A stretch of 64,000 nt of DNA from the NCBI GenBank assembly GCA_021792135.1, contig JAJYVF010000023.1, forward strand, positions 1 to 64,000, written 5' to 3'. Source of the DNA: Acidobacteriota bacterium. GTDB taxonomy: Bacteria; Acidobacteriota; Terriglobia; Terriglobales; Acidobacteriaceae. Below are positions 1-64,000 of this stretch, piece after piece. The translations under genes were made by a program, and so were the position numbers. The notes under the pieces are model-generated. The model worked only from the letters and a program-made list of their open reading frames with translations. It did no database searches and had not been told where the DNA came from. Each line of letters opens with the position of its first letter. The stretch's first letter is position 1.

Positions 1-15
1 GGTGGTGGAAAAGAC

Positions 16-52
16 GCGGGCTGCGCCCGCTTGGAAAACGCCGTTGGCGTTT
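16..52. repeat. Pair of short perfect hairpins
   Basis: Two perfect inverted repeats lie close together: GCGGGC/GCCCGC with a 3-base loop (16-30) and AAACGCC/GGCGTTT with a 3-base loop (36-52). No gene can be supported around them. They may belong to the REP-rich tract that follows or end an upstream transcript outside the window. Confidence 0.5.
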
Positions 53-117
53 CCCACTTTCCCGCCGCCCCGACGGCGACTATGAATCTCGTATAGTCAA
101 TTGGACGAAGAACGGGG

Positions 118-231
118 TCAGATCAGGAGCTTAAGGCCAACCAGTTCACAGGATGGAACGGGGTCAGGAATCTCGCTCCAATCCGGACTGAGGAACCGGC
201 CCATCCCGGAGCTGTCGTATCTGGCCCTGCG
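118..231 (-). pseudogene. Rhs core remnant (fourth Rhs scrap)
   Basis: Read on the minus strand this encodes ARYDSSGMGRFLSPDWSE followed by a few unrelated residues and a stop. It matches the hyperconserved end of the Rhs repeat-associated core seen in the three larger modules of this window (GARYYxSxMGRFLSPD). The N-terminal side is cut off exactly where the REP-type repeats begin (from 235), and the normal continuation (LGDPQSLNLYAY...) is missing downstream. It is a degenerate scrap with no function expected. The simplest reading, which is inference, is that REP/transposase DNA landed in an older Rhs module. Confidence 0.65.
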
Positions 232-234
232 GAA

Positions 235-257
235 GATCGTGGTGGTGACGGTCACGA
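235..257. repeat. Dispersed 23-bp repeat, copy 1
   Basis: First of three similar 23-base units starting GATCRTGGTGRTGRCG and ending RTCACGA. In copies 2 and 3 the unit contains GTGAT/ATCAC with a 4-base loop. Here it sits just upstream of REP palindrome A. Confidence 0.55.
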
Positions 258-266
258 GGCTGCATA

Positions 267-347
267 CCCACCCTGTCGCCCCGTTCGGCTCGGCCGCTTC
301 CGCGACCTTCGCGCAGGGCAGGCTTCCGCAGGCGACAAGGGTGGGGC
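267..347. repeat. REP palindrome A (long loop)
   Basis: The left arm CCCACCCTGTCGCC (267-280) pairs with the right arm GGCGACAAGGGTGGGG (331-346) apart from one bulged base. About 50 bases separate the arms, much more than in the other copies, so something may have been inserted in the loop. Same family as the palindromes at 401, 1132 and 59785. It lies just beyond the 3' end of the transposase gene. Confidence 0.65.
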
Positions 348-348
348 A

Positions 349-380
349 CCCACCTATGCGGTGTGAGCGGAAAGGGTGGG
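349..380. repeat. GGGTGGG-bounded repeat, copy 1
   Basis: A 32-base unit beginning CCCACC and ending AAAGGGTGGG with GAGCGGA inside. Close copies occur at 1059-1090 and 1170-1197. It overlaps the last codons of the transposase gene. Confidence 0.55.
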
Positions 381-998
381 TCCTGAACCTGGCTGGGGTG
401 CCCCGCCCTTGTCGCCGGTTTTGGGCGACAGGGTGGGCTCGGGCTGGATCTTCGCGCTCAGCGGCATTCCCATGCGCTCCCGTTGCCGCGCCGTCCACGG
501 GGATTCGATTTCCACCGCGCCTTCTTCTCCGGTTGCGTGGTGGCGGAAGCTGCTCCACTCCCAGTCCTCGGGCCTGGTCACGAGCCCTCGCCTGACAGGA
601 TTGCGGTGCATGTACCTGAGTTTCTCGATCCGCTTCTTCCGGGTATCGACATTGAAGTCGTAGTAGCGCGTCTGCCAGAAACGCGCTGGCTTCTGCGTGG
701 TTCCGGTTGACGATCGCTGGAGGGTGGGCAGCAGCTTGCGGGCCGAGATTTGTTTCAACATCTGGAGGGCGACCGCCAGGCTGCTGCGTTCCGGCTCGCT
801 GACCAGCAGGTGAACGTGTTCCGGCATGACCACATAGCCGGTTACGAACAGACCATACCAGCGGCGCACCCGCTCGAGAGTTTGTTCGAAGACACGACGC
901 GCCTGCGGGGTTGCGAGCAACGGCTGGCGGCGATAACAACTGAAGGTGATGAAGTGGAGGTCGCCGGATTGCTGACAACGCCTGAGACCCCAGGGCAC
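354..998 (-). CDS. REP-associated tyrosine transposase (RAYT, Y1_Tnp fold)
   Basis: A 214-residue protein of the IS200/IS605-related REP-associated tyrosine transposases, single-strand DNA nucleases thought to mobilise REP palindromes. Visible family signs are HFITFSCYRRQPLL near the N-terminus, the HUH metal motif in MPEHVHLLV, and YYDFNV...RKKRIEKLRYMHRNPVRRGLV...WEWSSFRHH, which carries the conserved tyrosine and the helix typical of this family. The start is GTG at 998. The last 35 or so codons run through REP palindrome B and the neighbouring repeat, so the C-terminus is probably a late addition. REP palindromes flank the gene on both sides (267, 401, 1132), the usual RAYT arrangement. 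It probably acts on those palindromes; that is inference from family and context. Confidence 0.9.
   Translation of the reverse strand: MPWGLRRCQQSGDLHFITFSCYRRQPLLATPQARRVFEQTLERVRRWYGLFVTGYVVMPEHVHLLVSEPERSSLAVALQMLKQISARKLLPTLQRSSTGTTQKPARFWQTRYYDFNVDTRKKRIEKLRYMHRNPVRRGLVTRPEDWEWSSFRHHATGEEGAVEIESPWTARQRERMGMPLSAKIQPEPTLSPKTGDKGGAPQPGSGPTLSAHTA
401..437. repeat. REP palindrome B
   Basis: The arms CCCCGCCCTTGTCGCC (401-416) and GGGCGACAGGGTGGG (423-437) enclose a 6-base loop. Orientation is opposite to copies A, C and D. It lies inside the 3' end of the transposase coding sequence. Confidence 0.75.
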
Positions 999-1026
999 GG
1001 ATGCAGTGTAGTGCGCTCTCAGCGAG

Positions 1027-1049
1027 GATCATGGTGATGGCGATCACGA
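1027..1049. repeat. Dispersed 23-bp repeat, copy 2
   Basis: Nearly identical to the copy at 1103-1125 and similar to 235-257. It is followed by a CCCACCC-starting repeat (1059), so the two unit types travel together. Confidence 0.6.
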
Positions 1050-1058
1050 TGCTGCAGG

Positions 1059-1090
1059 CCCACCCATGTGGTGCGAGCGGAGAGGGTGGG
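1059..1090. repeat. GGGTGGG-bounded repeat, copy 2
   Basis: Starts CCCACCCATGTGGTG, contains GAGCGGA and ends AGGGTGGG. Matches 349-380 and, with a small deletion, 1170-1197. Confidence 0.6.
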
Positions 1091-1102
1091 CCACCCGCCG
1101 AG

Positions 1103-1125
1103 GATCATGGTGATGGCGATCACGA
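1103..1125. repeat. Dispersed 23-bp repeat, copy 3
   Basis: Same unit as 1027-1049. It is followed at 1132 by REP palindrome C, reproducing the order seen at 235-280. Confidence 0.6.
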
Positions 1126-1131
1126 GGCATG

Positions 1132-1167
1132 CCCACCCTGTCGCCAACACCAGCGACAAGGATGGGG
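1132..1167. repeat. REP palindrome C
   Basis: The arms CCCACCCTGTCGCC (1132-1145) and GCGACAAGGATGGGG (1153-1167) form a compact stem-loop between the transposase start and the next gene. Almost identical in sequence to copy D at 59785, 58 kb away. Confidence 0.8.
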
Positions 1168-1169
1168 CA

Positions 1170-1197
1170 CCCACCCATGTGGTGGGGAAAGGGTGGG
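1170..1197. repeat. GGGTGGG-bounded repeat, copy 3
   Basis: Starts CCCACCCATGTGGTG and ends GGAAAGGGTGGG. It is a few bases shorter inside than the other two copies. Confidence 0.55.
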
Positions 1198-1230
1198 CCA
1201 CCCGCCGGAGTTCGTCATAGTGCTATCCCG

Positions 1231-1818
1231 TCACGTCGTAGGCTCACTACGGCCTCGCGGATCGACGTGCCCCGATTCATGCAGCCGGGTATCCGCCGGT
1301 ACGCTCAGGCCTGTAGCAGGGGGAACATCCGAAAGAGGGGCATTAAACTGCATGGACTTCACGACGATAGAGCCATCGTCCAGCGAAGCACCCTTGCAAG
1401 TCGGGAAGTCATAATGGCACCTGAACAGGCCCTCGACTTTTACCGGAGCGTATCGGAGCTTTCTCGCAGTGAGGTTGTCGCCTGGATGTTCTCCCGGTGG
1501 CAGCTGTGCCATGGCATCTACTGTCGATTGCTCAGTCAAAAAGCCGTACTTCTTCAGATCGGGAGGGCTCAGAGACATCTGGATTCCCACCAATCCAGGA
1601 CAACCGAAAGTGAGATCACTTCTCTCGAAGCCAACCATGTATTTGCCCTCGACGATCACTATCTTTCCGTTGTACCGGCTTGGGTGTCTAAGCAGTTCGC
1701 AACCTGAGACAGTCTTGGCAGCCGGAGTCTGCGCAAAGGAAGTTGCTCCCGTTGCACAAAACGAAAGAAAGCAAGCCATCAGGCCGTAGCGCAATCTATT
1801 TGGGATCATTTTGCACAT
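1231..1818 (-). CDS. Small secreted protein paired with Rhs module 1
   Basis: A 195-residue protein with a clear Sec signal peptide (hydrophobic stretch about residues 10-28, ending in ATSFAQ), so it should act outside the cytoplasm. After it comes SGCELLRHPSRYNGKIVIVEGKY, then ...FGCPG..., then another Cys pair (FRCHYDFPTCKG). The frame CxL...Y/F.GK.V...G.Y...C is also visible in the broken gene at 2658-3189, so the two are likely paralogues. The start (ATG 1818, alternative 1809) lies inside the end of Rhs module 1, which implies translational coupling. Position directly after a toxin-tip gene suggests an immunity-type partner, but a periplasmic immunity protein would be unusual. The last 30 or so residues look unconserved. 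The family itself is not recognised. Confidence 0.65.
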   Translation of the reverse strand: MCKMIPNRLRYGLMACFLSFCATGATSFAQTPAAKTVSGCELLRHPSRYNGKIVIVEGKYMVGFERSDLTFGCPGLVGIQMSLSPPDLKKYGFLTEQSTVDAMAQLPPGEHPGDNLTARKLRYAPVKVEGLFRCHYDFPTCKGASLDDGSIVVKSMQFNAPLSDVPPATGLSVPADTRLHESGHVDPRGRSEPTT

Positions 1819-2641
1819 CCTGTTTGCAATCCTCGACGGCTATCCTGAACGCAGCTCCGGGATCGTACGGGGCACCTCCCAGATTGGGATCACCGCCGCG
1901 CTGCCACGTCGTGATGCCTCTTATCTGAAAGGCATCCCAATTGCTGGGCATTATCGGTGTGGGAGCAAGACCATTCAGAATCGTCTGGCTGGCTGACTCC
2001 GCCCTCATCTCGCTTCCGAAACGTGCAACACCTGATGGAGCACCGTCGACAACGTGCTGGCCTTCGTGTCCCACAAGCACGGTCGATCCCACATTGTTTC
2101 CAGCTGACTGCTCTGAGAAGTTGGAAGCAAGACTGACGCCGATTGTCCCCTTGTCTATAGCCGCAGTCTTCCCGCCGGGTGTATTGGCCGCGAGATTGAA
2201 TCCTATCGACACTGTTTTGCCGTTCGCTGTCTTGGTGTCGCCAGCTCCTCCATATGCAGACAGGATTTTGCCGATATGGTCGTACTCCTTGCTGCCATGT
2301 TTAAACGTGCTTTGTGCTGCTTTGAGATTGTCTAGTCTGCCCTGAAATGCCTTGTCATTGGCCGAATCGCATTTCGCGCTATCCGCACAGGTATAGTGCC
2401 CATCGGGATCAAAGCGTGTCAGTGGGTTATTCCGTACGTAGGCATACAGATTCAGAGACTGCGGATCGCCGAGCTTCGCATATGGTACTGGCTCGATTTT
2501 CGCTGCCCAATCTGGACTTAAGAACCGGCCCATCGTAGAGGCGTAGTATCTTGCCCCGAAGTAGTCATTGCCGGATTCCGAGTCATGTTCTTTGCCGGTG
2601 AACATATCTCGGGCCGCGTCATAGCAGTAGCGGCTCGTCAT
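1796..2641 (-). CDS. Orphan Rhs core plus zincin-like tip, module 1
   Basis: A short Rhs fragment of about 281 residues. It opens with the end of the repeat-associated core (FTGKEHDSESGNDYFGARYY, then STMGRFLSPDW and LNLYAYVRNNPLTRFDPDGHYTC), after which comes a variable tip. The tip contains VLVGHEGQHVVDG, a HExxH zinc-protease-like motif, followed about 20 residues later by SEMRAE, a candidate third metal ligand. All upstream Rhs repeats are missing, so it cannot form the Rhs cocoon by itself; orphan modules like this usually serve as reserve tips for recombination onto a full Rhs gene. I chose ATG 2641 because reading further upstream overlaps the C-terminus of the preceding gene in another frame. 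The toxin role is inferred. Confidence 0.7.
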   Translation of the reverse strand: MTSRYCYDAARDMFTGKEHDSESGNDYFGARYYASTMGRFLSPDWAAKIEPVPYAKLGDPQSLNLYAYVRNNPLTRFDPDGHYTCADSAKCDSANDKAFQGRLDNLKAAQSTFKHGSKEYDHIGKILSAYGGAGDTKTANGKTVSIGFNLAANTPGGKTAAIDKGTIGVSLASNFSEQSAGNNVGSTVLVGHEGQHVVDGAPSGVARFGSEMRAESASQTILNGLAPTPIMPSNWDAFQIRGITTWQRGGDPNLGGAPYDPGAAFRIAVEDCKQDVQNDPK

Positions 2642-2657
2642 AGCTATACCCACCTGC

Positions 2658-3189
2658 TCACTTTGGCCATGGAGCATCGGCAGGAACAGGATGCACGCTA
2701 ATAATTCTGAGAAGGACAACCCGCGAATTGAATTGGTTCTGGTGACCCCATTTTGAATTCGTTCCCCGCATCGCATCAGCAAGTCTCGGAGGCGTTCCGG
2801 GAGGTATCGCCACTGGCTTCGGTCCGTCGAACTCCAGCACGGCTACAATGCGCACCCGCCCATTCGCATCGAGCATGGTATCCATTTTTTTCATCAACCC
2901 AGGCGGAGTGTTTGTCTCGCAATGCTGCCGAATAGTCAACCCAGGAGGAATTTGCCGGAACTGGACATGAGGGGCTGTATAGGCTCATGATTTCCCCTCC
3001 TCTACGGTAGACGGCTTCAGTTTTGAAGACTTGATGATCAAATTTGGCAACTTGCGCCACCAATCGACAATACGGTACCTCCAGAACAGTATGGTCGCCG
3101 CGCTTCGTTTGTGCAGATCCGCACTTTGACGCTCCGAGTAGCAGCCCTATGCTGAATGTCACCGTTAAGAGGCAAACGCGCATGATCAT
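2658..3189 (-). pseudogene. Small secreted protein paired with Rhs module 2, frameshifted
   Basis: ATG 3189 overlaps the TGA of Rhs module 2 by ATGA. The first frame gives a signal peptide (MIMRVCLLTVTFSIGLLLG...), then VPYCRLVAQVAKFDHQVF and SPSCPVP, and reaches WVDEK. There it runs into seven consecutive A (T7 on the plus strand, 2885-2891) and goes out of frame. Removing one base restores MDTMLDANGRVRIVAVLEF, GPKPVAIPPGTPPRLADAMRG and GHQNQF up to a stop at 2658. The gene is therefore intact except for one extra base in a homopolymer. That could be a real lesion, a slippage-controlled switch or a sequencing error. It shares the Cys/GK-type pattern with 1231-1818. Confidence 0.65.
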
Positions 3190-4082
3190 TGATCGTCCTT
3201 CTTGAGGGTGATAATCGGCGGCCCCGGATTCTGCGGGCTGACACCGTAGCCATTCGCAGGGTCCGCCAAAAACTGGTTGATAGTGTTGCTCACCTGCTTT
3301 GAACTGTCGCCAGGATTGATGACAAATTGGCCATTTCCGTTCATTGACCACGACTGGCCTGGAAGCTGCCAAACAGTTGCTTGGTTGTGGTAGGCACCGC
3401 TCTCGGAGTCGTAGGAGGTCAAATTGAGAGTGCCGTTGAAACTCCCATTCGGTTTGAATGATGCTGCTAGCGCCTGGTCCTGCTCGGTGTGGGTTCCCTC
3501 ATGATCCACCAGGCCGTCGAGAACGGTTCCGCTGGCGGCTTTGGGTATCGACACTGTAATACCGTATGAGACCGACTTTCCGTTTGTGCTGATAGATATC
3601 GAAGTATTCCCATTCTTCGCGTCGGTGAATTGGACCCCGACATGATTGTCTTTCGTGGGATCCCCGTAAGCAGCAGCCGCAGCAGCAACACCCTTGTCTT
3701 TCGATTGCAGATCTCGCTGGCGCGCCGCTTCAAAGTTCTTATCTTGCTGCGTCTGGCACTTGTTGCCATCGTCCGCACATGTGTATTGCCCTGTCGGATC
3801 GGTGTAGCGAAGAGGATTGTTCAGGGTATAGGCATACCAGTTCCAGGTCTGCGGATTAGCAAGTTTGACTGCGCGTACGCCGGCCGGGTCGGGAGATAAG
3901 AACCGTCCCATGCTTGAACCGTAGTACCTGGCCCCGAAGTAGTCGTTGCCAGATTCTGCGTCCCGTTCTTTGCCGGTAGAAAGAGATGGCTCCGCAGACG
4001 CTGCGCTCAAACGACAAGCCGCGGGCAATGTCGTAGGCGTGTCCGATGTTCGAGTTGAGGCCAAAGCCTGCATCGTATCCAT
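3186..4082 (-). CDS. Orphan Rhs core plus zincin-like tip, module 2
   Basis: A 298-residue orphan Rhs module. After a non-Rhs N-terminus of about 40 residues comes the core STGKERDAESGNDYFGARYY ... MGRFLSPD ... NWYAYTLNNPLRYTDPTGQYTC, then a variable tip. The tip carries LVDHEGTHTEQD, again HExxH, followed by YDSESGAYHNQ. Together with GQYTCAD...KC this marks it as a relative of the module 1 tip, although most of the tip sequence differs. The stop overlaps the start of the small secreted gene at 3189 by ATGA. The start is uncertain (ATG 4082 or 4073). Likely a toxin-tip cassette; the protease activity is inferred only from the motif. Confidence 0.7.
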   Translation of the reverse strand: MDTMQALASTRTSDTPTTLPAACRLSAASAEPSLSTGKERDAESGNDYFGARYYGSSMGRFLSPDPAGVRAVKLANPQTWNWYAYTLNNPLRYTDPTGQYTCADDGNKCQTQQDKNFEAARQRDLQSKDKGVAAAAAAYGDPTKDNHVGVQFTDAKNGNTSISISTNGKSVSYGITVSIPKAASGTVLDGLVDHEGTHTEQDQALAASFKPNGSFNGTLNLTSYDSESGAYHNQATVWQLPGQSWSMNGNGQFVINPGDSSKQVSNTINQFLADPANGYGVSPQNPGPPIITLKKDDQ

Positions 4083-4181
4083 ATCACCGATTCCCAGAAA
4101 GTTAGAGATCGGGCCATCCGCCAGCTTGTCCTGCGCCAGGGAACGTTCCGACTGTCCCCCATTTTCAAGTTGGATCAGCGA

Positions 4182-4559
4182 CTATTTCGGTTTAGTAGCC
4201 GAGGGTTGTATGTGCTGATGTTCGAATGCATCCACGAACCGAGAAGCCGCCTCTTGCACCCCTTTCCACTCAGGATCGTCCAAAATGGCCTGGGAGTCGG
4301 GAAAACGTTGCAGCTTCTGTTCATACTTATCTAGTAGCGACGAGAAGTCGGTCCAAGCGCGCATTTGCGCGTCACTGAAGCTTGGCGAATAGGTCTTGAA
4401 AAACAGGTCAAACGCATAACCTTCCAAATCTAAGAAGACCTCGTCAGCCCACTCGGTTCCGCGGTTTTCTCTGAACCAATGTTCTTCTTGATACTCTCGA
4501 CTCGCAATCTTTTTTGCGGTCTGTATCAGAGCTTTCAGCCAGTCTTGGTATTCCATCAT
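4182..4559 (-). CDS. Candidate immunity protein for Rhs module 3
   Basis: A 125-residue acidic, helix-rich cytoplasmic protein with no signal peptide or membrane segment. It starts 17 bases after the stop of Rhs module 3, where the cognate immunity gene normally sits. Tryptophans and charged residues recur (HWFRENRGTEWADEVFLDLE, AWTDFSSLLDKYEQKL, LDDPEWKGV). I do not recognise the family. Unlike the partners of modules 1 and 2, this protein is cytoplasmic, which fits a nuclease-type rather than an envelope-acting tip. The role is inferred from position. Confidence 0.55.
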   Translation of the reverse strand: MMEYQDWLKALIQTAKKIASREYQEEHWFRENRGTEWADEVFLDLEGYAFDLFFKTYSPSFSDAQMRAWTDFSSLLDKYEQKLQRFPDSQAILDDPEWKGVQEAASRFVDAFEHQHIQPSATKPK

Positions 4560-4576
4560 GATAAGTGGTCCTCAGC

Positions 4577-5728
4577 CTAAGGTAAGGGTTCGAAAATATC
4601 AGGTGCTACCTGCGTTCCCAGCGGGATATGCCCGGCCAGGGGATCGGCAGGATCTACGGGATTACCGTCTGCGCCCAAGCGGACGCCATTCCTCTGGATT
4701 GTCATGTTGTCCACCTGCTGTCCGGGATTAGAATTGCCCGGCTGACCCTCCATGATTCGCACCCAATTGTGAGGATTATTGGGATCCTCGAATTTGATCC
4801 CACCACGTCTGCCCTTACCCGGTTCCTTTTCAACCCAGTTTTTTGGCACAAATGACGGTCGCCCGAAAGGGACCAAAGCAGCAGCGGATTTCGCGCCAAG
4901 AGTGAAAAAGTCCCGCGCTATTCCGGAAGCCATCTGCCCTACGCCGTACCTGAAATCCGCACCACTGCTTGCGCTCATGGTGCGTCCCAAGCCCACAACG
5001 AATCCTGCCAGCGGGATGTCTGCTGGCGGCGGCGTGGGGTCATTCGGCTGCCACTGGCCTGAGCCGCTGTTCCAGAAGAGGCAACCACTGCTTCCGCTGC
5101 AATCGCGCTCACCGTTGTAGTCGCCTCTCCAGCACTGCGAACCCGAGCCATCGCCGCAGTCCTGCCAGCTCGCGTGGCCGTCATAATCCCGCCGGCTCAG
5201 CGGATTATTGCTTGTGAATGCATATAGATTCAAAGACTGCGGACTGCTTGGAGTTCCATTGGGGATTGCTTCTGGAGTGTCTCCGTCATCCAAATCCTGA
5301 TAGTCCGGGCTCAAGAACCTTCCCATCGTAGACGCGTAGTACCTGGCGCCGAAGTAGTCGTTGCCTGATTCGGAGTCGCGTTCTTTGCCGGTGAAGTGGA
5401 GCGGCGTGGCATCGTCCGCCGTTGCCGGAGCATATTGATCGGGGAAGCTGTTCAGCAGGTCGCCGAAGGGCAGGCTTTGGATATCGGTTTCCGGCTGGCC
5501 CACGGCGCTGGTTTGCATGCGGCGCGTGCCCAGGGGGTCCGTCAACTGGAAATGCAGCGCTGGCTGCGAGTTGACAAGGTCGTAGGTGGCCAGCAGCTTT
5601 CCGGCTCCGTACACATTGGTGCGCTGCCATTGGTTGTTCCCATCGAGCTGGGTCAACTCTTCGCCACCCGGGCCCAACACATAGCTCTCGGTCAGTTGAA
5701 AGCCGCTGGCAACGGGATCGCAGCTCAT
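4577..5728 (-). CDS. 5'-truncated Rhs protein with C-terminal toxin tip, module 3
   Basis: A 383-residue fragment and the most complete Rhs module here. It begins in the last Rhs repeats (GGEELTQLDGNNQWQRTNVYG, HFQLTDPLGTRRMQT), passes through the core FTGKERDSESGNDYFGARYY / STMGRFLSPDYQD, and ends in a tip with RRGGIKFEDPNNPHNWVRIM ... NGVRLGADGNPVDP ... AGHIPLG. That KF-DP-NP...VRIM...AHIP pattern resembles polymorphic-toxin ends of other Rhs proteins, possibly RNase-type, but I cannot name the family securely. Rhs coding continues in frame upstream of ATG 5728 (YLYDADGNRV, YLYDAEGR) to an in-frame stop near 5873, so the gene lost its 5' part close to trpE. Confidence 0.7.
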   Translation of the reverse strand: MSCDPVASGFQLTESYVLGPGGEELTQLDGNNQWQRTNVYGAGKLLATYDLVNSQPALHFQLTDPLGTRRMQTSAVGQPETDIQSLPFGDLLNSFPDQYAPATADDATPLHFTGKERDSESGNDYFGARYYASTMGRFLSPDYQDLDDGDTPEAIPNGTPSSPQSLNLYAFTSNNPLSRRDYDGHASWQDCGDGSGSQCWRGDYNGERDCSGSSGCLFWNSGSGQWQPNDPTPPPADIPLAGFVVGLGRTMSASSGADFRYGVGQMASGIARDFFTLGAKSAAALVPFGRPSFVPKNWVEKEPGKGRRGGIKFEDPNNPHNWVRIMEGQPGNSNPGQQVDNMTIQRNGVRLGADGNPVDPADPLAGHIPLGTQVAPDIFEPLP

Positions 5729-5897
5729 CGTGGTAATCGTCCCTTTGGCGACCCGGTTTCCGTCGGCGTCATAAAGATACCCTGTCTTCGAGGTGTATCC
5801 GCCTACCGGCGTGCTCTCGACCGCGCAGATACGACCCTCGGCGTCATAAAGATAGGTGTTCCCGGCCTTTCAAAGCAAGACCTGCACGCCTGGAAAG

Positions 5898-7418
5898 CTA
5901 ACCCTCGCGGGCGCGTTCGATGGCGCGGACGACGGCCCTGGCTTTGTTGAGGGTCTCTTCGTATTCCTTCTGGGGGATGGAGTCGGCGACGATGCCGCCG
6001 CCGGCCTGGATGAATCCCTGTTTTCCTTCGACCAGCAGGGTGCGGATGGCGATACAGGAGGTCAGGTTGCCGGAGTAGTCGGCGTAGAGAACGCTGCCTC
6101 CGTAGATGCCGCGGCGGGTGGGCTCCAGCTCCTCGATGATCTCCATGGCGCGAATTTTGGGAGCGCCGCTGAGGGTTCCGGCGGGGAAGCAGGAGCGGAG
6201 GGCGTCGACGGCGGTGAGCTCCTTTTTGAGGCGGCCTTCGATGGCGCTGACCAGGTGCATGACGTGCGAGTAGCGCTCGACGAACATCAAATTTGTCACT
6301 TTGACAGTGCCATATTCGCTGACGCGGCCTACGTCGTTGCGGCCGAGATCGACGAGCATGACGTGTTCGGCGCGTTCTTTTTCGTCGTGGAGCATTTCCT
6401 GCTCGGCGGCGAGGTCCTGCTCTTCATTGGCTCCGCGGGGACGGGTGCCGGCGATGGGGCGGTACTCGACGCGGCGGCCTTCGACGCGGACCAGCATCTC
6501 GGGCGAGGAGCCGACGATGTGGGTGGTTTCTTCCTTCGCACTTTTGGAACCGGGCTTCTTTCGGCCAAAGCGCAGGAAGTACATGTAGGGCGAGGGATTG
6601 ACGATGCGCAGGGCACGGTAGACGGAGAAGGGATCGACGCCGGGCTCGACCTCGAAGCGCTGAGAGTAGACCACCTGAAAGATGTCGCCAGCCGCGATAT
6701 ATTCTTTGGCGCGTTCGACGGCCCGGAAATACGCCGGCTTTTTGGTATTGGGAATAAGACGCAGCTTGCCGGCGGGCTTGCGGGCGGAGAGCTTCGGCAG
6801 CGGCTGGGCAAGGCGGCGTTCGAGGCGGTCGAGGCGTCTGAGGGCGTCGAGGTATGCGGCCTGGGGCTTGTGGCGGCGCAGGTCGGCCGTGACAATGAGG
6901 AGGATTTCCTTCTTCACGTGGTCGAAGGCGAGGACCTCGTCGTAGAACATGAGGCAGGCGTCGGGCAGGCCGAGGTCGTCTTTGGTGGCGACGGGCAGGC
7001 GCTCGATCTGGCGCACGACATCGTAGCTGAGAAAGCCGACGGCTCCGGCGGTGAAAGGCGGCAGTTCGGGGATGCGGGCGGGGGTGTGGCCGCTGAGGGC
7101 TTCGCGGAGCAGGGCGAAGACGTCGCCGGTCAGCTGGCGGGTTTTGCCGTGTTCGGTGACTTCAATCGACGTGCCATGAGAGACGATGCGGCGGCTGGGG
7201 CGGATGCCGATGTAGGTGTAGCGGCCCAGGCGTTCGCCACCCTCGACGGATTCGAGGAGGAAACATTCGGGCTCGGCGGCGGCGACCCGAAGGAAGGCGG
7301 AGACGGGGGTCTCGAGGTCGGCGGTCAGGGTGCGGTAGAGCGGAACAAGGGTGTGGGTGCGGGCGAGGCGCAGGAACAGGGCGCGGTCGGGCAGGGATGG
7401 CCTCATCTGGTTCATCAT
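5898..7418 (-). CDS. trpE: Anthranilate synthase component I
   Basis: A 506-residue chorismate-using enzyme that makes anthranilate with a glutamine amidotransferase partner in tryptophan biosynthesis. The N-terminal TrpE domain (LVPLYRTLTADLETPVSAFL, then the LLESVE segment that in this family contributes to the Trp feedback site) is followed by the chorismate-binding domain. Family landmarks include GDIFQVVYSQRFE, NPSPYMYFL, GSSPEMLVR, PIAGTRPRG, DLGRNDVGRV, VMHLVSAIEG, AGTLSGAPKIRAMEII and IQAGGGIVADS. Length is normal. ATG 7418 gives MMNQMRPSLPDR; no strong ribosome site precedes it. It lies alone, divergent from accA; trpG/trpD are not in the window. The 3' end directly meets the Rhs scrap, so this is the island border. 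Confidence 0.93.
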   Translation of the reverse strand: MMNQMRPSLPDRALFLRLARTHTLVPLYRTLTADLETPVSAFLRVAAAEPECFLLESVEGGERLGRYTYIGIRPSRRIVSHGTSIEVTEHGKTRQLTGDVFALLREALSGHTPARIPELPPFTAGAVGFLSYDVVRQIERLPVATKDDLGLPDACLMFYDEVLAFDHVKKEILLIVTADLRRHKPQAAYLDALRRLDRLERRLAQPLPKLSARKPAGKLRLIPNTKKPAYFRAVERAKEYIAAGDIFQVVYSQRFEVEPGVDPFSVYRALRIVNPSPYMYFLRFGRKKPGSKSAKEETTHIVGSSPEMLVRVEGRRVEYRPIAGTRPRGANEEQDLAAEQEMLHDEKERAEHVMLVDLGRNDVGRVSEYGTVKVTNLMFVERYSHVMHLVSAIEGRLKKELTAVDALRSCFPAGTLSGAPKIRAMEIIEELEPTRRGIYGGSVLYADYSGNLTSCIAIRTLLVEGKQGFIQAGGGIVADSIPQKEYEETLNKARAVVRAIERAREG

Positions 7419-7604
7419 AGCGGTGTTGCCGCTCCACTCCTCTTTCCGGGTGCGGATTCCGGCCGTAGGAGGGTGGATGATGGTCGTTTCTCCGGCACAT
7501 CGCTGAGCATCGGACTGGCTCCTATTTGTCCAGGCTGTGCGCAGACCATACAATCGGTATTTGTTGCAGGGGCGGGCGGTGGTTCGCTTTTTTCGTTTCC
7601 TTCT

Positions 7605-8444
7605 ATGAGCGATCAGGCAGGGAGCAATTCGCTGGCGGGTCCGGTTTCTCCCGCATGGGCCGGGACGGAGTTGGCGCGGCATCCGCAGCGACCACATCCA
7701 ATGGACTTTATCGAGCGGATCTTTACGGATTTCAGCGAGGTCCACGGCGATCGCGCCTTCGGCGACGATCCCGCGCTGACCTGCGGCATGGCGCGTTTCG
7801 AGGACCAGGAGGCGATGGTCGTCGCCAATGTGAAGGGCCGGACGACCAAAGACAAAGTGCATCGGCGGTTCGGAATGCCCGATCCCGAGGGGTACCGAAA
7901 GGCGCTGCGCTGCATGAAGATGGCCGAGAAGTTCCGCCGGCCGGTGTTCACGATCATCGATGTTCCGGCGGCCTATCCGGGCGTGGGAGCCGAGGAGCGC
8001 GGGCAGGCGGAAGCGATTGCGCGGAATATGCGGGAGATGTCGCGGCTGCGCACGCCGATCATTGCGACCATCACGGGCGAAGGCGGCTCGGGCGGGGCGC
8101 TGGGACTGGCGGTCGCGGACCGGGTGCTGATCCTCGAGAATGCCATCTACTCGGTAATTCCACCGGAAGGATGCGCGGCGATTTTGTGGCGCGACGCGGC
8201 GTTCAAGGATCGGGCGGCGGAGGCAATGCGGATTTCCGCACCGCAGGTCGCGGAGGTGGGCTGCGTGGACGACGTTGTACCGGAACCGGAGGGCGGAGCG
8301 CAGAACGATGCTGGGGCGGCGGCGGAAATCCTGAGAGAGAAGCTGCGCTGGCATCTGAAGGAACTGATGGCCCTGCCGCTGGAGGAGATGGTGCGTCGCC
8401 GGTACGAGAAATTCCGTAACATCGGCCAGTTCTACACCGTCTGA
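7605..8444 (+). CDS. accA: Acetyl-CoA carboxylase carboxyltransferase alpha, short form
   Basis: The alpha subunit of the carboxyltransferase that moves CO2 from carboxybiotin to acetyl-CoA at the start of fatty acid synthesis; it works with AccD. The core is well conserved: ELARHPQRPHPMDFIERIF, HGDRAFGDDPAL, KGRTTKDKVHRRFGMPDPEG, GVGAEERGQAEAIARN, GEGGSGGALGLAVADRV and PPEGCAAILWRDAA. It is 279 residues against about 320 in E. coli because the N-terminal helical arm is nearly absent (only about 20 residues precede ARHPQRP). ISPEGCA and GAYPGIGAEERG of the usual protein read IPPEGCA and AAYPGVGAEERG. It may be the sole accA or a divergent second copy. No clear Shine-Dalgarno precedes ATG 7605. 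Confidence 0.88.
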   Translation: MSDQAGSNSLAGPVSPAWAGTELARHPQRPHPMDFIERIFTDFSEVHGDRAFGDDPALTCGMARFEDQEAMVVANVKGRTTKDKVHRRFGMPDPEGYRKALRCMKMAEKFRRPVFTIIDVPAAYPGVGAEERGQAEAIARNMREMSRLRTPIIATITGEGGSGGALGLAVADRVLILENAIYSVIPPEGCAAILWRDAAFKDRAAEAMRISAPQVAEVGCVDDVVPEPEGGAQNDAGAAAEILREKLRWHLKELMALPLEEMVRRRYEKFRNIGQFYTV

Positions 8445-8502
8445 GCGGGAGAGGGTCCGAAGTGCGCTTGCCGGGACGATTTTTCCTTTTGGGGAGTCAT
8501 GC

Positions 8503-9612
8503 GTGAGTTTTCTGGAGCGCTTTCGCGCGCTGACCTGGTTCCTGGGTGCGGCGGCGTGGTTCCTGTTCTCGGATTTGCTGGCGCGCCGCGCGGCGGAGGG
8601 GCTGAGCAACAGCGATCCACAGGAGCCGCTCTATCGGCTCTTCCTGCTGTTCCTGCTGATTCTGGGCTTCTGGACGATGCGCCGCCTGGGGCAACCGAGC
8701 GCGGCCGCCTCCCAGGCGCTGGGACTGCCGACGCGCCCCGGATGGCAGCGAGAATTCGCGCTGGGAGCTGTGGTGGGCTGGAGCGCGGTGGTAGCGATCG
8801 TGCTGCCCGTGGCGCTGATCGGAGGGCTGGTGGTGACGGCCTTCACCAACGCGCACCAGTTCTATGTGCTGATTCTGGATCTGGTGGCGCTGGCCGCGGG
8901 GACGCTGGCGGTTGAAGTCACGTTTCGGGGCTATGCTTTTCAGCGGCTCACGGATGCACTGGGACCAGCCATGGCCACGTTTTTCATGGCGGTGATTTAC
9001 GCCATCTGGCGGACGCATTCCGGGCAGAGCTCCACGGCTTCGGTGCTGGTGTCGTTCTTCCTGGGATGGACGCTGTGCCTTGCGGCACTGAGGACGCGCG
9101 CCGTGTGGGTCAGCTGGGGGCTGCATTTTGCCTGGGTCGCCGCGATGGGGATGCTGTTCGGGCTGCCGGTGACGGGTTCGATGAGCTATTCGCCGGTGCT
9201 GGCGACGACCGCTGCGGGACCGTCTTGGGTGACGGGCGGATTCGAGGGTCCGGAGGGTGGCGCCTTTGCGGTGCTGGTGTCGTTTCTGCTGCTGTTTGTG
9301 GTGGCGACGGCGACCGGCGAGCTGAAGCACCGCTACGGGCATCCGGAGGTGGTGCCGGGGGGGATTCCGGTGGATCTGGATGGCGCGGCACGGCGGCAGC
9401 ATGAGGCGGCAATAGGTTCGCCGGCCAGCGCTCAGGCCCCGCTGGTGCAGATTCTGCCGGCGCAGCCGGGGGCTGCGGCGCCGGAGGCTCCGCTCGGGGC
9501 AACGCTCGCCGGAGCAGCCGGTGCTTCCGCTGGCGGAGACGCCGAATGCCTGCAGAGAACTGAGCCCGGAGCCGAAGAAATCAGCGGATCCGGTACCGGA
9601 TTCCCGTGCTGA
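8503..9612 (+). CDS. CPBP-family (CAAX/Abi) membrane protein
   Basis: A 369-residue polytopic membrane protein with about eight hydrophobic segments. The central part fits CPBP intramembrane proteases: LAVEVTFRGYAFQRL corresponds to motif 1, normally EExxxRG, and WGLHFAWVAAMG to the later His motif. The second glutamate of motif 1 is valine here (EVTFRG), so protease activity is uncertain; some family members act only as chaperones or scaffolds. The C-terminal 80 or so residues are Ala/Pro/Gly-rich and probably disordered. The start is GTG 8503, chosen because an upstream ATG at 8499 is out of frame. The 3' end overlaps the convergent beta-barrel gene by 32 bases. Substrate unknown. Confidence 0.75.
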   Translation: MSFLERFRALTWFLGAAAWFLFSDLLARRAAEGLSNSDPQEPLYRLFLLFLLILGFWTMRRLGQPSAAASQALGLPTRPGWQREFALGAVVGWSAVVAIVLPVALIGGLVVTAFTNAHQFYVLILDLVALAAGTLAVEVTFRGYAFQRLTDALGPAMATFFMAVIYAIWRTHSGQSSTASVLVSFFLGWTLCLAALRTRAVWVSWGLHFAWVAAMGMLFGLPVTGSMSYSPVLATTAAGPSWVTGGFEGPEGGAFAVLVSFLLLFVVATATGELKHRYGHPEVVPGGIPVDLDGAARRQHEAAIGSPASAQAPLVQILPAQPGAAAPEAPLGATLAGAAGASAGGDAECLQRTEPGAEEISGSGTGFPC

Positions 9613-10135
9613 CAGCCAGGTTTGACATCGATCCGTAGGTGAATCCGGGCCAGTATTGGTACTCGACATCCACCAGGCGCAGGCGGATACGGGAGTTGAG
9701 GCGGTAATCGAGCCCCCCGCCCGGAGCCATGACGAAATAGGATCCGTAGGCGTAGTTGTAGGGGAAGTGGAACATCCCGTAGCCGGCCAGGAGCTTGATA
9801 TAGGGCCGGTAGCGGTAGTTGCCGAGGGCGTCGAACTGATAGCGCGGTCCGATGAGCCAGGTGTTGGCATGCGTCCCGGACTGCTCATGCCAGGCGGTCC
9901 AGGTGGTTTCGCCCTCGATGCCGTAGTGCCAGCCGAGAGCCGCATCCACGAATCCCGATCCGCCCAGGATCCAGTGATCGCCGTACTGGAGATGAACCGC
10001 GGTGAATGTGCCGCCGACGGTCATGCCGGCTTCGTCGCCAGTGGCCGATTCGGGGGACTGCGCGCCGGCCTTGCGCAGGCCGGCGAAGAGGGCGACGATC
10101 AGCAGCGCGCAGGCTGCCCAGGTGCGATGACTCAT
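9581..10135 (-). CDS. Small outer-membrane beta-barrel protein
   Basis: About 184 residues with a signal peptide (hydrophobic stretch WAACALLIVALFAGL, cleavage after AGAQ). The mature part alternates hydrophobic and aromatic residues (GGTFTAVHLQYGD, LGWHYGIEGETTW, YRPYIKLLAGYGMF, GGGLDYRLNSRIRLRLVDVEYQYWPG) and ends with IRYRIR, as in eight-stranded porin-like barrels. ATG 10135 is preferred; a GTG at 10153 overlaps the previous gene's stop and would add six residues. It follows the NHL/Ig protein at essentially no distance, so the two are probably co-transcribed. The specific function cannot be seen. Confidence 0.75.
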   Translation of the reverse strand: MSHRTWAACALLIVALFAGLRKAGAQSPESATGDEAGMTVGGTFTAVHLQYGDHWILGGSGFVDAALGWHYGIEGETTWTAWHEQSGTHANTWLIGPRYQFDALGNYRYRPYIKLLAGYGMFHFPYNYAYGSYFVMAPGGGLDYRLNSRIRLRLVDVEYQYWPGFTYGSMSNLAVSTGIRYRIR

Positions 10136-10149
10136 GGTGTGTGCTCCGC

Positions 10150-13100
10150 TCACTGGGTAACCTGCACGGTGAGATTGGCGACGTGGGTGATGCCGGTTTT
10201 TTCGCCGGTGGCCGTGACCTGGATGACGTAGGTCCCGGGTTTGGCGCTGTTGAGCGAGAAGCCGCCGCAGCCAGTCATCAGGAAGGTGGTTCCGGCGAGC
10301 ATCCCGATCACCACCAGGACTCTGAGGATCGCCGCGTCCTTTCGGAATCGCCAGAAGAGCAGACCGAAGCAGGCAACGCCGGGAAAGACGCAGGCGGCAA
10401 GGATGCCGCTGCCAGGGGTTTCGTTCTTCGCCTGGGATCCCGAGACGAGAGGCGAGTTGGTGTCGACGGTGAGCTGAACGCTCGCCGCGCCGCCGGAGCT
10501 GAGGGTGAGATCGTTGCTGGCGAAGTTACAGGTGACGGAGAAAGGCAGCGAACCGCATCCGAGAGCGACCCGATCGGAGAAGCCGTTCTCCGAGGCGAGT
10601 TTGATGCCGATGTTGGCGTATTTCGAGGTGGGAATGGACACCGAGTTCGGGCTGAGCTGAATGGTGAACTCGGTGGCCTGCGTGACCGTGATGGAGACAG
10701 CACTCGAGGTGGAGGGCGCGTTAACGGCATCGCCGCTGTACTGGGCGGTAATGCTGTAGGTTCCCGACTGGAGGTTGAGGGTGAAGCTGCCAGTCCCGGC
10801 GGGGGAGACGGGTGCGGAACCGAGGCTGGTGGTGCCGTTCATGAAGGTAATGGTTCCGGCGACGGACTGTCCGCTGGTAGAGGAGGTGGTGGTGAGGAGC
10901 GTGAGTTTCTGGTCGGTGTTCAGGCTGGTGGCCGAGGCCGCCAGCATGGTCTGGGTGGCAAAGGCGGCAACCTGCTCGGCGAGGGCTGCGGAGGTGCTGC
11001 CGGCGTCGTTAGCGTCACCGGTGTAGGCGGCGGTGATGGAATGCTGCCCAACGGCAAGGGAGGTGGTGGTAAAAGCGGCGACGCCCTTGGCGTTCAAAGC
11101 GACGGAGCCCAGGGTGTTGGCGCCGTCCTTGAAGGTGACGCTGCCGGCGGGAACTCCGCCGTTCCCGCTGACAGTGGCGGTCAAGGTAACAGGGTTGGTT
11201 ACGGTAATGGCGGTGCTGCTGCTGGCCAGCTGCACGCGGGTTGTGGCCTGGACGATACTGACCGCGACCGCAGGCGAGCTGCTGGAGCTGTTGTCGGAGT
11301 TCCCCTGATAGGCAGCCGTGAGGGAGTAGCTGCCCACCGCCAGCATCGAGGTGGAGAAGACGGCAACCCCGGAGCTGTTGAGGGTTGCCGTGCCGAGGAG
11401 AATGGTTCCGTTATAGAAGTTGACGCTGCCCGAAGCAGCGCCACCGTTGGTGGTGACGGAGGAGGTAAGGGTGAGCCGGTTTCCGGCGATGGAGGGGTTG
11501 GCGCTCGCCCTGAGCGCAGTCGTGGTCGTGGCGATTTTGACCGTCTGCGCGAGCGCCAGCGAGGTGCTGCCGAGGTCATTGGTGTCGCCACCGTAGGTTG
11601 CCGTAATGGAATGCGCGCCCGCTGCCAGGGAAGCGGTGTTGAGGACAGCCGACGCGGTGAGGCCGACAGCTGCGCCCAGGGTGGCGGTTCCGATCCGGGT
11701 GCCGGAGTCGTAGAAGGTAACGACTCCTGTGGGCGCTACCGTGCCGCTGGCGGTGACGATTGCCGTGAAGGTGACGGTCGAGCCGTGAATCGACGGATTG
11801 GCGCTGGAGCCGAGCGAGGTCGAGGTCTGCTGCTGCACCAGCTCGGTAATTGGGGTGGAGGTTCCGGTGACGGTGTTGATGTCGGTATAGGTGGCGGTGA
11901 TAGAGTCGCTGCCGACGGGCAGGCTGGCGGTGGAGAGAAGGGCGACGCCGCTGGCATTGAGCGCGGCGCTGCCGAGATACGCGCCTCCGTCATAGAAGGA
12001 GACGGATCCGATGGGCGAGATGCCGCCGGTGATGCTGACGGTGGCGGTGAAACTAACGCTGGAACCCAGGATGGAGCTGGGGGCGGAACTGACAACGCTG
12101 ACGATGACCTGTTCTTCGACTTTCTCGTTCACAGGGTTGGAGTCGGCCGCGCCGTAGTAGGTATTGCCGCTGTAGTCCGCGGTGAGGGTCCAGGCGCCAA
12201 CCGCAAGGTTGCTGACCTGGAGGGTCGCGGTGCCGCTGGAGCTAACCGTCGGGGTCCCCAGGGTTGTGCTGACGGTACTGCCAACCGGAGTCGCATAGAA
12301 GGTGACCGTGCCGGTGGGCGTGCCGTGCGTGGTACAGCCGCTGCAGCTGGTGACGGCCGCAGTCAGGCTGATGGGCGATCCATAGACAACAGTCGGGTCA
12401 GGGGAGGCGGTGAGCTGGACGTTGACCTGGTTCTGCAGCAGTTCCTGGCCTACGAGCTGCACATCCCAGGGCGTCGTAAAGGTGCTGGTGGTGAGGTCGA
12501 TGCTGCCGACCACCGGGTTCGGGGGCGTGGTCGTCAGGCCAGCCTTGAATTCGGCGGCGACGGTGCATTGACTATCGGCGGCGACGATGCCGGTTGTCAT
12601 GCAGGAGCCCGAGCCGAGGGCAGCGTCCGTGTCGGGCGTGATGGCGGTAAAGGTCAGGCCGGCGTTGCCGTCGTTTTCGATCTTCTGCATCTGCGGGGGA
12701 CTGACCTGGTTTTGCCAGTACTGGGGGCTGAAGAACAGGGTGGCGGTGTTGGCAGAGACCTTGCGGATGATGTGGTCGAAGTATTCGGCGATGAAGAGAT
12801 TGCCGGCCGCATCGACGGTGATGCCATAGGGTGCGTAGATACCGGCGCCGGGAATACTGGGGGAGGCGCCGGCAGCGATACCGCCGCCGGAGAACTTCTC
12901 CCCGGACTGGCCGTTGCCGTAGGTGTAGTCGCTCTTGCCGTCGTTGTAGAAGGAAATGTCGCTGGAGCCGGCAATGGTGGAGATGATGCCGGTGGCGGTG
13001 CTGACCTTGCGGACGACGTAATTGCGGGCGTCGGCGATGAAAACGTTGCCGGCCGGATCGCAGGCTACACCGAGAGGCGAGTACAGCTCAGCGGACACCG

Positions 13101-14304
13101 CAGCTCCGCCGTCACCGAGGTAGGCGGGGGTCCCGTTCCCAGCGTAGGTGGTGATTTTGCCGGTGGTATCGACTTTGCGGATGCGGTTGTTGCCGGAGTC
13201 GGGGATATACATGTTGCCGGCAGCGTCCAGGGCGACGCCATAGGGCGCGTCGAGGAGGGCCGCCGTGGCGGGGCCGTTGTCACCGCCAAAGCCTGCGGTT
13301 CCGGGATGGGAACCGACAACCGTGGTGATATCGCCGGGGCTCAGGGTGCCCTGGGCGACGGCGAGAACTTCGCGAATCACGTTGTTGCCGGTATCAGCGA
13401 TGTAGAGATCGCCGGTGGAATCCACGGTGATGCCCTGCGGGGAATTCAGGCTGGCGGAGGTCGCCAGGCCGCTGTCGCCGCTGTAGCCCGGCTGGCCATT
13501 GCCGGCCACGGTGGTGATGGTTCCGGTGGTGAGGTCAACTTTGCGGACAACATTATTGTTGGTATCGGCGATGTAGAGGTTACCGGCTCCATCGACGGCT
13601 ACGCCGCCAGGAACATTGAGCGAAGTAGCGGTGGCTACGTTGGCAGTGTTGTCGTATCCGGCGTTGCCGTCCCCGGCCACGGTGACGATGTCGCCGGGCT
13701 GCAGGGTGCCCTGGGCGACAGCCAGAACTTCGCGAATGCGATTGTGGTGAGAATCGGCGATAAAGATGTCGCCCGCGCCATCGATGGCGACGGCCGTGGG
13801 GAGATACAGGTCGGCGGCCGTGGCGAGGGCATTGTCGTTGACCTGAGTCCACTCGCCGACCTGGCCGGCTTCGATGCTGATGGCGCCGGGGATCATGACG
13901 GGGAGCGGGCCCAGGCCGAGGCTGGTGAGGTAGGTGACGCCTGCGGGGTTGTTGCCGGCGTCGAGGAGGACGACCGCGCCGTTGCGGGCGCCGGGATATT
14001 TGGGCGCGAAAACCACCGGGACATTGCAGGCGTTGCCGGAGGTGACGCCGACGCAGTTATCGACGCCGGATTCCGTGTAGTCGAGATTCGCGGTGCCCAT
14101 GGTGAGCACCTCTACCTTCGCGACGGTGCCTGTGACGTTGACCGAAACGGACCGCACTGGGGTGTTTTGACCAACAGCGGTGGCAGGAAACTGGACCTGC
14201 GCCTGGGCGATGGGAGCCAGGGCGGCGAAAACGAGGAGAGGGAGGCGTGTCGCATTTCCGGACAGCCGTGCGGCCAGGCGGGGGCAAGACGAGAGAGCGG
14301 TCAT
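10150..14304 (-). CDS. Large secreted NHL-repeat / bacterial Ig-like repeat protein
   Basis: A 1384-residue exported protein. A signal peptide (LLVFAALAPIAQAQ) leads into an Ig-like segment, then about seven NHL blades (for example GVAVDGAGNLYIADTNNNVVRKVD, repeated with GTITTVAGNGQPGYSGD spacers), which should form a beta-propeller. From roughly residue 640 to 1250 come seven or more Ig-like repeats of about 90 residues with the signature PTGTVTFYD...LGTATL...LAVGSHSITATY. A hydrophobic stretch (CVFPGVACFGLLFW, then VLVVIGMLAGTTFLMTGCGG) sits inside the last Ig unit, so the end may be membrane-tethered. Such proteins are common in acidobacteria and probably bind surfaces or carbohydrates. 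ATG 14304 was chosen because it opens the signal peptide. Confidence 0.8.
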   Translation of the reverse strand: MTALSSCPRLAARLSGNATRLPLLVFAALAPIAQAQVQFPATAVGQNTPVRSVSVNVTGTVAKVEVLTMGTANLDYTESGVDNCVGVTSGNACNVPVVFAPKYPGARNGAVVLLDAGNNPAGVTYLTSLGLGPLPVMIPGAISIEAGQVGEWTQVNDNALATAADLYLPTAVAIDGAGDIFIADSHHNRIREVLAVAQGTLQPGDIVTVAGDGNAGYDNTANVATATSLNVPGGVAVDGAGNLYIADTNNNVVRKVDLTTGTITTVAGNGQPGYSGDSGLATSASLNSPQGITVDSTGDLYIADTGNNVIREVLAVAQGTLSPGDITTVVGSHPGTAGFGGDNGPATAALLDAPYGVALDAAGNMYIPDSGNNRIRKVDTTGKITTYAGNGTPAYLGDGGAAVSAELYSPLGVACDPAGNVFIADARNYVVRKVSTATGIISTIAGSSDISFYNDGKSDYTYGNGQSGEKFSGGGIAAGASPSIPGAGIYAPYGITVDAAGNLFIAEYFDHIIRKVSANTATLFFSPQYWQNQVSPPQMQKIENDGNAGLTFTAITPDTDAALGSGSCMTTGIVAADSQCTVAAEFKAGLTTTPPNPVVGSIDLTTSTFTTPWDVQLVGQELLQNQVNVQLTASPDPTVVYGSPISLTAAVTSCSGCTTHGTPTGTVTFYATPVGSTVSTTLGTPTVSSSGTATLQVSNLAVGAWTLTADYSGNTYYGAADSNPVNEKVEEQVIVSVVSSAPSSILGSSVSFTATVSITGGISPIGSVSFYDGGAYLGSAALNASGVALLSTASLPVGSDSITATYTDINTVTGTSTPITELVQQQTSTSLGSSANPSIHGSTVTFTAIVTASGTVAPTGVVTFYDSGTRIGTATLGAAVGLTASAVLNTASLAAGAHSITATYGGDTNDLGSTSLALAQTVKIATTTTALRASANPSIAGNRLTLTSSVTTNGGAASGSVNFYNGTILLGTATLNSSGVAVFSTSMLAVGSYSLTAAYQGNSDNSSSSSPAVAVSIVQATTRVQLASSSTAITVTNPVTLTATVSGNGGVPAGSVTFKDGANTLGSVALNAKGVAAFTTTSLAVGQHSITAAYTGDANDAGSTSAALAEQVAAFATQTMLAASATSLNTDQKLTLLTTTSSTSGQSVAGTITFMNGTTSLGSAPVSPAGTGSFTLNLQSGTYSITAQYSGDAVNAPSTSSAVSITVTQATEFTIQLSPNSVSIPTSKYANIGIKLASENGFSDRVALGCGSLPFSVTCNFASNDLTLSSGGAASVQLTVDTNSPLVSGSQAKNETPGSGILAACVFPGVACFGLLFWRFRKDAAILRVLVVIGMLAGTTFLMTGCGGFSLNSAKPGTYVIQVTATGEKTGITHVANLTVQVTQ

Positions 14305-14584
14305 ACGGTGGACCTCGGCAGAAATCTCCACGCCCCGGAGGAAAGGGGTTGGATCAAAGGTGCTGACAACCGGCAAGTGCTTCTCACCGCTGCAAAGGGG
14401 AAACCGCAGCCGGAAAAGCGGCACTGATGCTGATAGCTGCCGCAAACATAGCATGTGGTAACCGCCGATAGAATTACCGAGGTAAGAATATGAATGGTAC
14501 TTTTGTGTTATCTGCGGCGGAAGTGGAGTTTGGAGAGCACGAGGACGTGCAACACGGGCGAGTTGCCGGAACGGGGCTGAGGGA

Positions 14585-15871
14585 TCAGGCGCGTTTGAGA
14601 CTTCGGGAGGCGGCCAGGCTGGACTGCGCTTCCTCCGGCTCGGAAAACGTCTCGTGCCCCAGGCTCTGGCTTCGATCCATGCGGAGCCAGAAGAGATAAC
14701 AGGCGATGCCGGCGAGACAAACAAGAGCGCTGAGGATAAAAGCGGGCGCGAAGGAGCCGGTGCGGCGGATGAGCCATCCGGTGATGACCGGGCCGATGAT
14801 ACCGGGGATATTTGCGATGAAGTTCTGAAAGCTGACCCAGGTGCCGACCTGCCCCGGGGGCGCGTACTGCTGCGGGACGACGAGGATGGAGGAGATCAGG
14901 ATCCCGGCCAGAGAGGCTGCGTAGACGAAGAAAACCGCAAGGCTGCGATTGGGAACGAGGCTGGCAGGCACCAGCAGGAGCCCGAGCGAGAACCCGAGGA
15001 CAATCAGGACACGGAGCGAGAGGGAGAGAGACCATCCGCGGCGGAGCAGGAGGTGGGTGATCCAGCCGCCGGCCATTTCGCTGCACCCGACAATGGCGTA
15101 GATCAGGCCGGCAACCCATCCGAGATAAGACAGAGGGACGTGGCGCGCGGTGTAGAGCCAGGAGGGTCCCCAGCCCACGAGGAAGTACCAGAAGTAATTG
15201 AAGCAGGAGAAGCCCACCGACATGCCCCAGGCATCGCGGCTGCGCAGCATGGCCAGCAGGGCTGCGCGGGAGGGTGCGCGGTGGGTCGCCTGAACGGCGC
15301 GGCGCGGCGCGGGATAGAGCGTCAGCCACGGGATGAGCCACAGCATGCCGAGCATGCCGGTGGAAAGGAAGAGCCAGCGCCAGCCGAAGTGGTGGAGGAT
15401 CCAGACCTCGAAGACGAGGCCGATGGCGAGGCCGACCTTGCAGCCGAGGTCGAAGACGACGGACGGGATGGCGCGCTCGCGGGATCCGAACTGCTCGCTG
15501 ATGAACTTGAGCCCGCCGGGGAGATAGATCGCCTCGCCGATGCCGAGCAGCAGCCGGAAGAGGATGAGAATGATGAAGCTGCTCGCCAGGCCGGTAGCCG
15601 CTGATGCGAAGCACCAGAGCGCGAAGCATCCTGCATAGAGCCACTTCAGCGGCACGCGGTCGACCAGCCAGCCTACGGGCATCTGGAAAAGCGTGTAGGT
15701 GATGGAGAAAGCAGCCAGCGCCCAGCCCTGGCGGAGGGGGTCGAGATGCAGGGCGCGGGCGACGAAGGGAAGCGCAGCGCTGAGATTCCCGCGGTCCAGG
15801 TAATTGACGAAGGCTGCCATGGAGAGCAGCGTGATGGGAATCCAGCGTTTGCTGTTCGACTCCGAATTCAT
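14585..15871 (-). CDS. MFS transporter, ACS-like (sugar acid/anion:cation) family
   Basis: A 428-residue carrier with 12 predicted membrane segments. The first helix carries MAAFVNYLDRGNLSAALPF and the loop between helices 2 and 3 reads PVGWLVDRVPLKW, the major-facilitator signature; these features fit the hexuronate/galactonate/glucarate (ACS) group. ATG 15871 begins just before the first helix. It is divergent from an SDR oxidoreductase at 16138, and next to secreted glycosidases, which fits import of a sugar acid, but the substrate cannot be read from sequence. Confidence 0.8.
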   Translation of the reverse strand: MNSESNSKRWIPITLLSMAAFVNYLDRGNLSAALPFVARALHLDPLRQGWALAAFSITYTLFQMPVGWLVDRVPLKWLYAGCFALWCFASAATGLASSFIILILFRLLLGIGEAIYLPGGLKFISEQFGSRERAIPSVVFDLGCKVGLAIGLVFEVWILHHFGWRWLFLSTGMLGMLWLIPWLTLYPAPRRAVQATHRAPSRAALLAMLRSRDAWGMSVGFSCFNYFWYFLVGWGPSWLYTARHVPLSYLGWVAGLIYAIVGCSEMAGGWITHLLLRRGWSLSLSLRVLIVLGFSLGLLLVPASLVPNRSLAVFFVYAASLAGILISSILVVPQQYAPPGQVGTWVSFQNFIANIPGIIGPVITGWLIRRTGSFAPAFILSALVCLAGIACYLFWLRMDRSQSLGHETFSEPEEAQSSLAASRSLKRA

Positions 15872-16004
15872 GCGACTGATGAGCAGATGACTCGCGAGGG
15901 AATCTGATCGATCGGCCGCGAGGAAGGCTTCATCCGCTGCTACAACTCCTGATGACCTGGACCCAGCGCCTCGGCGCGGAGCACGTCCGGTCATCGTATC
16001 ACTT

Positions 16005-16033
16005 CAACAAAAGGATTGTGGGATCTTCGCAGA
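16005..16033 (+). promoter_or_regulatory. Shared SDR upstream motif, site 1
   Basis: CAACAAAA (16005-16012), then 9 bases, then GAT-CT-TCGCAGA (16022-16033). The same two-part pattern with 8-9 bases between the halves occurs at 35189 and 36203, each on the strand of an SDR gene. A -10-like TATGAT lies at 16053-16058 with CAGACT 17 bases before it, so the motif covers or abuts the -35 region. A binding site for an AraC-type activator is possible; this is inferred. Confidence 0.45.
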
Positions 16034-16137
16034 CTCCGCGCGAAGGTTTGTTTATGATTCGGGCACTGGAGCAGTGGTTCTCGGCCGGGCCCACGAGGAA
16101 CTTTGACCACGGAGCGGCAGCAGGTTCAAATAGCGTC

Positions 16138-16902
16138 ATGACTGGAACAGAGAAGGTTGCGGTAATCACGGGAGCTGGCAGCGGGATCGGCAGACACACT
16201 GCGTTCGCGCTGATGAGGGAAGGGTATGCCGTGGTGCTGGCCGGGCGCGGCGCGGAACGGCTGCGGAGGACCGTTGAAGATATGAAAGGGGAGAAGCCGG
16301 CGGCGCGGGTCCTGGCCGCAGTGACGGACGTGACAAAGCCGGCCTCGGTCAAGGCTCTGTTCGACAGGATACGTGGCGAGTTCGGGCGGCTCGATCTTCT
16401 GTTTAACAATGCGGGGGTGTTCCGATCGGGTGTGCCGCTCGAGGATGTGACGTTCGAGGACTGGAATGCAGTGATCGGCACGAATCTGACGGGCGCATTC
16501 CTGTGCACGCAGGAGGCCTTCCGGATCATGAAGGAACAGACGCCTTGCGGGGGACGGATCATCAACAACGGATCTGTGTCGGCTTATGTGCCGAGGCCGT
16601 TTTCGGCCGCCTACACGGCGTCGAAACATGGGATCACGGGGCTGACGAAGTCCACGTCGCTCGACGGGCGGCCGTACGACATCGCCTGCGGGCAGATTGA
16701 TATCGGGAACGCCGCCACCGACGCAACCGAAAGGATGAAACATGGGGTGCCGCAGGCCAATGGCACCATTGCCGCCGAGCCGACGATCGATCCGGCGGAT
16801 GTGGCGCGGGCGATTGTGTATATGGCGAGCCTTCCGCCGGACGCCAACGTGCAGTTCATGACGGTGATGGCAACGAAGATGCCGTACATCGGGCGCGGTT
16901 AG
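16138..16902 (+). CDS. SDR-family oxidoreductase
   Basis: A 254-residue classical short-chain dehydrogenase/reductase. It has the cofactor motif TGAGSGIG near residues 11-18, the NNAG segment (LLFNNAGVF), a catalytic serine in NNGSVSAY and the YxxxK pair in [18 protein letters not shown] after beta-strand 2 suggests NADP(H) binding. ATG 16138 leaves the usual short lead before the Rossmann motif; an upstream in-frame ATG at 16054 would add 28 atypical residues and coincides with the -10-like box. Divergent from the MFS carrier. The substrate is unknown; context suggests a sugar or sugar acid. Confidence 0.85.
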
Positions 16903-17109
16903 GCGGGAAGGGCCGATCCGGCACGAATCCGCTTCTTTCCTGCAAGTGCGCCATCGCAGTTTTGCAAAAGAAAAATCTGCGAATCTCATAGATCGTGCAT
17001 AGCGGGCGCGCTTAGTGTGGTCCGGAAGCGAAGGGCTGGAGTGTCTGCGGATTCCCTCAGCCCGGCCTCGCCCACGACCACGGAAAACTCAGAACACGCC
17101 GGAGGGTGG

Positions 17110-18675
17110 ATGATGAAGGAAAGCTGTTCTCCCGGAGTTCCTCGGCACATTGGAAGAGCCTGCGCCGGGCTGGCGCTGAGTGCGGCCCTCGCCGCGGCAC
17201 CTGCGGCCAGGAGCGCCTTTGCGCAGGAGACCGGATTCTCGCCGAACCCACCCATTAGGGGCGAGCTTACGGTTTCCGCCAACCACCACTACTTCCGGGA
17301 CGCCAGCGGAAGGGCGCTCATCCTCAACGGATCACAGACGTGGAACACTCTACAGGACTGGGGCACGGGCGCTCAGGCGCAGCCGATCGACTTCGGCGCT
17401 TTCGTACGCTTTATGACACAGCACGGGCAGAATTTTACGCTGCTGTGGACCGTGGAGACGCCGCGGTTCTGCAATCTGCCCGTGGTTGAGGGAAAGGCAC
17501 CGGAGTTCACCGTCAGTCCGATGCCGTGGGCGAGAACCGGCCCGGGAAAGGCCACCGATGGCGGACTGAAGTTCAATCTGACGGAGTTCAATCCGGAATA
17601 CTTCGATCGCCTGCGGTCACGGGTAGAGGCGCTGGACAAGGCCGGCATCTATGCGGGCGTTTACTTGTTTACCGGCGAGTTTCTGAATCTTTACCGGTGT
17701 GCCGACGATGGGTATCCGCTGACCGGAGCGAACAACATCAACGGAATCGACGACGGCTACAAGAGCGGGAGACGCGGGATTGGCGCTGTTGCAATGACCG
17801 CGCCGAATGAGATCACGAAGATCCAGGATGCATATGTCGATAAGATCATCGACACGCTGAACGACCTGCCGAATGTGCTGTGGATTGTCTCCGAAGAGGC
17901 TCCGCCAACCTCGATGTGGTGGAACCGGCATCTGATCGCACACGTGAAAGAGTACGAGCGGACCAAATCGCATCAGCACCCGGTGGGAATTGCAGCTCCG
18001 ATCGGCATCCCCGATACGGAGATTTATGATTCGGACGCGGACTGGGTTGCCCCGGAGGTCCAGGTGTCTCCGGCGTCGTCGTGCGGGACGGGCAAGCCGG
18101 CCTGCAAGGTCAACGTCAACGACAGCGATCACAGCTACTTTGGCATCTGGAACGACACGGAGCAGCAGGCGAGGAACTGGGCCTGGGAAAATTTCGCCAC
18201 GGGCAATCAGGATCTGTTCATGGATCCTTATCTGGTCTACTATCCGCGCCAGAAGCGCAACGACTGCGCGTCGCCCACGCGGGGCATATGCACGCAGGTG
18301 GACCATCGCTATGACAGCCTGCGGGATAATCTGGGGTACATTCTCCGGCTCTCGCGGAAGCTGGATCTCGCGGAGATGGCGCCGCGGGATACGCTGTGTT
18401 CGACGGGATACTGCCTGGCACACACCGCGCCGACGGGGGCGGCCTATGTGGTCTATGCTCCTGCGGGCGGGACGTTCACCGTGGATTTGTCGGCGATGCC
18501 GTCTTCGCGGCAGATGAACGTCGAATGGCTGAATCCGGCGACGGGGGCGGAGAGCAGGGGCGATCCGATTGCCGCAGGATCGCCGGCACAGTCGTTTACG
18601 CCGCCGTTTTCGGGCGACGCGGTTCTGTATCTGGTGGACAGCGCGGGAGCGCCTGGGAGCGAAAGCCACGAGTGA
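17110..18675 (+). CDS. Secreted apiosidase-like (DUF4038-type) glycosidase
   Basis: A 521-residue exported protein. A long signal peptide (up to about residue 38, ARSAFAQ) precedes LTVSANHHYFRDASGRALIL, the opening strand typical of DUF4038/GH140-like TIM barrels. NVLWIVSEEAPPTSMWW matches the clan GH-A acid/base strand, with glutamate in the expected place. The C-terminal 90 residues (AAYVVYAPAGGTFTVDLSAM ... VEWLNPATG) look like the collagen-binding-type domain that follows the barrel in this family. ATG 17110 is preceded by GGAGGG. The dehydrogenase at 18712 follows 36 bases later and is probably co-transcribed. I could not place the nucleophile with certainty, and the sugar released is not known. 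Confidence 0.7.
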   Translation: MMKESCSPGVPRHIGRACAGLALSAALAAAPAARSAFAQETGFSPNPPIRGELTVSANHHYFRDASGRALILNGSQTWNTLQDWGTGAQAQPIDFGAFVRFMTQHGQNFTLLWTVETPRFCNLPVVEGKAPEFTVSPMPWARTGPGKATDGGLKFNLTEFNPEYFDRLRSRVEALDKAGIYAGVYLFTGEFLNLYRCADDGYPLTGANNINGIDDGYKSGRRGIGAVAMTAPNEITKIQDAYVDKIIDTLNDLPNVLWIVSEEAPPTSMWWNRHLIAHVKEYERTKSHQHPVGIAAPIGIPDTEIYDSDADWVAPEVQVSPASSCGTGKPACKVNVNDSDHSYFGIWNDTEQQARNWAWENFATGNQDLFMDPYLVYYPRQKRNDCASPTRGICTQVDHRYDSLRDNLGYILRLSRKLDLAEMAPRDTLCSTGYCLAHTAPTGAAYVVYAPAGGTFTVDLSAMPSSRQMNVEWLNPATGAESRGDPIAAGSPAQSFTPPFSGDAVLYLVDSAGAPGSESHE

Positions 18676-18711
18676 GGGCAGGCGCAGCACGCTCGCGGCA
18701 GGGAGGAAGCT

Positions 18712-19773
18712 ATGAAAGCCGCTGTGTGGCATGGCCGGCAGGATGTCCGGATTGAAGATGTAAAAGAACCTTCGCCGCCGCCGCCGGGGCAGCTGCAGGT
18801 GAAGATCGCCTGGTGCGGCATCTGCGGCACCGATCTGCATGAGTATGCCGGGGGACCTCTTTATATTCCGCTGGAGCATCCGCACCCGCTGACGGGCGTA
18901 CAGGCGCCGGTAATCATCGGGCACGAGATGTCCGGGGAAGTGATCGCTGTGGGCGATGGAGTGGAGGGCTTCGCTCCCGGCGACCGCGTGGCCGCGTGTC
19001 CGATCATCGGCTGCGGCGAATGCCGCTGGTGCCGGAGCGGCTCGATGGCGCAGTGCGACCGTGTCGCGTTTCTGGGGACATCCTGGACCGGCGGCGCGCT
19101 GGCGGAGCGGCTGAACCTGTACGCCTACCAGTGCTATCACCTCAACAACAATCTTTCCGATGAAGTGGGGGCGCTGGTTGAGCCCTTTTCTGCGACAGTG
19201 CGGGCGGTCGCGCAGAGCGGCGCGGGGAAGGACGACAGCGTTGCGGTCATCGGAGCGGGGCCGATCGGGCTGATGGCGCTGATGGCGGCCAGGATTCGCG
19301 GCGCGAAGCAGGTGGTGGCACTCGAGGTGGCGGAAAAACGGGTTGCGGCGGCGCGCCAGTGCGGCGCGGACGCGGTCATCGATCCTGGCCGCCAGGATCC
19401 GGAGAAGGCTGCTCTGGAAATGACAGGCGGTCAGGGCTTCGACGTGGTCATCGAGTGCGCCGGTCAGCCCGCGACGGTCCTGATGGCGGGCCGGGTGACG
19501 CGGACCCGGGGCAGGCTGGTGATCATGGGCGTCTTTGAGAAACCGGCCGCGCTCGACCTGACCGATATTGTCTTCCGCGAGAAGACGGTCTCAGGAAGCA
19601 TGAGCGGCTATGGCCTGTACGACGAGACGATTCGCATGATGGGGGATGCGCGCTTCCGCGGCGATGTTCTCATCTCGGATCGTATCGGCCTGGACGAGCT
19701 TGTCAGCAAGGGATATTACGGCCTGCTGCATGAGAAAGACCGGCACGTGAAGATTCTGGTCAGGCCGGAATAG
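18712..19773 (+). CDS. Zinc-dependent alcohol dehydrogenase (butanediol/sorbitol DH-like)
   Basis: A 353-residue medium-chain dehydrogenase. Catalytic zinc site: CGICGTDLHEY and GHEMSGEV. Structural zinc site: CPIIGCGECRWCRSGSMAQC. The Rossmann motif VAVIGAGPIGLMAL followed by ALEVAEKR (Glu at the end of strand 2) points to NAD(H). The overall pattern fits the (R,R)-butanediol dehydrogenase / L-threonine dehydrogenase-like branch. It lies downstream of the glycosidase at 17110, so it probably oxidises a sugar or polyol released by it. AGGGAGGAAGCT before ATG 18712 is a good ribosome site. Confidence 0.87.
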   Translation: MKAAVWHGRQDVRIEDVKEPSPPPPGQLQVKIAWCGICGTDLHEYAGGPLYIPLEHPHPLTGVQAPVIIGHEMSGEVIAVGDGVEGFAPGDRVAACPIIGCGECRWCRSGSMAQCDRVAFLGTSWTGGALAERLNLYAYQCYHLNNNLSDEVGALVEPFSATVRAVAQSGAGKDDSVAVIGAGPIGLMALMAARIRGAKQVVALEVAEKRVAAARQCGADAVIDPGRQDPEKAALEMTGGQGFDVVIECAGQPATVLMAGRVTRTRGRLVIMGVFEKPAALDLTDIVFREKTVSGSMSGYGLYDETIRMMGDARFRGDVLISDRIGLDELVSKGYYGLLHEKDRHVKILVRPE

Positions 19774-19785
19774 ATGGTCTCACGC

Positions 19786-19806
19786 GGGCCGGCGGATTGC
19801 CGGCCC
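19786..19806. terminator. Bidirectional hairpin between convergent genes
   Basis: A perfect 8-bp stem GGGCCGGC/GCCGGCCC with a 5-base loop, placed between the convergent dehydrogenase (ends 19773) and glycosidase (ends 19824). No T-tract follows on either strand, so termination strength is uncertain. Confidence 0.55.
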
Positions 19807-19823
19807 ATTGAATCCGTGCGCTT

Positions 19824-21281
19824 TTACCGCGCTCCGCCCGCGGGCCCAGCGGAGGCCTCCAGCAGCAGGACCCAGTCGCCGTCGCCATCGTGGTTCTTCC
19901 CTGGAGGCGTGAACTGGTGGCTGCCGCTATTGGCGAAGCGGCTGCCGGAGATCTCCTTGTACGTGCCATCGCTGGGGTCAAACCAGCGGGCTTTTGCGGG
20001 GCCGCGCAGATTCGCCATATCCACGGTGAGAGTGCGCGCGGTCGGCACGTAGGCGACCACGACTGCACCATCGGAAGTCCTGGCGGCGGTCGCGTAGTCA
20101 CTCTCGCTGACGCGGGTCTTGTTCAGCGTTCCCCAGGAGCCGAAGCCTGAAGTGACAACCGAGTGATCCTGATCGGGCACGAGGTGCTGCCAGGGGATGG
20201 AGGAGAAGAAGTCTTTCCAGATCCCGAGCTGCGCAACGCCCGGCGTGTCAAGGCGATCTTTCCATCCGTCGGCAAACGACCAGGTGTACTTGTTTCCGTA
20301 GAACTGTCCGGTGCCGCCGCTGAGCATGGTCCAGTATTCTTCGCGGCGCAGCACATTGGGCGTGCCGAAGTCGGGCGGCTCACCTACGTTCTCGAGATCG
20401 TAATGCGCCTCCACCAGGTAATCCGGCTTGATCGGTTTCTGGTTGTAACTGTGCAGCACCTGCATGTACGTGGGGGAGTAAGTGTAGGTACTGTTGAGGT
20501 CGATCAGCGGAACCCAGGTTGGATCGTCCATCGACGAGCTGGTGAATACGTTCAGTTCGACCGTCTGCATCTGGTCCGGAGCGACGGATCTGATCCCTTT
20601 CGCCACCTCCTGAACGAGCGCATCGTCCGTGGGCACGCGCCAGTTATTGAAGTCGTTGCCGCTGATCCACATAACGTTCCGGAAATGACGGTACCGCTTG
20701 CCGAGGTACTGCCCGTAGGCATAGGCGGCTTTCATGCCGTTGTTGCGCAGCACCGGGAGCCAGCCGATGGTCTCGATGGGATCGAGAAAGACGAGCAGCT
20801 GGTGGCTGGTCGCGAGCTGAACGATGTGATCGAGCCGGGTAAAGTAAGCCTCGTTGGGCCTGCTCAGGTCGTAGTGGGTGTAGTCGGAACCGCCGCCATG
20901 GATGAATCCGTTGAAGGGGCGGATGCCGTCGGGCGTCGTGGCAAACTTATTGCTCGGATAATCGTGGCCCGCGCAGGCAACGTCGATCCATCCCAGGGTG
21001 TTGAATCCATGCGCCTCGCGGTCGGCAAAGTAGTAATCGGCTTCTTTTTCGGTCAGGCGACCCATCAGGCCCTGGGGCGTGTCGCCGACGATAAGAAAGG
21101 GCCTGCCGCTGCTGTCGACCAGATAGCGGTGATCGCTGCTGACCTTCAGGGGATACTCCGCAGGCCGCATGGCGTGGTGCGCTGCGGCCATATGATGCGT
21201 CTGAGCTGCGACGGCGACGGAGGAGAAAATGGCAAGCGCAAAGACAGTACCGGGCACATGAGGCAGATAACTAATTTTCAC
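19824..21281 (-). CDS. Secreted apiosidase-like glycosidase (GH140 / DUF4038 plus collagen-binding-type domain)
   Basis: A 485-residue exported enzyme. After a signal peptide (through VAVAAQ) comes KVSSDHRYLVDSSGRPFLIVGDTPQGL, then LTEKEADYYFADREAHGFNTLG, the DUF4038 hallmark. The expected acid/base aspartate is in NVMWISGNDFNNW (about D210) and the nucleophile glutamate in PDYLVEAHYDLEN (about E291), the arrangement reported for GH140 apiosidases. The C-terminal 100 residues (DYATAARTSDGAVVVAYVPT ... ARWFDPSDGTYKEI) match the accompanying collagen-binding-type domain. It lies downstream of the TonB-dependent receptor, with which it may be expressed. Release of apiose from plant pectin is plausible; the exact bond is inferred. 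Confidence 0.8.
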   Translation of the reverse strand: MKISYLPHVPGTVFALAIFSSVAVAAQTHHMAAAHHAMRPAEYPLKVSSDHRYLVDSSGRPFLIVGDTPQGLMGRLTEKEADYYFADREAHGFNTLGWIDVACAGHDYPSNKFATTPDGIRPFNGFIHGGGSDYTHYDLSRPNEAYFTRLDHIVQLATSHQLLVFLDPIETIGWLPVLRNNGMKAAYAYGQYLGKRYRHFRNVMWISGNDFNNWRVPTDDALVQEVAKGIRSVAPDQMQTVELNVFTSSSMDDPTWVPLIDLNSTYTYSPTYMQVLHSYNQKPIKPDYLVEAHYDLENVGEPPDFGTPNVLRREEYWTMLSGGTGQFYGNKYTWSFADGWKDRLDTPGVAQLGIWKDFFSSIPWQHLVPDQDHSVVTSGFGSWGTLNKTRVSESDYATAARTSDGAVVVAYVPTARTLTVDMANLRGPAKARWFDPSDGTYKEISGSRFANSGSHQFTPPGKNHDGDGDWVLLLEASAGPAGGAR

Positions 21282-21412
21282 CGGATCAACCGCTCCTCAG
21301 CTAACAAATTTGAGCTGCCAGGCTGGTTGGGAAGCCGAATTGTGCACGGAAGGCCCCTCTTCCCGCGCTGCCTGGCGCAAGCTGGGATAAGGGACCCCGT
21401 GTTGCGGCTAAG

Positions 21413-24400
21413 TCAAAACTCCACGCGGAAAGTTGCCTGGCCCTGACGATTACTGATTTGAGAGCTCAGGTTGATGATCTGGCCGAAGGTTGAGTCGAGC
21501 GAGTTATTGTCGGGCCCCTGCAGCTGAGTGCGGTTGAAGGCGTTGAAGTAATCGAGGCGCAGGCTGGCCTGCACGCGTTCGCCGAGGCGGAAGCTCTTGA
21601 TAGCGTCGAAGCTCTCGATTCGCAGCGGCGGCGTCCGGAGAGCCGCATAGGCGCGCTTTGAAGTTCCGAGCTGCCATGGCCCCGTGTTCTGGAAAGCGTT
21701 GGTGGTGAACTGAACCGGCTGGGTGCTCGTCTTACCGGTGAAGAAAGCTTTCGAGCGGCCGTAGTTAAAGGTCTTTAAAGTCACGCCAGAGACAATGTTC
21801 GGCCGGTCAAAGCTGTTGACGAGCAGAGGATTGTAACTGTTCTGGGCGCCGAAGGGATTACCGCCGGCATAGTTGAGAATCGCACTGAACTGCCAGCCGC
21901 CAACCAGCTCCGACAGGTACTTATTGCTGTTCAGGAAGGCTTTGCCCGCACCGAACGGGAGGGCATACGTTCCAGCCAGCTTGAAGTTATATAACTGGTC
22001 GAGATAAGAGGGAACGTATTCCGGCCGCGGGTTATAGGCGTTCATGCCGTTCGGAGAATACGGGGCCGAACCGATGGAGGTATTGGCTGTGTTTCTGGAT
22101 ATCGTGAGGTCGGTCAGGATGCTGAGTCCTCCCTGGAATCGTTTATCGCCCTCAAGCTGCAACGCATTGTAAAAGGCGGTTCCATCCATTTCGTACACGG
22201 GGAAGAAGCCGCCGAACTGGGGATACGGGGTGAGCGCCTGTTCGAGCGTGGCGGAGCTGCCGAACTGCTGGGCGAACCCAGGATAAGGCTGGGTGAAGCC
22301 AGCGGCCACCACGGCAGGATCGAGGATGTTGTCTCCGAGCAGGGGGCCGTACTGCAGCACGGAGGGGTTAGGCTGATTCGACAACTCAAGGGTGTCGGGG
22401 AGGTGGATCGCCCGGTTACCCACATAGGAGGCGGTGAGGAACATACTCCAGGGGAGCTCGCGCTGGATCCCTATGCTCCACGCCTGATCGTAGGGCGCGG
22501 TTCCGACCGAGGGCGAGTTGGGCAGGTACGGCGGGTTGTTGCGATGCTTGTAGGGGAAGTCGAAGATGATACCGCCATTGCCGATTGAGGGCGTGAAGGG
22601 AACCTGCTGGGGGAAGGGGAGGGTCTGCGAATCCCAGCTGCCGTAGCCAGGTGTGCTGCTGCCGGTGGAGGCGCGCAGGAAGGAACCATCCAGCAGGGTG
22701 GACATGAAGGAAGCAGCGAAGGCGGTGCCGTACTCATATGCGCCGCCATTGAGGAAAGTGATGTAGAAACCCGACTGCAGCACAGTTTTGGGGGTGAGCT
22801 GATAGGAGAATCCCACCCGGGGCTGCCAGTTCTTCCAGTGGATGGCGGCCCGGGTGATTCCGGCGCAACCCGTGCAGTTACCGAATTTGGTGGCTGCCCC
22901 GAGAAGGCCGCCAGCGCCGGGATTGGGCTCGGTGCGGTCCACAAAGATGATGTCGTTGTGCTCCTCGGTAAAGGGCACGAGCACATCCCAGCGGATACCC
23001 AGATTGAGGGTCAGTCGATTGCTGACCTTGTAGTCGTCCTGGGCATAGAGAGCAAAGGCGTTGTTGCGCATTTTTAGCTCATTGGCAAAGATGCGCTCCG
23101 TCGAGTCCACCTGGCCCAGCAGAAAACTGGCGAAGGAACTGCCGTAACTGCCGAAGTTAGGGTCGGTCGAGTCGGGTGTGGAGGTATTTCTCTGGCTGAA
23201 GTCGAAGGTGCCGCTGCAAAAGTTGCAGTTGATGGTGTCCTGGAAGGTGCGCCGGTACTGGAAGCCAAAGTTCATGGTGTGGCTTCCATGCGTCCAGAGC
23301 CAGTTGTTGACGCCGACAATGCCCAGGGTGCGGTTGTTGTTGACGGTCAGGCCGCCTTCGCAGCATTCAAGATAGGCGCCGCCGCTGACACCCCAGGCGG
23401 TAGGCGCATTCTGACCATCGAAGGTGATCAGGGGGAGGGTCGTTCCGCCCGCGACGGCACCGAACTTCACGTTGGGGTTGGCGTTATGCTGGCCGACGAT
23501 GTATCCGATCCAGTCAGCACCGGCGGTCAGGACGAGGTTGGGGTTGATGGTCTTGACGTAATTCAGCAAAAAGCCCGAGCCCAGGTTCTGGTTAGTTTCC
23601 TCGCTCTGCAGCGGATTGGCGATGGGCACGATGGGAGCCGAAGTGAAGATGGGGGAATTCACCGTGTCGCGCCACTGGCTCCAGTGGATGCTCTGAGAGT
23701 TCGTGAGAGTTTCGTCGATGGTATAGGCCCAGAGGGTCTGCCGGATCGGGATGGAAGCAATGGCGGGAGTCTTGTTGGATTCAAGTCCGTTGTTGACTCC
23801 TGCCCGATCCGGGTTGGGGATGTACTGCAGCAGGCTGGCCGCCAGGGCACTGAAGCGGCTCTGGGGGATGATGTTTCCGGGGAAGGGCTGTTTGGTTTGC
23901 GGATCGTAGATGGGAATCATGTTCCCGGAGGAATCGAGGAAATTGCTGAAGTCGCCCTGTTTCATGGCGGCTGTGGGGACGGTTCCGATGCTGTTCTGGG
24001 CCTGGTTTTGGCGGAACCAGTCGCCGCTGAAATGGAAGAAGGTGCGATTCTTCCCGTTGTAGAGGTGAGGAAGGATGACCGGACCACCGAGGGTGAAGCC
24101 GTAGTTATTCTGCTGGTTGATGGGGGCTTCGGCCTTCCCGGTGGGCGAGAAGCGCGTTGGGAAAAAACCGGCGGAATCGAAGAGTTGATTGCGCAGGATC
24201 TCAAACGCGTCGCCGTGGAGATCGTTGGTGCCCGAGGCCATGTTAAAGGTGACGGCCCCCTGGCCGATCCCATACTGCGCGTCGAAGGTGGAGCTGTTGA
24301 CACGAAACTCGCTCACCGCCTCGTAGGGCGGATTGATGAAGGTCTGGTTGCCCTGAAACTGCACAAAAGCCACGGGCACGCCGTTGAACTGAGCTTCGTT

Positions 24401-24988
24401 CTCGTACGTGACGCCTCCGTTGATGTTATGGAAGGTGGCGCTGCCCTGCACTCCGGGGGCGAGATACATAAAGGAATCGATCTGGCGTGCCATGCCATTG
24501 ATTTCGATCGGAGCAGTTTTCACCAGTTCCGGCTCCAGAGTTGTTCCAATGACCGGTGAGGTCGTGTTCAGCGAGATGGAACTGCCTTTGACGTTGACGA
24601 CCTGCGTGGCGGCGCCGGGCTGCATGGTGGCATTGACCGTGGACATTTTGGCGATTTCAACGATCACACTGGTCTGAAAGCTTCGGAAGCCGGTGGCGTC
24701 GATGGCCACCGTGTAGTTGCCCGGGGTGACGCCGATGACCGTGTAGGTCCCCGCCGACGAGGTCGTGGCATCCGAAGACACACCGGTGGCAACATTGGTG
24801 ATCTTCACCTTGGCGTCGCGAATAACGGCACCGGTTGGATCGGAGACGGTTCCGTTGATGCCGCTTTGCACCTGTGCACCCAGGGGTCCAGCGAAGAGAG
24901 TGAGGGCCAGCAGCACCAGGGTGGGCAGGAGAACCGGTTGCGCGCAGCTTCGTATGCGGGAGTAGAAGTTACGTCTTGGGTGTTTCAC
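21413..24988 (-). CDS. TonB-dependent receptor with carboxypeptidase-regulatory domain (Oar-like)
   Basis: A 1191-residue outer-membrane receptor. Signal peptide (LLPTLVLLALTLFAGPLGAQ), then a CarboxypepD_reg-like Ig fold (GINGTVSDPTGAVIRDAKVKI ... GTYTVIGVTPGNYTV), a divergent plug (VVNVKGSSISLNTTSPVIG ... INGMARQIDSFMYLAPGV) and a long 22-strand-type barrel ending QATFRVEF with terminal Phe. This acidobacterial type is thought to import glycan pieces or peptides using TonB energy. The start is GTG 24988 with GGAG eight bases upstream. The glycosidase genes on both sides of it (19824 and 25353) make an oligosaccharide ligand likely. No TonB box could be fixed by eye. Confidence 0.88.
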   Translation of the reverse strand: MKHPRRNFYSRIRSCAQPVLLPTLVLLALTLFAGPLGAQVQSGINGTVSDPTGAVIRDAKVKITNVATGVSSDATTSSAGTYTVIGVTPGNYTVAIDATGFRSFQTSVIVEIAKMSTVNATMQPGAATQVVNVKGSSISLNTTSPVIGTTLEPELVKTAPIEINGMARQIDSFMYLAPGVQGSATFHNINGGVTYENEAQFNGVPVAFVQFQGNQTFINPPYEAVSEFRVNSSTFDAQYGIGQGAVTFNMASGTNDLHGDAFEILRNQLFDSAGFFPTRFSPTGKAEAPINQQNNYGFTLGGPVILPHLYNGKNRTFFHFSGDWFRQNQAQNSIGTVPTAAMKQGDFSNFLDSSGNMIPIYDPQTKQPFPGNIIPQSRFSALAASLLQYIPNPDRAGVNNGLESNKTPAIASIPIRQTLWAYTIDETLTNSQSIHWSQWRDTVNSPIFTSAPIVPIANPLQSEETNQNLGSGFLLNYVKTINPNLVLTAGADWIGYIVGQHNANPNVKFGAVAGGTTLPLITFDGQNAPTAWGVSGGAYLECCEGGLTVNNNRTLGIVGVNNWLWTHGSHTMNFGFQYRRTFQDTINCNFCSGTFDFSQRNTSTPDSTDPNFGSYGSSFASFLLGQVDSTERIFANELKMRNNAFALYAQDDYKVSNRLTLNLGIRWDVLVPFTEEHNDIIFVDRTEPNPGAGGLLGAATKFGNCTGCAGITRAAIHWKNWQPRVGFSYQLTPKTVLQSGFYITFLNGGAYEYGTAFAASFMSTLLDGSFLRASTGSSTPGYGSWDSQTLPFPQQVPFTPSIGNGGIIFDFPYKHRNNPPYLPNSPSVGTAPYDQAWSIGIQRELPWSMFLTASYVGNRAIHLPDTLELSNQPNPSVLQYGPLLGDNILDPAVVAAGFTQPYPGFAQQFGSSATLEQALTPYPQFGGFFPVYEMDGTAFYNALQLEGDKRFQGGLSILTDLTISRNTANTSIGSAPYSPNGMNAYNPRPEYVPSYLDQLYNFKLAGTYALPFGAGKAFLNSNKYLSELVGGWQFSAILNYAGGNPFGAQNSYNPLLVNSFDRPNIVSGVTLKTFNYGRSKAFFTGKTSTQPVQFTTNAFQNTGPWQLGTSKRAYAALRTPPLRIESFDAIKSFRLGERVQASLRLDYFNAFNRTQLQGPDNNSLDSTFGQIINLSSQISNRQGQATFRVEF

Positions 24989-25352
24989 GCGTCAGCTCCA
25001 GGATCGCCTGCCTGATGGAACCTCCATCACGAGCGGGCGAAAGCAAGTATTCCTGCCGCCATGGACCCAACGTCTCGCCTGCGCCGGGGGAAGTAACAAG
25101 TGCGGTGACTGGACGCGAGGGTGGTATCCAGCTGCGGAGTGCTGACCATGTTCCCTTTACAGGCACTGGCCGGTATAGTGTGATCCCACGATTTTTTCGT
25201 GGAAATCTACGGGGAAGAGCGCAGGACGAGCCCAGAAAGAGGGCTGCTGCTGACGCGCTCGCGGAGGGGATTGGTGCATGCGTCGCAGCGGGAGAAAATC
25301 CCTGCCTGCTCTTTTCTCCTGCCGCAGATTGGCGCAATCGATTCAGCGATGC
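24989..25352. other. Intergenic region upstream of the TonB receptor
   Basis: A 364-base gap between two minus-strand genes with no credible ORF. It holds one notable element: CCACGA/TCGTGG with a 5-base T loop at 25186-25202, a perfect 6-bp palindrome. On the minus strand a weak -10-like TATACC lies a few bases downstream, so the palindrome could be an operator over the -35 region. No T-tract supports a terminator. Confidence 0.4.
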
Positions 25353-26813
25353 TCACTGCCGGGTGATACGCAATGCAATGTCGATGGTGTATGTGGGGGT
25401 CTTCAGATTGTGAGTACCTCCGGCATGGCTGAAGCTTTCGCTGGCCAGAGTGGAGCCCGAGGCGGGATCGATCCATTCGGCCTGGTAGTCGCCGGCCGGC
25501 AGAGCCAGCACCAGAGTTTCCTGATAATGTCCGGGGGTTACGGTGTAGGAAGCTTCGCCGCCGCCTTCGCTGTGATGAATATAAAGCGCGTATTGTTTGC
25601 CGTACTGACTTAGGCCGCGGTAATGGGTCTCCCGGTCAAAGCCGCTCACAACAAATCCGCGGTCGGGGACCATGCGCACAAAGTCGAAGCTTTCGAGGAA
25701 GCGCTTCAGGTTCCGCAGCGAACTCAGGAGCCGGGCGTTGTCCGGAGTATTACCGGCTGGATCGTCTGCCGTGAATTCTCCGTTGAGCTGGTTGAAGCTG
25801 GCGCCGCCGCCCACCATGAACTCCCATGCTTCGACGCGGGAATCGGCCACGGCGTCTCCCTTGTAGAGAGGGAAGTAATTGGTCTCGTTCTGCTCAATGG
25901 GCTTGCTGTGCCAGTATTCGCGGTCGAGGCCCTGCAGTCCGCCCATTTCCCAGTCGTGCGTGTGCCACAGGTATTGCGTAATGACGACAGAGAGATCGGG
26001 ATTGCCGGACATATCCACCGGGCCGTCGATGGGACCCTGAACCTCCTGGCCAATCAGGTGCCGCCGGGGCAGGCCATCTTCGGCGTCGTGCACGACCTGC
26101 AGCATGTGGGCGACCCATGGGCCGGCTTCATCGACCGGGGTGAAGAGGGCGGGCTCGTCGCAAACTTCGAGAATGACATTATCGAAGGAATTTACTTCCT
26201 GAACAATCTTGCGAACATACGCGGCTTCGCGCTCGACCAGCTGGGGATCCTTGAGCGTCTGGGCGTCGCGATAGCCATCGTGGCCGACTCCCTGGATGTT
26301 GTTTTCGTAGTAGAGGGGGCTGAGCGGCCACGTATCGTCGTACTGCCCGTTGAAGAAGCAGATCTCCACGACAATGCCGCGTTTGCCGGCATCGGCAATG
26401 AACTTCTTCAGGCGCGCGAAGTATTCGGGATTCCAGTGGTCGAGGTCGAATTTGTTTCCCGAGAGGAGATAGCCGGGCTGGTTGCTTCGCGCCCACGGGA
26501 GCACCAGACTGGCAGGTTTCACGCCGAGGGTGTTGCCGGTCATGTACTTTCCCATCGGCTCGAAGAGATAGCCGGGATAGATGCGCGTGTAATTGAGTCC
26601 GTAACTTGCCAAAGCATCGAGATAGCGGTCGAAATCGAAGTCGCCATTGACGACCGCGCCGTAGTGCTCGGCTGAAGTAATGAGCAGAATTGGCTTGCCG
26701 TGGAAGGTGTAGTAGTGCGGATTTTCCGGGCTGATGCCGATGGGCTGGACTCCCGCCGCTGCGAAGGAAGTCAGCGCCAGCATGAAGCCCACCATCCTGA
26801 TTCCACTGAACAT
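25353..26813 (-). CDS. Secreted TIM-barrel glycosidase-like protein
   Basis: A 486-residue protein with a signal peptide (MVGFMLALTSFAAAG). It begins SPENPHYYTFHGKPILLITS and AEHYGAVVNGDFDFDRYLDAL, then YTRIYPGYLFEP; these features are shared with clan GH-A relatives of the DUF4038/cellulase group. FDNVILEVCDEPALF supplies the strand with the likely acid/base glutamate (DEP). The C-terminus (GGEASYTVTPGHYQETLVLALP, YQAEWIDPASG) is again a collagen-binding-type beta domain. It is the third such enzyme in 10 kb. It is downstream of the AraC gene (77-base gap) and upstream of the TonB receptor. Substrate unknown. Confidence 0.7.
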   Translation of the reverse strand: MFSGIRMVGFMLALTSFAAAGVQPIGISPENPHYYTFHGKPILLITSAEHYGAVVNGDFDFDRYLDALASYGLNYTRIYPGYLFEPMGKYMTGNTLGVKPASLVLPWARSNQPGYLLSGNKFDLDHWNPEYFARLKKFIADAGKRGIVVEICFFNGQYDDTWPLSPLYYENNIQGVGHDGYRDAQTLKDPQLVEREAAYVRKIVQEVNSFDNVILEVCDEPALFTPVDEAGPWVAHMLQVVHDAEDGLPRRHLIGQEVQGPIDGPVDMSGNPDLSVVITQYLWHTHDWEMGGLQGLDREYWHSKPIEQNETNYFPLYKGDAVADSRVEAWEFMVGGGASFNQLNGEFTADDPAGNTPDNARLLSSLRNLKRFLESFDFVRMVPDRGFVVSGFDRETHYRGLSQYGKQYALYIHHSEGGGEASYTVTPGHYQETLVLALPAGDYQAEWIDPASGSTLASESFSHAGGTHNLKTPTYTIDIALRITRQ

Positions 26814-26889
26814 AAACTGACCCTTTCTGTTATTGGTTCACGAGCGCACTGATCCGGCGAGTTGCCGGGTCGAACGAAGAGCCGCCGAA

Positions 26890-28056
26890 TTATGTTCCAA
26901 TGTTGCGCAGGTACGGATTGGGCTGCGGCGGCGATAAACTCGCGCCGCTGCGAGCAGACTCCAGTGCCGGCACGCCGATGGGGTTCAGGGGCGGCATGTG
27001 GTAGGGCTGCCGCTGATCGGTCATCGTGTTGCTGCGGACGCGGCGCCGATAGGTCGCCGGAGTCATACCGACAATGCGGCGGAAGACCGTGCCGAAATAG
27101 CTCTGGTCACAGAAGCCAACCTGCTGGCTGATGCCGGCCATGGATTCGTCGGTCTTCGCCAGCAGGGCCTGGGCGCGCTCTATGCGGAAATGATTGCAGT
27201 AGGTGACAAAGGAGAGCCCGGTGACGCGCTTGAAGAAGCACATAAAGTGCGACTCGCTCATGCCGCAGACGCGGGACGCTTCGCGCACCTGAATGGCGTT
27301 GGCGCAGTGCTCGCCAAGGTAGCGAAAGAGCGGGCGAAGGCGTTCGAGGTCCTGCTGCTGGCGCTGGAAAATCTCCACCGTTCCCGCGTAGGGAGCGTAC
27401 TGATTGACCAGCAGCATCAGGAGCATTTTGAGGCAGGTTCTCAGGGCAAGCCGGCTGCGCGGCGAGGACGCGGGGATCTCCGAGCGGATGCGCAGCATGA
27501 GGTCGAGCACCTGGCGCGGGACGCCGGTTTCCGCAGGAACGATGTGCGGGAAATCCTCGTCCTGCAGAAGGAACGGCGTGAGGTATTCCGCGCTGTCGCT
27601 GGCGCCGTCGCAGCGGATGAGGTCTGGCTCGAAGAAGAGGGCGGCAAGGGTGACAGGCGAGGAGGAGGCGCACTCGATACGGTGGTAGAGCGTGCTGCCG
27701 ATGATGGCTAGATCGCCTTCGTTAAAGGGCAGAAGGCGATCCTGGATGTGGCAGTTGGCGGATCCGGAACAGAGAAAGAGAATCTCGAAGTAGCCGTGAC
27801 GATTCATGCGCACGCGATGACGGTCGTCGACGGTGAGAAAGAGGACGTCGATGGGGCAGGAGACGTCGAAAGGCCAGACGTGAATGCCTTCGGCGTTGAT
27901 CTGCGGCTCGACGAGGCTGAAGTGGTCGCGGCATGAGGTGCGTGGAACCTGGATGCGCGCAAGATCGCTGCGCCGGCCCCCGAAGGATTCCACTGCGGTG
28001 AGGTCGGGCTTTCCGGCATCAATGTTCGATTCGGAAGATTTCTTCAGCCTGGCCAT
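26890..28056 (-). CDS. AraC-family regulator closing the nine-gene operon
   Basis: A 388-residue activator. The N-terminal cupin-like sensor (NRHGYFEILFLCSGSANCHIQDR ... FNEGDLAIIGSTLYHRIE) precedes two helix-turn-helix motifs (IQVREASRVCGMSESHFMCFFKRVTG and ISQQVGFCDQSYFGTVFRRIVGMTPATYRR). A Pro-rich tail of about 40 residues follows. ATG 28056 lies 38 bases inside the end of the DSD1-type gene, so translation is coupled and the regulator is the last gene of the operon. It is a close paralogue of the regulator at 38301: ledges such as SLVEPQINAEGIHVWPFD and LTPFLLQDEDFPHIVP are shared. It probably senses a metabolite of the operon's pathway (inference). Confidence 0.88.
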   Translation of the reverse strand: MARLKKSSESNIDAGKPDLTAVESFGGRRSDLARIQVPRTSCRDHFSLVEPQINAEGIHVWPFDVSCPIDVLFLTVDDRHRVRMNRHGYFEILFLCSGSANCHIQDRLLPFNEGDLAIIGSTLYHRIECASSSPVTLAALFFEPDLIRCDGASDSAEYLTPFLLQDEDFPHIVPAETGVPRQVLDLMLRIRSEIPASSPRSRLALRTCLKMLLMLLVNQYAPYAGTVEIFQRQQQDLERLRPLFRYLGEHCANAIQVREASRVCGMSESHFMCFFKRVTGLSFVTYCNHFRIERAQALLAKTDESMAGISQQVGFCDQSYFGTVFRRIVGMTPATYRRRVRSNTMTDQRQPYHMPPLNPIGVPALESARSGASLSPPQPNPYLRNIGT

Positions 28057-29077
28057 GGCGGACTCCGTACATGTGGGAATGCAGGTTAATGGTCGCGTCG
28101 CTGTAGTGCACCCAGATTTCAACCTTCTGGCCGACTTCGAGGCACGGCGACGATTGTGGGTCGAGTTCGACGAGGGCGTGTTCAGCGTGCAGTGCTGTCA
28201 GCCGGGCGCCGGGTACGTCTTTCAGTGTGGAGAGGCCGCGCTCGCCGCTGATCGCCTTCACGCCGCAGTCGAGTACCCCGTGCCGATCGCCCCGGGTGCT
28301 GATAACGGTGGCGAGCACGGTGAGCGAGCGCTGGAACGGGGCTCCGCGGCCCAGATAGATGTTGTCCATGAGGAGATACGATCCGGCCTGGATCTCGGTG
28401 ATGCCGGGGTAATCGCCGGAGACGGACCAGGTGCCCGTGCCTCCGGTGGAGACGATGGGCGCGGCAATCCCGGCAGATTGCAGCAGGGCGGCTGAGTCCA
28501 CCAGCGACTGGCTGCCGCTGCGAACCACCTCGTCGCGTTCGGGACTGGGCGGCACCGCCTGGAGATGACCGTCGTAGCCCATGATGCCGCGCACCGCGAG
28601 GCCCTGCTGAGCAGCGCAGCGGGCCAGTTGCAGCGCGGGATCGCCGGGCTGGACGCCGCAGCGGCCGAGGCCGATATCGATGTCCACCAGCACCTCGATC
28701 TGCGATTGGCGATTGCGCTGCGCTCGGGCGAGATCGCGGATGGAGTGGGCATTATCGACAGCGACCATGACCGAAGCGTGGCGCGCCAGTTCCGCCAGGC
28801 GCTCCGGCTTCTCGTCTCCGGCGATCTCGTTGGCGATGAGGACGCTGCTCATGCCGTGCTCGACCAGGATTTCGGCCTCGCGCACGGTCGCGCAGGTCAT
28901 GCCGATGGCCCCCGCGCGCATCTGCTTCCAGGCGAGCAGCGGCGTCTTGTGGTTCTTGAAGTGGGGGCGAAGCTTGCAGGGCCGCTGCCGGAAGAAGTCG
29001 GCCATGGTGCTGAGGTTCGACTCCATGGCGTTGAGATCCACCAGCAGCGCCGGCGTTACGATCTGATCTACTTTCAT
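28019..29077 (-). CDS. DSD1-family PLP enzyme (D-threonine aldolase / D-serine dehydratase-like), copy 1
   Basis: A 352-residue fold-III PLP enzyme of the alanine-racemase-N/D-threonine-aldolase class; relatives split or dehydrate beta-hydroxy D-amino acids. IVTPALLVDLNAMESNL opens the barrel; KLRPHFKNHKTP holds the PLP lysine (about K41). Phosphate and barrel motifs DIDIGLGRCGV, MGYDGHLQ and STGGTGTW follow. The C-terminal region where the family's metal ligands lie reads HYSDATINLH. The residue pattern differs slightly from the usual H-x-C/D but is the same in the paralogue at 39533, so it defines a subgroup. It is gene eight of the operon, 25 bases after the LsrG-like gene. A 3-hydroxy amino acid substrate is inferred. 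Confidence 0.82.
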   Translation of the reverse strand: MKVDQIVTPALLVDLNAMESNLSTMADFFRQRPCKLRPHFKNHKTPLLAWKQMRAGAIGMTCATVREAEILVEHGMSSVLIANEIAGDEKPERLAELARHASVMVAVDNAHSIRDLARAQRNRQSQIEVLVDIDIGLGRCGVQPGDPALQLARCAAQQGLAVRGIMGYDGHLQAVPPSPERDEVVRSGSQSLVDSAALLQSAGIAAPIVSTGGTGTWSVSGDYPGITEIQAGSYLLMDNIYLGRGAPFQRSLTVLATVISTRGDRHGVLDCGVKAISGERGLSTLKDVPGARLTALHAEHALVELDPQSSPCLEVGQKVEIWVHYSDATINLHSHMYGVRHGQAEEIFRIEH

Positions 29078-29102
29078 GGCCGTTCCGTTCAGGAGATCCG
29101 GA

Positions 29103-29414
29103 TCAGGGCAGGATCTCCTCGTAAAGCTTGACTTCGAACTGGTCCACCAGACCGGGGCGGACGTTGTCGAAGAAGTCAGTGATGTAAGAGGTGGCGCAGT
29201 GCTCGTCGAAGGCCTTGCGGTCCTTCCATTTCTCGATGAAGGTGATGCCGCGGGGATTGTCGGTGCGCTGATTCAGCTCGTAGCGCAGGCAGCCGGGCTC
29301 CTTGTGCGTCGGCTTCATCAGCACGTGAAGAGCCTCGATCAACTCGTCGGTTTTTCCTTCCTTCGCAAAGAACTCCGCTACGCAAACAACCTGCGTGGTG
29401 TTTTTGTCAGGCAT
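29103..29414 (-). CDS. Antibiotic-biosynthesis-monooxygenase-fold protein (LsrG/YgiN-like)
   Basis: A 103-residue single-domain ABM/dimeric alpha-beta barrel protein. [21 protein letters not shown], then [11 protein letters not shown] and [19 protein letters not shown] match the family; members include LsrG, which isomerises phospho-DPD, and YgiN-type quinol oxygenases. It overlaps the LsrF gene by 8 bases (ATG inside the LsrF stop region), mirroring the lsrF-lsrG pair of the AI-2 operon. The sequence is nearer to generic YgiN-type members than to E. coli LsrG, so an isomerase role is suggested mainly by its neighbour. Confidence 0.8.
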
Positions 29415-30306
29415 ACTGGCTCTTCTCCTGGATCGATTTCAGTGACAGATACAAATCGTGGGCTTTCTCCGGCGTTTCGTTTTCGTGGACGACGGCGCGC
29501 ACGGCCTGGATCATGGCCTGCGGAGCTTCACACTGGAAGATGTTGCGGCCCATGTCCACGCCGGAGGCGCCTTCGTTGACGGCGCGATACGCCATGGCGA
29601 GAGCCTCCGGCTCGGGCAGCTTCTTGCCTCCGGCGATCACCAGCGGAACCGGGCAGCCGGCGGCGACGCGGGCGAATCCGGACTCGCAGTAGTAGGTCTT
29701 GACGAAGTGGGCGCCCAACTCGGCGCAGATTCTGGTGGCCAGGCCGAGATACTTCGCATCGCGCACCAGCTCCTTGCCCACGCCGGTGACGGCCATGGTG
29801 GGAATGCCATGACGATTGCCGCCGTTGACGATCTCCACCAGATTGCCGATCGATTCGTGCTCGTGCACGCCGCCGATGTAGACCTGCACCGCCAGGGCGG
29901 AGGCGTTGAGGCGCACGGCGTCTTCGATGTCGACGGCAACGCGTTCGTTGGAGAGTTCCTTGAGAATGCTCTGGCCGCCGCTCGAGCGCAGGACGACGGG
30001 CTTGGCCATCTCCGGCGGGATGGAGCTGCGGAGCGCGCCGCGGGTGATCATGAGCGCGTCGGCGTACGGAACCAGCGGCGCGATGGTGATGTCGATGCGT
30101 TCGAGGCCCGTGGTCGGCCCCTGGAAGTAGCCGTGATCGACGGCCAGCATCACGGTGCGGCCATCCTGTGGGTTGAAGATGCGGGCCAGCCGGTTCTTCA
30201 TGCCCCAGTCGAGAGCATTGCTCCCTTTGAGGGAGAAGGCCGCGCAGGTCTGCGGCACATCGAGGTAGAAATTCTTTCCGTCCTGCAGGTCGTGTGTATC
30301 GGCCAT
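29407..30306 (-). CDS. lsrF: LsrF-type 3-hydroxy-5-phosphonooxypentane-2,4-dione thiolase
   Basis: A 299-residue class I aldolase-fold thiolase. It is strikingly like E. coli LsrF over its whole length: [84 protein letters not shown] and [13 protein letters not shown]. The Schiff-base lysine falls at residue 203, as in E. coli. In the AI-2 pathway LsrF uses CoA to split phospho-HPD into acetyl-CoA and dihydroxyacetone phosphate. Here it sits between DhaL (1-base gap) and an LsrG-like gene (8-base overlap), with no lsrACDBRK nearby. GGAGG lies 6 bases before ATG 30306. The physiological substrate may therefore be another 5-phospho-2,4-diketone. Confidence 0.9.
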
Positions 30307-30307
30307 T

Positions 30308-30955
30308 TCAGGCCTCCTTCATTTGGGTGAGGGCGTCGCTGAATCCACGGAAGAAGAGGGCGATGGAAGTAGCTCCGGGATCGGGACTGCCGCGGGTTTT
30401 TTCGCCAAGAAACTTCGCCCGTCCGTAACGGGCGATCATGTCTCGTGTGGAGTCGGCGCCGGCACGGGCGGCGGCGGCGGCTTCCTTCATGGCCTCGGAT
30501 ACGGACTTCCCGGAAGAGGCAGCGGAAGCGAAGGCCTGGACCGCGGGGACCAGCGCATCCATCATGGTCTTGTCTCCCGGCTTCGCTTTGGTCTGCTTCA
30601 GCAGCGCGCGCAGACCGGCCTCGAAGCTGGCGGCGAGATGTTTGCAGTCGCTCTCCTCGCCGATGTCCGCCTCGCCCATGCCGGCGATGAAGCTGCCGAG
30701 AATGGCGGTGGAGGCTCCGCCGTCAACGCCGAGCACGGCCCAGCCGGCCTCGCGCAGGATTTCGTTCAGGGTTTTCGCGCTGCTGGTCTCCATGGTTCCT
30801 TCAAGTTTTTCGACAGTGCGGAGCATGGTGGTGCCATGGTCTCCGTCGCCGGCGATACAGTCGAGCCGCGAGAGGCTCTCATGCTCCCGGCGGATTTGCT
30901 TCGCCGCTTCCGCGAACATACGTGCCAGCTCCGTTCTGCAGATTCGGTCGCTCAT
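30308..30955 (-). CDS. dhaL: Dihydroxyacetone kinase subunit L (nucleotide-binding)
   Basis: A 215-residue DAK2 domain. [16 protein letters not shown] carries the aspartates that hold the nucleotide's magnesium ions; [21 protein letters not shown] and the C-terminal [19 protein letters not shown] are the other family motifs. ATG 30955 overlaps the DhaK stop by ATGA, so the two subunits are translationally coupled. Together they should phosphorylate a short ketone-type sugar bound covalently to DhaK. Whether ATP or a phosphotransferase donor is used is undecided: no DhaM or PTS gene is nearby, which favours ATP. Confidence 0.9.
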
Positions 30956-31944
30956 AGCTTTGCGAAGAAGGGCGCGTCGGCAGGCGCGTCCCACAGCTCC
31001 GTCAGTTCCGGATCCATGCGCGCGATCATCATCTGGAAACCGGCCTGCTCCTGGGTAGTGATGAACTCGCCGATGGCGCTGCGCAGGAGGCGAATCTTCT
31101 TCGCCTCGAGAAGCTGCGCGACACGGCGAAAGATGAGGTACAGCTCCATCAGCGCGGTGGCTCCCGCGCCGTTGAGCATGACCAGCAGCTCTTCGCCGGG
31201 CTGGACGCCGAGATCGGCGAGGAGCTTTTCCAGCATGATCTCCGCCGTTTCGTTGGCGGTCTTGAGCTGCATGCGCCCGGTGCCGGCTTCGCCGTGCTGG
31301 CCCATGCCGATTTCCATTTCGTCGTCGCCCATTTCGAAGATGGGCTGGCCGGTGGCCGGATGGGTCGCAGTGCGGACAGCAACGGCCAGGGTGCGCATGT
31401 TGCGCTCCATCCGCTCGGCCACTTCCAGGCAGGTGTCCAGCGAGGCACCCTTTTCCGCCGCGGCGCCGGCCACTTTATAAACCGCTACACAGCCGACGAG
31501 ACCGCGGCGGTCGCCGGGCTCACCGGAGATGTCTTCCTGCGTGAGGACCATTTTGACCTTCAGCCCTTCGCGCTCGGCGGCCTGCATGGCGATGTTGCCC
31601 GCCAGCACGTCGCCGGCGTGATTCAGCACGATCAGCAGAGCCCTTTCGCCGCCGGCACAGGCTTCGCGGAGGGCCTCAATGACCTTCACCGCGCCGGGAG
31701 CTGCGAAGATTTCGCCCGCCACGCTCGAGTCCAGCATGCCTTTACCGACGAAGCCGCTGAGGCCGGGCTCGTGCCCGCTGCCGCCGAGTGTGACCACCCG
31801 CACCTTGCCGGGTTCTTTGGGCGTGGCCCGGACGATGGTGTTGGTGCCGCGCAGCCGGATCCTGTCAGGGAAGGCCAGGGTGAAGCCTTCGAGCAGCTCG
31901 GGAACCAGGTTCTTCGGATCGTTGATGAATTTCTTCATGCGCAT
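30952..31944 (-). CDS. dhaK: Dihydroxyacetone kinase subunit K (substrate-binding)
   Basis: A 330-residue DAK1 domain. FINDPKNLVPELLEGF opens the protein as in DhaK; GGSGHEPGLSGFVGKGMLD is the substrate loop; GMGQHGEAGTGR contains the histidine that covalently holds the carbonyl substrate (usually GIHGEPG, here with inserted Q). VMLNGAGATALMELY is the conserved late motif. AAGGAG lies 9 bases before ATG 31944. It follows the permease by 16 bases and overlaps DhaL. In this operon it likely phosphorylates a C4-C5 dihydroxy ketone rather than plain dihydroxyacetone, an inference from the LsrF neighbour. Confidence 0.9.
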   Translation of the reverse strand: MRMKKFINDPKNLVPELLEGFTLAFPDRIRLRGTNTIVRATPKEPGKVRVVTLGGSGHEPGLSGFVGKGMLDSSVAGEIFAAPGAVKVIEALREACAGGERALLIVLNHAGDVLAGNIAMQAAEREGLKVKMVLTQEDISGEPGDRRGLVGCVAVYKVAGAAAEKGASLDTCLEVAERMERNMRTLAVAVRTATHPATGQPIFEMGDDEMEIGMGQHGEAGTGRMQLKTANETAEIMLEKLLADLGVQPGEELLVMLNGAGATALMELYLIFRRVAQLLEAKKIRLLRSAIGEFITTQEQAGFQMMIARMDPELTELWDAPADAPFFAKL

Positions 31945-31960
31945 GCGGCGCTGCTCCTTT

Positions 31961-33355
31961 TCACTCGTACGCGGAGGGGTCGGTCATGACCATGGGTTTG
32001 CGGAAACGTTCGGTATGGACAGCGAGCACAAAGACGCCGAGCACCAGCCAGATGCTCCCGGCGATTTTGGCGGGACGGCTGAGGCCGATCCAGATGACGG
32101 CGCAGAAGAGAAATCCGGCTGCGGGGAGAAGCAGATCGAGCAGGAAGTTTCTCCGGTGACCCTCGGTGCGGCGGATCCAGAACTGCCAGATCACGGCTAC
32201 GTTGACGCCCATGAATCCCAGGAATGCGCCGAAGTTGAGCAACTCGGCGGTGAGCTCGTAGCTCATGAACTGGGCTCCCACGTACGCCAGCACTCCGAGC
32301 AGCAGGATGTTGATCCAGGGGGTATTTCGCACCGGATGAAGCTGGGCGAAGATACGCCGGGGAATGACGTTTTCGCGGCCCATGCCGAAGAGCAGACGGG
32401 CGGCGCCGACCTGGGAAGTCAGCATGGCTCCGATGTTCGCAACGACCAGCAGAATGGCCATGGCCTGAAAGAGCATGGGGCCACCGACGCGGCCGGTGAC
32501 GTCGATAAAGGCGGTCTCGATGTTGGAGTAGGTGGTGTAGTTGGGCCAGACAAGATGCGCGAGATAGACGAGCAGTCCGCCGAAGAGCCCGGTGAAGACG
32601 CAGACGATCACCGCAGCCAGCAACACGTTGCGACGGGGGTTTTTGACGTCCTCCGCGAGGGTGGTGACAGCGTCGAAGCCGAGATAGGTCAGGGCGGCGA
32701 AAGAGGTGGCCGAGGCAATATCCCGCACGTGGAAGGTGGCGCGGTTGTAGAAGGGCTGGATGGAGAAGAGACCGCCGACTCCGTGGCGGACGACAATATA
32801 TTTGGTCGCCAGCACGATGAAGGTGATCAGGACGCCGAACATGGCCACCAGCATGACGTCGTTGGCGCGGGCGGTGTAGCGGATGCCGCGCAGGTTGAGC
32901 CCGGTAATTCCGCCGGCGAAGAACAGCGCGCCCAGGGCGAAAGGGATCGCCGGAACGGCGCGCTGCAGGGCGAGGGTCCCGTAGATGACGCAGAAGAGGG
33001 GGATGAACACGTAATCCAGAAGCATGGCCCAGCCGGCAAAGAAGCCGAGGTAGGGGTGGATGCCGCGGCTGACATAGGCGTAGGCCGAGCCGGCCGAGGG
33101 ATAGAGGGACGCCATGCGTCCATAGCTGATGGCAGTGAGTACCATGGCCACCATCGCGGCCAGAATGCAGACGACGACGTATCCGTGGGACTGCTGCTCC
33201 GCCAGACCGAAGATCGTGGCCGGAGCGCTCGGGGTCACGGCGACGATGCCGTAGAAGATCAGATCCCGGAGCGACAGGACACGATGCAGCCTCTGCGACT
33301 CATCGGGAAGCTGCGGTTGATCGGCTGTCGGCAGCGGCGTGGCGGGCAGACTCAT
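31961..33355 (-). CDS. APC-superfamily permease
   Basis: A 464-residue transporter with 12 membrane segments. SLRDLIFYGIVAVTPSAPATIFG begins helix 1 with the unwound region typical of APC carriers; YPSAGSAYAYVSRG and LTYLGFDAVTTLAEDVKNPRRN are the classic amino-acid permease signatures. Its ATG overlaps the TGA of the SMP-30 gene by 4 bases. Carriers of this type usually take amino acids or amines, which fits the DSD1-type enzyme in the same operon better than it fits a sugar. It is the only transporter in the nine-gene set. Confidence 0.85.
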   Translation of the reverse strand: MSLPATPLPTADQPQLPDESQRLHRVLSLRDLIFYGIVAVTPSAPATIFGLAEQQSHGYVVVCILAAMVAMVLTAISYGRMASLYPSAGSAYAYVSRGIHPYLGFFAGWAMLLDYVFIPLFCVIYGTLALQRAVPAIPFALGALFFAGGITGLNLRGIRYTARANDVMLVAMFGVLITFIVLATKYIVVRHGVGGLFSIQPFYNRATFHVRDIASATSFAALTYLGFDAVTTLAEDVKNPRRNVLLAAVIVCVFTGLFGGLLVYLAHLVWPNYTTYSNIETAFIDVTGRVGGPMLFQAMAILLVVANIGAMLTSQVGAARLLFGMGRENVIPRRIFAQLHPVRNTPWINILLLGVLAYVGAQFMSYELTAELLNFGAFLGFMGVNVAVIWQFWIRRTEGHRRNFLLDLLLPAAGFLFCAVIWIGLSRPAKIAGSIWLVLGVFVLAVHTERFRKPMVMTDPSAYE

Positions 33356-34257
33356 GCAACTCCTCTCGGCTCTTCTGCCGGCGTCCCATCCCGGAGCGGA
33401 AGACCGTCGCAGTCGACTGAAAACGATTCGATCTGGCCGTACTCGTATTCCGTCACATGAATACGGTGCTGGCCAGGAAGGGCAAAGGCGACATTGGTAG
33501 GCAGGTTTCCGCTGGTGGGCAGGCGGCGGGCCACCCGGCCGTCCGGCGCCAGCACGGTGACGTCGCCCTGGGCGAAAACGGCAACGTAGAGCTCACCGTT
33601 CCGGTCGAAGGCCATGCCGTCGGGGCCTTTCCAGCCCGGCGGGGCATCGGGCCGGATCACGTTGCCGAAGAGCTCCCGCTTCGCGGAGACGCCCACGTCC
33701 GTCCACGCATAGCGGTAGATATTTCCCGTGAGGGTCTCGTTCGCGTAAAGCGCGAGATCGGGACCGAAGGCGATGCCGTTGGTGAAGCGGATGCCACGAT
33801 CGAGCAGGGTGACCGAGCCGCTTCGCGGATCGACGCGGTAGACGCGCCCGTCGTAGTTGAACCGCATGTAGTCGCGGCAAACCTCGTTGTTGGGGGCGAA
33901 AACGGCGACATCGACGCCGGAGTCGGTGAGGTAGAGGGCACCGTCGGGGCCGAAGCAAAGGTCGTTGGGGAAGAGGAAGGGCTCGCCGTCGCCCTCGGTG
34001 GCCACCACCTCGCAGTGCCCATCCATGGTGAGGCGGAGCAGGGAGGGAATCTTCGATTCGGCAACCCAGATGACTCCACCGGCGTCGACCGCCAGGCCAT
34101 TGGGCCGCCCGGTCTTCTTAATTTCCCGCCTTGATGCGCCGTCAGCGCTGATGTGCGTGACGCAGCCGCGCTCGGCTCCGCCCTCGACGATCAGCCAGCT
34201 TCCGTCGGGCAGGGCGACGGGCCCTTCCGGATTCTGAAGACCCCGCGCGAAAATCAT
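33352..34257 (-). CDS. SMP-30/gluconolactonase-like beta-propeller hydrolase
   Basis: A 301-residue six-bladed propeller. Early EGPVALPDGSWLIVEGG carries the metal-ligand glutamate; GRPNGLAVDAGG, FPNDLCFGPDGALYLTDSG, FTNGIAFGPD and GPDGMAFDRNGELYVAV supply the Asn/Asp ligands expected in the SMP-30 family. Members open sugar lactones. No signal peptide, so cytoplasmic. It follows the SDR gene by 28 bases: oxidation by the SDR then lactone opening is a natural order. ATG 34257 gives MIFARGLQNPEGP. Confidence 0.85.
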   Translation of the reverse strand: MIFARGLQNPEGPVALPDGSWLIVEGGAERGCVTHISADGASRREIKKTGRPNGLAVDAGGVIWVAESKIPSLLRLTMDGHCEVVATEGDGEPFLFPNDLCFGPDGALYLTDSGVDVAVFAPNNEVCRDYMRFNYDGRVYRVDPRSGSVTLLDRGIRFTNGIAFGPDLALYANETLTGNIYRYAWTDVGVSAKRELFGNVIRPDAPPGWKGPDGMAFDRNGELYVAVFAQGDVTVLAPDGRVARRLPTSGNLPTNVAFALPGQHRIHVTEYEYGQIESFSVDCDGLPLRDGTPAEEPRGVA

Positions 34258-34285
34258 AGGTTCCTCCGATTTCTCGCGTGTGCTG

Positions 34286-35038
34286 TTAGACCTCGGCGGT
34301 CTGGCCGCCGTCGACGTGGAGGACGGCGCCAGTGACAAACGACGCGTCATCGGAGGCCAGGAACAGAGCCGCGGCGGCGATCTCCTCGGGGCGGCCCAGG
34401 CGGTTCATAGGGAAGGTCCTGGCGAAGGCCTCAAGCTCGTCGGGGGTGAGCGCTTTCCGCAGCATAGGCGTGTCGGTCGGGCCTGGACAGATTACATTCA
34501 CCCGAATCCCGAGTTTGGCGTAGTCGATGGCCATGGAACGGGTGAGCAGCGTGACGCCGCCCTTGGAGCTGACGTAGGCGGCGGCGTGGGCGCAGGCATC
34601 GTGGGAACCGGTGGTGGAAGCCACGTTGACGATGCTGCCGCGGCGCTTCGCCACCATATGTTCCAGGGCGGCTTTGGAGACAAGGAAGGTGCCGGTCAGG
34701 TTGACGGCGAGCATGCGGGCCCAAGCTTCCTCCGTGGTCTCCAGAACCGTTCCGTAGGCCAGAATGCCCGCTCCATTAAAGAGAATGTGGAGGTCGCCGA
34801 ATTCGGCGATGGTGGCCTGCACCACGGATCTGGAACTTTCTGCCTGAGTGACGTCGAGCCGGGCGAAGCGGGCCCTTCCGCCCGCCTGGCGGATCTGCTC
34901 CACGGTTTCCATTCCGCCGGACTCACTGGTGTCGGCCACCATGACGGACGCGCCCTCCTGCGCGAACCGAATCGCGACAGCGCGGGAAATGCCTGAAGCT
35001 GCGCCAGTTACCAGCGCGACCCGGGAGGAAAGCCTCAT
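34286..35038 (-). CDS. SDR-family oxidoreductase, first gene of the nine-gene operon
   Basis: A 250-residue classical SDR. The cofactor motif reads TGAASGIS instead of GIG, and the NNAG motif reads NGAG (LFNGAGILAY). YVSSKGG keeps the catalytic Tyr and Lys, and NVASTTGS the serine. VADTSES after strand 2 favours NAD(H). ATG 35038 follows a divergent 262-base promoter region shared with the SDR at 35301. It heads a run of nine tightly packed genes, so it probably performs the first oxidation of the pathway. The two motif changes are minor but unusual together. Confidence 0.85.
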   Translation of the reverse strand: MRLSSRVALVTGAASGISRAVAIRFAQEGASVMVADTSESGGMETVEQIRQAGGRARFARLDVTQAESSRSVVQATIAEFGDLHILFNGAGILAYGTVLETTEEAWARMLAVNLTGTFLVSKAALEHMVAKRRGSIVNVASTTGSHDACAHAAAYVSSKGGVTLLTRSMAIDYAKLGIRVNVICPGPTDTPMLRKALTPDELEAFARTFPMNRLGRPEEIAAAALFLASDDASFVTGAVLHVDGGQTAEV

Positions 35039-35188
35039 GGGGATATCCGATCCGGTCCCAGTTTGGTTGGGGACGTTGAGAATTTCACAATGTTCCACCA
35101 GGACCGGACCCGATGGCTATAAAAAAAACATGAATGAATCTTGAAATGCTCTGATCACCGGCGGGACGGAGCATCAATCGTGCTGCTT

Positions 35189-35216
35189 CAACAAAAGTTT
35201 CCGCGATCGTCACAGA
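35189..35216 (+). promoter_or_regulatory. Shared SDR upstream motif, site 2
   Basis: CAACAAAA (35189-35196), 8 bases, then GAT-CG-TCACAGA (35205-35216). It matches sites at 16005 and 36203. A -10-like TACTAT lies at 35237-35242, with CAGACT 18 bases before it. The site is in the divergent region between the nine-gene operon and the SDR at 35301. Confidence 0.5.
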
Positions 35217-35300
35217 CTGGGCCGAAGACCGGCTCCTACTATGCTGGGGCGGACGATTGAAGTTGCCTGAAATCGGCTGACGCAGGAAATGGAAAGGATC

Positions 35301-36062
35301 ATGAGACTATCCGGCAAAGTAGTGATTGTTACTGGAGCTTCAGTGGGGCTGGGCCGCGCGGCCGCCAGCAGGTTCGCCGAGGAGGGGGCGTCGGTGGTTG
35401 CGGCGGATACCAACGAAGCCGACGGCACAAAGCTGGCCGAAGAGCTCAAGTCCCGGGGCCTTGAGGCCATGTTCGTTCACACCGACGTTTCGCAGGAATG
35501 CGCGGTGAAAACCCTCTTCGGGCAGGCGGTGGCGCGCTACGGAAAGATCGACGTGCTGTACAACAACGCCGCCATCCTGCTGGCCGACCGCGATCGGCCG
35601 GTGCATGAGATCAGCCTCGAGACATGGGATTACGTGATGGGGGTCAACCTGCGCGGCGCGTTCCTGTGCGCGAAATATGCTCTGTCCTCGATGCTGAGCA
35701 ACGGCGGCGGATCCATCATCTTCCTTGGCTCTCCCACCGGGCTCGTTGGCTGCGCACCGGCCCTCACAGCCTACAGCACCAGTAAGGCGGGGATCATGGG
35801 GCTGACCCGGGTGATGGCGGCAGCCTACGCGCGAGATCGGATCCGGGTGAACTCCATCGTACCCGGCACCATGGATACCCCTATGAATAACTACATCCTG
35901 ACGGACCCCGAAGCGCGGGAGAAGTACCGCGAAGCGGTCCCCCTGGGGAGGCTTGGGACGCCGCAGGATATCGAGGGGCTGGCGGTCTTCCTGGCCTCGG
36001 ACGAATCGGCCTACTGCACCGGTGGGCTGTATATGTGCGACGGCGGGCTTACGGCCGTCTGA
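35301..36062 (+). CDS. SDR-family oxidoreductase, tandem copy 1
   Basis: A 253-residue SDR: TGASVGLG cofactor motif, VLYNNAAILLADRDRP (NNAA in place of NNAG), serine in FLGSPTG, YxxxK in YSTSKAG, and the C-terminal GLYMCDGGLTAV. VAADTNEA suggests NAD(H). It is a close paralogue of the gene at 36334, differing mainly in the middle. ATG 35301 was chosen to match the paralogue's MRLSG start; an upstream ATG at 35289 is possible. Two strong hairpins follow the stop. It probably acts on the same or a related hydroxy substrate as its neighbours (inference). Confidence 0.87.
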   Translation: MRLSGKVVIVTGASVGLGRAAASRFAEEGASVVAADTNEADGTKLAEELKSRGLEAMFVHTDVSQECAVKTLFGQAVARYGKIDVLYNNAAILLADRDRPVHEISLETWDYVMGVNLRGAFLCAKYALSSMLSNGGGSIIFLGSPTGLVGCAPALTAYSTSKAGIMGLTRVMAAAYARDRIRVNSIVPGTMDTPMNNYILTDPEAREKYREAVPLGRLGTPQDIEGLAVFLASDESAYCTGGLYMCDGGLTAV

Positions 36063-36083
36063 TTGCTGAATCAATCCAGATCG

Positions 36084-36120
36084 GCCAGGGCGCGCGTGCA
36101 ATTCACGCGCAGGCCCTGGC
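36084..36120 (+). terminator. Strong hairpin after SDR copy 1
   Basis: GCCAGGGC pairs with GCCCTGGC and, inside, GCGCGTG with CACGCGC, giving 15 bp around a 5-base loop with a 2-base bulge. It begins 22 bases after the stop at 36062. Only a weak pyrimidine tract follows, so it may also protect the 3' end of the transcript. Confidence 0.6.
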
Positions 36121-36139
36121 TTCCGGGCCTTTCCTGATT

Positions 36140-36173
36140 ATCCGCTCGGCAGCCGAATGTCTGCCGAGCGGAT
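36140..36173. repeat. Perfect 13-bp inverted repeat between SDR copies
   Basis: ATCCGCTCGGCAG and CTGCCGAGCGGAT pair perfectly around an 8-base loop. It lies between the terminator-like hairpin and upstream motif site 3. It could be a second terminator or an operator; no T-tract follows. Confidence 0.6.
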
Positions 36174-36202
36174 CGACGGGAAATCCCGCGGCCGTATTGC
36201 TC

Positions 36203-36230
36203 CAACAAAAATTTCGCCGATTATCAAAGA
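36203..36230 (+). promoter_or_regulatory. Shared SDR upstream motif, site 3
   Basis: CAACAAAA (36203-36210), 8 bases, then GAT-TA-TCAAAGA (36219-36230). Same layout as sites 1 and 2 and at about the same distance from the start codon (103 bases) as site 1. The -10 box is less clear here (TAGCAT at about 36249). Confidence 0.45.
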
Positions 36231-36333
36231 ACAGCACCAGCCCCCCGCATAGCATAGGGTCAGCGCTTACGCAGGTGCGGGTGGTCGCGGGTCATGGCAC
36301 GGCCGCGACGGCTCGGCGGGCGGGGGTTCATTC

Positions 36334-37095
36334 ATGAGACTTTCCGGAAGAGTAGCGATCGTCACCGGCGCGGCGGTGGGTCTGGGACGTGCCGTGGCCG
36401 CCAGATTCGCGCGCGAAGGGGCTTCTGTTGTCGTGGCAGATATGAACGAGGAACACGGCACAGCGCTGGTGGAGGAGCTGCGCAAGCAAGGCCTGGAAGC
36501 GCGCTTCGTGCCGACGGATATCTCCCGGGAAGAATCCGTGCAGAGTCTGGTGGACACGACAGTGACTCACTATGGGCGAGTCAACGTTCTCTACAACAAC
36601 GCGGGCATTCTGCTGGCGGATCGCGATCGGCCGGGGCACGAACTGAGCCTGGAGAGCTGGGACCAGATCATGAATGTAAACCTGCGCGGTCCGTTCCTCT
36701 GCGCAAAATACACTATTCCCCGCATGCTCGAGGATTCCGGGGGAGCGATCATCAACGTCAGTTCGCGCACAGGCCTCTCCGGATGCGCGCCGGCGCTGAC
36801 CGCCTACAGCACCAGCAAGGCGGCGGTGATCGGGCTGACCCGGGTGATGGCGGCCGCTTATGCGGGCAGCGGAATTCGGGTCAATTCCATCGTTCCGGGC
36901 ACGATGGATACGCCGATGAACCGGTACATCCTGGTGGATGACGCTACACGCGAGAAGTATCGCTCGGCTGTTCCGCTGGGCAGGCTGGGCAGGAGCGAGG
37001 ACATTGAGGGGCTGGCGGTCTTTCTGGCTTCCGACGAATCCGCATTCTGCACCGGCGGGCTCTACATGTGCGATGGCGGCCTGACCGCGGTCTGA
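36334..37095 (+). CDS. SDR-family oxidoreductase, tandem copy 2
   Basis: A 253-residue SDR: TGAAVGLG, VLYNNAGILLADRDRPGHE, serine in NVSSRTG, YSTSKAA, and the same C-terminal GLYMCDGGLTAV as its neighbour. By eye roughly two thirds or more of residues match the copy at 35301, so a tandem duplication is clear. The main change is restoration of canonical NNAG and the usual serine context. It has its own upstream motif (36203) and hairpins separate it from copy 1, so each copy is probably its own transcription unit. Confidence 0.88.
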   Translation: MRLSGRVAIVTGAAVGLGRAVAARFAREGASVVVADMNEEHGTALVEELRKQGLEARFVPTDISREESVQSLVDTTVTHYGRVNVLYNNAGILLADRDRPGHELSLESWDQIMNVNLRGPFLCAKYTIPRMLEDSGGAIINVSSRTGLSGCAPALTAYSTSKAAVIGLTRVMAAAYAGSGIRVNSIVPGTMDTPMNRYILVDDATREKYRSAVPLGRLGRSEDIEGLAVFLASDESAFCTGGLYMCDGGLTAV

Positions 37096-37161
37096 GCGGA
37101 GGGTCCTCCCCGGGGGCGGCAAACTGCCATTTCCCGTCCCGGCGGTCGAGCGAACGGCGCC

Positions 37162-37914
37162 TCAGTAGGTGGCCCGGCCACCGCTCAGATCGAAGACGGC
37201 TGCGGTGGTGAAGGAGTTCTCCTCGGAGACCAGCCACGCCACCATGGAGGCGATCTCCCTCACTTCGAGGAAGCGGCCGCGCGGAATCTTCGCCAGCATG
37301 TAATCGATGTGCTCCTGGGTCATCTGATCGAAGATGCGTGTGCGGGCGACCGCGGGTGTGATGCAGTTGACCGCGATGTTTTTGTCGGCGGTCTCCTTGC
37401 CGAGGGATTTGGTGAAGGCGACCACACCCGCCTTGGAGGCGCTGTAGGCGCACGCGTTGGGGTTGCCTTCCTTGCCGGCAATGGACGCAACATTGACGAT
37501 GCGGCCGTAATTCCGCTGGAGCATATGAGGGATCACGGCGCGGCAGCATAGAAAGACGCCCGTGAGGTTAATATCCATCACCTGCTTCCAGACATCGACG
37601 GGGTATTCCCAGGTTTTGCGGTTCGGCCCGGCAATACCGGCGTTGGCAACGAGAATATCGATGGCCTCGTGCTTCGCCAGCGTTGCCTCGGTGGCGACGG
37701 CGACGCTTTCCGGATCAGAGACGTCGACAATCTCGACCGAAACCTGGCCGATCTTCTGAAGCTCATGCGCCGCGTTGCCGAGCGTTTCCGCATCGCGGTC
37801 CCAGAGAGAAACGGCTGCCCCTGAATGCAGGAGCCGGGTTGCGATCGCCAGCCCGATGCCCTGTGCCCCTCCCGTAACCACGGCATGGCGGTGATCCAGA
37901 TCGATTCGATTCAT
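37162..37914 (-). CDS. SDR oxidoreductase, 2-keto-3-deoxy-sugar-acid dehydrogenase-like
   Basis: A 250-residue SDR: TGGAQGIG, LVANAGIAG, IVNVASIAGKEGNPNACAYSASK (serine, Tyr and Lys) and the distinctive ending AVFDLSGGRATY. From memory, this ending and IFDQMTQEHIDYMLAKIP fit the group annotated as 2-dehydro-3-deoxy-L-fuconate/L-rhamnonate 4-dehydrogenases. SLWDRDAE after strand 2 favours NAD(H). That would suit a route in which a deoxy-sugar acid is oxidised, as FucP and a lactonase lie nearby. Convergent with the SDR at 36334, divergent from the AraC gene at 38301, and preceded by an inverted repeat (37948-37978). Confidence 0.85.
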   Translation of the reverse strand: MNRIDLDHRHAVVTGGAQGIGLAIATRLLHSGAAVSLWDRDAETLGNAAHELQKIGQVSVEIVDVSDPESVAVATEATLAKHEAIDILVANAGIAGPNRKTWEYPVDVWKQVMDINLTGVFLCCRAVIPHMLQRNYGRIVNVASIAGKEGNPNACAYSASKAGVVAFTKSLGKETADKNIAVNCITPAVARTRIFDQMTQEHIDYMLAKIPRGRFLEVREIASMVAWLVSEENSFTTAAVFDLSGGRATY

Positions 37915-37947
37915 TGCGTTGGAGCCTCCCCGATTTTCCTGCCAGCA

Positions 37948-37978
37948 GGGTATCAGGAGGGGAACCGCCTGGATACCC
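37948..37978. promoter_or_regulatory. Inverted repeat upstream of the SDR at 37162
   Basis: GGGTATC (37948-37954) and GATACCC (37972-37978), extended by AGG/CCT with one unpaired base, flank a 14-17-base centre. It is 34 bases upstream of the SDR start codon at 37914 in a 386-base divergent region, a good place for an operator or a 5'-UTR hairpin. Confidence 0.45.
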
Positions 37979-38044
37979 GAGGGTCGTCCGGGTTTTGCTG
38001 CGATTGCTCCGGATGCTGCAAAACTGCGATCCGGCCGGAGGATC

Positions 38045-38073
38045 TCAACAGAGTTTCGTTGTTCTTTTATAGT
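38045..38073 (+). promoter_or_regulatory. Likely promoter of the second AraC gene
   Basis: TCAACA (38045-38050), 17 bases, TATAGT (38068-38073): near-consensus sigma-70-type spacing. Just upstream lies TGCAAAACTGCGAT (38020s), which also occurs reversed at about 16950 upstream of the glycosidase at 17110; with one 14-base match this may be chance. Confidence 0.5.
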
Positions 38074-38300
38074 GTGTCGTAGAGCTCCTGGAGCACCATG
38101 AAGCCATCGTGGAATCCTGGGAAGATTCTACGGCGGTTCCCCGCAGGGATCCTGGGTTTGGTACGCCCTGGTTCTCGTTTCAGGCGCACCTGGCAAAGGT
38201 GAACAAACGGAAGCTCTCGGCGTACCGGCGCCTGTGGCATGGGCGGCGGGCAGGGAAAGCCCCGGCGCGTCGCGGGGATCCGGGGAGAGGAGGTTCAGCG

Positions 38301-39425
38301 ATGTTGAGTTCGCATGAAGCATCGGGCCGATCAGCGAAGGCGCACACGGCAGGAGGATCGCCGGCGCAAGATCATGCATGCGCGCGGAGGGCCTCCGCGC
38401 CCATGCGGGTGCTGCCGGTGCCGGAGAGCTCGTGCGAAGACATCTTCCGTCTGGTGGAGCCGCAGATCAATGCCGAGGGCGTGCACGTGTGGCCATTCGA
38501 TGCGGCATTCCCGGTGAACGTGCTTTACCTGACCAAGAGCGCCAGAAACAGCGTGCGGATGAACCGGCATAAGTATTTCGAGATCACCTGCGTCTGTTCG
38601 GGCAACGGCGATTACCATATCCAGGACCGGCTTCTGCCCTTTCGCGAAGGGGACCTCGCGGTGGTGGGCAGCACGCTGTACCACCGGATCGAGTCGCGCT
38701 CCGGTCCCATGACGCTGGCCACGCTCTTTTTCGAACCGGACCTGATTCGCAGCGACGGCAGCCACGACGGCGCCGAGTATCTGACGCCCTTTCTGTTGCA
38801 GGATTCGGATTTTCCGCACATCGTGCCCGGAGAAAACGGCATCCCGGATCAGGTTCTCGACCTCATGCGCCGTATTCGCGGCGAACTGCCGGCGCGGACC
38901 GCTCTGGCGCGCCTGACGGTGAGGACCTATCTGAAAATGGCTCTGGTGCTGCTCGTGAATCATTACTCTTCCTATTCGGGAACGATCCAGACCTTTCAGC
39001 GCCAGCAGCTTGCCCTGGACCGCCTGCGTCCGCTGTTCGAATTCATTGCCCTGAATTATGGCGGGAGTATTCAGGTAAGAGAAGCAGCGCGCATCTGCGG
39101 AATGAGCGACTCGCATTTCATGAGCTTCTTTAAGCAGGTAACCGGGCAATCGTTCGTTCGCTACCTGAATCATTACCGCATCGAACGCGCGCAGCTGCTG
39201 CTGACCACGACGGACGAAACCATGGTGAGCATCAGCCAGAAGGTCGGATTCTGCGATCAGAGTTACTTCGGCACCGTCTTTCTGAAGCTCCAGGGTGTCA
39301 CGCCGGCAGCTTACCGGCGTTGTCATCGATTCAATCGCGAAACCGGCGCAGCGGAGGTGATTCAATCCGCGAGCGAGCCGATGCTGCGCCGGGCTGCCGC
39401 GCCGCAGCCTGCTGCTTCCCTGTGA
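38301..39425 (+). CDS. AraC-family regulator, second copy
   Basis: A 374-residue paralogue of the regulator at 26890. The cupin-like sensor (NRHKYFEITCVCSGNGDYHIQDR, FREGDLAVVGSTLYHRIE) and paired HTH motifs (IQVREAARICGMSDSHFMSFFKQVTG; ISQKVGFCDQSYFGTVFLKLQGVTPAAYRR) are all present. ATG 38301 has AGGAGG seven bases upstream; reading further 5' gives low-complexity, non-homologous sequence. The N-terminal 60 or so residues differ from copy 1, so effector response may differ. The DSD1-type gene at 39533 follows by 107 bases on the same strand, reproducing the DSD1/AraC pairing of the operon. Confidence 0.9.
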   Translation: MLSSHEASGRSAKAHTAGGSPAQDHACARRASAPMRVLPVPESSCEDIFRLVEPQINAEGVHVWPFDAAFPVNVLYLTKSARNSVRMNRHKYFEITCVCSGNGDYHIQDRLLPFREGDLAVVGSTLYHRIESRSGPMTLATLFFEPDLIRSDGSHDGAEYLTPFLLQDSDFPHIVPGENGIPDQVLDLMRRIRGELPARTALARLTVRTYLKMALVLLVNHYSSYSGTIQTFQRQQLALDRLRPLFEFIALNYGGSIQVREAARICGMSDSHFMSFFKQVTGQSFVRYLNHYRIERAQLLLTTTDETMVSISQKVGFCDQSYFGTVFLKLQGVTPAAYRRCHRFNRETGAAEVIQSASEPMLRRAAAPQPAASL

Positions 39426-39532
39426 GATGTAAGCGCCGTGGCAATTGCCGGAAGGGGCGACGTTGCGGGTGTGCGGCGGAGGCTGGGTCTCCGGGGGAAC
39501 TGACTGAGACAGGATAGAGGGGAAATGGCTGA

Positions 39533-40585
39533 GTGAAGGTAAGCGAGATCGACACGCCAGCGCTGCTGCTCGACCTGGACGCCATGGAACGTAATCTGGA
39601 GAAGATGGCGCGGTTCTTTTCCGGAGGGACGCGGCTGCGGCCCCATTACAAGAACCACAAATGCCCGGAGCTGGCACGGCGTCAGATCGCCCGCGGTGCT
39701 ATCGGGCTCACCTGTGCCACGCTCAGCGAGGCCGAGGCGCTGGTGGCGAACGACATCGACCACATTCTGATCTCCAGCGAGATCGCCGGAGCGCCCAGGA
39801 TCAGGAGATTCATCCAGCTGGCCCGCAGCGCCGATGTGATGGCCGTCGTTGATAACCCGGATACGGCAGCCGCCATCGGAACCGCCGCCCGCAATGCCCG
39901 CTGCCGGCCCGGGCTGCTGGTCAATGTCAATGTCGGGCAGAACCGCACAGGGGCAAAACCCGGAGTGCCTGCGCTCGACCTGGCGCGCAGGATCGCGGAA
40001 GAGGGAATGAAATTCCGCGGGCTCATGGGCTATGAGGGCCATGTGGCTCATATGCCCGAGGGGGCGGAGAAGATCTCCGCTTATGACCTTGCCATGCGCG
40101 CGCTGATGAATACAAAGAGACTGCTGGAGGAAAACGGATTTACCGTTGGCATTGTTTCAACCGGAGGGACCGGCACCTATCATCTTTCTCGCCGCTTTCC
40201 TGAGATTACGGAGTTTCAGGCCGGCTCCTATCTGCTGATGGATACCGACTACAAACGCACCTGCGAGGATTTTGAACCTGCGCTCAGCGTCCTCGGGACC
40301 GTGATCAGCCGCACCGGCAACGAGCGGGTGGTGATTGATGCGGGGCTGAAGTCGATCAGCGGAGAACATGGCGTTCCCCTGGTCAAGTCCGTGGAGGGAT
40401 TGAAGCTGCGAAAGCTGAATGCCGAGCACGGGATCATCGATATCGTTGATCCCGGTGTGCAGGTGCAGCCGGGAGACACGATCGAGGTGTGGGCCCATTA
40501 CAGCGATGCCACCGTCAACCTGCACGATCGCATCTATGGCATGCGCAACGGGGTTGTTGAGGAAATCCTGAAGCTTCAGGGGTAA
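39533..40585 (+). CDS. DSD1-family PLP enzyme, copy 2
   Basis: A 350-residue paralogue of the enzyme at 28019. IDTPALLLDLDAMERNLEKM, RLRPHYKNHKCPE (PLP lysine), NVNVGQNRTGAKPG, MGYEGHVAHMP and STGGTGTYHLS match, and the metal region again reads HYSDATVNLH. GTG 39533 is preceded by AGAGGGGA nine bases upstream. Its neighbour is the AraC regulator at 38301. Likely acts on a beta-hydroxy amino acid (family inference); whether it shares a substrate with copy 1 cannot be told. Confidence 0.83.
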   Translation: MKVSEIDTPALLLDLDAMERNLEKMARFFSGGTRLRPHYKNHKCPELARRQIARGAIGLTCATLSEAEALVANDIDHILISSEIAGAPRIRRFIQLARSADVMAVVDNPDTAAAIGTAARNARCRPGLLVNVNVGQNRTGAKPGVPALDLARRIAEEGMKFRGLMGYEGHVAHMPEGAEKISAYDLAMRALMNTKRLLEENGFTVGIVSTGGTGTYHLSRRFPEITEFQAGSYLLMDTDYKRTCEDFEPALSVLGTVISRTGNERVVIDAGLKSISGEHGVPLVKSVEGLKLRKLNAEHGIIDIVDPGVQVQPGDTIEVWAHYSDATVNLHDRIYGMRNGVVEEILKLQG

Positions 40586-40611
40586 GCGGGAACGAAGAGC
40601 GCAGCCCTTTC

Positions 40612-41955
40612 TCAGGCCGGCTGCACGTGCTCACGGCTCATGCGGACGTCCATGAGCGAATAGAAGCCGATGAAGAGATAGGCAACGAGCGGAACGAGAT
40701 AAGACAGCGCGATACTTCCGGAGCGAACCGAGATGAAGCCCATCATCGGGGTCAGCACGGCGCCGCCGACGATGGCCATCACAATCATCGAGCCGCCTAT
40801 CTTTGTGTCGGGTCCGAGGCCGCGGATGCCCTGCGCGAAGATCGTCGGGTACATGACCGACATGAAGAAGCTGGTCAGCAGCAGAGCCAGGATGCCAGCC
40901 CAGCCGGGGGCTGCGACACCGATGGCCACGAGGACCGTATTCACCGCGCAATAGAGAGCCATCAGCTTGCCGGGATGCACGAATCGCATGAGCCAGGCGG
41001 AACTGAATCGTCCTGCCCCGAAGGCGACCAGGGTTACGGTCAGCAGGTAACCGGCGGCTTTCTCTCTCTCGTTCGTATAGGCCAGGATATATGGGATGAA
41101 ATAGCTCCATGTGCCGACCTGCGCGCCCACGTAGGCAAACTGCGCGACGATAGCGAGGAGGAAATGGGGGGAGTGCAACAGCCCGCCGAAGTGGCCAGTG
41201 CCCTCCTCTTCTTTCTCGGTACGGATCAGATCCGCGGGAAAATGAGTCACGGCAATCAGGATCAGCATGATCAGCGTCGCCAGACTCAGGCCCAGGTAAG
41301 GCCTCACGACGCGCATCGTCTCCCAATGCAGGTACGCATGATAAGCATGCCGCGCCTGGAGCGCGTGAACCTGCTGAGGATTCAGCTCCGTCCCTGAAAA
41401 GATGAAGACGGTGCCGATGAGCACGCCGGTGATCGCGCCCAGAGGATTGAAGGCCTGCGAAAAGTTCAGGCGCCGCGCGGCACTGCGCGGATCGCCGAGC
41501 TGCGCGATGAAGGGATTGGCAGCGGTCTCAAGAAAGGACAAGCCGCTGGCGATAATAAACAGCGCCGCCAGGAAGAAGGAGTAGCGCCCCACAATGGCCG
41601 CTGGCCAGAAGAGGAAGGCTCCCAGGGTGAAAAGAGACAATCCACCGATGAATCCGGACTTGTAGCCGTAGCGGCGCATGATGAGAGCCGCGGGCATGGC
41701 CAGCAGGAAATAGCCCATGTAGAAGGCGGACTGAACGAGGCCGGCTTCGAGGCGCGTCATGACGAACGACTTCATGAACTGCCGGATCAGAACGTCGTTC
41801 AGGTTGTTCGGAATGCCCCAGAGGAAGAAGAGCCCCGTCACAAGGATGAACGGAATGGCGTAGCCGGCGGGCAGGAACGGCGCCGGCCCATTCCCGCTGG
41901 TGCCGCGCGCGTTGTCCGCGGGGGCGGAGTTGGTCATGGGCAGCATGTTGGTCAT
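40612..41955 (-). CDS. fucP: L-fucose:H+ symporter
   Basis: A 447-residue MFS carrier of the fucose permease type with 12 membrane segments. LFFLWGIPNNLNDVLIRQF holds the aspartate and LSFLETAANPFIAQLGDP the glutamate that E. coli FucP uses for proton coupling and sugar binding; NFSQAFNPLGAITG is another FucP mark. Related carriers take galactose, arabinose or glucose, so fucose is likely but not certain. It lies 8 bases after the dehydrogenase at 41964 and is presumably co-transcribed with it, giving import then oxidation. Confidence 0.85.
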   Translation of the reverse strand: MTNMLPMTNSAPADNARGTSGNGPAPFLPAGYAIPFILVTGLFFLWGIPNNLNDVLIRQFMKSFVMTRLEAGLVQSAFYMGYFLLAMPAALIMRRYGYKSGFIGGLSLFTLGAFLFWPAAIVGRYSFFLAALFIIASGLSFLETAANPFIAQLGDPRSAARRLNFSQAFNPLGAITGVLIGTVFIFSGTELNPQQVHALQARHAYHAYLHWETMRVVRPYLGLSLATLIMLILIAVTHFPADLIRTEKEEEGTGHFGGLLHSPHFLLAIVAQFAYVGAQVGTWSYFIPYILAYTNEREKAAGYLLTVTLVAFGAGRFSSAWLMRFVHPGKLMALYCAVNTVLVAIGVAAPGWAGILALLLTSFFMSVMYPTIFAQGIRGLGPDTKIGGSMIVMAIVGGAVLTPMMGFISVRSGSIALSYLVPLVAYLFIGFYSLMDVRMSREHVQPA

Positions 41956-41963
41956 TGTCTCTT

Positions 41964-42983
41964 CTACGGCTGGTCAAGGTCGATCATGATCTTCGTGAAC
42001 TGCGCGGGATCGGCGCTCCAGGCTTCGAGCAGCTGCGGCGCTTCATCGAGCGGCGCGATGGTGGTAATGGCCGCGTCGACCGGAAAGCGCCCCTGCTCCA
42101 GCATCTGGATCACGCTGCGGAAGTCCTCCGGCAATGCATTGCGCGAGCCACGGATATCGAGTTCTTTCTGGACGAAGAGCCTGGTTTCGTAGGTGACCGG
42201 CTCTTTGGCATAGCCGATGTAGACCACGCGGCCGGTCCAGGAGACTTCTTCGACGGCGGCGCGGAAGGTCTCCGGCGTGCCAACGGCTTCGATGATGACA
42301 TCGGGGCCGAGGCCGCCGGTCAGTGCGGCCTGGGCTTCGCTCAGGTTTTGGCGGCGGGAGTGGATGGTGTGGGTTGCGCCGGCCTGCTTTGCGGTGGCCA
42401 GTTTGGCGTCGTCCACATCGACGGCGATGGTGGTGGCGCCGCGAAAGGCGGAGGCGGCCACCGCGCCCAGGCCGACGCCGCCACATCCGAAGACGGCGAC
42501 GGTTTCGCCGGCTGCCACACAAGCGCGGCCCACAGCGTGGAAGCCGACGGTCAGAGGCTCGACCAGGCAGAGCTCGCGCAGCTGGAGCCTGGCCGGATAC
42601 AGCTTCGCGACCGGTACAGAGATCCGTTCGGTCAGCGCGCCGTCGCGCTGGACGCCCAGCGTCTGATTGCGCTGGCAGGCGTTATTGCGCCCGCTGCGAC
42701 AGGCTGCGCATTGCCCGCAACTGGTATAGGGCGAGAGTGTCACATCCATGCCCACAGCGAGCCCCGGACGCTCTTCGCTAAGAGCAAGGATGGTCGCGGC
42801 GACTTCATGACCGGGGATGCGGGGAAAGGAAACCAGCGGGTTCCTGCCCCGGAACGTGTTGAGGTCGCTGCCGCAAAGTCCGATGCGGCGCACGCGCAGC
42901 AGAGCTTCGCCGGAGCCCATTTTCGGTTCCGGGACATCCTCGATGCGAGCGATCCCCGGCTCGCGCATCACCAGCGCCTTCAT
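41964..42983 (-). CDS. Zinc-dependent dehydrogenase (L-galactonate/L-fuconate-type candidate)
   Basis: A 339-residue medium-chain dehydrogenase. Catalytic zinc: GLCGSDLNTFRG and GHEVAATI; structural zinc: SPYTSCGQCAACRSGRNNACQ. VAVFGCGGVGLGAVAA then VDVDDAK indicate NAD(H). The overall pattern resembles sugar-acid 5-dehydrogenases such as LgoD. Its position directly before fucP suggests action on fucose or an oxidised form of it. ATG 42983 follows a 392-base region. Confidence 0.8.
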   Translation of the reverse strand: MKALVMREPGIARIEDVPEPKMGSGEALLRVRRIGLCGSDLNTFRGRNPLVSFPRIPGHEVAATILALSEERPGLAVGMDVTLSPYTSCGQCAACRSGRNNACQRNQTLGVQRDGALTERISVPVAKLYPARLQLRELCLVEPLTVGFHAVGRACVAAGETVAVFGCGGVGLGAVAASAFRGATTIAVDVDDAKLATAKQAGATHTIHSRRQNLSEAQAALTGGLGPDVIIEAVGTPETFRAAVEEVSWTGRVVYIGYAKEPVTYETRLFVQKELDIRGSRNALPEDFRSVIQMLEQGRFPVDAAITTIAPLDEAPQLLEAWSADPAQFTKIMIDLDQP

Positions 42984-43375
42984 CGTCGGTTCCTTTCAAG
43001 CGCGTCTGATTTGCGACCGGCGCGCATGCCAGCCGGAGCAGCGGCACGGGGCCGGCAGCCGAGGTCAAAGACCGGCATGGTGACAGCCGGATCGACTCCG
43101 ATGCGGCACGGTTCAGCGATAAACAGAAGGACGTCGACCATCTTGCCGATCATCAGGTTATAGCGATGTCGCTGAAGATGCTGCACTCCCTGAGATCTTC
43201 CCGATGATGATCGACCGCGATCCTACGGTACAGGCAGGGTGGAGGAAAAAGCAACTCCTCTCTGCTTTGCCTCAGCTCGGTTTGTCTGTGCCGGGAGTTC
43301 TGCCGGCGGGATGCGGGGCGGTGGAGTCACCGCCCGAGGCTGAAACTCCAGTCTCGCGGAAAGCCACGCCACCCG
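42984..43375. other. Intergenic region between GH92 and the dehydrogenase
   Basis: 392 bases without a credible gene. A perfect 8-bp hairpin GGGCGGTG/CACCGCCC with a 4-base loop (43316-43335) lies 40 bases past the GH92 stop and may end that transcript. The rest should hold the promoter of the dehydrogenase-fucP pair; no convincing -35/-10 pair or repeat was found. Confidence 0.45.
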
Positions 43376-45811
43376 TCAGGCTTTTACCAGCCCGGATGGT
43401 GGACGATCCGCCGGCGACGAGGCCCATTCCTTATTTGGCTTGTTGCCCATCACAAAGCGCAGCTCGCCCCCTGCCAGAATGTCGGCGTGGGTGAACCAGG
43501 ACCGGGTCAGCTCCTTCCCATTCAGCTGGGCGCGCTGGATATAAAGGCTTTCCGCCGAGTTGTTCTCGGCCACGATGGTGAAGGTGGTGCCCGCAGCCGG
43601 ATTGCGAAGGGTTGCGCGCCGCACCATGGGGCTGCCGATGACGTAAACGCCCGTAGCCTCGTTGACGGGATAGAAGCCCAGCGCCGCAAAAACCAGCCAG
43701 CTTGAGATCTGACCGCAGTCGTCGTTGCCGGGCACGCCTGCGGGCGTGTTCCGATAAAGAGCTGCTGCCTGGCGAACCCTCTGCTGCGTCTTCCATGCGG
43801 CGCCGGCGAAAGTATAGAGGTACGGGATGTGATTGCTGGGCTCGTTGCCCTGCGCGTCCTGCCCCACCAGCCCACTGACGTCCGGAGGCGATTTCAGGAT
43901 GTTGGAGGGAGCGGCAAAGAGCGCATCGAGCTTCGCAATAAATGCCTTATCGCCGCCATAGAGGCCAATCAGTCCCTGCACGTCCTGCATAACATTGAAG
44001 GTCGCCTGCCAGGCATCGGACTCCGTGTAGTCCTCCCAGAATTCCTGATCGGGGCGGAAGGGCTCGCGCCACTGACCGGCCTCGGTCTTGCCGCGCATGA
44101 AGCCGGTTGCCGAATCGAAGATGTTCCGGTAGTTCTGGCCGAGCTTGTAGAACAGGTCGGCATCGTCTTTCTTGCCCAGCAGGTCGGCCATCGCTCCCAC
44201 GCACCAGTAGTCATAGGAGAAATCGAGCGTGCGCGAAACCGACTGTCTCTCCTTGCCGGTAGGCAGGTAGCCGTACTTGCGGAATTGCTCCTGCAGGTCG
44301 CGGTTGCCGTTGGAGGTGGCACCGACCATCGCCGTATCGCGCATGGCCGCATAAGCAGCCTCCACATCGAAGTCTTTGAACCCGCGCGCGTACGCGCCGA
44401 CGATCATACCGACCACGTGAAATCCCGTCATGCACCAGGTTTCGTTGCCCCACAATGGCCAGACCGGAAGCGAATGCTCATTGAGTTGCTGATAATCCGC
44501 GAGCAGCGTGCGCACGATGTCGCTGGTTCGGTGCGGCTGCATCAGCATGATGAAGGGAAACTCGCCGCGGTAGATGTCCCAGATGGAGAGGGTCGTGTAC
44601 TTCGTGAAGCCGGGGTTCGGATGATTTTTGTGGTCCTGCCCGCGATAGGCCCTGTCGGTGTCGTTGAAAGTGGTGGGAGCAGTCAGGCCGTGGTACGCGC
44701 CGGTGTAGAAGGACTGGCTGAGGGCTTCGTCGGGCAGGTCCGCATCCAGAACCGCCAGCGCCTGGCGCCATGCCTCTTCGTTTTGCTGGGTGAGGCGGTC
44801 GAAATCCCAGTGCGGAATCTCTTCGGCGAGGTTCTTCGCGGCGCCGTCGATGGTGGTGCAGGAGATGCCAACGCGAACGATCAGAGGCTCATTGCCGGAC
44901 GGCTGGGTGAAGATGGCTTTGATTTCCTTGCCGGAGACGCGATCGCCTGCCGCAGCAGTCCGCTCCTGACCGTCCACGTTCAGCTGCACGGCGGAAAACG
45001 GGCGCGAAAACTCCATCACGAAACAGACCTGCTTGTCCTGCGCCCAGCCATTCGTGGAGCGCGTGCCGCTGACGCGGGTATCGCTCTCGATGCGCAGCTC
45101 CGCGGCGTAAACCGAGCAGCCCAGCCCATGAACCAGGTCGAGGATGAGGCCGCGCTTCGTGCTTTGCGGCAGGGCCGGAAAACGGTAGCGGTGCATCCCG
45201 CAACGAGTGGTCGCGGTCACCTCCGCGCCAACGTCCGGGGTATCGAGATGCACGGCGTAATAACCCGGACGCGCCTGCTCCGTGTCATGCGAGAAGTACG
45301 ACCGATAGCCCTGCTCCGCAGGACTGAAGACCCAGCCGGAGCCGGTGCCCAATGCCTGCGCCTGGGTTTCCGCCTGCTGCTCGGGAGCGCCGTCGTTCCA
45401 GCTCCAGTTGCGTCCTTCGACCAGGGGCATGAGCAGCACATCGCCCAGATCGACGGCGCCTGTGCCCTGCAGATGGGTATGGCTGAATCCAAGGATCACA
45501 TCATCGTGATAGTGGTAGCCCGAGCAGTGGTCCCAGCCATTGATGTCCCATTCGCCGTTCCATTTCGGCTCAGGCATGCCCGTCGAATCGGGGCTGAGTT
45601 GCACTAATCCGAAGGGCGCAACGGCGCCGGGATACATATGCCCGTGCCAGCCGGTGCCAATCATCGGACGCACAAGATCGAATGCCCTGCCCGCGGCCTG
45701 CTTCGCGGCGCCTCCTGTGCCGTGCGAGCCAGGAAGAAGCAGCGCGTGGCCAGGCAGAGCGGAGCTGGCCGCAGCCGCCCCGCACATCTTCAGAAACTCC
45801 CGTCTGTGCAT
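43376..45811 (-). CDS. Tat-exported GH92 alpha-mannosidase
   Basis: An 811-residue exo-alpha-mannosidase of family GH92. A twin-arginine signal (HRREFLKMCGAAAASSALPG) is followed by the N-terminal beta domain with PMIGTGWHGHMYPGAVAPFG, LSPDSTG, GWDHCSGYHYHD and GFSHTHLQGTGAVDLGDVL, all strongly conserved. In the catalytic barrel, TESDAWQATFNV and PGNDDCGQISSWLVFAALGFYP hold the acid and base residues of the family. GH92 enzymes trim alpha-1,2/1,3/1,4-mannose from N-glycans or yeast mannan. ATG 45811 opens the signal; ATG 45832 is an alternative. Divergent from the GH125 mannosidase, with 193 bases between the chosen starts. Confidence 0.9.
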   Translation of the reverse strand: MHRREFLKMCGAAAASSALPGHALLLPGSHGTGGAAKQAAGRAFDLVRPMIGTGWHGHMYPGAVAPFGLVQLSPDSTGMPEPKWNGEWDINGWDHCSGYHYHDDVILGFSHTHLQGTGAVDLGDVLLMPLVEGRNWSWNDGAPEQQAETQAQALGTGSGWVFSPAEQGYRSYFSHDTEQARPGYYAVHLDTPDVGAEVTATTRCGMHRYRFPALPQSTKRGLILDLVHGLGCSVYAAELRIESDTRVSGTRSTNGWAQDKQVCFVMEFSRPFSAVQLNVDGQERTAAAGDRVSGKEIKAIFTQPSGNEPLIVRVGISCTTIDGAAKNLAEEIPHWDFDRLTQQNEEAWRQALAVLDADLPDEALSQSFYTGAYHGLTAPTTFNDTDRAYRGQDHKNHPNPGFTKYTTLSIWDIYRGEFPFIMLMQPHRTSDIVRTLLADYQQLNEHSLPVWPLWGNETWCMTGFHVVGMIVGAYARGFKDFDVEAAYAAMRDTAMVGATSNGNRDLQEQFRKYGYLPTGKERQSVSRTLDFSYDYWCVGAMADLLGKKDDADLFYKLGQNYRNIFDSATGFMRGKTEAGQWREPFRPDQEFWEDYTESDAWQATFNVMQDVQGLIGLYGGDKAFIAKLDALFAAPSNILKSPPDVSGLVGQDAQGNEPSNHIPYLYTFAGAAWKTQQRVRQAAALYRNTPAGVPGNDDCGQISSWLVFAALGFYPVNEATGVYVIGSPMVRRATLRNPAAGTTFTIVAENNSAESLYIQRAQLNGKELTRSWFTHADILAGGELRFVMGNKPNKEWASSPADRPPSGLVKA

Positions 45812-46004
45812 CCTTGATCTTTCCCGAGTCATTGAGGCGCTCTTCTCTCCACCTTAAAAAGCCATCTCCGGATCGCAGCTGCTCGCAAAAGCCAGATACT
45901 GCCAGCCATGATTATAAGAATCGGTGAAGTCACGTGCACTTGCGGAGAGTTCCGGAGGTACCGTGTGGAAGGCAGCGATCCTGGAATATTCTGACAGGAA
46001 CCCC

Positions 46005-47456
46005 ATGTCTGCTCTTCTGTCCACGCGCCGGTCGTTCCTGCGGTCTGCCTTCACTGCGTGTCTGGTGTCGCAGATTCCCGCGCCGCTCTCTGCTCCTGGC
46101 TGGAACATCGCCGAAGGACGCCCGCACCCGTCCGACCGCAAATTCACAAGCCCCGCGGTTGAATCCGTGATCGCGCGCGTTCGGCAGCTCATTCCCGATC
46201 CGGTGCTCGGCACGATGTTCGAACGCTGCTTTCCCAACACGCTGGACACCACGGTCTTTCCCGGCACCTATGAAGGGCAGCCCGATACATTCGTTATCAC
46301 CGGCGATATCGACGCGATGTGGCTGCGCGACTCTTCCGCGCAGGTTCACCCGTATCTGGCCTTTGCGAAGCAGGACCGGGCGCTGGCATCCCTGATTCAG
46401 GGGCTGATTCGGCGCCAGGCGCGCATGGTCCTGATCGATCCGTATGCTAATGCCTTCACGCGCAAGGTCAGCGATCCTCCGCTCTCCTGGGCGGTTCATG
46501 ACCAGACGCAGATGAAGCCGGGCGTCGCCGAGCGCAAATGGGAGCTGGACTCGCTGTGCTACACGATCCGGCTGGCGCACGGTTACTGGCGTGCCACGGG
46601 CGACACCAGCCCCTTCAATTCCGAGTGGAAGGCGGCTGCCTCAGCGATCCTTCACACGATGCGTGAACAACAGCGGCTCAGCGGTCCCGGACCCTATTCG
46701 TTCCAGCGGGACAGCGCCAACCCGCTGGATACGGTTCCGCTGGAAGGATTTGGGAATCCGGCGCGTCCCGTGGGCATGATCTTCTCGATGTTCCGGCCTT
46801 CCGACGACTGCTGTACCTATCCGCTCTTCGTGCCCGCCAACCTGTTTGCGATGCAGTCGCTCCAGCAGCTGCGGGAGCTGGCGAGTTCAGCCGCCGGAGA
46901 CAGCAGCCTGGCAGGCGAGTGCGAGCTGCCGCTGACGGCGATCCGAGCTGCTGTCGCGCAGTACGGAGTCGTGGAGCACCCGCAGTTTGGCAGGATCTGG
47001 GCCTATGAGGTGGATGGCTACGGAAACGCGCTGTTCATGGACGACTCGAATGCTCCGGGCCTGCTCAGCCTTCCGTATCTGGGATGCTGCGCCACCAGCG
47101 ATCCCATCTACCAGCGCACGCGGCGCTTCGTTCTGAGCGACGCGAATCCGTATTTCTTCCGCGGCAAAGTTGCGGAAGGCGCCGGCAGTCCGCATACCGG
47201 CCTCGGGCAGATCTGGCCGATGGGCATGATCCTGCGCGCATTGACGTCTGCCGACGACGCCGAGATTGTTCAGTGCCTGCGCTGGCTGCGGAATACGACC
47301 GCAGGCACGGACTTCATGCATGAATCGTTCGACGGCAATAACCCGGCAAAGTTCACGCGGCCGTGGTTCGCGTGGGCCAACACGCTGTTCGGTGAGCTGA
47401 TCCTGAGCGTAGCCGACCGCAAGCCCGCGCTGCTGCGGGAGATCGGTACCACCTGA
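46005..47456 (+). CDS. Exported GH125 exo-alpha-1,6-mannosidase
   Basis: A 483-residue (alpha/alpha)6-barrel enzyme (formerly DUF1237). Hallmarks: TFVITGDIDAMWLRDSSAQVHPYL, ERKWELDSLCYTIRLAHGYW, MIFSMFRPSDDCCTYPLFVPANLFA, ALFMDDSNAPGLLSLPYLG and HTGLGQIWPMGMILRALTS. The start ATG 46005 gives a twin-arginine-like signal (STRRSFLRSAFTACLVS) and has AGGA five bases upstream; the longer upstream frame adds an unlikely leader. Together with GH92 it would strip both linkage types of mannan side chains and N-glycan cores. Confidence 0.9.
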   Translation: MSALLSTRRSFLRSAFTACLVSQIPAPLSAPGWNIAEGRPHPSDRKFTSPAVESVIARVRQLIPDPVLGTMFERCFPNTLDTTVFPGTYEGQPDTFVITGDIDAMWLRDSSAQVHPYLAFAKQDRALASLIQGLIRRQARMVLIDPYANAFTRKVSDPPLSWAVHDQTQMKPGVAERKWELDSLCYTIRLAHGYWRATGDTSPFNSEWKAAASAILHTMREQQRLSGPGPYSFQRDSANPLDTVPLEGFGNPARPVGMIFSMFRPSDDCCTYPLFVPANLFAMQSLQQLRELASSAAGDSSLAGECELPLTAIRAAVAQYGVVEHPQFGRIWAYEVDGYGNALFMDDSNAPGLLSLPYLGCCATSDPIYQRTRRFVLSDANPYFFRGKVAEGAGSPHTGLGQIWPMGMILRALTSADDAEIVQCLRWLRNTTAGTDFMHESFDGNNPAKFTRPWFAWANTLFGELILSVADRKPALLREIGTT

Positions 47457-47462
47457 ACCTGG

Positions 47463-49754
47463 TTACTGCGCCCCCGTGCGCTCCAGCGTAAAGGCGGCTG
47501 CCTGGAAGTCCCCCCGCAGGTCGAGCTGCACGCCTGCGTTCATCCAGTAGTCGCCTGAGGCCGTCTCCGGCGTTCCCGCTGCGGCTTGTCCGTCCATCAT
47601 GTGAAAGCGATACGTGGCCCCTGCATCCAGTCCGCGCAGATAGAGCCGCGGGTACGGGTAACTCATCTGGCTTGAATGCAGCAAGGCAAAGGCCACCGCC
47701 TGATCTTTGTTGATCGAAACCGATTCCGTCGCCGAATATTCGCTGCCGTGGAGCGGCGAGATCAGCCGGTACAGCGAACCGTGCTGGACGGTTTCGCGGA
47801 CCTCCTTGTACTGCGCCACCAGAGCCTTCGCCGTGGCAAAGTCCTCGGGCGTCCACTTGTTCAGATTGGCTCCGATGCCCAGCGAGCCCTGCATGGAGAC
47901 GAGGAAACGGTAGGTCAGGGAGGTGCTGCGGTCGTTCATCCAGCTCGGCGAGTCCGTCACCCAGGCCATCATGACTCCCGGGGTGTAGGCGTAGGTGAAT
48001 CCGTTCTGGATGGAGAGCCGGTCGAAGGGATCGGTGTTGTCGGAGGGCCAGACCTCATCCGTATAGCGCAGGATGCCAAGGTCGACGCGGCCCCCTCCGC
48101 CCGAGCAGGACTCGATCTCCACCTTCGGATGCCGCGCCCGCAGTTCCCGGAGGATCGAGTAGAGGTTCTCGGTGTACTTGACGTAGACTTCCTTCTCTTC
48201 GTCCGGAGCAACGGCCGGCCATCCCGGCTCGGACCAGTTGCGGTTGTAATCCCACTTGAGGAAAGCAATATCGTTGTCGGTGAGCAGCTTGTCGAGGACG
48301 CCGAAGATATAGGCGCGCACATCCGGGCGCGCGAGGTTGAGCACCAGCTGATTGCGCAGCTCGCTGCGTGGGCGGCCAGGGAAGTTCAGCACCCAGTCCG
48401 GATGCTCGCGGTAGAGCTTGCTGTCGGGATTCACCATCTCCGGTTCGACCCACAGGCCGAAGTCCATGCCCAGCGAGTGCACCTTGTCGATCAGCGGCTT
48501 GAGCCCGTGCGGGAACTTTTGCGGATTCGGCCACCAGTCGCCCAGCCCGGCATGATCGGTGTCGCGCTCACCGAACCAGCCGTCGTCCATCACGAAGCGT
48601 TCGACGCCGATGCTTGCTGCTTTTTCGGCCAGGGCTTCCTGGCCCGCTTCATCCACGTTGAATCCTGTCGCCTCCCAGGAGTTGTAGAGCACCGGCCTGG
48701 GGCGCGGCTGCGGCGCTTCCGGCAGGATCGCACTCAGCTCAAAGCGATCCAGCAGCCGGGAGGCTCCGCCGATGCCGTCGGCCGAGTAGCCGCCGTAGAA
48801 GTCCGGCAGCTGGAGCGACTCGCCTGCCTTGAGCACATAGGCAAAGTCAAAGGGATTGAAGCCTCCGGTGACGCGGACCTGCCTTGACTGCATCTGCTCG
48901 ATGGCAATCTGCCAGGAGCCGCTCCAGCCCAGGGCGCCGAACCAGACATTGCCGTGATCCTGGTCGCCCGAATCGCCGCGTTCGATGGCGAACCACGGAT
49001 TGTTCTGGTGGCCGGTCGAGCCGCGCCGGCTTTCGAGGACCGTTCTGCCGGGGTGCATGGCCTCTTTCTGCAGGCCCCACTCGCCTCCCCAGCGCCCGGT
49101 CAGGTAGCGCAGTTCGTAGTCGCTGGCCGCCGGCAGGTTCCAGGTGGCCGAGGAGGCTTCCTCAATGGTGAAGGGCTGGCCCGTTTTGTTCTCGACCACC
49201 GCCGAGCGGCGCAGGATCCCGGTCGCCTCATCCACCTTGTATTCGAGGTGGACGTAGACCTCCCGGGAAATGTCCTTCATCTCGATCCGCAGCGTGTCGC
49301 CGTCGATGGAGTGGGAGACGTAGTGCAGGACCAGGTCGCGATTGCCGTCGGGAAAGGTGATCTTCAGGTCGGGCGCGTAATAGAGGCCGCCGCCCCAGCC
49401 GACGTATTCATGCGGCGTTGTGTTCACCGGCAGGTCGAAGGAGCCCCAGCCAGGCTCGGAATGGGCGGCCGGAAAGCTGTCGCCCGGGGCCAGCTTCCTG
49501 CCCCAGTAGAGCGACTGCAGATCGCCGGTCTCGTTGACGCCGAAGACGTACGACATATCCGCGGCATCGATGCGGAAGATGCGGGACTGCGCGTCATAAC
49601 GGATGGCAGATGCCTGTGCGAAGCTCATCGCGGTTGCGCCGAAGAGAATACACGAGACCAGCAGAGTCAATCCCCGGTCCGTCCACCGGCGTGTCTGCCG
49701 AGTCCTGCCGCAGCCCGCCTCCCGAAGCGACCTTACACTGCTGACGCTCGCCAT
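47463..49754 (-). CDS. Secreted GH36 alpha-galactosidase
   Basis: A 763-residue enzyme with a long N-region and signal peptide (LLVSCILFGATAMSFAQ), an N-terminal beta-supersandwich, then the catalytic barrel. RPVLYNSWEATGFNVDE, ERFVMDDGWFG, DFGLWVEPEMVNPDS, AFLKWDYNRNW (nucleophile Asp near 500), SCSGGGGRVDLGILRY and WPSDNTDPFDRLSIQ (acid/base Asp near 570) are the GH36 motifs. It removes alpha-1,6-galactose from galactomannan or raffinose-type sugars. ATG 49754 has AAGAAGAG just upstream. Convergent with GH125, 6 bases between stops. Confidence 0.92.
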   Translation of the reverse strand: MASVSSVRSLREAGCGRTRQTRRWTDRGLTLLVSCILFGATAMSFAQASAIRYDAQSRIFRIDAADMSYVFGVNETGDLQSLYWGRKLAPGDSFPAAHSEPGWGSFDLPVNTTPHEYVGWGGGLYYAPDLKITFPDGNRDLVLHYVSHSIDGDTLRIEMKDISREVYVHLEYKVDEATGILRRSAVVENKTGQPFTIEEASSATWNLPAASDYELRYLTGRWGGEWGLQKEAMHPGRTVLESRRGSTGHQNNPWFAIERGDSGDQDHGNVWFGALGWSGSWQIAIEQMQSRQVRVTGGFNPFDFAYVLKAGESLQLPDFYGGYSADGIGGASRLLDRFELSAILPEAPQPRPRPVLYNSWEATGFNVDEAGQEALAEKAASIGVERFVMDDGWFGERDTDHAGLGDWWPNPQKFPHGLKPLIDKVHSLGMDFGLWVEPEMVNPDSKLYREHPDWVLNFPGRPRSELRNQLVLNLARPDVRAYIFGVLDKLLTDNDIAFLKWDYNRNWSEPGWPAVAPDEEKEVYVKYTENLYSILRELRARHPKVEIESCSGGGGRVDLGILRYTDEVWPSDNTDPFDRLSIQNGFTYAYTPGVMMAWVTDSPSWMNDRSTSLTYRFLVSMQGSLGIGANLNKWTPEDFATAKALVAQYKEVRETVQHGSLYRLISPLHGSEYSATESVSINKDQAVAFALLHSSQMSYPYPRLYLRGLDAGATYRFHMMDGQAAAGTPETASGDYWMNAGVQLDLRGDFQAAAFTLERTGAQ

Positions 49755-50293
49755 CTCTTCTTTTTCTCGATTCACGATCCTGCCCCCGCAATTTCGTCCA
49801 ATGATGCCGCCGCGCCGCCCTGCCGGCCGCATCGTTCCGGCCCGCTTCGTTGTTCTGCTGCCGGACGGCAGAGCAGCCGTTCGCCGGCCGCTTTCCACCT
49901 TATCATCGGTGGCCGCGGGGCAAGAGTATCCGCAAAGTCACGGCGGAGACAGGCGGGAGTCGCAGCCACCCCGCATCGGCAGCATCGCGGACAAAGTGAG
50001 GGAAGCTTCGGCCGAACACCGGCGAATCGAGGGGGAGAGCTGGAAGGAGCCAGCTTCCGGCGCCTTTCCGCCCTCTCTGCCGGCTCCTGGACGACCTGTT
50101 GCTCCAGCCAGGTAGAATTGCAGGACGCTTTGCCCCACTTTGCAATTCATCATGCCGGGCTCAGGAAGGTACCGAACCCCAGGGTTCCCCGAACGCGGAA
50201 GCCCGCTTCCCGGTGCGCGGGCGCTCGAGTCGCCGGTTCTTCCCGTATCTTCAGCAACCGCGGGCAATCCGAATGCGTTCCAGGAATGTTGAG
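49755..50293. other. Intergenic region between GH36 and the SMR pair
   Basis: 539 bases between divergent genes. No credible ORF. Short inverted repeats are visible: CCACC/GGTGG around an AT-richer centre (49895-49912), close to where a GH36 promoter would sit, and AGCTGG/CCAGCT (about 50038-50055). TAGAAT at about 50114 could be a -10 for the SMR pair but has no good -35. Confidence 0.4.
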
Positions 50294-50734
50294 ATGAAGA
50301 TCCATCGCCCCAGTCCCCCAATCTCCCGGACCATCCTTTTCATCGCGGTGGCCGTTGTCGCCAACAGCTTCGGCAACCTGATGCTGGCTCTCGGCATGGA
50401 TCGCATGCCCGCCTTCAGCCATGTTCCCATCCTTCATTACCTGCTCGGCATGCTTGCCAACCCCTGGCTGTTGCCCGGCGCCCTGCTGACTGCCGTTTAT
50501 ACGCTGGCGCAGCTTTCCCTTTTCAGCTGGGCCGACCTCAGCTTTGTGATCCCCTGCACCGCTTCGTCGTACATCATCACGACGGTCCTGAGCGAATTCG
50601 TCCTTGGCGAGAAGGTCCAGTGGGGCCGCTGGATCGGCGTGGTCCTGATCTCCTTCGGAGTGATGCTGGTTGCCGAAACCCCCGTCACGACCAAAGAGCA
50701 TCCGGCTTCTGTGAGGGAGACCTCCGTATGCTGA
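50294..50734 (+). CDS. SMR/DMT-type small membrane transporter subunit 1
   Basis: A 146-residue protein with four membrane segments (TILFIAVAVVANSFGNLML, LLGMLANPWLLPGALLTAVYTL, SWADLSFVIPCTASSYIITTVL, WGRWIGVVLISFGVMLVA), the layout of small multidrug-resistance or half-EamA carriers. ADLSFVIPCTA...SEFVLGEKV matches the conserved helix 3-4 pattern. ATG 50294 has AGGAA seven bases upstream. The stop overlaps the next gene's ATG by 7 bases, so the two should be made together and may form a heterodimer. Substrate unknown. Confidence 0.78.
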   Translation: MKIHRPSPPISRTILFIAVAVVANSFGNLMLALGMDRMPAFSHVPILHYLLGMLANPWLLPGALLTAVYTLAQLSLFSWADLSFVIPCTASSYIITTVLSEFVLGEKVQWGRWIGVVLISFGVMLVAETPVTTKEHPASVRETSVC

Positions 50735-51285
50735 AGTGGACGCTGATCCTCTTCAACGTTGTCTCCGGCTCCTGCGGCGATATTCTCTGCGCGCGGGGGA
50801 TGTCGGATGGCGGCGAGCTGAGCCACTTCGGTCCTTCCGGCATTGCCAACCTCATCCGCTATATCGTCACGCGGCGCATGATCGTCCTGGGCGGGATCTC
50901 CTACGCGCTTTCGTTTTTCTCGCTGCTCTGGCTGCTCTCGGTTGCCGAACTCAGCCTCGCGGTTCCGGCCACCGCCCTCAGCTTTGTGGTCGACACCCTG
51001 GGGGCGCGCTTCCTCCTGCGCGAGCATGTTCCCTGGAAGCGCTGGGCCGGGGTCCTCTGTGTTACGGCTGGGGTGGTGCTCACGGTCAGATCCGGACCGC
51101 CGCTGGACACGATCGCGGCAAAGCCCCAGATCGCCCGCGCCGGAGCAGCGCTTCCTGCTCGCGGATCCTCCCCTGAAGCGCATTCCAGGGCCGCTGCGCC
51201 TGGCTACTCCGCCGGGTTTGTCACCAGGTACGAGCCCCCGAACAGCGCCATACCGATGAGCAGCACCAGCAATCCGCAGAGGTAG
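50728..51285 (+). CDS. SMR/DMT-type small membrane transporter subunit 2
   Basis: A 185-residue partner of the preceding protein with four membrane segments (LILFNVVSGSCGDILCARGM, VLGGISYALSFFSLLWLLSV, LSLAVPATALSFVVDTLGAR, WAGVLCVTAGVVLTV). AELSLAVPATA...ARFLLREHV repeats the SMR/EamA helix pattern. The last 60 or so residues (from SGPPLDTIAAK) are hydrophilic, Ala/Pro/Ser-rich and partly antisense to the convergent gene (82-base overlap), so the functional protein may end sooner or the tail may be unstructured. Confidence 0.75.
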   Translation: MLKWTLILFNVVSGSCGDILCARGMSDGGELSHFGPSGIANLIRYIVTRRMIVLGGISYALSFFSLLWLLSVAELSLAVPATALSFVVDTLGARFLLREHVPWKRWAGVLCVTAGVVLTVRSGPPLDTIAAKPQIARAGAALPARGSSPEAHSRAAAPGYSAGFVTRYEPPNSAIPMSSTSNPQR

Positions 51286-51602
51286 ATCGGCGCATCGGAA
51301 ATAAGCGCTTTCAGAAAGATCAGCAGGCCGAGGCCGGTGGCCATCACCACCACGCCGTTCACCCGCATGCCTTCGCGCCTCCGAATGGACCCGAGGCGCG
51401 CCTCCTCGCGCATCAGTTCCAGTGCGGAATTGGCTCCCGCGCCCTGGGCATCGGCCAGCTTCTTCAGCATGTCGTTCTTGTAGTAGCTCTCGCGCTCCCG
51501 CCGGCGCGCGTCGGACCAGGACGCCACTGCCAGAAACGAGAACAGCGCGACTGCGCCGGCAGCCAGAAACAGAAACACCGCAACACCCGGATCGCTCGGC
51601 AT
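51204..51602 (-). CDS. Small three-segment membrane protein, unknown
   Basis: A 132-residue protein. One hydrophobic segment (VAVFLFLAAGAVALFSFLAV) is followed by a charged stretch (SWSDARRRERESYYKNDMLKKL...MREEARLGSIRRREGMRV) and two more segments (GVVVMATGLGLLIFLKAL; YLCGLLVLLIGMALFGGSYLV). Similar short proteins often occur near ECF sigma genes in acidobacteria, but I do not recognise a named family. Divergent from the sigma factor at 51731, so it may be regulated with it. Confidence 0.65.
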   Translation of the reverse strand: MPSDPGVAVFLFLAAGAVALFSFLAVASWSDARRRERESYYKNDMLKKLADAQGAGANSALELMREEARLGSIRRREGMRVNGVVVMATGLGLLIFLKALISDAPIYLCGLLVLLIGMALFGGSYLVTNPAE

Positions 51603-51730
51603 ACAAACCTCCCACCAGCGGCAGCCGTTATTCGCTTTTCCGCTTTCACCCCGTACGACCAGGATTCGTGATTCATGGTTTCAAAATCTTCTCCGCCTTC
51701 TTCTCGACAAAAAGATTGAAACCGCGCAGC

Positions 51731-52396
51731 ATGATGCCAGGTCTTACCGGGCAGGAAAAACCGCCTGTGAACACCGAAACGAGAGCGGAGTCCCCCCGCG
51801 CCGTCCGCGCTGCTGCCGAAGACGCGGAGGCCGTTCGGCGTGTCCTCGCGGGCGACAACGCTGCCTTTGAGGCCATTGTTCGCCGCTGGCAAGGACCCCT
51901 GGTCAACCTCGCGTGCCGCTTCTGCCGCGACCGCCAGCGCGCTGAAGAGATGGCCCAGGAGGCTTTCCTTCGCGCATGGCGCAACCTCCGCCAGTGGCGC
52001 GGTGACTCGGCCTTCTCCACCTGGCTCTTCTCCCTTGCTGCGAACCTCTACCGGACAGAACTGCGCCGCATCCCGGCAACCATGCTTTCTCTTGACGAGA
52101 TCGCCGGGGGAGCCGCCGACCCGCGCGTCTCGCCCGCCGTTTTTGATCAGGCTGCCCGCGATGAGTCCATCCGCCGCGCCGTTCTCGCGCTGCCGCCGAA
52201 ATACCGCGACGCCATTCTTGTCTTTTACTTCCACGAGCAGGACGTTCCCACCGCCGCCCGCACGCTGCGCATCCCCGAAGGCACGGTGAAAGCCCGGCTC
52301 TTTCGCGCCCGCGAACTGCTGCGCAGCAAATTCTCGCGCCCTCCTGCCCGCGCCACCGCGCAGCTTGCCCCCAGTCACCCCAGGGAGGCCCAATGA
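51731..52396 (+). CDS. ECF-type RNA polymerase sigma factor
   Basis: A 221-residue sigma-70 family factor. Region 2: DNAAFEAIVRRWQGPLVNLACRF, AEEMAQEAFLRAWRNLRQWRGDSAFSTWLFSLAANL. Region 4: ALPPKYRDAILVFYFHEQDVPTAARTLRIPEGTVKARLFRARELL, a clear HTH. A 35-residue leader precedes region 2. ATG 51731 (or 51734). The stop overlaps the next gene's ATG (ATGA), which marks that gene as its likely anti-sigma partner. Confidence 0.9.
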   Translation: MMPGLTGQEKPPVNTETRAESPRAVRAAAEDAEAVRRVLAGDNAAFEAIVRRWQGPLVNLACRFCRDRQRAEEMAQEAFLRAWRNLRQWRGDSAFSTWLFSLAANLYRTELRRIPATMLSLDEIAGGAADPRVSPAVFDQAARDESIRRAVLALPPKYRDAILVFYFHEQDVPTAARTLRIPEGTVKARLFRARELLRSKFSRPPARATAQLAPSHPREAQ

Positions 52397-52818
52397 AACG
52401 CCCCGTGAACGCCGCAATGAATCCGAACGAGAGCCCTGCGCCGCTGCTGACCGACGCCGATTTTGAAAACGCCCTGGGTCCAGCGCAGGACGCTATTCTG
52501 CCCTCTTCCGGATTCGCTGAGTCGGTGATGGCCGCCGTGGATCGGGAAGCAGCGGCACTCTCGCCCATCCCGTTTCCCTGGCTGCGCGCGCTGCCGGGAC
52601 TCGTGGTAGCCGCAGTGATGATCGCGGCCCTCGCAGCCGCACTGGCGTTTACCCTGCTCACCCCGGCTGCCGTCTCGCCCGCAAGCGGCTCCTGGCAAAC
52701 GCTCCTGCAGCCTCTGTTCCGCAGCGCCGCGTCGATCAAGGCGTTCGGGCTGCTGTTCTCGGCAGGTGTCGTCGCGGCCTCTCTTCTGTTCTGCCGGCGT
52801 CTCCTGACCGCCAGATAG
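52393..52818 (+). CDS. Putative anti-sigma factor (two-segment membrane protein)
   Basis: A 141-residue protein translationally coupled to the ECF sigma gene by an ATGA overlap. The N-terminal 65 residues are cytoplasmic (LLTDADFENALGPAQDAILPSSGF), followed by two membrane segments (ALPGLVVAAVMIAALAAALAF and IKAFGLLFSAGVVAASLLF). No HxxxCxxC zinc motif is present, so it is not a standard ZAS anti-sigma. Assignment rests on position and topology. Confidence 0.6.
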   Translation: MKRPVNAAMNPNESPAPLLTDADFENALGPAQDAILPSSGFAESVMAAVDREAAALSPIPFPWLRALPGLVVAAVMIAALAAALAFTLLTPAAVSPASGSWQTLLQPLFRSAASIKAFGLLFSAGVVAASLLFCRRLLTAR

Positions 52819-52923
52819 GCGTCGCGGATGATGTCCAACGGGTTTCCGCGGGTTTGGGGTTTCCCTGGATCCTGCCTCACGAATTCTGTGCCCACAGCCC
52901 GGTGTCTCCTATAATCACCTGCA

Positions 52924-54531
52924 ATGCCGGGCAATCCAGTTCCATCCACCTTCGTGCTGGTCGACGGCGCGAATCGCAGGAATGTGGCCGTCACCCACAC
53001 CCATTTCACCGTGGGCCGCCTGCCGGAAAGCGACCTGGTCCTTGCCCATCCCTTTGTTTCCCGCCGCCACGCGGAGATCCTGCTGGAGAAGGACGGTTAT
53101 TACATCGTCGATCAGGACAGCCGCCATGGCACTTTCGTGAATGGCCAGCTGGCCACCGCCCCGCAGCGGCTGCACGAGAACGACACCGTGCATTTCGGCG
53201 CCCTCGACGGCCCCGCCCTCCATGTGGGCGACCAGGACACGGCAGGGAGCTCGACCATCCGCGCAATCATCGAGCAGATCCCCGAAGTCGGCGTTTCCGG
53301 AACTGCTCTCGAGAAGCTCCGCTGGTTCTTCGACTCGGCGCGGCGCCTGAACGCCGAAGGCGCCGTCGACCAGATCCTCTCCGCCCTGCTCGATATGACA
53401 TTGCAACTGACCCATGTCGAGCGCGGATATGTGTTTCTGCGCAGTGAAATCGGGGAGATGAAGCTGGCTCTCGGCCGTGACAACCGGGGTGAGGCCCTCA
53501 CCGATGTGGCAACCCTGTCGCATGGAGCCATCCGCCAGGCCGTCAGCACCTCCAGCGAATACATCCTTACCGACACACTGAGCGCGGACCCGGAATCGCG
53601 GTCAGCCTCCATCGTCGCCCACAGCATCCGGTCGGTGATCTGCATCCCGCTGCGGAAGAGGCGCCCGGGCGCGGCGGCCCGCGAGTCGGAACTGCTGGGC
53701 CTGCTCTATCTCGACAGCCGCCTCAAGGCCGGCAGCCTTACCCAGATCGACAACGACCTGCTGCGCACCATCGCCACCGACGCGGCTGCTCTTATCGACA
53801 ACGCTCAGCTCGCCCTCGCCGAGGAACGCGAGCGCCTCTACCGCAAAGAGCTCAGCATCGCAGCCGAGATTCAGCGCGGCCTGATGACCGCCCGCATCCC
53901 CACGCTGCCCTGGGCCCAGGTGGCCGCCCGCTCCATCCCCTGCCGCGAAGTCGGCGGTGACTTCTTCGACATCGTCGAAGAAGACGGCGTTCTTTCCGTC
54001 GTCGTGGCCGACATCAGCGGCAAGGGGATCTCCGCCGCCCTCCTTGCCTCCACCCTCCAGGGGCTGATTTACTCCCAGCTGGTCGCGCGCCAGTCGCTGA
54101 CCGTCATTGCCGAGGTCGTCAATCGCTACATCTGCAGCAAGAACATCCAGAAGTACGCAACCATGACCATCCTGCGGCTCGACCCCAGCGGCCATCTGGA
54201 TTACATCAACTGCGGCCATGTCCCGCCCTTCGTCTACGGGAATGGCTGCTCGCGCCTGCCGGAGTCAAACCTCCCCGTCGGCCTCATCGAGAACGCCACC
54301 TTCCAGCCCGGCACGCTGCGCCTGCGGCCAGGCGACCGGGCACTCATTGTAACGGACGGTGTTACAGAAGCGCAGACCCCCGATGGCGGCTTCTACGGCG
54401 AAGATCCTCTCCTGTGCGAGGAATTCGCCAACGCCACGCTCGAGGACATCTGCGCCAGCGTGCAGAAACTGTGCGGCTCCGTGGCAGCCGACGACGACTG
54501 CACACTGCTCGACATCCGTTATCTCGGCTGA
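52924..54531 (+). CDS. FHA-GAF-SpoIIE (PP2C) serine phosphatase
   Basis: A 535-residue cytoplasmic signalling protein. The N-terminal FHA domain (FTVGRLPESDLVLAHPFVSRRHAEI ... DSRHGTFVNG, about 10-100) binds phospho-threonine. A GAF sensor follows (about 140-290; ICIPLRKR, LGLLYLDSR). Next comes a short coiled linker (LALAEERERLYRKELSIAAEIQRGLM) and a SpoIIE/RsbU phosphatase domain with REVGGDFFDIVEEDG, VVVADISGKGISAALLAS, INCGHVPPFVYG and LIVTDGVTEAQTPDG, the metal aspartates being in GGDFFD and TDGVTE. Such proteins control anti-anti-sigma or kinase circuits; the Ser/Thr kinase at 55325 is a plausible partner. Confidence 0.9.
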   Translation: MPGNPVPSTFVLVDGANRRNVAVTHTHFTVGRLPESDLVLAHPFVSRRHAEILLEKDGYYIVDQDSRHGTFVNGQLATAPQRLHENDTVHFGALDGPALHVGDQDTAGSSTIRAIIEQIPEVGVSGTALEKLRWFFDSARRLNAEGAVDQILSALLDMTLQLTHVERGYVFLRSEIGEMKLALGRDNRGEALTDVATLSHGAIRQAVSTSSEYILTDTLSADPESRSASIVAHSIRSVICIPLRKRRPGAAARESELLGLLYLDSRLKAGSLTQIDNDLLRTIATDAAALIDNAQLALAEERERLYRKELSIAAEIQRGLMTARIPTLPWAQVAARSIPCREVGGDFFDIVEEDGVLSVVVADISGKGISAALLASTLQGLIYSQLVARQSLTVIAEVVNRYICSKNIQKYATMTILRLDPSGHLDYINCGHVPPFVYGNGCSRLPESNLPVGLIENATFQPGTLRLRPGDRALIVTDGVTEAQTPDGGFYGEDPLLCEEFANATLEDICASVQKLCGSVAADDDCTLLDIRYLG

Positions 54532-54713
54532 TTTCCGGCGCGGCACAAAACCCGGCAGCGAACTCCATGCCGCCCTGGCTGCGTTTTCCCTTGCTTTCCC
54601 GTGCCTGCTCCGTATACTGGCTGTTGTTCGGCGTCTCCCCCATCGCGCGAACCCCGCTCATCAGAGCCCCCTTCGCAGCACAGATCGCAGATTCGCAACC
54701 GGGAAGGACCGCC

Positions 54714-55295
54714 GTGAACGTCAGATTTCTGGCAACCGCCGCCGCCGCACTGTCCCTCATCGCGTACGCAGCGCCCTCGCGCGCGCAAAGTAGCCAAGAC
54801 AACGTTTCGGCCTGCGCCCAAAGCACCGACCCCGAAAATCTCTGCAACTGGGATAGCCCCGCCGGGACCCACGGCCGCAAATGCAACCTGGACGTGGAGA
54901 ACATCCCCAGGACCCCCTGCACGTACGGACAAAGCTCGATCCCGGCAATTACCGACCACAAGCCGATGTGCTTCTCGGTTCAGAACGCGGAGCATATTGC
55001 TTTTATGTCCGGCCAGGGGCGCAGCTTCCGCGTCCGCCGCCTCGTTCCCATCACGCACAAGAACGCCAGCGGCCTGAACTGCCCCCGAGATCCCTTCGCG
55101 ACCGCCTTCGATCCCTCCCACATGGCCTTCGGCAATGGCGCCGATTCCCATGGACCGCAGAGCTCCGCGATTGGCTGCCAGTACAAGCTGGAGGTGCAGT
55201 TTCAGACGGAAGACCCCAACGCACCCGCCGATCCCGACGACCCGAGCCACAGGCACTACGAGTGCCGCGACCCGCACCTGAAGATCGTTAATTAG
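54714..55295 (+). CDS. Secreted cysteine-rich protein, unknown
   Basis: A 193-residue protein starting at GTG 54714 (GGAAGGA five bases upstream) with a signal peptide (MNVRFLATAAAALSLIAYAAPSRAQ). The mature part has eight cysteines (in ACAQ, LCNW, KCNL, PCTY, MCFS, NCPR, GCQY and ECRD contexts), enough for four disulfides, and several histidines. It ends HRHYECRDPHLKIVN. I do not recognise a family. Convergent with the kinase gene, 29 bases between stops. Confidence 0.6.
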   Translation: MNVRFLATAAAALSLIAYAAPSRAQSSQDNVSACAQSTDPENLCNWDSPAGTHGRKCNLDVENIPRTPCTYGQSSIPAITDHKPMCFSVQNAEHIAFMSGQGRSFRVRRLVPITHKNASGLNCPRDPFATAFDPSHMAFGNGADSHGPQSSAIGCQYKLEVQFQTEDPNAPADPDDPSHRHYECRDPHLKIVN

Positions 55296-55324
55296 GAGGC
55301 GCTGGCCTGGCCGCCGGACGGCGA

Positions 55325-58168
55325 TCAGCCAACCGGGATTCCCCCGTCGAGGCTCTCCAGGTCCGGAGCGCTGTCCACATCCGCCTTCGAATACCCATGG
55401 GCGACGGCCTTTTGCACCCAGTCCCGCGCTGCTGTCGTATCGCCCAGCCGCGCGTAGACGCGGGCCGCATAGTAGTTCACCTCGGCGTCCTGAGGAGCGT
55501 GCCGCAGCGCTCCGTCGAGATAGCGCAACGCATCGCTGCGCCGCCCCAGCGCCGCCGAGCAGTACGCCGACACCATCAGCGCATCCAGATCACCCGGGTT
55601 GACGTGCAGGCTGGCATCGCTCAGCTCCAGCGCGCGGCGGTATCGTGCTTCCGCCTTGTCCTTCTGCGTTCCGCTCCATGCATAGGCGTCCGCCAGATCC
55701 GCCTGAACCGAATAGGAATTGGGACTCATCCGCGCTGCCTGCTCCAGCGCGGCAATCGCCGGTCCGAACTGCCTCCTGTGCAGCTCGACCTGGCCCAGAT
55801 CCATATAGGCCTCGGCATGCGGCAGCTCGCCAATGGCTTTTTGCAGAACAGCAGCCGCTTGATCGAACTGGCCCTCCAGGAAGTACACCACGCCCAGCCG
55901 CCGCGCCAGAAAGCTGTTGGCTGGAAATTTCTCCACGGCCTGCTCCAGCACCGAGGCGGCCTGCCGATAATCCGCGCGACGCACCAGGAAGTTCGCCAGC
56001 GCAAAGTAGTTGGCCCAATAGAACGGCCGCGCCTGGATGGCCTGCTGGTAGACCTGCTTCGCCTGGTCGGGCCGTTCCATCTCTTCCCAGGTTCGCGCCA
56101 GCCCGTTGAGCGCGGTGTCGCTCTGCGGATCGAGGCGCAGCGCTGTCTCGTACTCCTGCTGGGCCTGCTTCACCTGTCCGGTACCGTCGTCGATGGTCGC
56201 CTGGCAGATTTGTGCTTCCGCCACCTGATTATTGAGGTCCATCGCCTTCCGGCAGCTGGTCCGCGCCTGCTCAATCTCCGCCGCATTCGAGGTGGCCTCG
56301 TACTCGGCCCAGTGCGTCTGGCCCAGACCGGCATAGGCCGCGGCAAACTCCGGATCGGCATGGGTCGCCGCCTCAAAACTCCTCATCGCCTTTTTCAGAT
56401 TGTCGGGAAGGTCGTAATCCCGCAGATAACCGACGGCGCGCAGATAGGCGTCGTAGGCCGCCGGAACGCGGGTGCCAAAGCGCTCCGGTTCCTCCTTTCC
56501 CGGAGCCGCGGAGACACTGAGCATCTGCAGCACGCCGTTGACGACGTCATCTTCCAGCCGGAACGGGTCCCGCAGGGTATTGGTCACGCTGCCCGAGCGC
56601 AGCACGGTCCCCGAGGCATCGATCAGCGAATACAGGATACGCACCTGGTTCCGATACTGCTGATAGCTGCCATCGATCACCAGATCCGCGCCCAGTTCCT
56701 TCCGCGCCTGGTCGGGCGTCTTCAGTCCGTGCGCCCGCACTTCGCTCGCCGCCAGCACCTCGATCCGCGCCGATGACGCCACCCGCGCCAGGCTGGTCGT
56801 GATGGCATCGCGCAGACCTTCGCTGTACGCGCTCATTCCCGCCTGGCTGCCTGCATCGCCTGGCGCCAGAATGGCAAACGGCAGCACCGCCAGAAGCCGC
56901 GTCCTGGCAGCCGCAGGCACCGCGGTCGCCGGCTGCACAGCTCGATGACCATGCCGTGCAAGCACCAGGCCGGCCGCCAGCGCGATCAGCAGAATAATCC
57001 CGATGCCTCCCGCCACGGCTGCCTGGCCAGGACGCAGCCCGCTTCCCCTGCCGCGTCCCAGCCTGCGCTTCTCTTCGAGCGCCTTCAGTTCCGCCAGCAG
57101 ATCCCCAACCGTCGCGCAGCGCTGCTCCGGGTCCTTCATCAGCGCCTTCTTCAGCACCCGGTTCAGATCGGCCGGCAGCCCACGCTCCTTCAGGTCGAGA
57201 GCCGAAGGCTCCGCCGCCAGGGTCATCTGGACGCTGTCCGCCAGGCTTTTCCCCTTGAAGGGGGCCTGTCCTCCAGCCATCTCGTACAGCACCACACCCA
57301 GCGCAAAGACGTCCGAACGCTCGGTGGGTTCTCCTTCGCGCAGTACCTCCGGTGCAAGATACCCCGGCGTGCCGGCAAACAGGCCGGTCCCGGTCGAGGT
57401 GCTGACCGTCTCATGGTCCACGCCCGCCCGCGCCATCACCCGCGCCAGACCGAAGTCCAGCACTTTGACGAAGCCCTGCTCCGTCACCATGATGTTCTCG
57501 GGTTTGATGTCGCAGTGGAGAACGCCGCTGGCATGCGCGGCTGCGATGGCCTCCGCGATCTGCAGCGCCAGTGCAAAATACGCCGCCGCATCGAGCGGCT
57601 CGTGCAGCACGGCGCGCAGATTGCGCCCCGCCACGTACTCCATGGCCAGCAGCCACTCTCCGCGATGGCTGCATACGTCAAAAACCTGGGCGATGTGGGG
57701 ACTATCAATCGCCGTCGCCCGTTTCGCTTCCCTCAGCACTTGCCCGGCCCGCGGTGTATCGCCGCTCTGCGAGCCCGCATGCGTTCCCGTCAGGCGCTTC
57801 AGCACCAGCTTCCTGTGCAGGACCCGGTCTTCGGCCAGCCAGGCCTCACCCATGCCACCGGCACCCAGCCGCCGTTTCACGACATAGCGGTCGGCAATCA
57901 CCTCCTCGGGAACAAGACTTCCCGCCGGTGGAGCGGTGAACTCCACAGTCCTCGCCTCGCCTGCCACCGAATCTGCCGCACCGCCGGAGGGACTGCCACC
58001 AGCGTCCCCGGAAGAAACCGGAGCCGAAGATCTTCCCGAAGATGCGCCCTTCGCATCCGGCGGGAGCCCGCTCAAACTCTCCGGAGCCGCCACGGCGTCC
58101 TGATCCTCGCTTCTCTTTTCAGCGAACCAGCTTAGGTAGTCCGCGACAGGCCTGATACTACCGCCCAC
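55325..58168 (-). CDS. Transmembrane Ser/Thr protein kinase with TPR sensor
   Basis: A 947-residue PknB-type kinase. An Ala/Ser-rich leader precedes the kinase domain (about 93-370): glycine loop RLGAGGMGEAWLA, ATP lysine in LVLKRL (K124), catalytic loop HCDIKPEN (218-224), DFGLAR (238-243), and APE in TPGYLAPEVL. Cys replaces the arginine of the HRD motif, so activation-loop control may be relaxed. A membrane helix lies near 381-400; outside it is a segment like adenylate-cyclase-associated TolB-type domains (LLAVLPFAIL ... LRDAITTSLARVASSARIEVL), then ten or so TPR units to the end. Start GTG 58168. Confidence 0.9.
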   Translation of the reverse strand: MGGSIRPVADYLSWFAEKRSEDQDAVAAPESLSGLPPDAKGASSGRSSAPVSSGDAGGSPSGGAADSVAGEARTVEFTAPPAGSLVPEEVIADRYVVKRRLGAGGMGEAWLAEDRVLHRKLVLKRLTGTHAGSQSGDTPRAGQVLREAKRATAIDSPHIAQVFDVCSHRGEWLLAMEYVAGRNLRAVLHEPLDAAAYFALALQIAEAIAAAHASGVLHCDIKPENIMVTEQGFVKVLDFGLARVMARAGVDHETVSTSTGTGLFAGTPGYLAPEVLREGEPTERSDVFALGVVLYEMAGGQAPFKGKSLADSVQMTLAAEPSALDLKERGLPADLNRVLKKALMKDPEQRCATVGDLLAELKALEEKRRLGRGRGSGLRPGQAAVAGGIGIILLIALAAGLVLARHGHRAVQPATAVPAAARTRLLAVLPFAILAPGDAGSQAGMSAYSEGLRDAITTSLARVASSARIEVLAASEVRAHGLKTPDQARKELGADLVIDGSYQQYRNQVRILYSLIDASGTVLRSGSVTNTLRDPFRLEDDVVNGVLQMLSVSAAPGKEEPERFGTRVPAAYDAYLRAVGYLRDYDLPDNLKKAMRSFEAATHADPEFAAAYAGLGQTHWAEYEATSNAAEIEQARTSCRKAMDLNNQVAEAQICQATIDDGTGQVKQAQQEYETALRLDPQSDTALNGLARTWEEMERPDQAKQVYQQAIQARPFYWANYFALANFLVRRADYRQAASVLEQAVEKFPANSFLARRLGVVYFLEGQFDQAAAVLQKAIGELPHAEAYMDLGQVELHRRQFGPAIAALEQAARMSPNSYSVQADLADAYAWSGTQKDKAEARYRRALELSDASLHVNPGDLDALMVSAYCSAALGRRSDALRYLDGALRHAPQDAEVNYYAARVYARLGDTTAARDWVQKAVAHGYSKADVDSAPDLESLDGGIPVG

Positions 58169-58259
58169 GCGTTCTCATCCACAATCTGCGCCCGGCACGG
58201 GACGCGAAACCTCTCATCGACGCAGGGCGCAGAACCGGAGCGTCGCACAGGGGAGAAGA

Positions 58260-58284
58260 AAGGGCCGCGCTGCCCTTCCTTTTT
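58260..58284 (+). terminator. Hairpin with T-tract
   Basis: AAGGGC (58260-58265) and GCCCTT (58272-58277) with a 6-base loop, then CC and five T. It looks like a rho-independent terminator on the plus strand, but no plus-strand gene ends just before it, so it could instead attenuate a leader transcript for the glycosyltransferase. Confidence 0.4.
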
Positions 58285-58351
58285 CCTATCATGAACGGGG
58301 CTCATCAGCGACGATGTGAAAGGAATCTCTTTTCCCGACCCCGGCCCAGGG

Positions 58352-58372
58352 AGCCCGGCCGCGGTCCGGGCT
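58352..58372. repeat. Palindromic repeat unit, copy 1
   Basis: The arms AGCCCGG and CCGGGCT are perfectly complementary around a 7-base GC centre. The copy at 58423 matches at 18 of 21 positions. Confidence 0.55.
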
Positions 58373-58422
58373 CATGAGAAAAACAGGTGAAGAGTACCCC
58401 GGGCGCATCGTTCCAGCCCGGA

Positions 58423-58443
58423 AGCCTGGCCGCGGCCTGGGCT
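58423..58443. repeat. Palindromic repeat unit, copy 2
   Basis: Starts AGCCTGG, ends CCTGGGCT, with the same GC centre as 58352-58372. It lies 53 bases before the TTG start of the glycosyltransferase. Confidence 0.5.
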
Positions 58444-58495
58444 AAGATAGTTTTCAAGCCCAGCAAAATCCCACCCAGGAACAGAGCTCTCCCCC

Positions 58496-59680
58496 TTGCG
58501 CATTCTCCACGTGATTGGTAGTCTCTCTCCCGCCGACGGCGGTCCGCCCGAAGCCGTACGGCAGCTTGCGCGTGCTTATCCCTCCCTGGGGATCGAGGTC
58601 GAGGTGCTTTGCCAGGACGAGCCGGACCAGCCGTTTCTGGAAACCCTGAGCTTTCCGGTTCATGCTCTCGGGCAGCGGCTCCTGGGCCGCTTCGGCCTGT
58701 CGCCTCGGCTCTGGCGCTGGATTCACCGCAACGCCTCCCGCTTCGACGCCATCGTCCTCAACGGCATCTGGATCTTCCCCAACGTTGCCATCCGCTCCGC
58801 CGCCCTGCGCGCCAGCCGGCCCTATGCCGTCTTCCCGCACGGCGCGCTCGACCCGTGGTTCAACCGCAAATACCCTTTGAAGCACCTCAAGAAGCTGCTC
58901 TATTGGCCCTTCCAGTACAAGGTTCTGCGCGACGCGCGGGCTGTGCTCTTCACCACCGCCGCCGAACGCGACCTTGCCGCCACCAGCTTCCGCCCGAACC
59001 ACTGGAATTCCGTCGTCGTTCCCTACGGCATCAGCGATCCCGAAGGCGACCCGGCGGCGCAGGCTGAAGCCTTCCTGGCGAAGCACCCCTTGCTTCGCGG
59101 GCGCCGCTATCTTCTTTATCTTGCTCGCCTGCATGAAAAGAAGGGCTGCGACCTGCTCCTTCAGGCATTCGCCCGAGTCGCGCCGTCAGTCCCCGACGCC
59201 GATCTGGTGATGGCCGGACCCGACCAGGTCGGTCTTCAGGCCAGGCTGCAGGCCATGGCCCGCGAACTCGGCGTCGAAAACCGCGTCCACTGGCCCGGTA
59301 TGCTCTCCGGCGATCTCAAATGGGGAGCCCTGCGTGCCGCCGAGGCCTTCGTCCTGCCGTCCCACCAGGAAAACTTCGGCATCTCCGTCGTCGAGTCGCT
59401 GGTAGCGCGCCGTCCCGTGCTCATCAGCAACCAGGTGAACATCTGGCCGCGGATCGAAGCCGACGGCGTAGGCCTGGTCGACGAAGACACGCTGGAGGGA
59501 ACAGAACGCCTGCTGCGCCGCTGGTTCGCTTTGTCTGCCGCCGGGCGCGATAGCATGGCCGCCCGCGCCTACGCCTGCTTTCTGAGAAACTATTCCATGA
59601 AGGAAACGGCTATCCTCATTCGCGGCCTCTTTTCCGCCACCCCGTCCAGAACGGAAGCAGCTGCGGTGAGCAGCAGGTAG
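58496..59680 (+). CDS. GT4-type glycosyltransferase
   Basis: A 394-residue GT-B enzyme of the family 4 kind. MRILHVIGSLSPADGGPPEAVRQLA opens the N-terminal domain; FPHGALDPWFNRKYPLK, LLYLARLHEKKGCDLLLQAFA and FVLPSHQENFGISVVESLVARRPVLIS carry the nucleotide-sugar site (the E-x7-E motif is in ENFGISVVE). Such enzymes build exopolysaccharide or lipopolysaccharide. The start is TTG 58496, with only a weak AGGA upstream, which suggests low translation. No polymerase or flippase genes are nearby, so its pathway is unclear. Confidence 0.85.
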   Translation: MRILHVIGSLSPADGGPPEAVRQLARAYPSLGIEVEVLCQDEPDQPFLETLSFPVHALGQRLLGRFGLSPRLWRWIHRNASRFDAIVLNGIWIFPNVAIRSAALRASRPYAVFPHGALDPWFNRKYPLKHLKKLLYWPFQYKVLRDARAVLFTTAAERDLAATSFRPNHWNSVVVPYGISDPEGDPAAQAEAFLAKHPLLRGRRYLLYLARLHEKKGCDLLLQAFARVAPSVPDADLVMAGPDQVGLQARLQAMARELGVENRVHWPGMLSGDLKWGALRAAEAFVLPSHQENFGISVVESLVARRPVLISNQVNIWPRIEADGVGLVDEDTLEGTERLLRRWFALSAAGRDSMAARAYACFLRNYSMKETAILIRGLFSATPSRTEAAAVSSR

Positions 59681-59784
59681 CCAGCCGGCGGCGAGAGGTT
59701 CAGCTCCGGCGCGGTGCACCTCCGCCGATGGCCTGCGGCAGCAAGGTACGGGCGCGCTGGGGTGTCGGGGCTTTTGGTGGTTGG

Positions 59785-59821
59785 CCCACCCTGTCGCCCA
59801 AAGGCGGCGACAAGGATGGGG
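59785..59821. repeat. REP palindrome D
   Basis: CCCACCCTGTCGCC (59785-59798) and GGCGACAAGGATGGGG (59806-59821) with a 7-base loop. Same element as A-C next to the transposase at 354. It fills the gap between the convergent glycosyltransferase and the membrane protein at 59832 and lies 10 bases from that stop codon, a normal REP position. Confidence 0.8.
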
Positions 59822-59831
59822 CACCGGGCCC

Positions 59832-60854
59832 TCAATACTTCATCGGGTTTGGAATGACATCTGGAATGACTATGTGCCGCTGCGAAAGCGCTGGGAGTTT
59901 GAGGATGTCGAGGGGATAAATTGGTATGTGGCGAAACTGGGACGGGAATCCCGAGTCAGCAAGATCGACAATCAGCTTGTTTGCCGCGGTGAATGGCCCG
60001 TCTTTGTAGATAACCCACCTTGACCTGCTGCTGCCACCGCTCGATCTGACATCGACAATTTCGTCCCATCTCCCATTTCTCGCCGTGGCATTCACGATGA
60101 AATACGCCTGCGCCTCCCCGACGATGGAGGAGAAAAGAAGCGGATATGTTGTATTGTCGTCGACTTCAGGAAAGCTCCTCCAGGTTCCCAACCATTGCGT
60201 TTCGTGCCCGGGCCCAGAGACCGCATACGGCCTCCCTACAAAGATGTGGAGGTCATACAGTGGGTACTTCCCCATTTTGGTTAAATAAAAGCCGATCCGT
60301 TTAGTGCCATCTTCCAAGGTCACAGATCCCGGCGCAACGACAGGATACGATCCCCCGCCGCTGGCGTACGATGCAGCGTCTACAACCGAAGAGGCTACCT
60401 TCTGCAGGGATGAGGCTGCCTTCTGACCTTGTTCGATCAAGGCGGAGAACTTCCTTCTTTGGTCAGCCTCTTCGACTGTTTGCTGATTGGCGATCTGATT
60501 CCCGCGATCCAATAGGGCTGCGAATTTCGCACGATCCTCGGCGCGATTCTGGATCTCACGCAGTTCCGACTGGCGGCGGTCGAATGTTATCGCGTGGATC
60601 TCGATGATGAGCAATACTGCGGCTAGTGCTATCCACAGAGGCTGCTCAAGCCGTTTGAACTTCGGCTCGCCTGGACGGAAGGACATGACCACCGTGGCGG
60701 CAGCGAGGCAGGCAACAGCGACTCCTGGTGGGGCGCCCCACAAATACAAGAATTCGCAGGTTAATAATGCGAACCCTTGGAAAATGGCAGCAGTCCAAGA
60801 GTAGGGGACTTCGGTTTTGAGGATCCTTAATACCCTTCGATTGGCACGTTGCAC
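59832..60854 (-). CDS. Membrane-anchored protein with coiled coil, unknown
   Basis: A 340-residue protein. Two or three hydrophobic segments near the N-terminus (TAAIFQGFALLTCEFLYLWG, VAVACLAAATVVMSF, LWIALAAVLLIIEIHAI) precede a charged coiled coil (DRRQSELREIQNRAEDRAKFAALLD ... EEADQRRKFSALIEQGQKA) and a beta-rich C-terminal domain (IGFYLTKMGKYPLYDLHIFVGRP, AYFIVNATARNGRWDEIVDV). No family recognised. The DNA is visibly richer in A+T than the neighbours and a REP palindrome abuts its 3' end, both consistent with acquisition. Start GTG 60854. Confidence 0.65.
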   Translation of the reverse strand: MQRANRRVLRILKTEVPYSWTAAIFQGFALLTCEFLYLWGAPPGVAVACLAAATVVMSFRPGEPKFKRLEQPLWIALAAVLLIIEIHAITFDRRQSELREIQNRAEDRAKFAALLDRGNQIANQQTVEEADQRRKFSALIEQGQKAASSLQKVASSVVDAASYASGGGSYPVVAPGSVTLEDGTKRIGFYLTKMGKYPLYDLHIFVGRPYAVSGPGHETQWLGTWRSFPEVDDNTTYPLLFSSIVGEAQAYFIVNATARNGRWDEIVDVRSSGGSSRSRWVIYKDGPFTAANKLIVDLADSGFPSQFRHIPIYPLDILKLPALSQRHIVIPDVIPNPMKY

Positions 60855-60904
60855 AGAGCGAATTAGAACTCCTGGCCTGGCTCTCCTGCACTCACGTGGG
60901 TATC

Positions 60905-62039
60905 CTACTCCAGATCATCCTCCGCCCCCGCGGCCACGGGCACGCCGCCCTGTCTCTTCATTAAGAGATAGCCGCGGATGAAGGGGTCGAGGTAGCCGTC
61001 GAGAACCTTGTCGACGTCGCCGACTTCCACCTTCGTCCGGTGGTCCTTGGCGATGCGGTAGGGCTGGAGGACGTAGCTGCGGATCTGGGAGCCGAAGTTA
61101 ATGTCTAACTTCGAGTCTTCTAACTTCTTCGACTCCGCCTGCTTCTTCTCTAACTCGTACTCATACAGGCGGGACCTCAGCATCTTCATGGCCTTGTCGC
61201 GGTTCTTGTGCTGGGAGCGCTCGTTCTGGCACTGGACGACGATGCCGGTGGGGATGTGGGTGATGCGGACAGCGGAGTCGGTGGTGTTGACGTGCTGGCC
61301 GCCCTTGCCGCCGGAGCGGTAGGTGTCGGTGCGGAGCTCGTCGGGCTTGATGTCGATCTGGATGGAGTCGTCGATTTCCGGAGATACGAAGACGGAGGCG
61401 AAGCTGGTGTGGCGGCGCTTGGCCTGATCGAAGGGCGAGATGCGGACGAGGCGGTGGACGCCGGTTTCGCCGGAGAGCAGGCCGAAGGCGTTTTCGCCGG
61501 TGATGGTGAAGGTGGCGGACTTGATGCCGGCCTCTTCGCCGTCCTGGTAGTCGTTCATTTCGGTCTTGAAGCCCTGCTGCTCGGCCCAGCGCAGATACAT
61601 GCGCATGAGCATCTCGGCCCAGTCCTGCGATTCAGTCCCGCCGGCGCCGGGGTGGACGGTGACGATGGCGTTGAGGGCGTCGGTTTCGCCGGAGAGCATG
61701 GTGCGGGCTTCCATCCGCTCGGCGACTTCGGCGAGGGACTTGATTTCGCGGTCGAGGTCGGGCTCGACGGATTCACCTTCGCGGGCCAGCTCGAAGTACG
61801 CCTCAACGTCGCCGGCGCGGCGCTCGAGTTCGGCGTCGTCGGCGAGCTGGGTGTCGATGCGCTTCTTCTCGCGCATGAGCGGCTGGGAGAGGGCGGGGTT
61901 CGACCAGAGAGCCGGGTCGGCGAGCTTTTCTTCGATGGAGGCTAGTTCAGTGCGGAGGCGGGCCGAGTCAAAGATACTCCCGTAAGCCGCGGACTTTTTC
62001 GCGGACGGGAGCGTAGGCGAATTCGAGATCGGAGAGCAT
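60905..62039 (-). CDS. prfB: Peptide chain release factor 2, with programmed +1 frameshift
   Basis: RF2 releases peptides at UGA and UAA. The gene starts at ATG 62039 (MLSDLEFAYAPVREKVRGLREYL), meets an in-frame UGA as codon 24 (61970-61968) and continues in the +1 frame as DSARLRTELASIEEKL... to 60905, giving about 377 residues. The body shows GAGGTESQDWAEMLMRMY, the GGQ peptidyl-hydrolysis motif in RSGGKGGQHVNTTDSAVRI, and NERSQHKNRDKAMK. The recognition tripeptide SPF is in ISPFDQAKRRHTSF. The one-line gene must be read with the shift; calling it from an internal ATG (61876) would lose about 55 residues. Confidence 0.93.
61967..61982 (-). promoter_or_regulatory. prfB +1 frameshift site
   Basis: Minus-strand CGGGAG-TAT-CTT-TGA-C. 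The slippery CTT followed by TGA C and a Shine-Dalgarno-like GGGAG three bases before CTT is the E. coli prfB arrangement (AGGGGG-TAT-CTT-TGA-C). When RF2 is scarce the ribosome slips +1 at CTT and translates on, so the protein limits its own production. Confidence 0.9.
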
Positions 62040-62180
62040 GGGGTGTGGACCTGAACTTAGTTTAGCAAGAGACCTGGAAGCGGAAGGGCCAGGCCGGTAG
62101 CTGGGGGCCGGTGGCTGGAAGCCAAAGGCAGCAGCGGGGCAGCCGGTCAGCGAGTCCGCTACAGGCTTCCAGCTTCCGGC

Positions 62181-62651
62181 TCAGACATGACAACTGAGGG
62201 CGCCGCGCTTTTCGAGGTACTTCTGGTGGTACTCTTCGGCGCGCCAGAAGGTCTGGGCGGGGACGACCTGGGTGACGATGGGCTTGGGGAACCGCTTCTC
62301 GTGGCGGAGGCGTTCGATGACGGTGTGGGCGGCGGCTTCCTGCTCGGGCGAGTGGTAGAAGATGGCGCTGCGGTACTGCGTGCCCCAGTCCGGGCCCTGG
62401 CGGTTGAGCTGGGTGGGATCGTGGAGGGAGAAGAAGGCGTCGAGGAGCTGCTCGTAGGTGATCTGCGCAGGGTCGTAGTCGATTTCGACGGCCTCGGCGT
62501 GGCCGGTGCGGTCGGTGCAGACATCGTGGTAGGTGGGGTTGTCGAGCGTGCCGCCTTCGTAGCCGACGGCGGTGGCGGTGACGCCGGGGAGCTGCTGGAA
62601 GCGGGCTTCGACGCCCCAGAAACATCCGGCGGCAAATGTGGCTTTGGCCAT
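62181..62651 (-). CDS. msrA: Peptide methionine sulfoxide reductase A
   Basis: A 156-residue repair enzyme that reduces methionine-S-sulfoxide. The catalytic GCFWG motif is at residues 9-13 ([14 protein letters not shown]); [55 protein letters not shown] and [14 protein letters not shown] are conserved. The N-terminus begins directly before the domain, so it is cytoplasmic; it lacks a fused MsrB. GAGAGG lies six bases before ATG 62651. The C-terminus ends SCHV, leaving one cysteine there as a possible resolving residue. Confidence 0.93.
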
Positions 62652-62756
62652 GGGGAACCTCTCTCGTCCAGTTTAGATTCGCGAGAGAGGCGATGGGACG
62701 CAGGCGCGGTTGTTGCGCCTGAACCCCCGATGCCACGATACGCCTGCCGGATCTCC

Positions 62757-63710
62757 CTATACGTCGTTGCCGAGGTGGAAGATGGGCTCGAGGCCGTTGG
62801 CGCTGGAGAGCAGGGCCTGCTCTTCCTGGGCGTCGAGGGGCTTGTAGTTCTGGGCCACGTCCATGGCGAGGCGGAAGTAGCGTTCATCGCCGGGCGGGAT
62901 GGCCGCGGTGATGGGGTGGCCGAGAGTCCAGCGGAGCCCCCACTCAGCCTGCTGCGGGAAGGTGGCGGGCTGATACCAGCACTTGGGTTCGGGGTGGTCC
63001 TTCTGCTGATTGGGCGGCCAGACGGTTTTGGCCATGCTCTTGAGGCAGAGGATGCCCATCTTCTTCTGCCGGGCGCGCTCGATGATGGGCGGGCCGAATT
63101 TGGCCTGGGTGACCAGGACGAAGTTCAGCGGGAAAAGGATGGTGTCGAAGGGGTAGCGGTCCATGGCGGCGAGGGCGGTCTCCTGCGAATGGACGGAGAA
63201 GCCGATGTAGCGGATCTTGCCCTCTTTCTTGGCGGCCTCGAAGGTTTCCATCGCGCCGCCGGGGCCGAGTACGGTATCGAGCTCCGACATTTTGGTGAGG
63301 GCGTGGAACTGATAGAGATCGAGGTGGTCGGTTTTGAGCTGGCGGAGCGACTCTTCGAGCTGCTTGCGGGAGGCCTCTTTGGTGCGGCCCTCGGTTTTGC
63401 AGGCCAGGAAGACGCGGTCGCGCCAGGGAGCGAGCGCGGGGCCGAGGCGCTCCTGGGCGTTGCCGTAGCTGGGCGCGATGTCGAAGTAGTTGATGCCGCG
63501 GTCCACGGCTTCGGAGACGATGCTGGCGGACGCGGTGGGCGTCGCGTCCATGACGACGATGCCGCCGAAGCCGATGATGGAGAGCTCTTCGCCGGTCTTG
63601 CCGAGCTTGCGGCGGGCGATGGGATGCGTGGGGCTGGCGTGGATCTTTTCGGAAGTGGCGACAGCGGCTGCGGTAATGGCGGCACTCTTGAGGAATTCGC
63701 GGCGTTGCAT
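62757..63710 (-). CDS. Tat-exported aldo/keto reductase
   Basis: A 317-residue AKR with a twin-arginine signal (MQRREFLKSAAITAAAVATS). IARRKLGKTGEELSIIGFGG begins the barrel; VDRGINYFDIAPSYGNAQERLG holds the catalytic Asp and Tyr, FLACKTEGRTKE the Lys, and LDLYQFHAL the His. A late cofactor motif is less clear than usual (PITAAIPPGDERYFRLAMDVAQ). Exported AKRs of this type are frequent in acidobacteria and planctomycetes; the physiological substrate is unknown. Confidence 0.87.
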   Translation of the reverse strand: MQRREFLKSAAITAAAVATSEKIHASPTHPIARRKLGKTGEELSIIGFGGIVVMDATPTASASIVSEAVDRGINYFDIAPSYGNAQERLGPALAPWRDRVFLACKTEGRTKEASRKQLEESLRQLKTDHLDLYQFHALTKMSELDTVLGPGGAMETFEAAKKEGKIRYIGFSVHSQETALAAMDRYPFDTILFPLNFVLVTQAKFGPPIIERARQKKMGILCLKSMAKTVWPPNQQKDHPEPKCWYQPATFPQQAEWGLRWTLGHPITAAIPPGDERYFRLAMDVAQNYKPLDAQEEQALLSSANGLEPIFHLGNDV

Positions 63711-64000
63711 GGTCTGACCTCTTCGGTAATTTAGGCTGCGCTCGGGTGCTGCCGTTATTCTGGCACGAATCCTGGATCAGCGGGTACGCGCGGGGCGCAG
63801 GGACGGACGGGGCGGGGGCAGCCCGCAGCAGGCTGCCTCCGAACCGCTTCTCTCCTGCACACGCGTGTCCGCCCGGATTGATGCCATGCCGAGGAACAAG
63901 CCCGAAAGGGCGAGATCCATGAACGCAACCCTTCGTCAGCCGCCGGGCTGATCCACGATTTCACGCACGGCTGACTCGATCGACAGCGGAAGCCTGGGAG
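63711..64000. other. Window end, no supported gene
   Basis: 290 bases after the aldo/keto reductase start. A short reading frame (63755-63964, minus) has no recognisable composition or motif. A gene may begin beyond the window. Confidence 0.3.

Follow-up and report, generated by a model that had tools for sequence, protein, structure and literature searches.

We analysed a 64,000-nucleotide stretch of contig JAJYVF010000023.1 (assembly GCA_021792135.1), hereafter the window, from a member of the Acidobacteriaceae that is described as a soil bacterium. Nine open reading frames run head to tail on its minus strand, none with an internal stop in the ORF list and translations, and a Pfam search bore out the families of their products. 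The first gene encodes a short-chain dehydrogenase (SDR1; 34286–35038; 250 amino acids; adh_short_C2), followed by an SMP-30/gluconolactonase-like lactonase (33352–34257; 301 amino acids; PF08450), an APC-superfamily permease (31961–33355; 464 amino acids; PF13520), DhaK (30952–31944; 330 amino acids; PF02733), DhaL (30308–30955; 215 amino acids, with the motif GDGDHG at residue 36), an LsrF-family class I aldolase/thiolase (29407–30306; 299 amino acids), a small ABM-fold protein that is a putative isomerase (29103–29414; 103 amino acids; PF03992), a DSD1/D-threonine-aldolase-like PLP enzyme assigned by family search (28019–29077; 352 amino acids) and an AraC-family regulator (26890–28056; PF12833/PF02311). 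The nine-gene operon proposed in an earlier, sequence-only reading of the window is thus real. With the starts chosen in that reading, the junctions from SDR1 to AraC measure +28, −4, +16, −4, +1, −8, +25 and −38 nucleotides; the overlaps it gave for LsrF/ABM (8 bases) and DSD1/AraC (38 bases) are exact, and ATGA occurs at two junctions rather than at three. A promoter and terminator scan returned 0 promoter-like sites and 10 terminator-like sites, against 5.6 expected by chance.

Divergent from the operon lies the gene of a second short-chain dehydrogenase (SDR2; 35289–36062, plus strand; Pfam), probably also a member of the module. Further minus-strand genes encode a 486-amino-acid protein without a Pfam match that looks by eye like a secreted hydrolase (25353–26813), a TonB-type outer-membrane receptor named by eye only (21413–24988) and an apiosidase-like hydrolase (19824–21281; PF13204, 166 bits). 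The last has the apiosidase 8t9w as its best solved chain (85 bits over residues 47–476) and is GH140-like, a predicted apiosidase at remote homology to the solved enzymes. PF13204 apiosidase-like genes also adjoin the module in relatives, as does a 79% identical copy of the 486-amino-acid protein in locus L089; copies of the receptor (69–77% identical) lie near it in L089, L090, L096 and L209, and sugar-isomerase-like TIM barrels in L095 and L096. Another apiosidase-like hydrolase, of the DUF5060 type, for which the solved match is a putative glycoside hydrolase only, has homologues near 10 of 16 acidobacterial loci (a count that includes the query's own locus). Any DUF5060 match is found in 8 of the 12 family genomes with a linked DhaK versus 50 of the 288 others; in the window's own genome the operon-type hydrolase is unlinked, on contig C55.

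LsrF and the ABM-fold protein

LsrF is otherwise known for breaking down the signal AI-2. The window LsrF shares 65% identity with that of E. coli, in keeping with the resemblance first read from the sequence, and scores 487 bits in NCBIfam NF006081 (cut-off 297). Residue 203, named in that reading as the Schiff-base lysine, is indeed Lys, and Asp57, His58, Asp251 and Arg254 are likewise present; all five are invariant across the 79 LsrF rows tabulated (three distant outgroup rows left out). Roles for the catalytic residues are proposed in the available portion of PMC2728841, and the thiolase reaction is given in that of PMC8016206. Acidobacterial LsrFs additionally carry the Q62/Y143/G175 set of the enterobacterial Lsr enzymes. 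Against solved structures the window protein reaches 422 bits with E. coli LsrF versus 50 with FBP aldolase, the next solved relatives being ADH synthase (MJ0400) and class I FBP aldolase. As judged by score and residues, it is a member of the P-HPD thiolase family.

The description of the ABM protein as LsrG-like holds at the level of the fold and fails at that of LsrG identity: it scores 23.9 bits in the NCBIfam LsrG equivalog against a cut-off of 135, its nearest solved chain is SO0527/2bbe and no LsrG-named chain is among its 13 solved-structure matches with E ≤ 0.1. We therefore do not use the name LsrG for it.

Conservation of DhaK–DhaL–LsrF

Across the 80 best DhaK loci from GTDB species, LsrF lies 13–1,550 nucleotides downstream of DhaK in 19 of the 24 loci with a DhaK of at least 47% identity versus 1 of the 56 below that value (Fisher p = 7e-13, for a cut picked post hoc and with kinship uncorrected). 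The 20 LsrF-linked loci cover about seven phyla, and the module is also present in Parabacteroides distasonis. Among 16 other acidobacterial loci (15 genomes, 48–88% protein identity) the trio recurs in 14; of the two exceptions, one ends at a contig edge and one is without LsrF. In the acidobacterial genome G647 (locus L210) the operon is present and LsrF is absent both there and elsewhere in the 93% complete assembly. Loss of gene order in relatives had been set beforehand as grounds for abandoning the pathway idea; the order is clearly conserved. The claim that gene order pairs DhaK–DhaL with LsrF in place of an FGGY kinase therefore stands and extends beyond this genome, and since the pairing recurs in several bacterial phyla, DhaK–DhaL–LsrF looks like a real pathway module.

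The trio surfaced through a DhaK query, whereas an LsrF-centred search of 57 other acidobacterial LsrF-family loci (54 above the LsrF cut-off) gave none, with no DhaK or DhaL within the 3.9–19.9 kb examined. LsrF is above its cut-off in 5 of the 41 ordinary-DhaK genomes searched, distant from DhaK. In Hungatella (L102) a DhaK of the linked type sits beside a class II aldolase homologue, not LsrF, and the genomes of Hungatella L102 and of L105 gave no LsrF match. The DhaKL link is present in two lineages of the LsrF tree, where the pairing needs at least two changes; as 33 of 500 label shuffles match that figure, a single origin is not established there.

The other genes of the operon differ in how regularly they recur. 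Copies of SDR1 (64–80% identity) and SDR2 (56–78%) each occur in 9 of the 16 acidobacterial loci, the AraC regulator in 10, the lactonase in 9, DSD1 in 8 and the permease (at least 50% identity) in 6; L091, L092, L096 and L209 have both SDR1 and DhaK and gave no SMP-30 match. The usual acidobacterial partners are the SDRs, the ABM protein, AraC and an apiosidase-like hydrolase, and the lactonase, permease and DSD1 are optional. The sequence-only reading had counted these three as pathway members, but each is missing from several relatives, which also leaves a hydroxy-amino-acid substrate out of favour. BhcC-type glyoxylate chemistry was set aside for DSD1 (216 bits; cut-off 690).

A DhaK subfamily with altered pocket residues

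DhaL passes NCBIfam TIGR02365 (149.9 bits; cut-off 138.3). The window DhaK, at 312 bits, falls below the dhaK1 equivalog cut-off of 406, in agreement with its placement in a separate subfamily. In an 85-row tree made by a quick method, a branch with SH-aLRT 100 splits 24 linked rows, the window DhaK included, and 5 others from 56 ordinary ones; a smaller tree of 47 rows, lacking the window DhaK and most ordinary rows, gave the identical split.

The catalytic His218, with His56 and Asp109 (E. coli numbering), is conserved in the window DhaK, its own His217 aligning with His218, and the linked rows keep His218 in 24 of 24 and Asp109 in 23 of 24. Around these residues the pocket has changed. Lys104 is replaced by Leu in 23 of the 24 linked rows (Lys in 55 of 56 ordinary rows), Tyr106 by His and Ile217 by Gln in all 24 (Tyr and Ile in 56 of 56), and further pocket positions are altered as well. 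With the pocket changed while the catalytic His and Asp are intact, the linked DhaKs probably act on something other than plain dihydroxyacetone.

Comparison with known systems

Pfam showed no LsrK, LsrR or LsrACDB among the nine operon proteins, and none was seen by eye in the ORF lists of the window; the genome has four FGGY genes, none on contig C23. A LuxS search of the window's genome gave 0 matches, the same search being positive in 5 of 14 control genomes, which argues against production of AI-2 by the organism itself. Searches for RuBisCO-like protein and PF07005, which we take to be the families of the known apiose-pathway decarboxylase and kinase, likewise gave 0 matches (positive in 5 and 3 of the 14 control genomes, respectively), arguing against the known oxidative apiose enzymes.

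The operon resembles the Lsr system in its LsrF, in the overlap between the end of lsrF and a small ABM-fold gene, an arrangement that lsrG shows in Enterobacter and Klebsiella, and in the partnering of LsrF with a kinase. It differs in that the kinase is DhaKL and not the FGGY-type LsrK, in having no ABC transporter and in a context of SDRs and glycan hydrolases. Shinella and Sagittula, where LsrF goes with an FGGY kinase, share the Q62/Y143/G175 set and likewise have LsrF in a sugar cluster together with a kinase and an oxidoreductase; unlike the operon, both have an ABC transporter, Shinella with a class II aldolase–SDR fusion and Sagittula with a GlpD-like protein and a class II aldolase. 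From the DhaKL(M) dihydroxyacetone kinases, with which it shares both families, the catalytic His and Asp and the GDGDHG motif, the operon is set apart by its LsrF-linked, changed-pocket DhaK and by the absence of DhaM among its nine proteins. Among the literature matches listed, in a search that mostly covered papers outside subscription, no title dealt with a DhaK–LsrF pairing; texts matching LsrF and dihydroxyacetone kinase were, in the parts available, false matches on the name of a flow cytometer.

Proposed pathway and alternatives

The gene content, the conserved DhaK–DhaL–LsrF, the changed-pocket DhaK subfamily and the complete set of LsrF catalytic residues are directly established. 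Building on these, we consider it fairly probable that the operon encodes the breakdown of a sugar of plant origin, in which DhaKL phosphorylates the oxidized sugar and LsrF cleaves it to DHAP and a second fragment. The extracellular apiosidase-like hydrolases and the TonB receptor would supply the sugar, and the two SDRs, joined by the lactonase in loci that have it, would oxidize it. The ABM protein may then shift the carbonyl to give a ketone with a free CH2OH (HOCH2-CO-CH(OH)-R or a branched form), which the catalytic histidine of DhaK would bind while DhaL phosphorylates the CH2OH. DhaKL would thereby stand in for LsrK, with isomerization probably preceding rather than following phosphorylation. 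Lys203 of LsrF would form a Schiff base with the carbonyl adjoining the carbon that carries the phosphate; breakage of the bond beyond the carbon adjacent to that carbonyl would release DHAP for glycolysis. By analogy with E. coli LsrF, the second fragment would be an acyl-CoA if it starts with a ketone carbon; CO2, as in an apiose-type route, or an aldehyde are other candidates. The sequence-only reading had favoured the acyl-CoA outcome, through CoA-dependent cleavage of a putative 5-phospho-2,4-diketone that would be made from a C5 substrate.

The sugar could be apiose itself. In a second, non-homologous oxidative apiose pathway, SDR1 and the lactonase would yield apionate, SDR2 and the ABM protein would oxidize it and shift the hydroxymethyl group to give 3-oxo-isoapionate, DhaKL would be the 3-oxo-isoapionate kinase and LsrF the C–C cleaving enzyme, decarboxylating 3-oxo-isoapionate 4-phosphate, a P-HPD analogue with carboxylate in place of acetyl, and perhaps carrying it onward to DHAP and formaldehyde. 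The reaction types of the operon parallel, in order, those named in the available part of PMC11747546 (apiose dehydrogenase, apionolactonase, apionate oxidoisomerase, 3-oxoisoapionate kinase and 3-oxoisoapionate-4-phosphate decarboxylase). PF13204 apiosidase-like genes are found both in the window and next to the module of relatives. In place of the known enzyme families the operon offers SDR, SMP-30, ABM, DhaKL and LsrF, and the genome gave no match to the presumed families of the known decarboxylase and kinase. We nevertheless regard this assignment as somewhat unlikely, given the remote likeness of the hydrolases to solved apiosidases and the several relatives that lack the lactonase. Still a little less likely is a CoA-free ketose 1-phosphate route, in which DhaKL acts at C1 and LsrF is a plain class I aldolase yielding DHAP and an aldehyde. 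The conserved Asp57, an aldolase general base, the next solved relatives of LsrF, the Hungatella DhaLK beside a class II aldolase homologue where others have LsrF, and the TIM barrels of L095 and L096 fit such a route; the far higher score with E. coli LsrF and the residue set common to acidobacterial linked LsrFs and enterobacterial Lsr enzymes do not, and a simple aldose–ketose route would need no pair of SDRs.

That same Lsr-type residue set would suit scavenging of AI-2 (DPD), with DhaKL substituting for LsrK on AI-2 or an isomer and LsrF finishing as in E. coli, and a Spirochaetales locus (L112) groups a SorC/LsrR-type regulator (by eye), DhaK, DhaL and LsrF with a sugar ABC transporter. 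The binding protein of L112, however, matches sugar-binding proteins, LsrB being named in 0 of 32 solved matches; the empty LuxS search and the lack of an ABC transporter in the operon weigh the same way, and the hydrolases and TonB-type receptor suggest a polymer, so we judge AI-2 scavenging very unlikely. A chance neighbourhood, with DhaKL salvaging dihydroxyacetone and LsrF doing an unrelated job, is already disfavoured and highly improbable: although the 57 acidobacterial LsrF-family loci have no DhaK/DhaL match near by, the linkage repeats across phyla, and within the altered-pocket DhaK group.

Implications

The DhaK group defined here has pocket residues that predict a new substrate. 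A broader version of the catabolic reading, possible although we would not call it probable, is that the new subfamily phosphorylates sugar-derived hydroxymethyl beta-dicarbonyls, which LsrF and CoA would convert to DHAP and acyl-CoA in a phylum-spanning module. If true, this would be a general route for breaking oxidized sugars, with AI-2 processing by Lsr as one specialized offshoot. P. distasonis is a culturable gut commensal, and the presence of the module there makes the substrate question directly testable. LsrF carries an annotation as an AI-2 enzyme, and is here paired with another kinase in glycan-degrading and other contexts; in such genomes that annotation may be mistaken, and with it the conclusions about AI-2 that it has prompted.

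Architecture of the operon

The nine genes proposed by the sequence-only reading (SDR1, SMP-30 lactonase, APC permease, DhaK, DhaL, LsrF, ABM protein, DSD1 and AraC; 26890-35038) were all recovered on the minus strand at exactly the expected positions by ORF coordinates, with successive junctions of +28, -4, +16, -4, +1, -8, +25 and -38 bases, so that two of three claimed ATGA overlaps are present and the third is not. Pfam and NCBIfam confirmed the families of the encoded proteins. LsrF is a full family member, as had been called (487 bits, 65% identity to Escherichia coli LsrF), and keeps Lys203, Asp57, His58, Asp251 and Arg254, residues whose roles are proposed in PMC2728841. The ABM protein, previously termed LsrG-like, bears only a distant likeness to LsrG (23.9 bits, where the cut-off is 135); its nearest solved relative is SO0527, and no chain named LsrG occurs among its 13 solved-structure matches up to E 0.1.

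DhaK-DhaL-LsrF linkage across bacteria

We scanned the window DhaK against one genome per GTDB species and placed the operon proteins by tblastn on the best 80 loci, with more in existence. LsrF follows DhaK at a distance of 13-1550 bases in 19 of the 24 loci with at least 47% DhaK identity, a cut chosen after inspecting the data, versus 1 of 56 below it, establishing the suggested DhaKL-LsrF coupling as real and conserved. For the five high-identity loci without LsrF, at least 3 kb of downstream sequence was covered in two. Genome-wide searches of these five genomes detected LsrF above the cut-off at another site in two (loci L107 and L109) and not in the genomes of L102, L105 and L106. Where DhaK is of the ordinary kind, 5 of 41 genomes contained LsrF above the cut-off. 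The E. coli control genome gave an LsrF-family match, none over the cut-off, though E. coli LsrF itself belongs to the family; lsrF may be absent from that strain.

By record titles, the 20 linked loci belong to Acidobacteriota (9), Planctomycetota (4, to which we assign Phycisphaerae and Thermoguttaceae), Bacteroidota (2, taken to include Parabacteroides and Sediminicola) and, one each, Hydrogenedentota, Verrucomicrobia, Spirochaetales, Candidatus Limivicinus (presumably Firmicutes) and an 'uncultured bacterium'. Two further annotated examples reside on plasmids of Parabacteroides distasonis and Aureibacter tunicatorum. A literature search, with most subscription papers outside it, brought up no pathway built from this set of genes among the titles listed; two apparent matches were false.

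The trio in Bacteroidota, Planctomycetota, Hydrogenedentota and Verrucomicrobia (L110, 206-13094; L111, 6113-16669; L170, L169, L098 and L100) is accompanied, in varying part, by a weakly glyoxalase-like protein of about 105 aa, an exported protein of about 225 aa that matches nothing in Pfam, a c-type-cytochrome/beta-propeller protein, one that is chorismatase-N/RidA-like and a 1338-aa NPCBM/HZS_alpha/SUMF1 protein; these loci may represent a second system not described so far. In Hungatella effluvii (L102, 8215-12175) a SorC-type regulator (named by eye), DhaL, a linked-type DhaK and the ~105-aa protein occur with a class II fructose-bisphosphate-aldolase homologue in LsrF's place. The closest look-alike of the lsr operon, with DhaKL, is a Spirochaetales locus (L112, 3875-15145) holding a SorC/LsrR-type regulator and a sugar ABC transporter (both by eye; the binding protein was searched), two DhaK copies, DhaL, LsrF, an SDR and a 112-aa protein without a Pfam match. 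Klebsiella pneumoniae (L239, 7001-14858) differs from the linked arrangement: there, some 3.5 kb separates a true lsr operon from dha genes (glycerone kinase, dhaM, dhaL), which are on the opposite strand.

A DhaK branch with an altered pocket

In a quick, unrooted tree of 85 DhaK rows, 24 linked rows, including that of the window, and 5 others fall on one side of a branch (SH-aLRT 100) and 56 ordinary rows on the other; the linked side is not pure, since L102, L105, L106, L107 and L109 have no adjacent LsrF on the DNA examined. Aligned in E. coli numbering, the 24 linked and 56 ordinary rows differ at position 104 (Leu in 23/24 versus Lys in 55/56), 106 (His in 24/24 versus Tyr in 56/56) and 217 (Gln in 24/24 versus Ile in 56/56), and also at 51, 60, 79, 80, 82, 112 and 113. 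We take Lys104 to contact dihydroxyacetone in E. coli DhaK. The His and Asp have catalytic roles; every row retains His218, and 23 of the 24 linked rows retain Asp109. Because pocket residues have changed while these are kept, linked DhaKs retain the kinase mechanism but probably recognise another substrate.

Membership and inheritance in Acidobacteriota

Across 16 acidobacterial loci from 15 genomes, some of them truncated where a contig stops, and at the thresholds applied, DhaK and DhaL occur in 16, LsrF in 14, ABM in 13, AraC in 10, SDR1, SDR2 (divergent beside the window operon, 35289-36062, plus strand) and SMP-30 in 9 each, DSD1 in 8, APC in 6 and a DUF5060/PF13204 homologue in 10 (the DUF5060 query came from L096, one of the 16, and Pfam was run on the L103 copy only). 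The usual core is the SDRs, DhaKL, LsrF, ABM, AraC and an apiosidase-like hydrolase. LsrF is missing from L214, where the contig ends 0.5 kb after DhaK, and from L210 (G647:C116), where DhaK, DhaL, ABM, DSD1, AraC and SMP-30 form the operon; a genome-wide search found LsrF nowhere in this 93% complete genome, and L210 is a genuine exception.

In the family to which the window belongs, a DhaK match of any kind was present in 24 of 300 genomes and the linked type in 12. Any DUF5060 match occurred in 8 of the 12 versus 50 of 288 others (Fisher p = 3e-4, uncorrected for kinship and treating two draws of 300 genomes as identical). DhaK was found in none of 11 other listed members of the window's genus, and the operon is therefore patchily inherited.

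Predicted route and candidate substrate

LsrG isomerises P-DPD, and LsrF moves an acetyl group to CoA, freeing DHAP (PMC8016206). LsrF requires a ketone adjoining CH2-O-phosphate. DhaK-type kinases turn HOCH2-CO-R into just such a ketone with an adjacent CH2-O-phosphate. Oxidation by an SDR, isomerisation, phosphorylation by DhaKL and cleavage by LsrF would form a coherent order, because the DhaK-type product is what LsrF needs. As hypothesised in the sequence-only reading, the intermediate may be a 5-phospho-2,4-diketone made from a C5 compound.

3-Oxo-isoapionate 4-phosphate resembles P-HPD, with a carboxylate replacing acetyl. An oxidative-apiose-type route is our best concrete guess at the substrate, itself rather unlikely: its reaction types follow the order proposed here (PMC11747546), apiosidase-like hydrolases lie nearby, and the genome has no RuBisCO-like and no PF07005 match, but homology of the hydrolases to solved apiosidases is remote. 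A PF13204 hydrolase (19824-21281, minus strand) and a TonB-type receptor (21413-24988, minus strand) lie 3' of the operon, each conserved beside it in some relatives; the DUF5060 orthologue of the window's genome (68-74% identity) is on another contig, not beside the operon.

The window is a glycan-utilisation region, as GH92, GH125 and GH36 glycosidases lie near the operon (43376-49898). A second AraC and DSD1-like pair, named by eye, adjoins an MFS transporter and a zinc dehydrogenase (38109-40585, plus strand).

LsrF lineages and kinase partners

In the LsrF tree, the nine acidobacterial linked LsrFs form one clade (100/98) whose placement next to two enterobacterial LsrFs is modestly supported (87/64), and the other 13 linked LsrFs form a second lineage (100/95) together with a Lacticaseibacillus Lsr protein and the acidobacterial LsrF of L071. 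Gln62, Tyr143 and Gly175 are found in the seven acidobacterial linked LsrFs displayed, 4/4 enterobacterial and 3/3 Shinella/Sagittula enzymes, and the full set in none of the other 14 rows in that comparison; position 175 is Gly in 9/9 acidobacterial linked rows versus Ala in all 67 rows from the three remaining non-Lsr groups. While sharing this residue set, Shinella (L237) and Sagittula (L240) have an FGGY kinase beside LsrF instead of DhaKL. This alternation of kinases around one LsrF type is the strongest argument for DhaKL as the phosphorylation step.

A phylum-wide search found LsrF over the cut-off in 72 of 396 genomes. DhaK and DhaL were absent, on the DNA examined, from 57 other acidobacterial LsrF loci (54 over the cut-off and 3 weaker); most acidobacterial LsrFs examined have neighbours other than DhaKL. 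Because LsrF also occurs, without DhaK/DhaL, beside a class II aldolase-SDR fusion or zinc dehydrogenase (L038, L066, L055 and L237; neighbours of the first three named by eye and by similarity), it probably serves several pathways.
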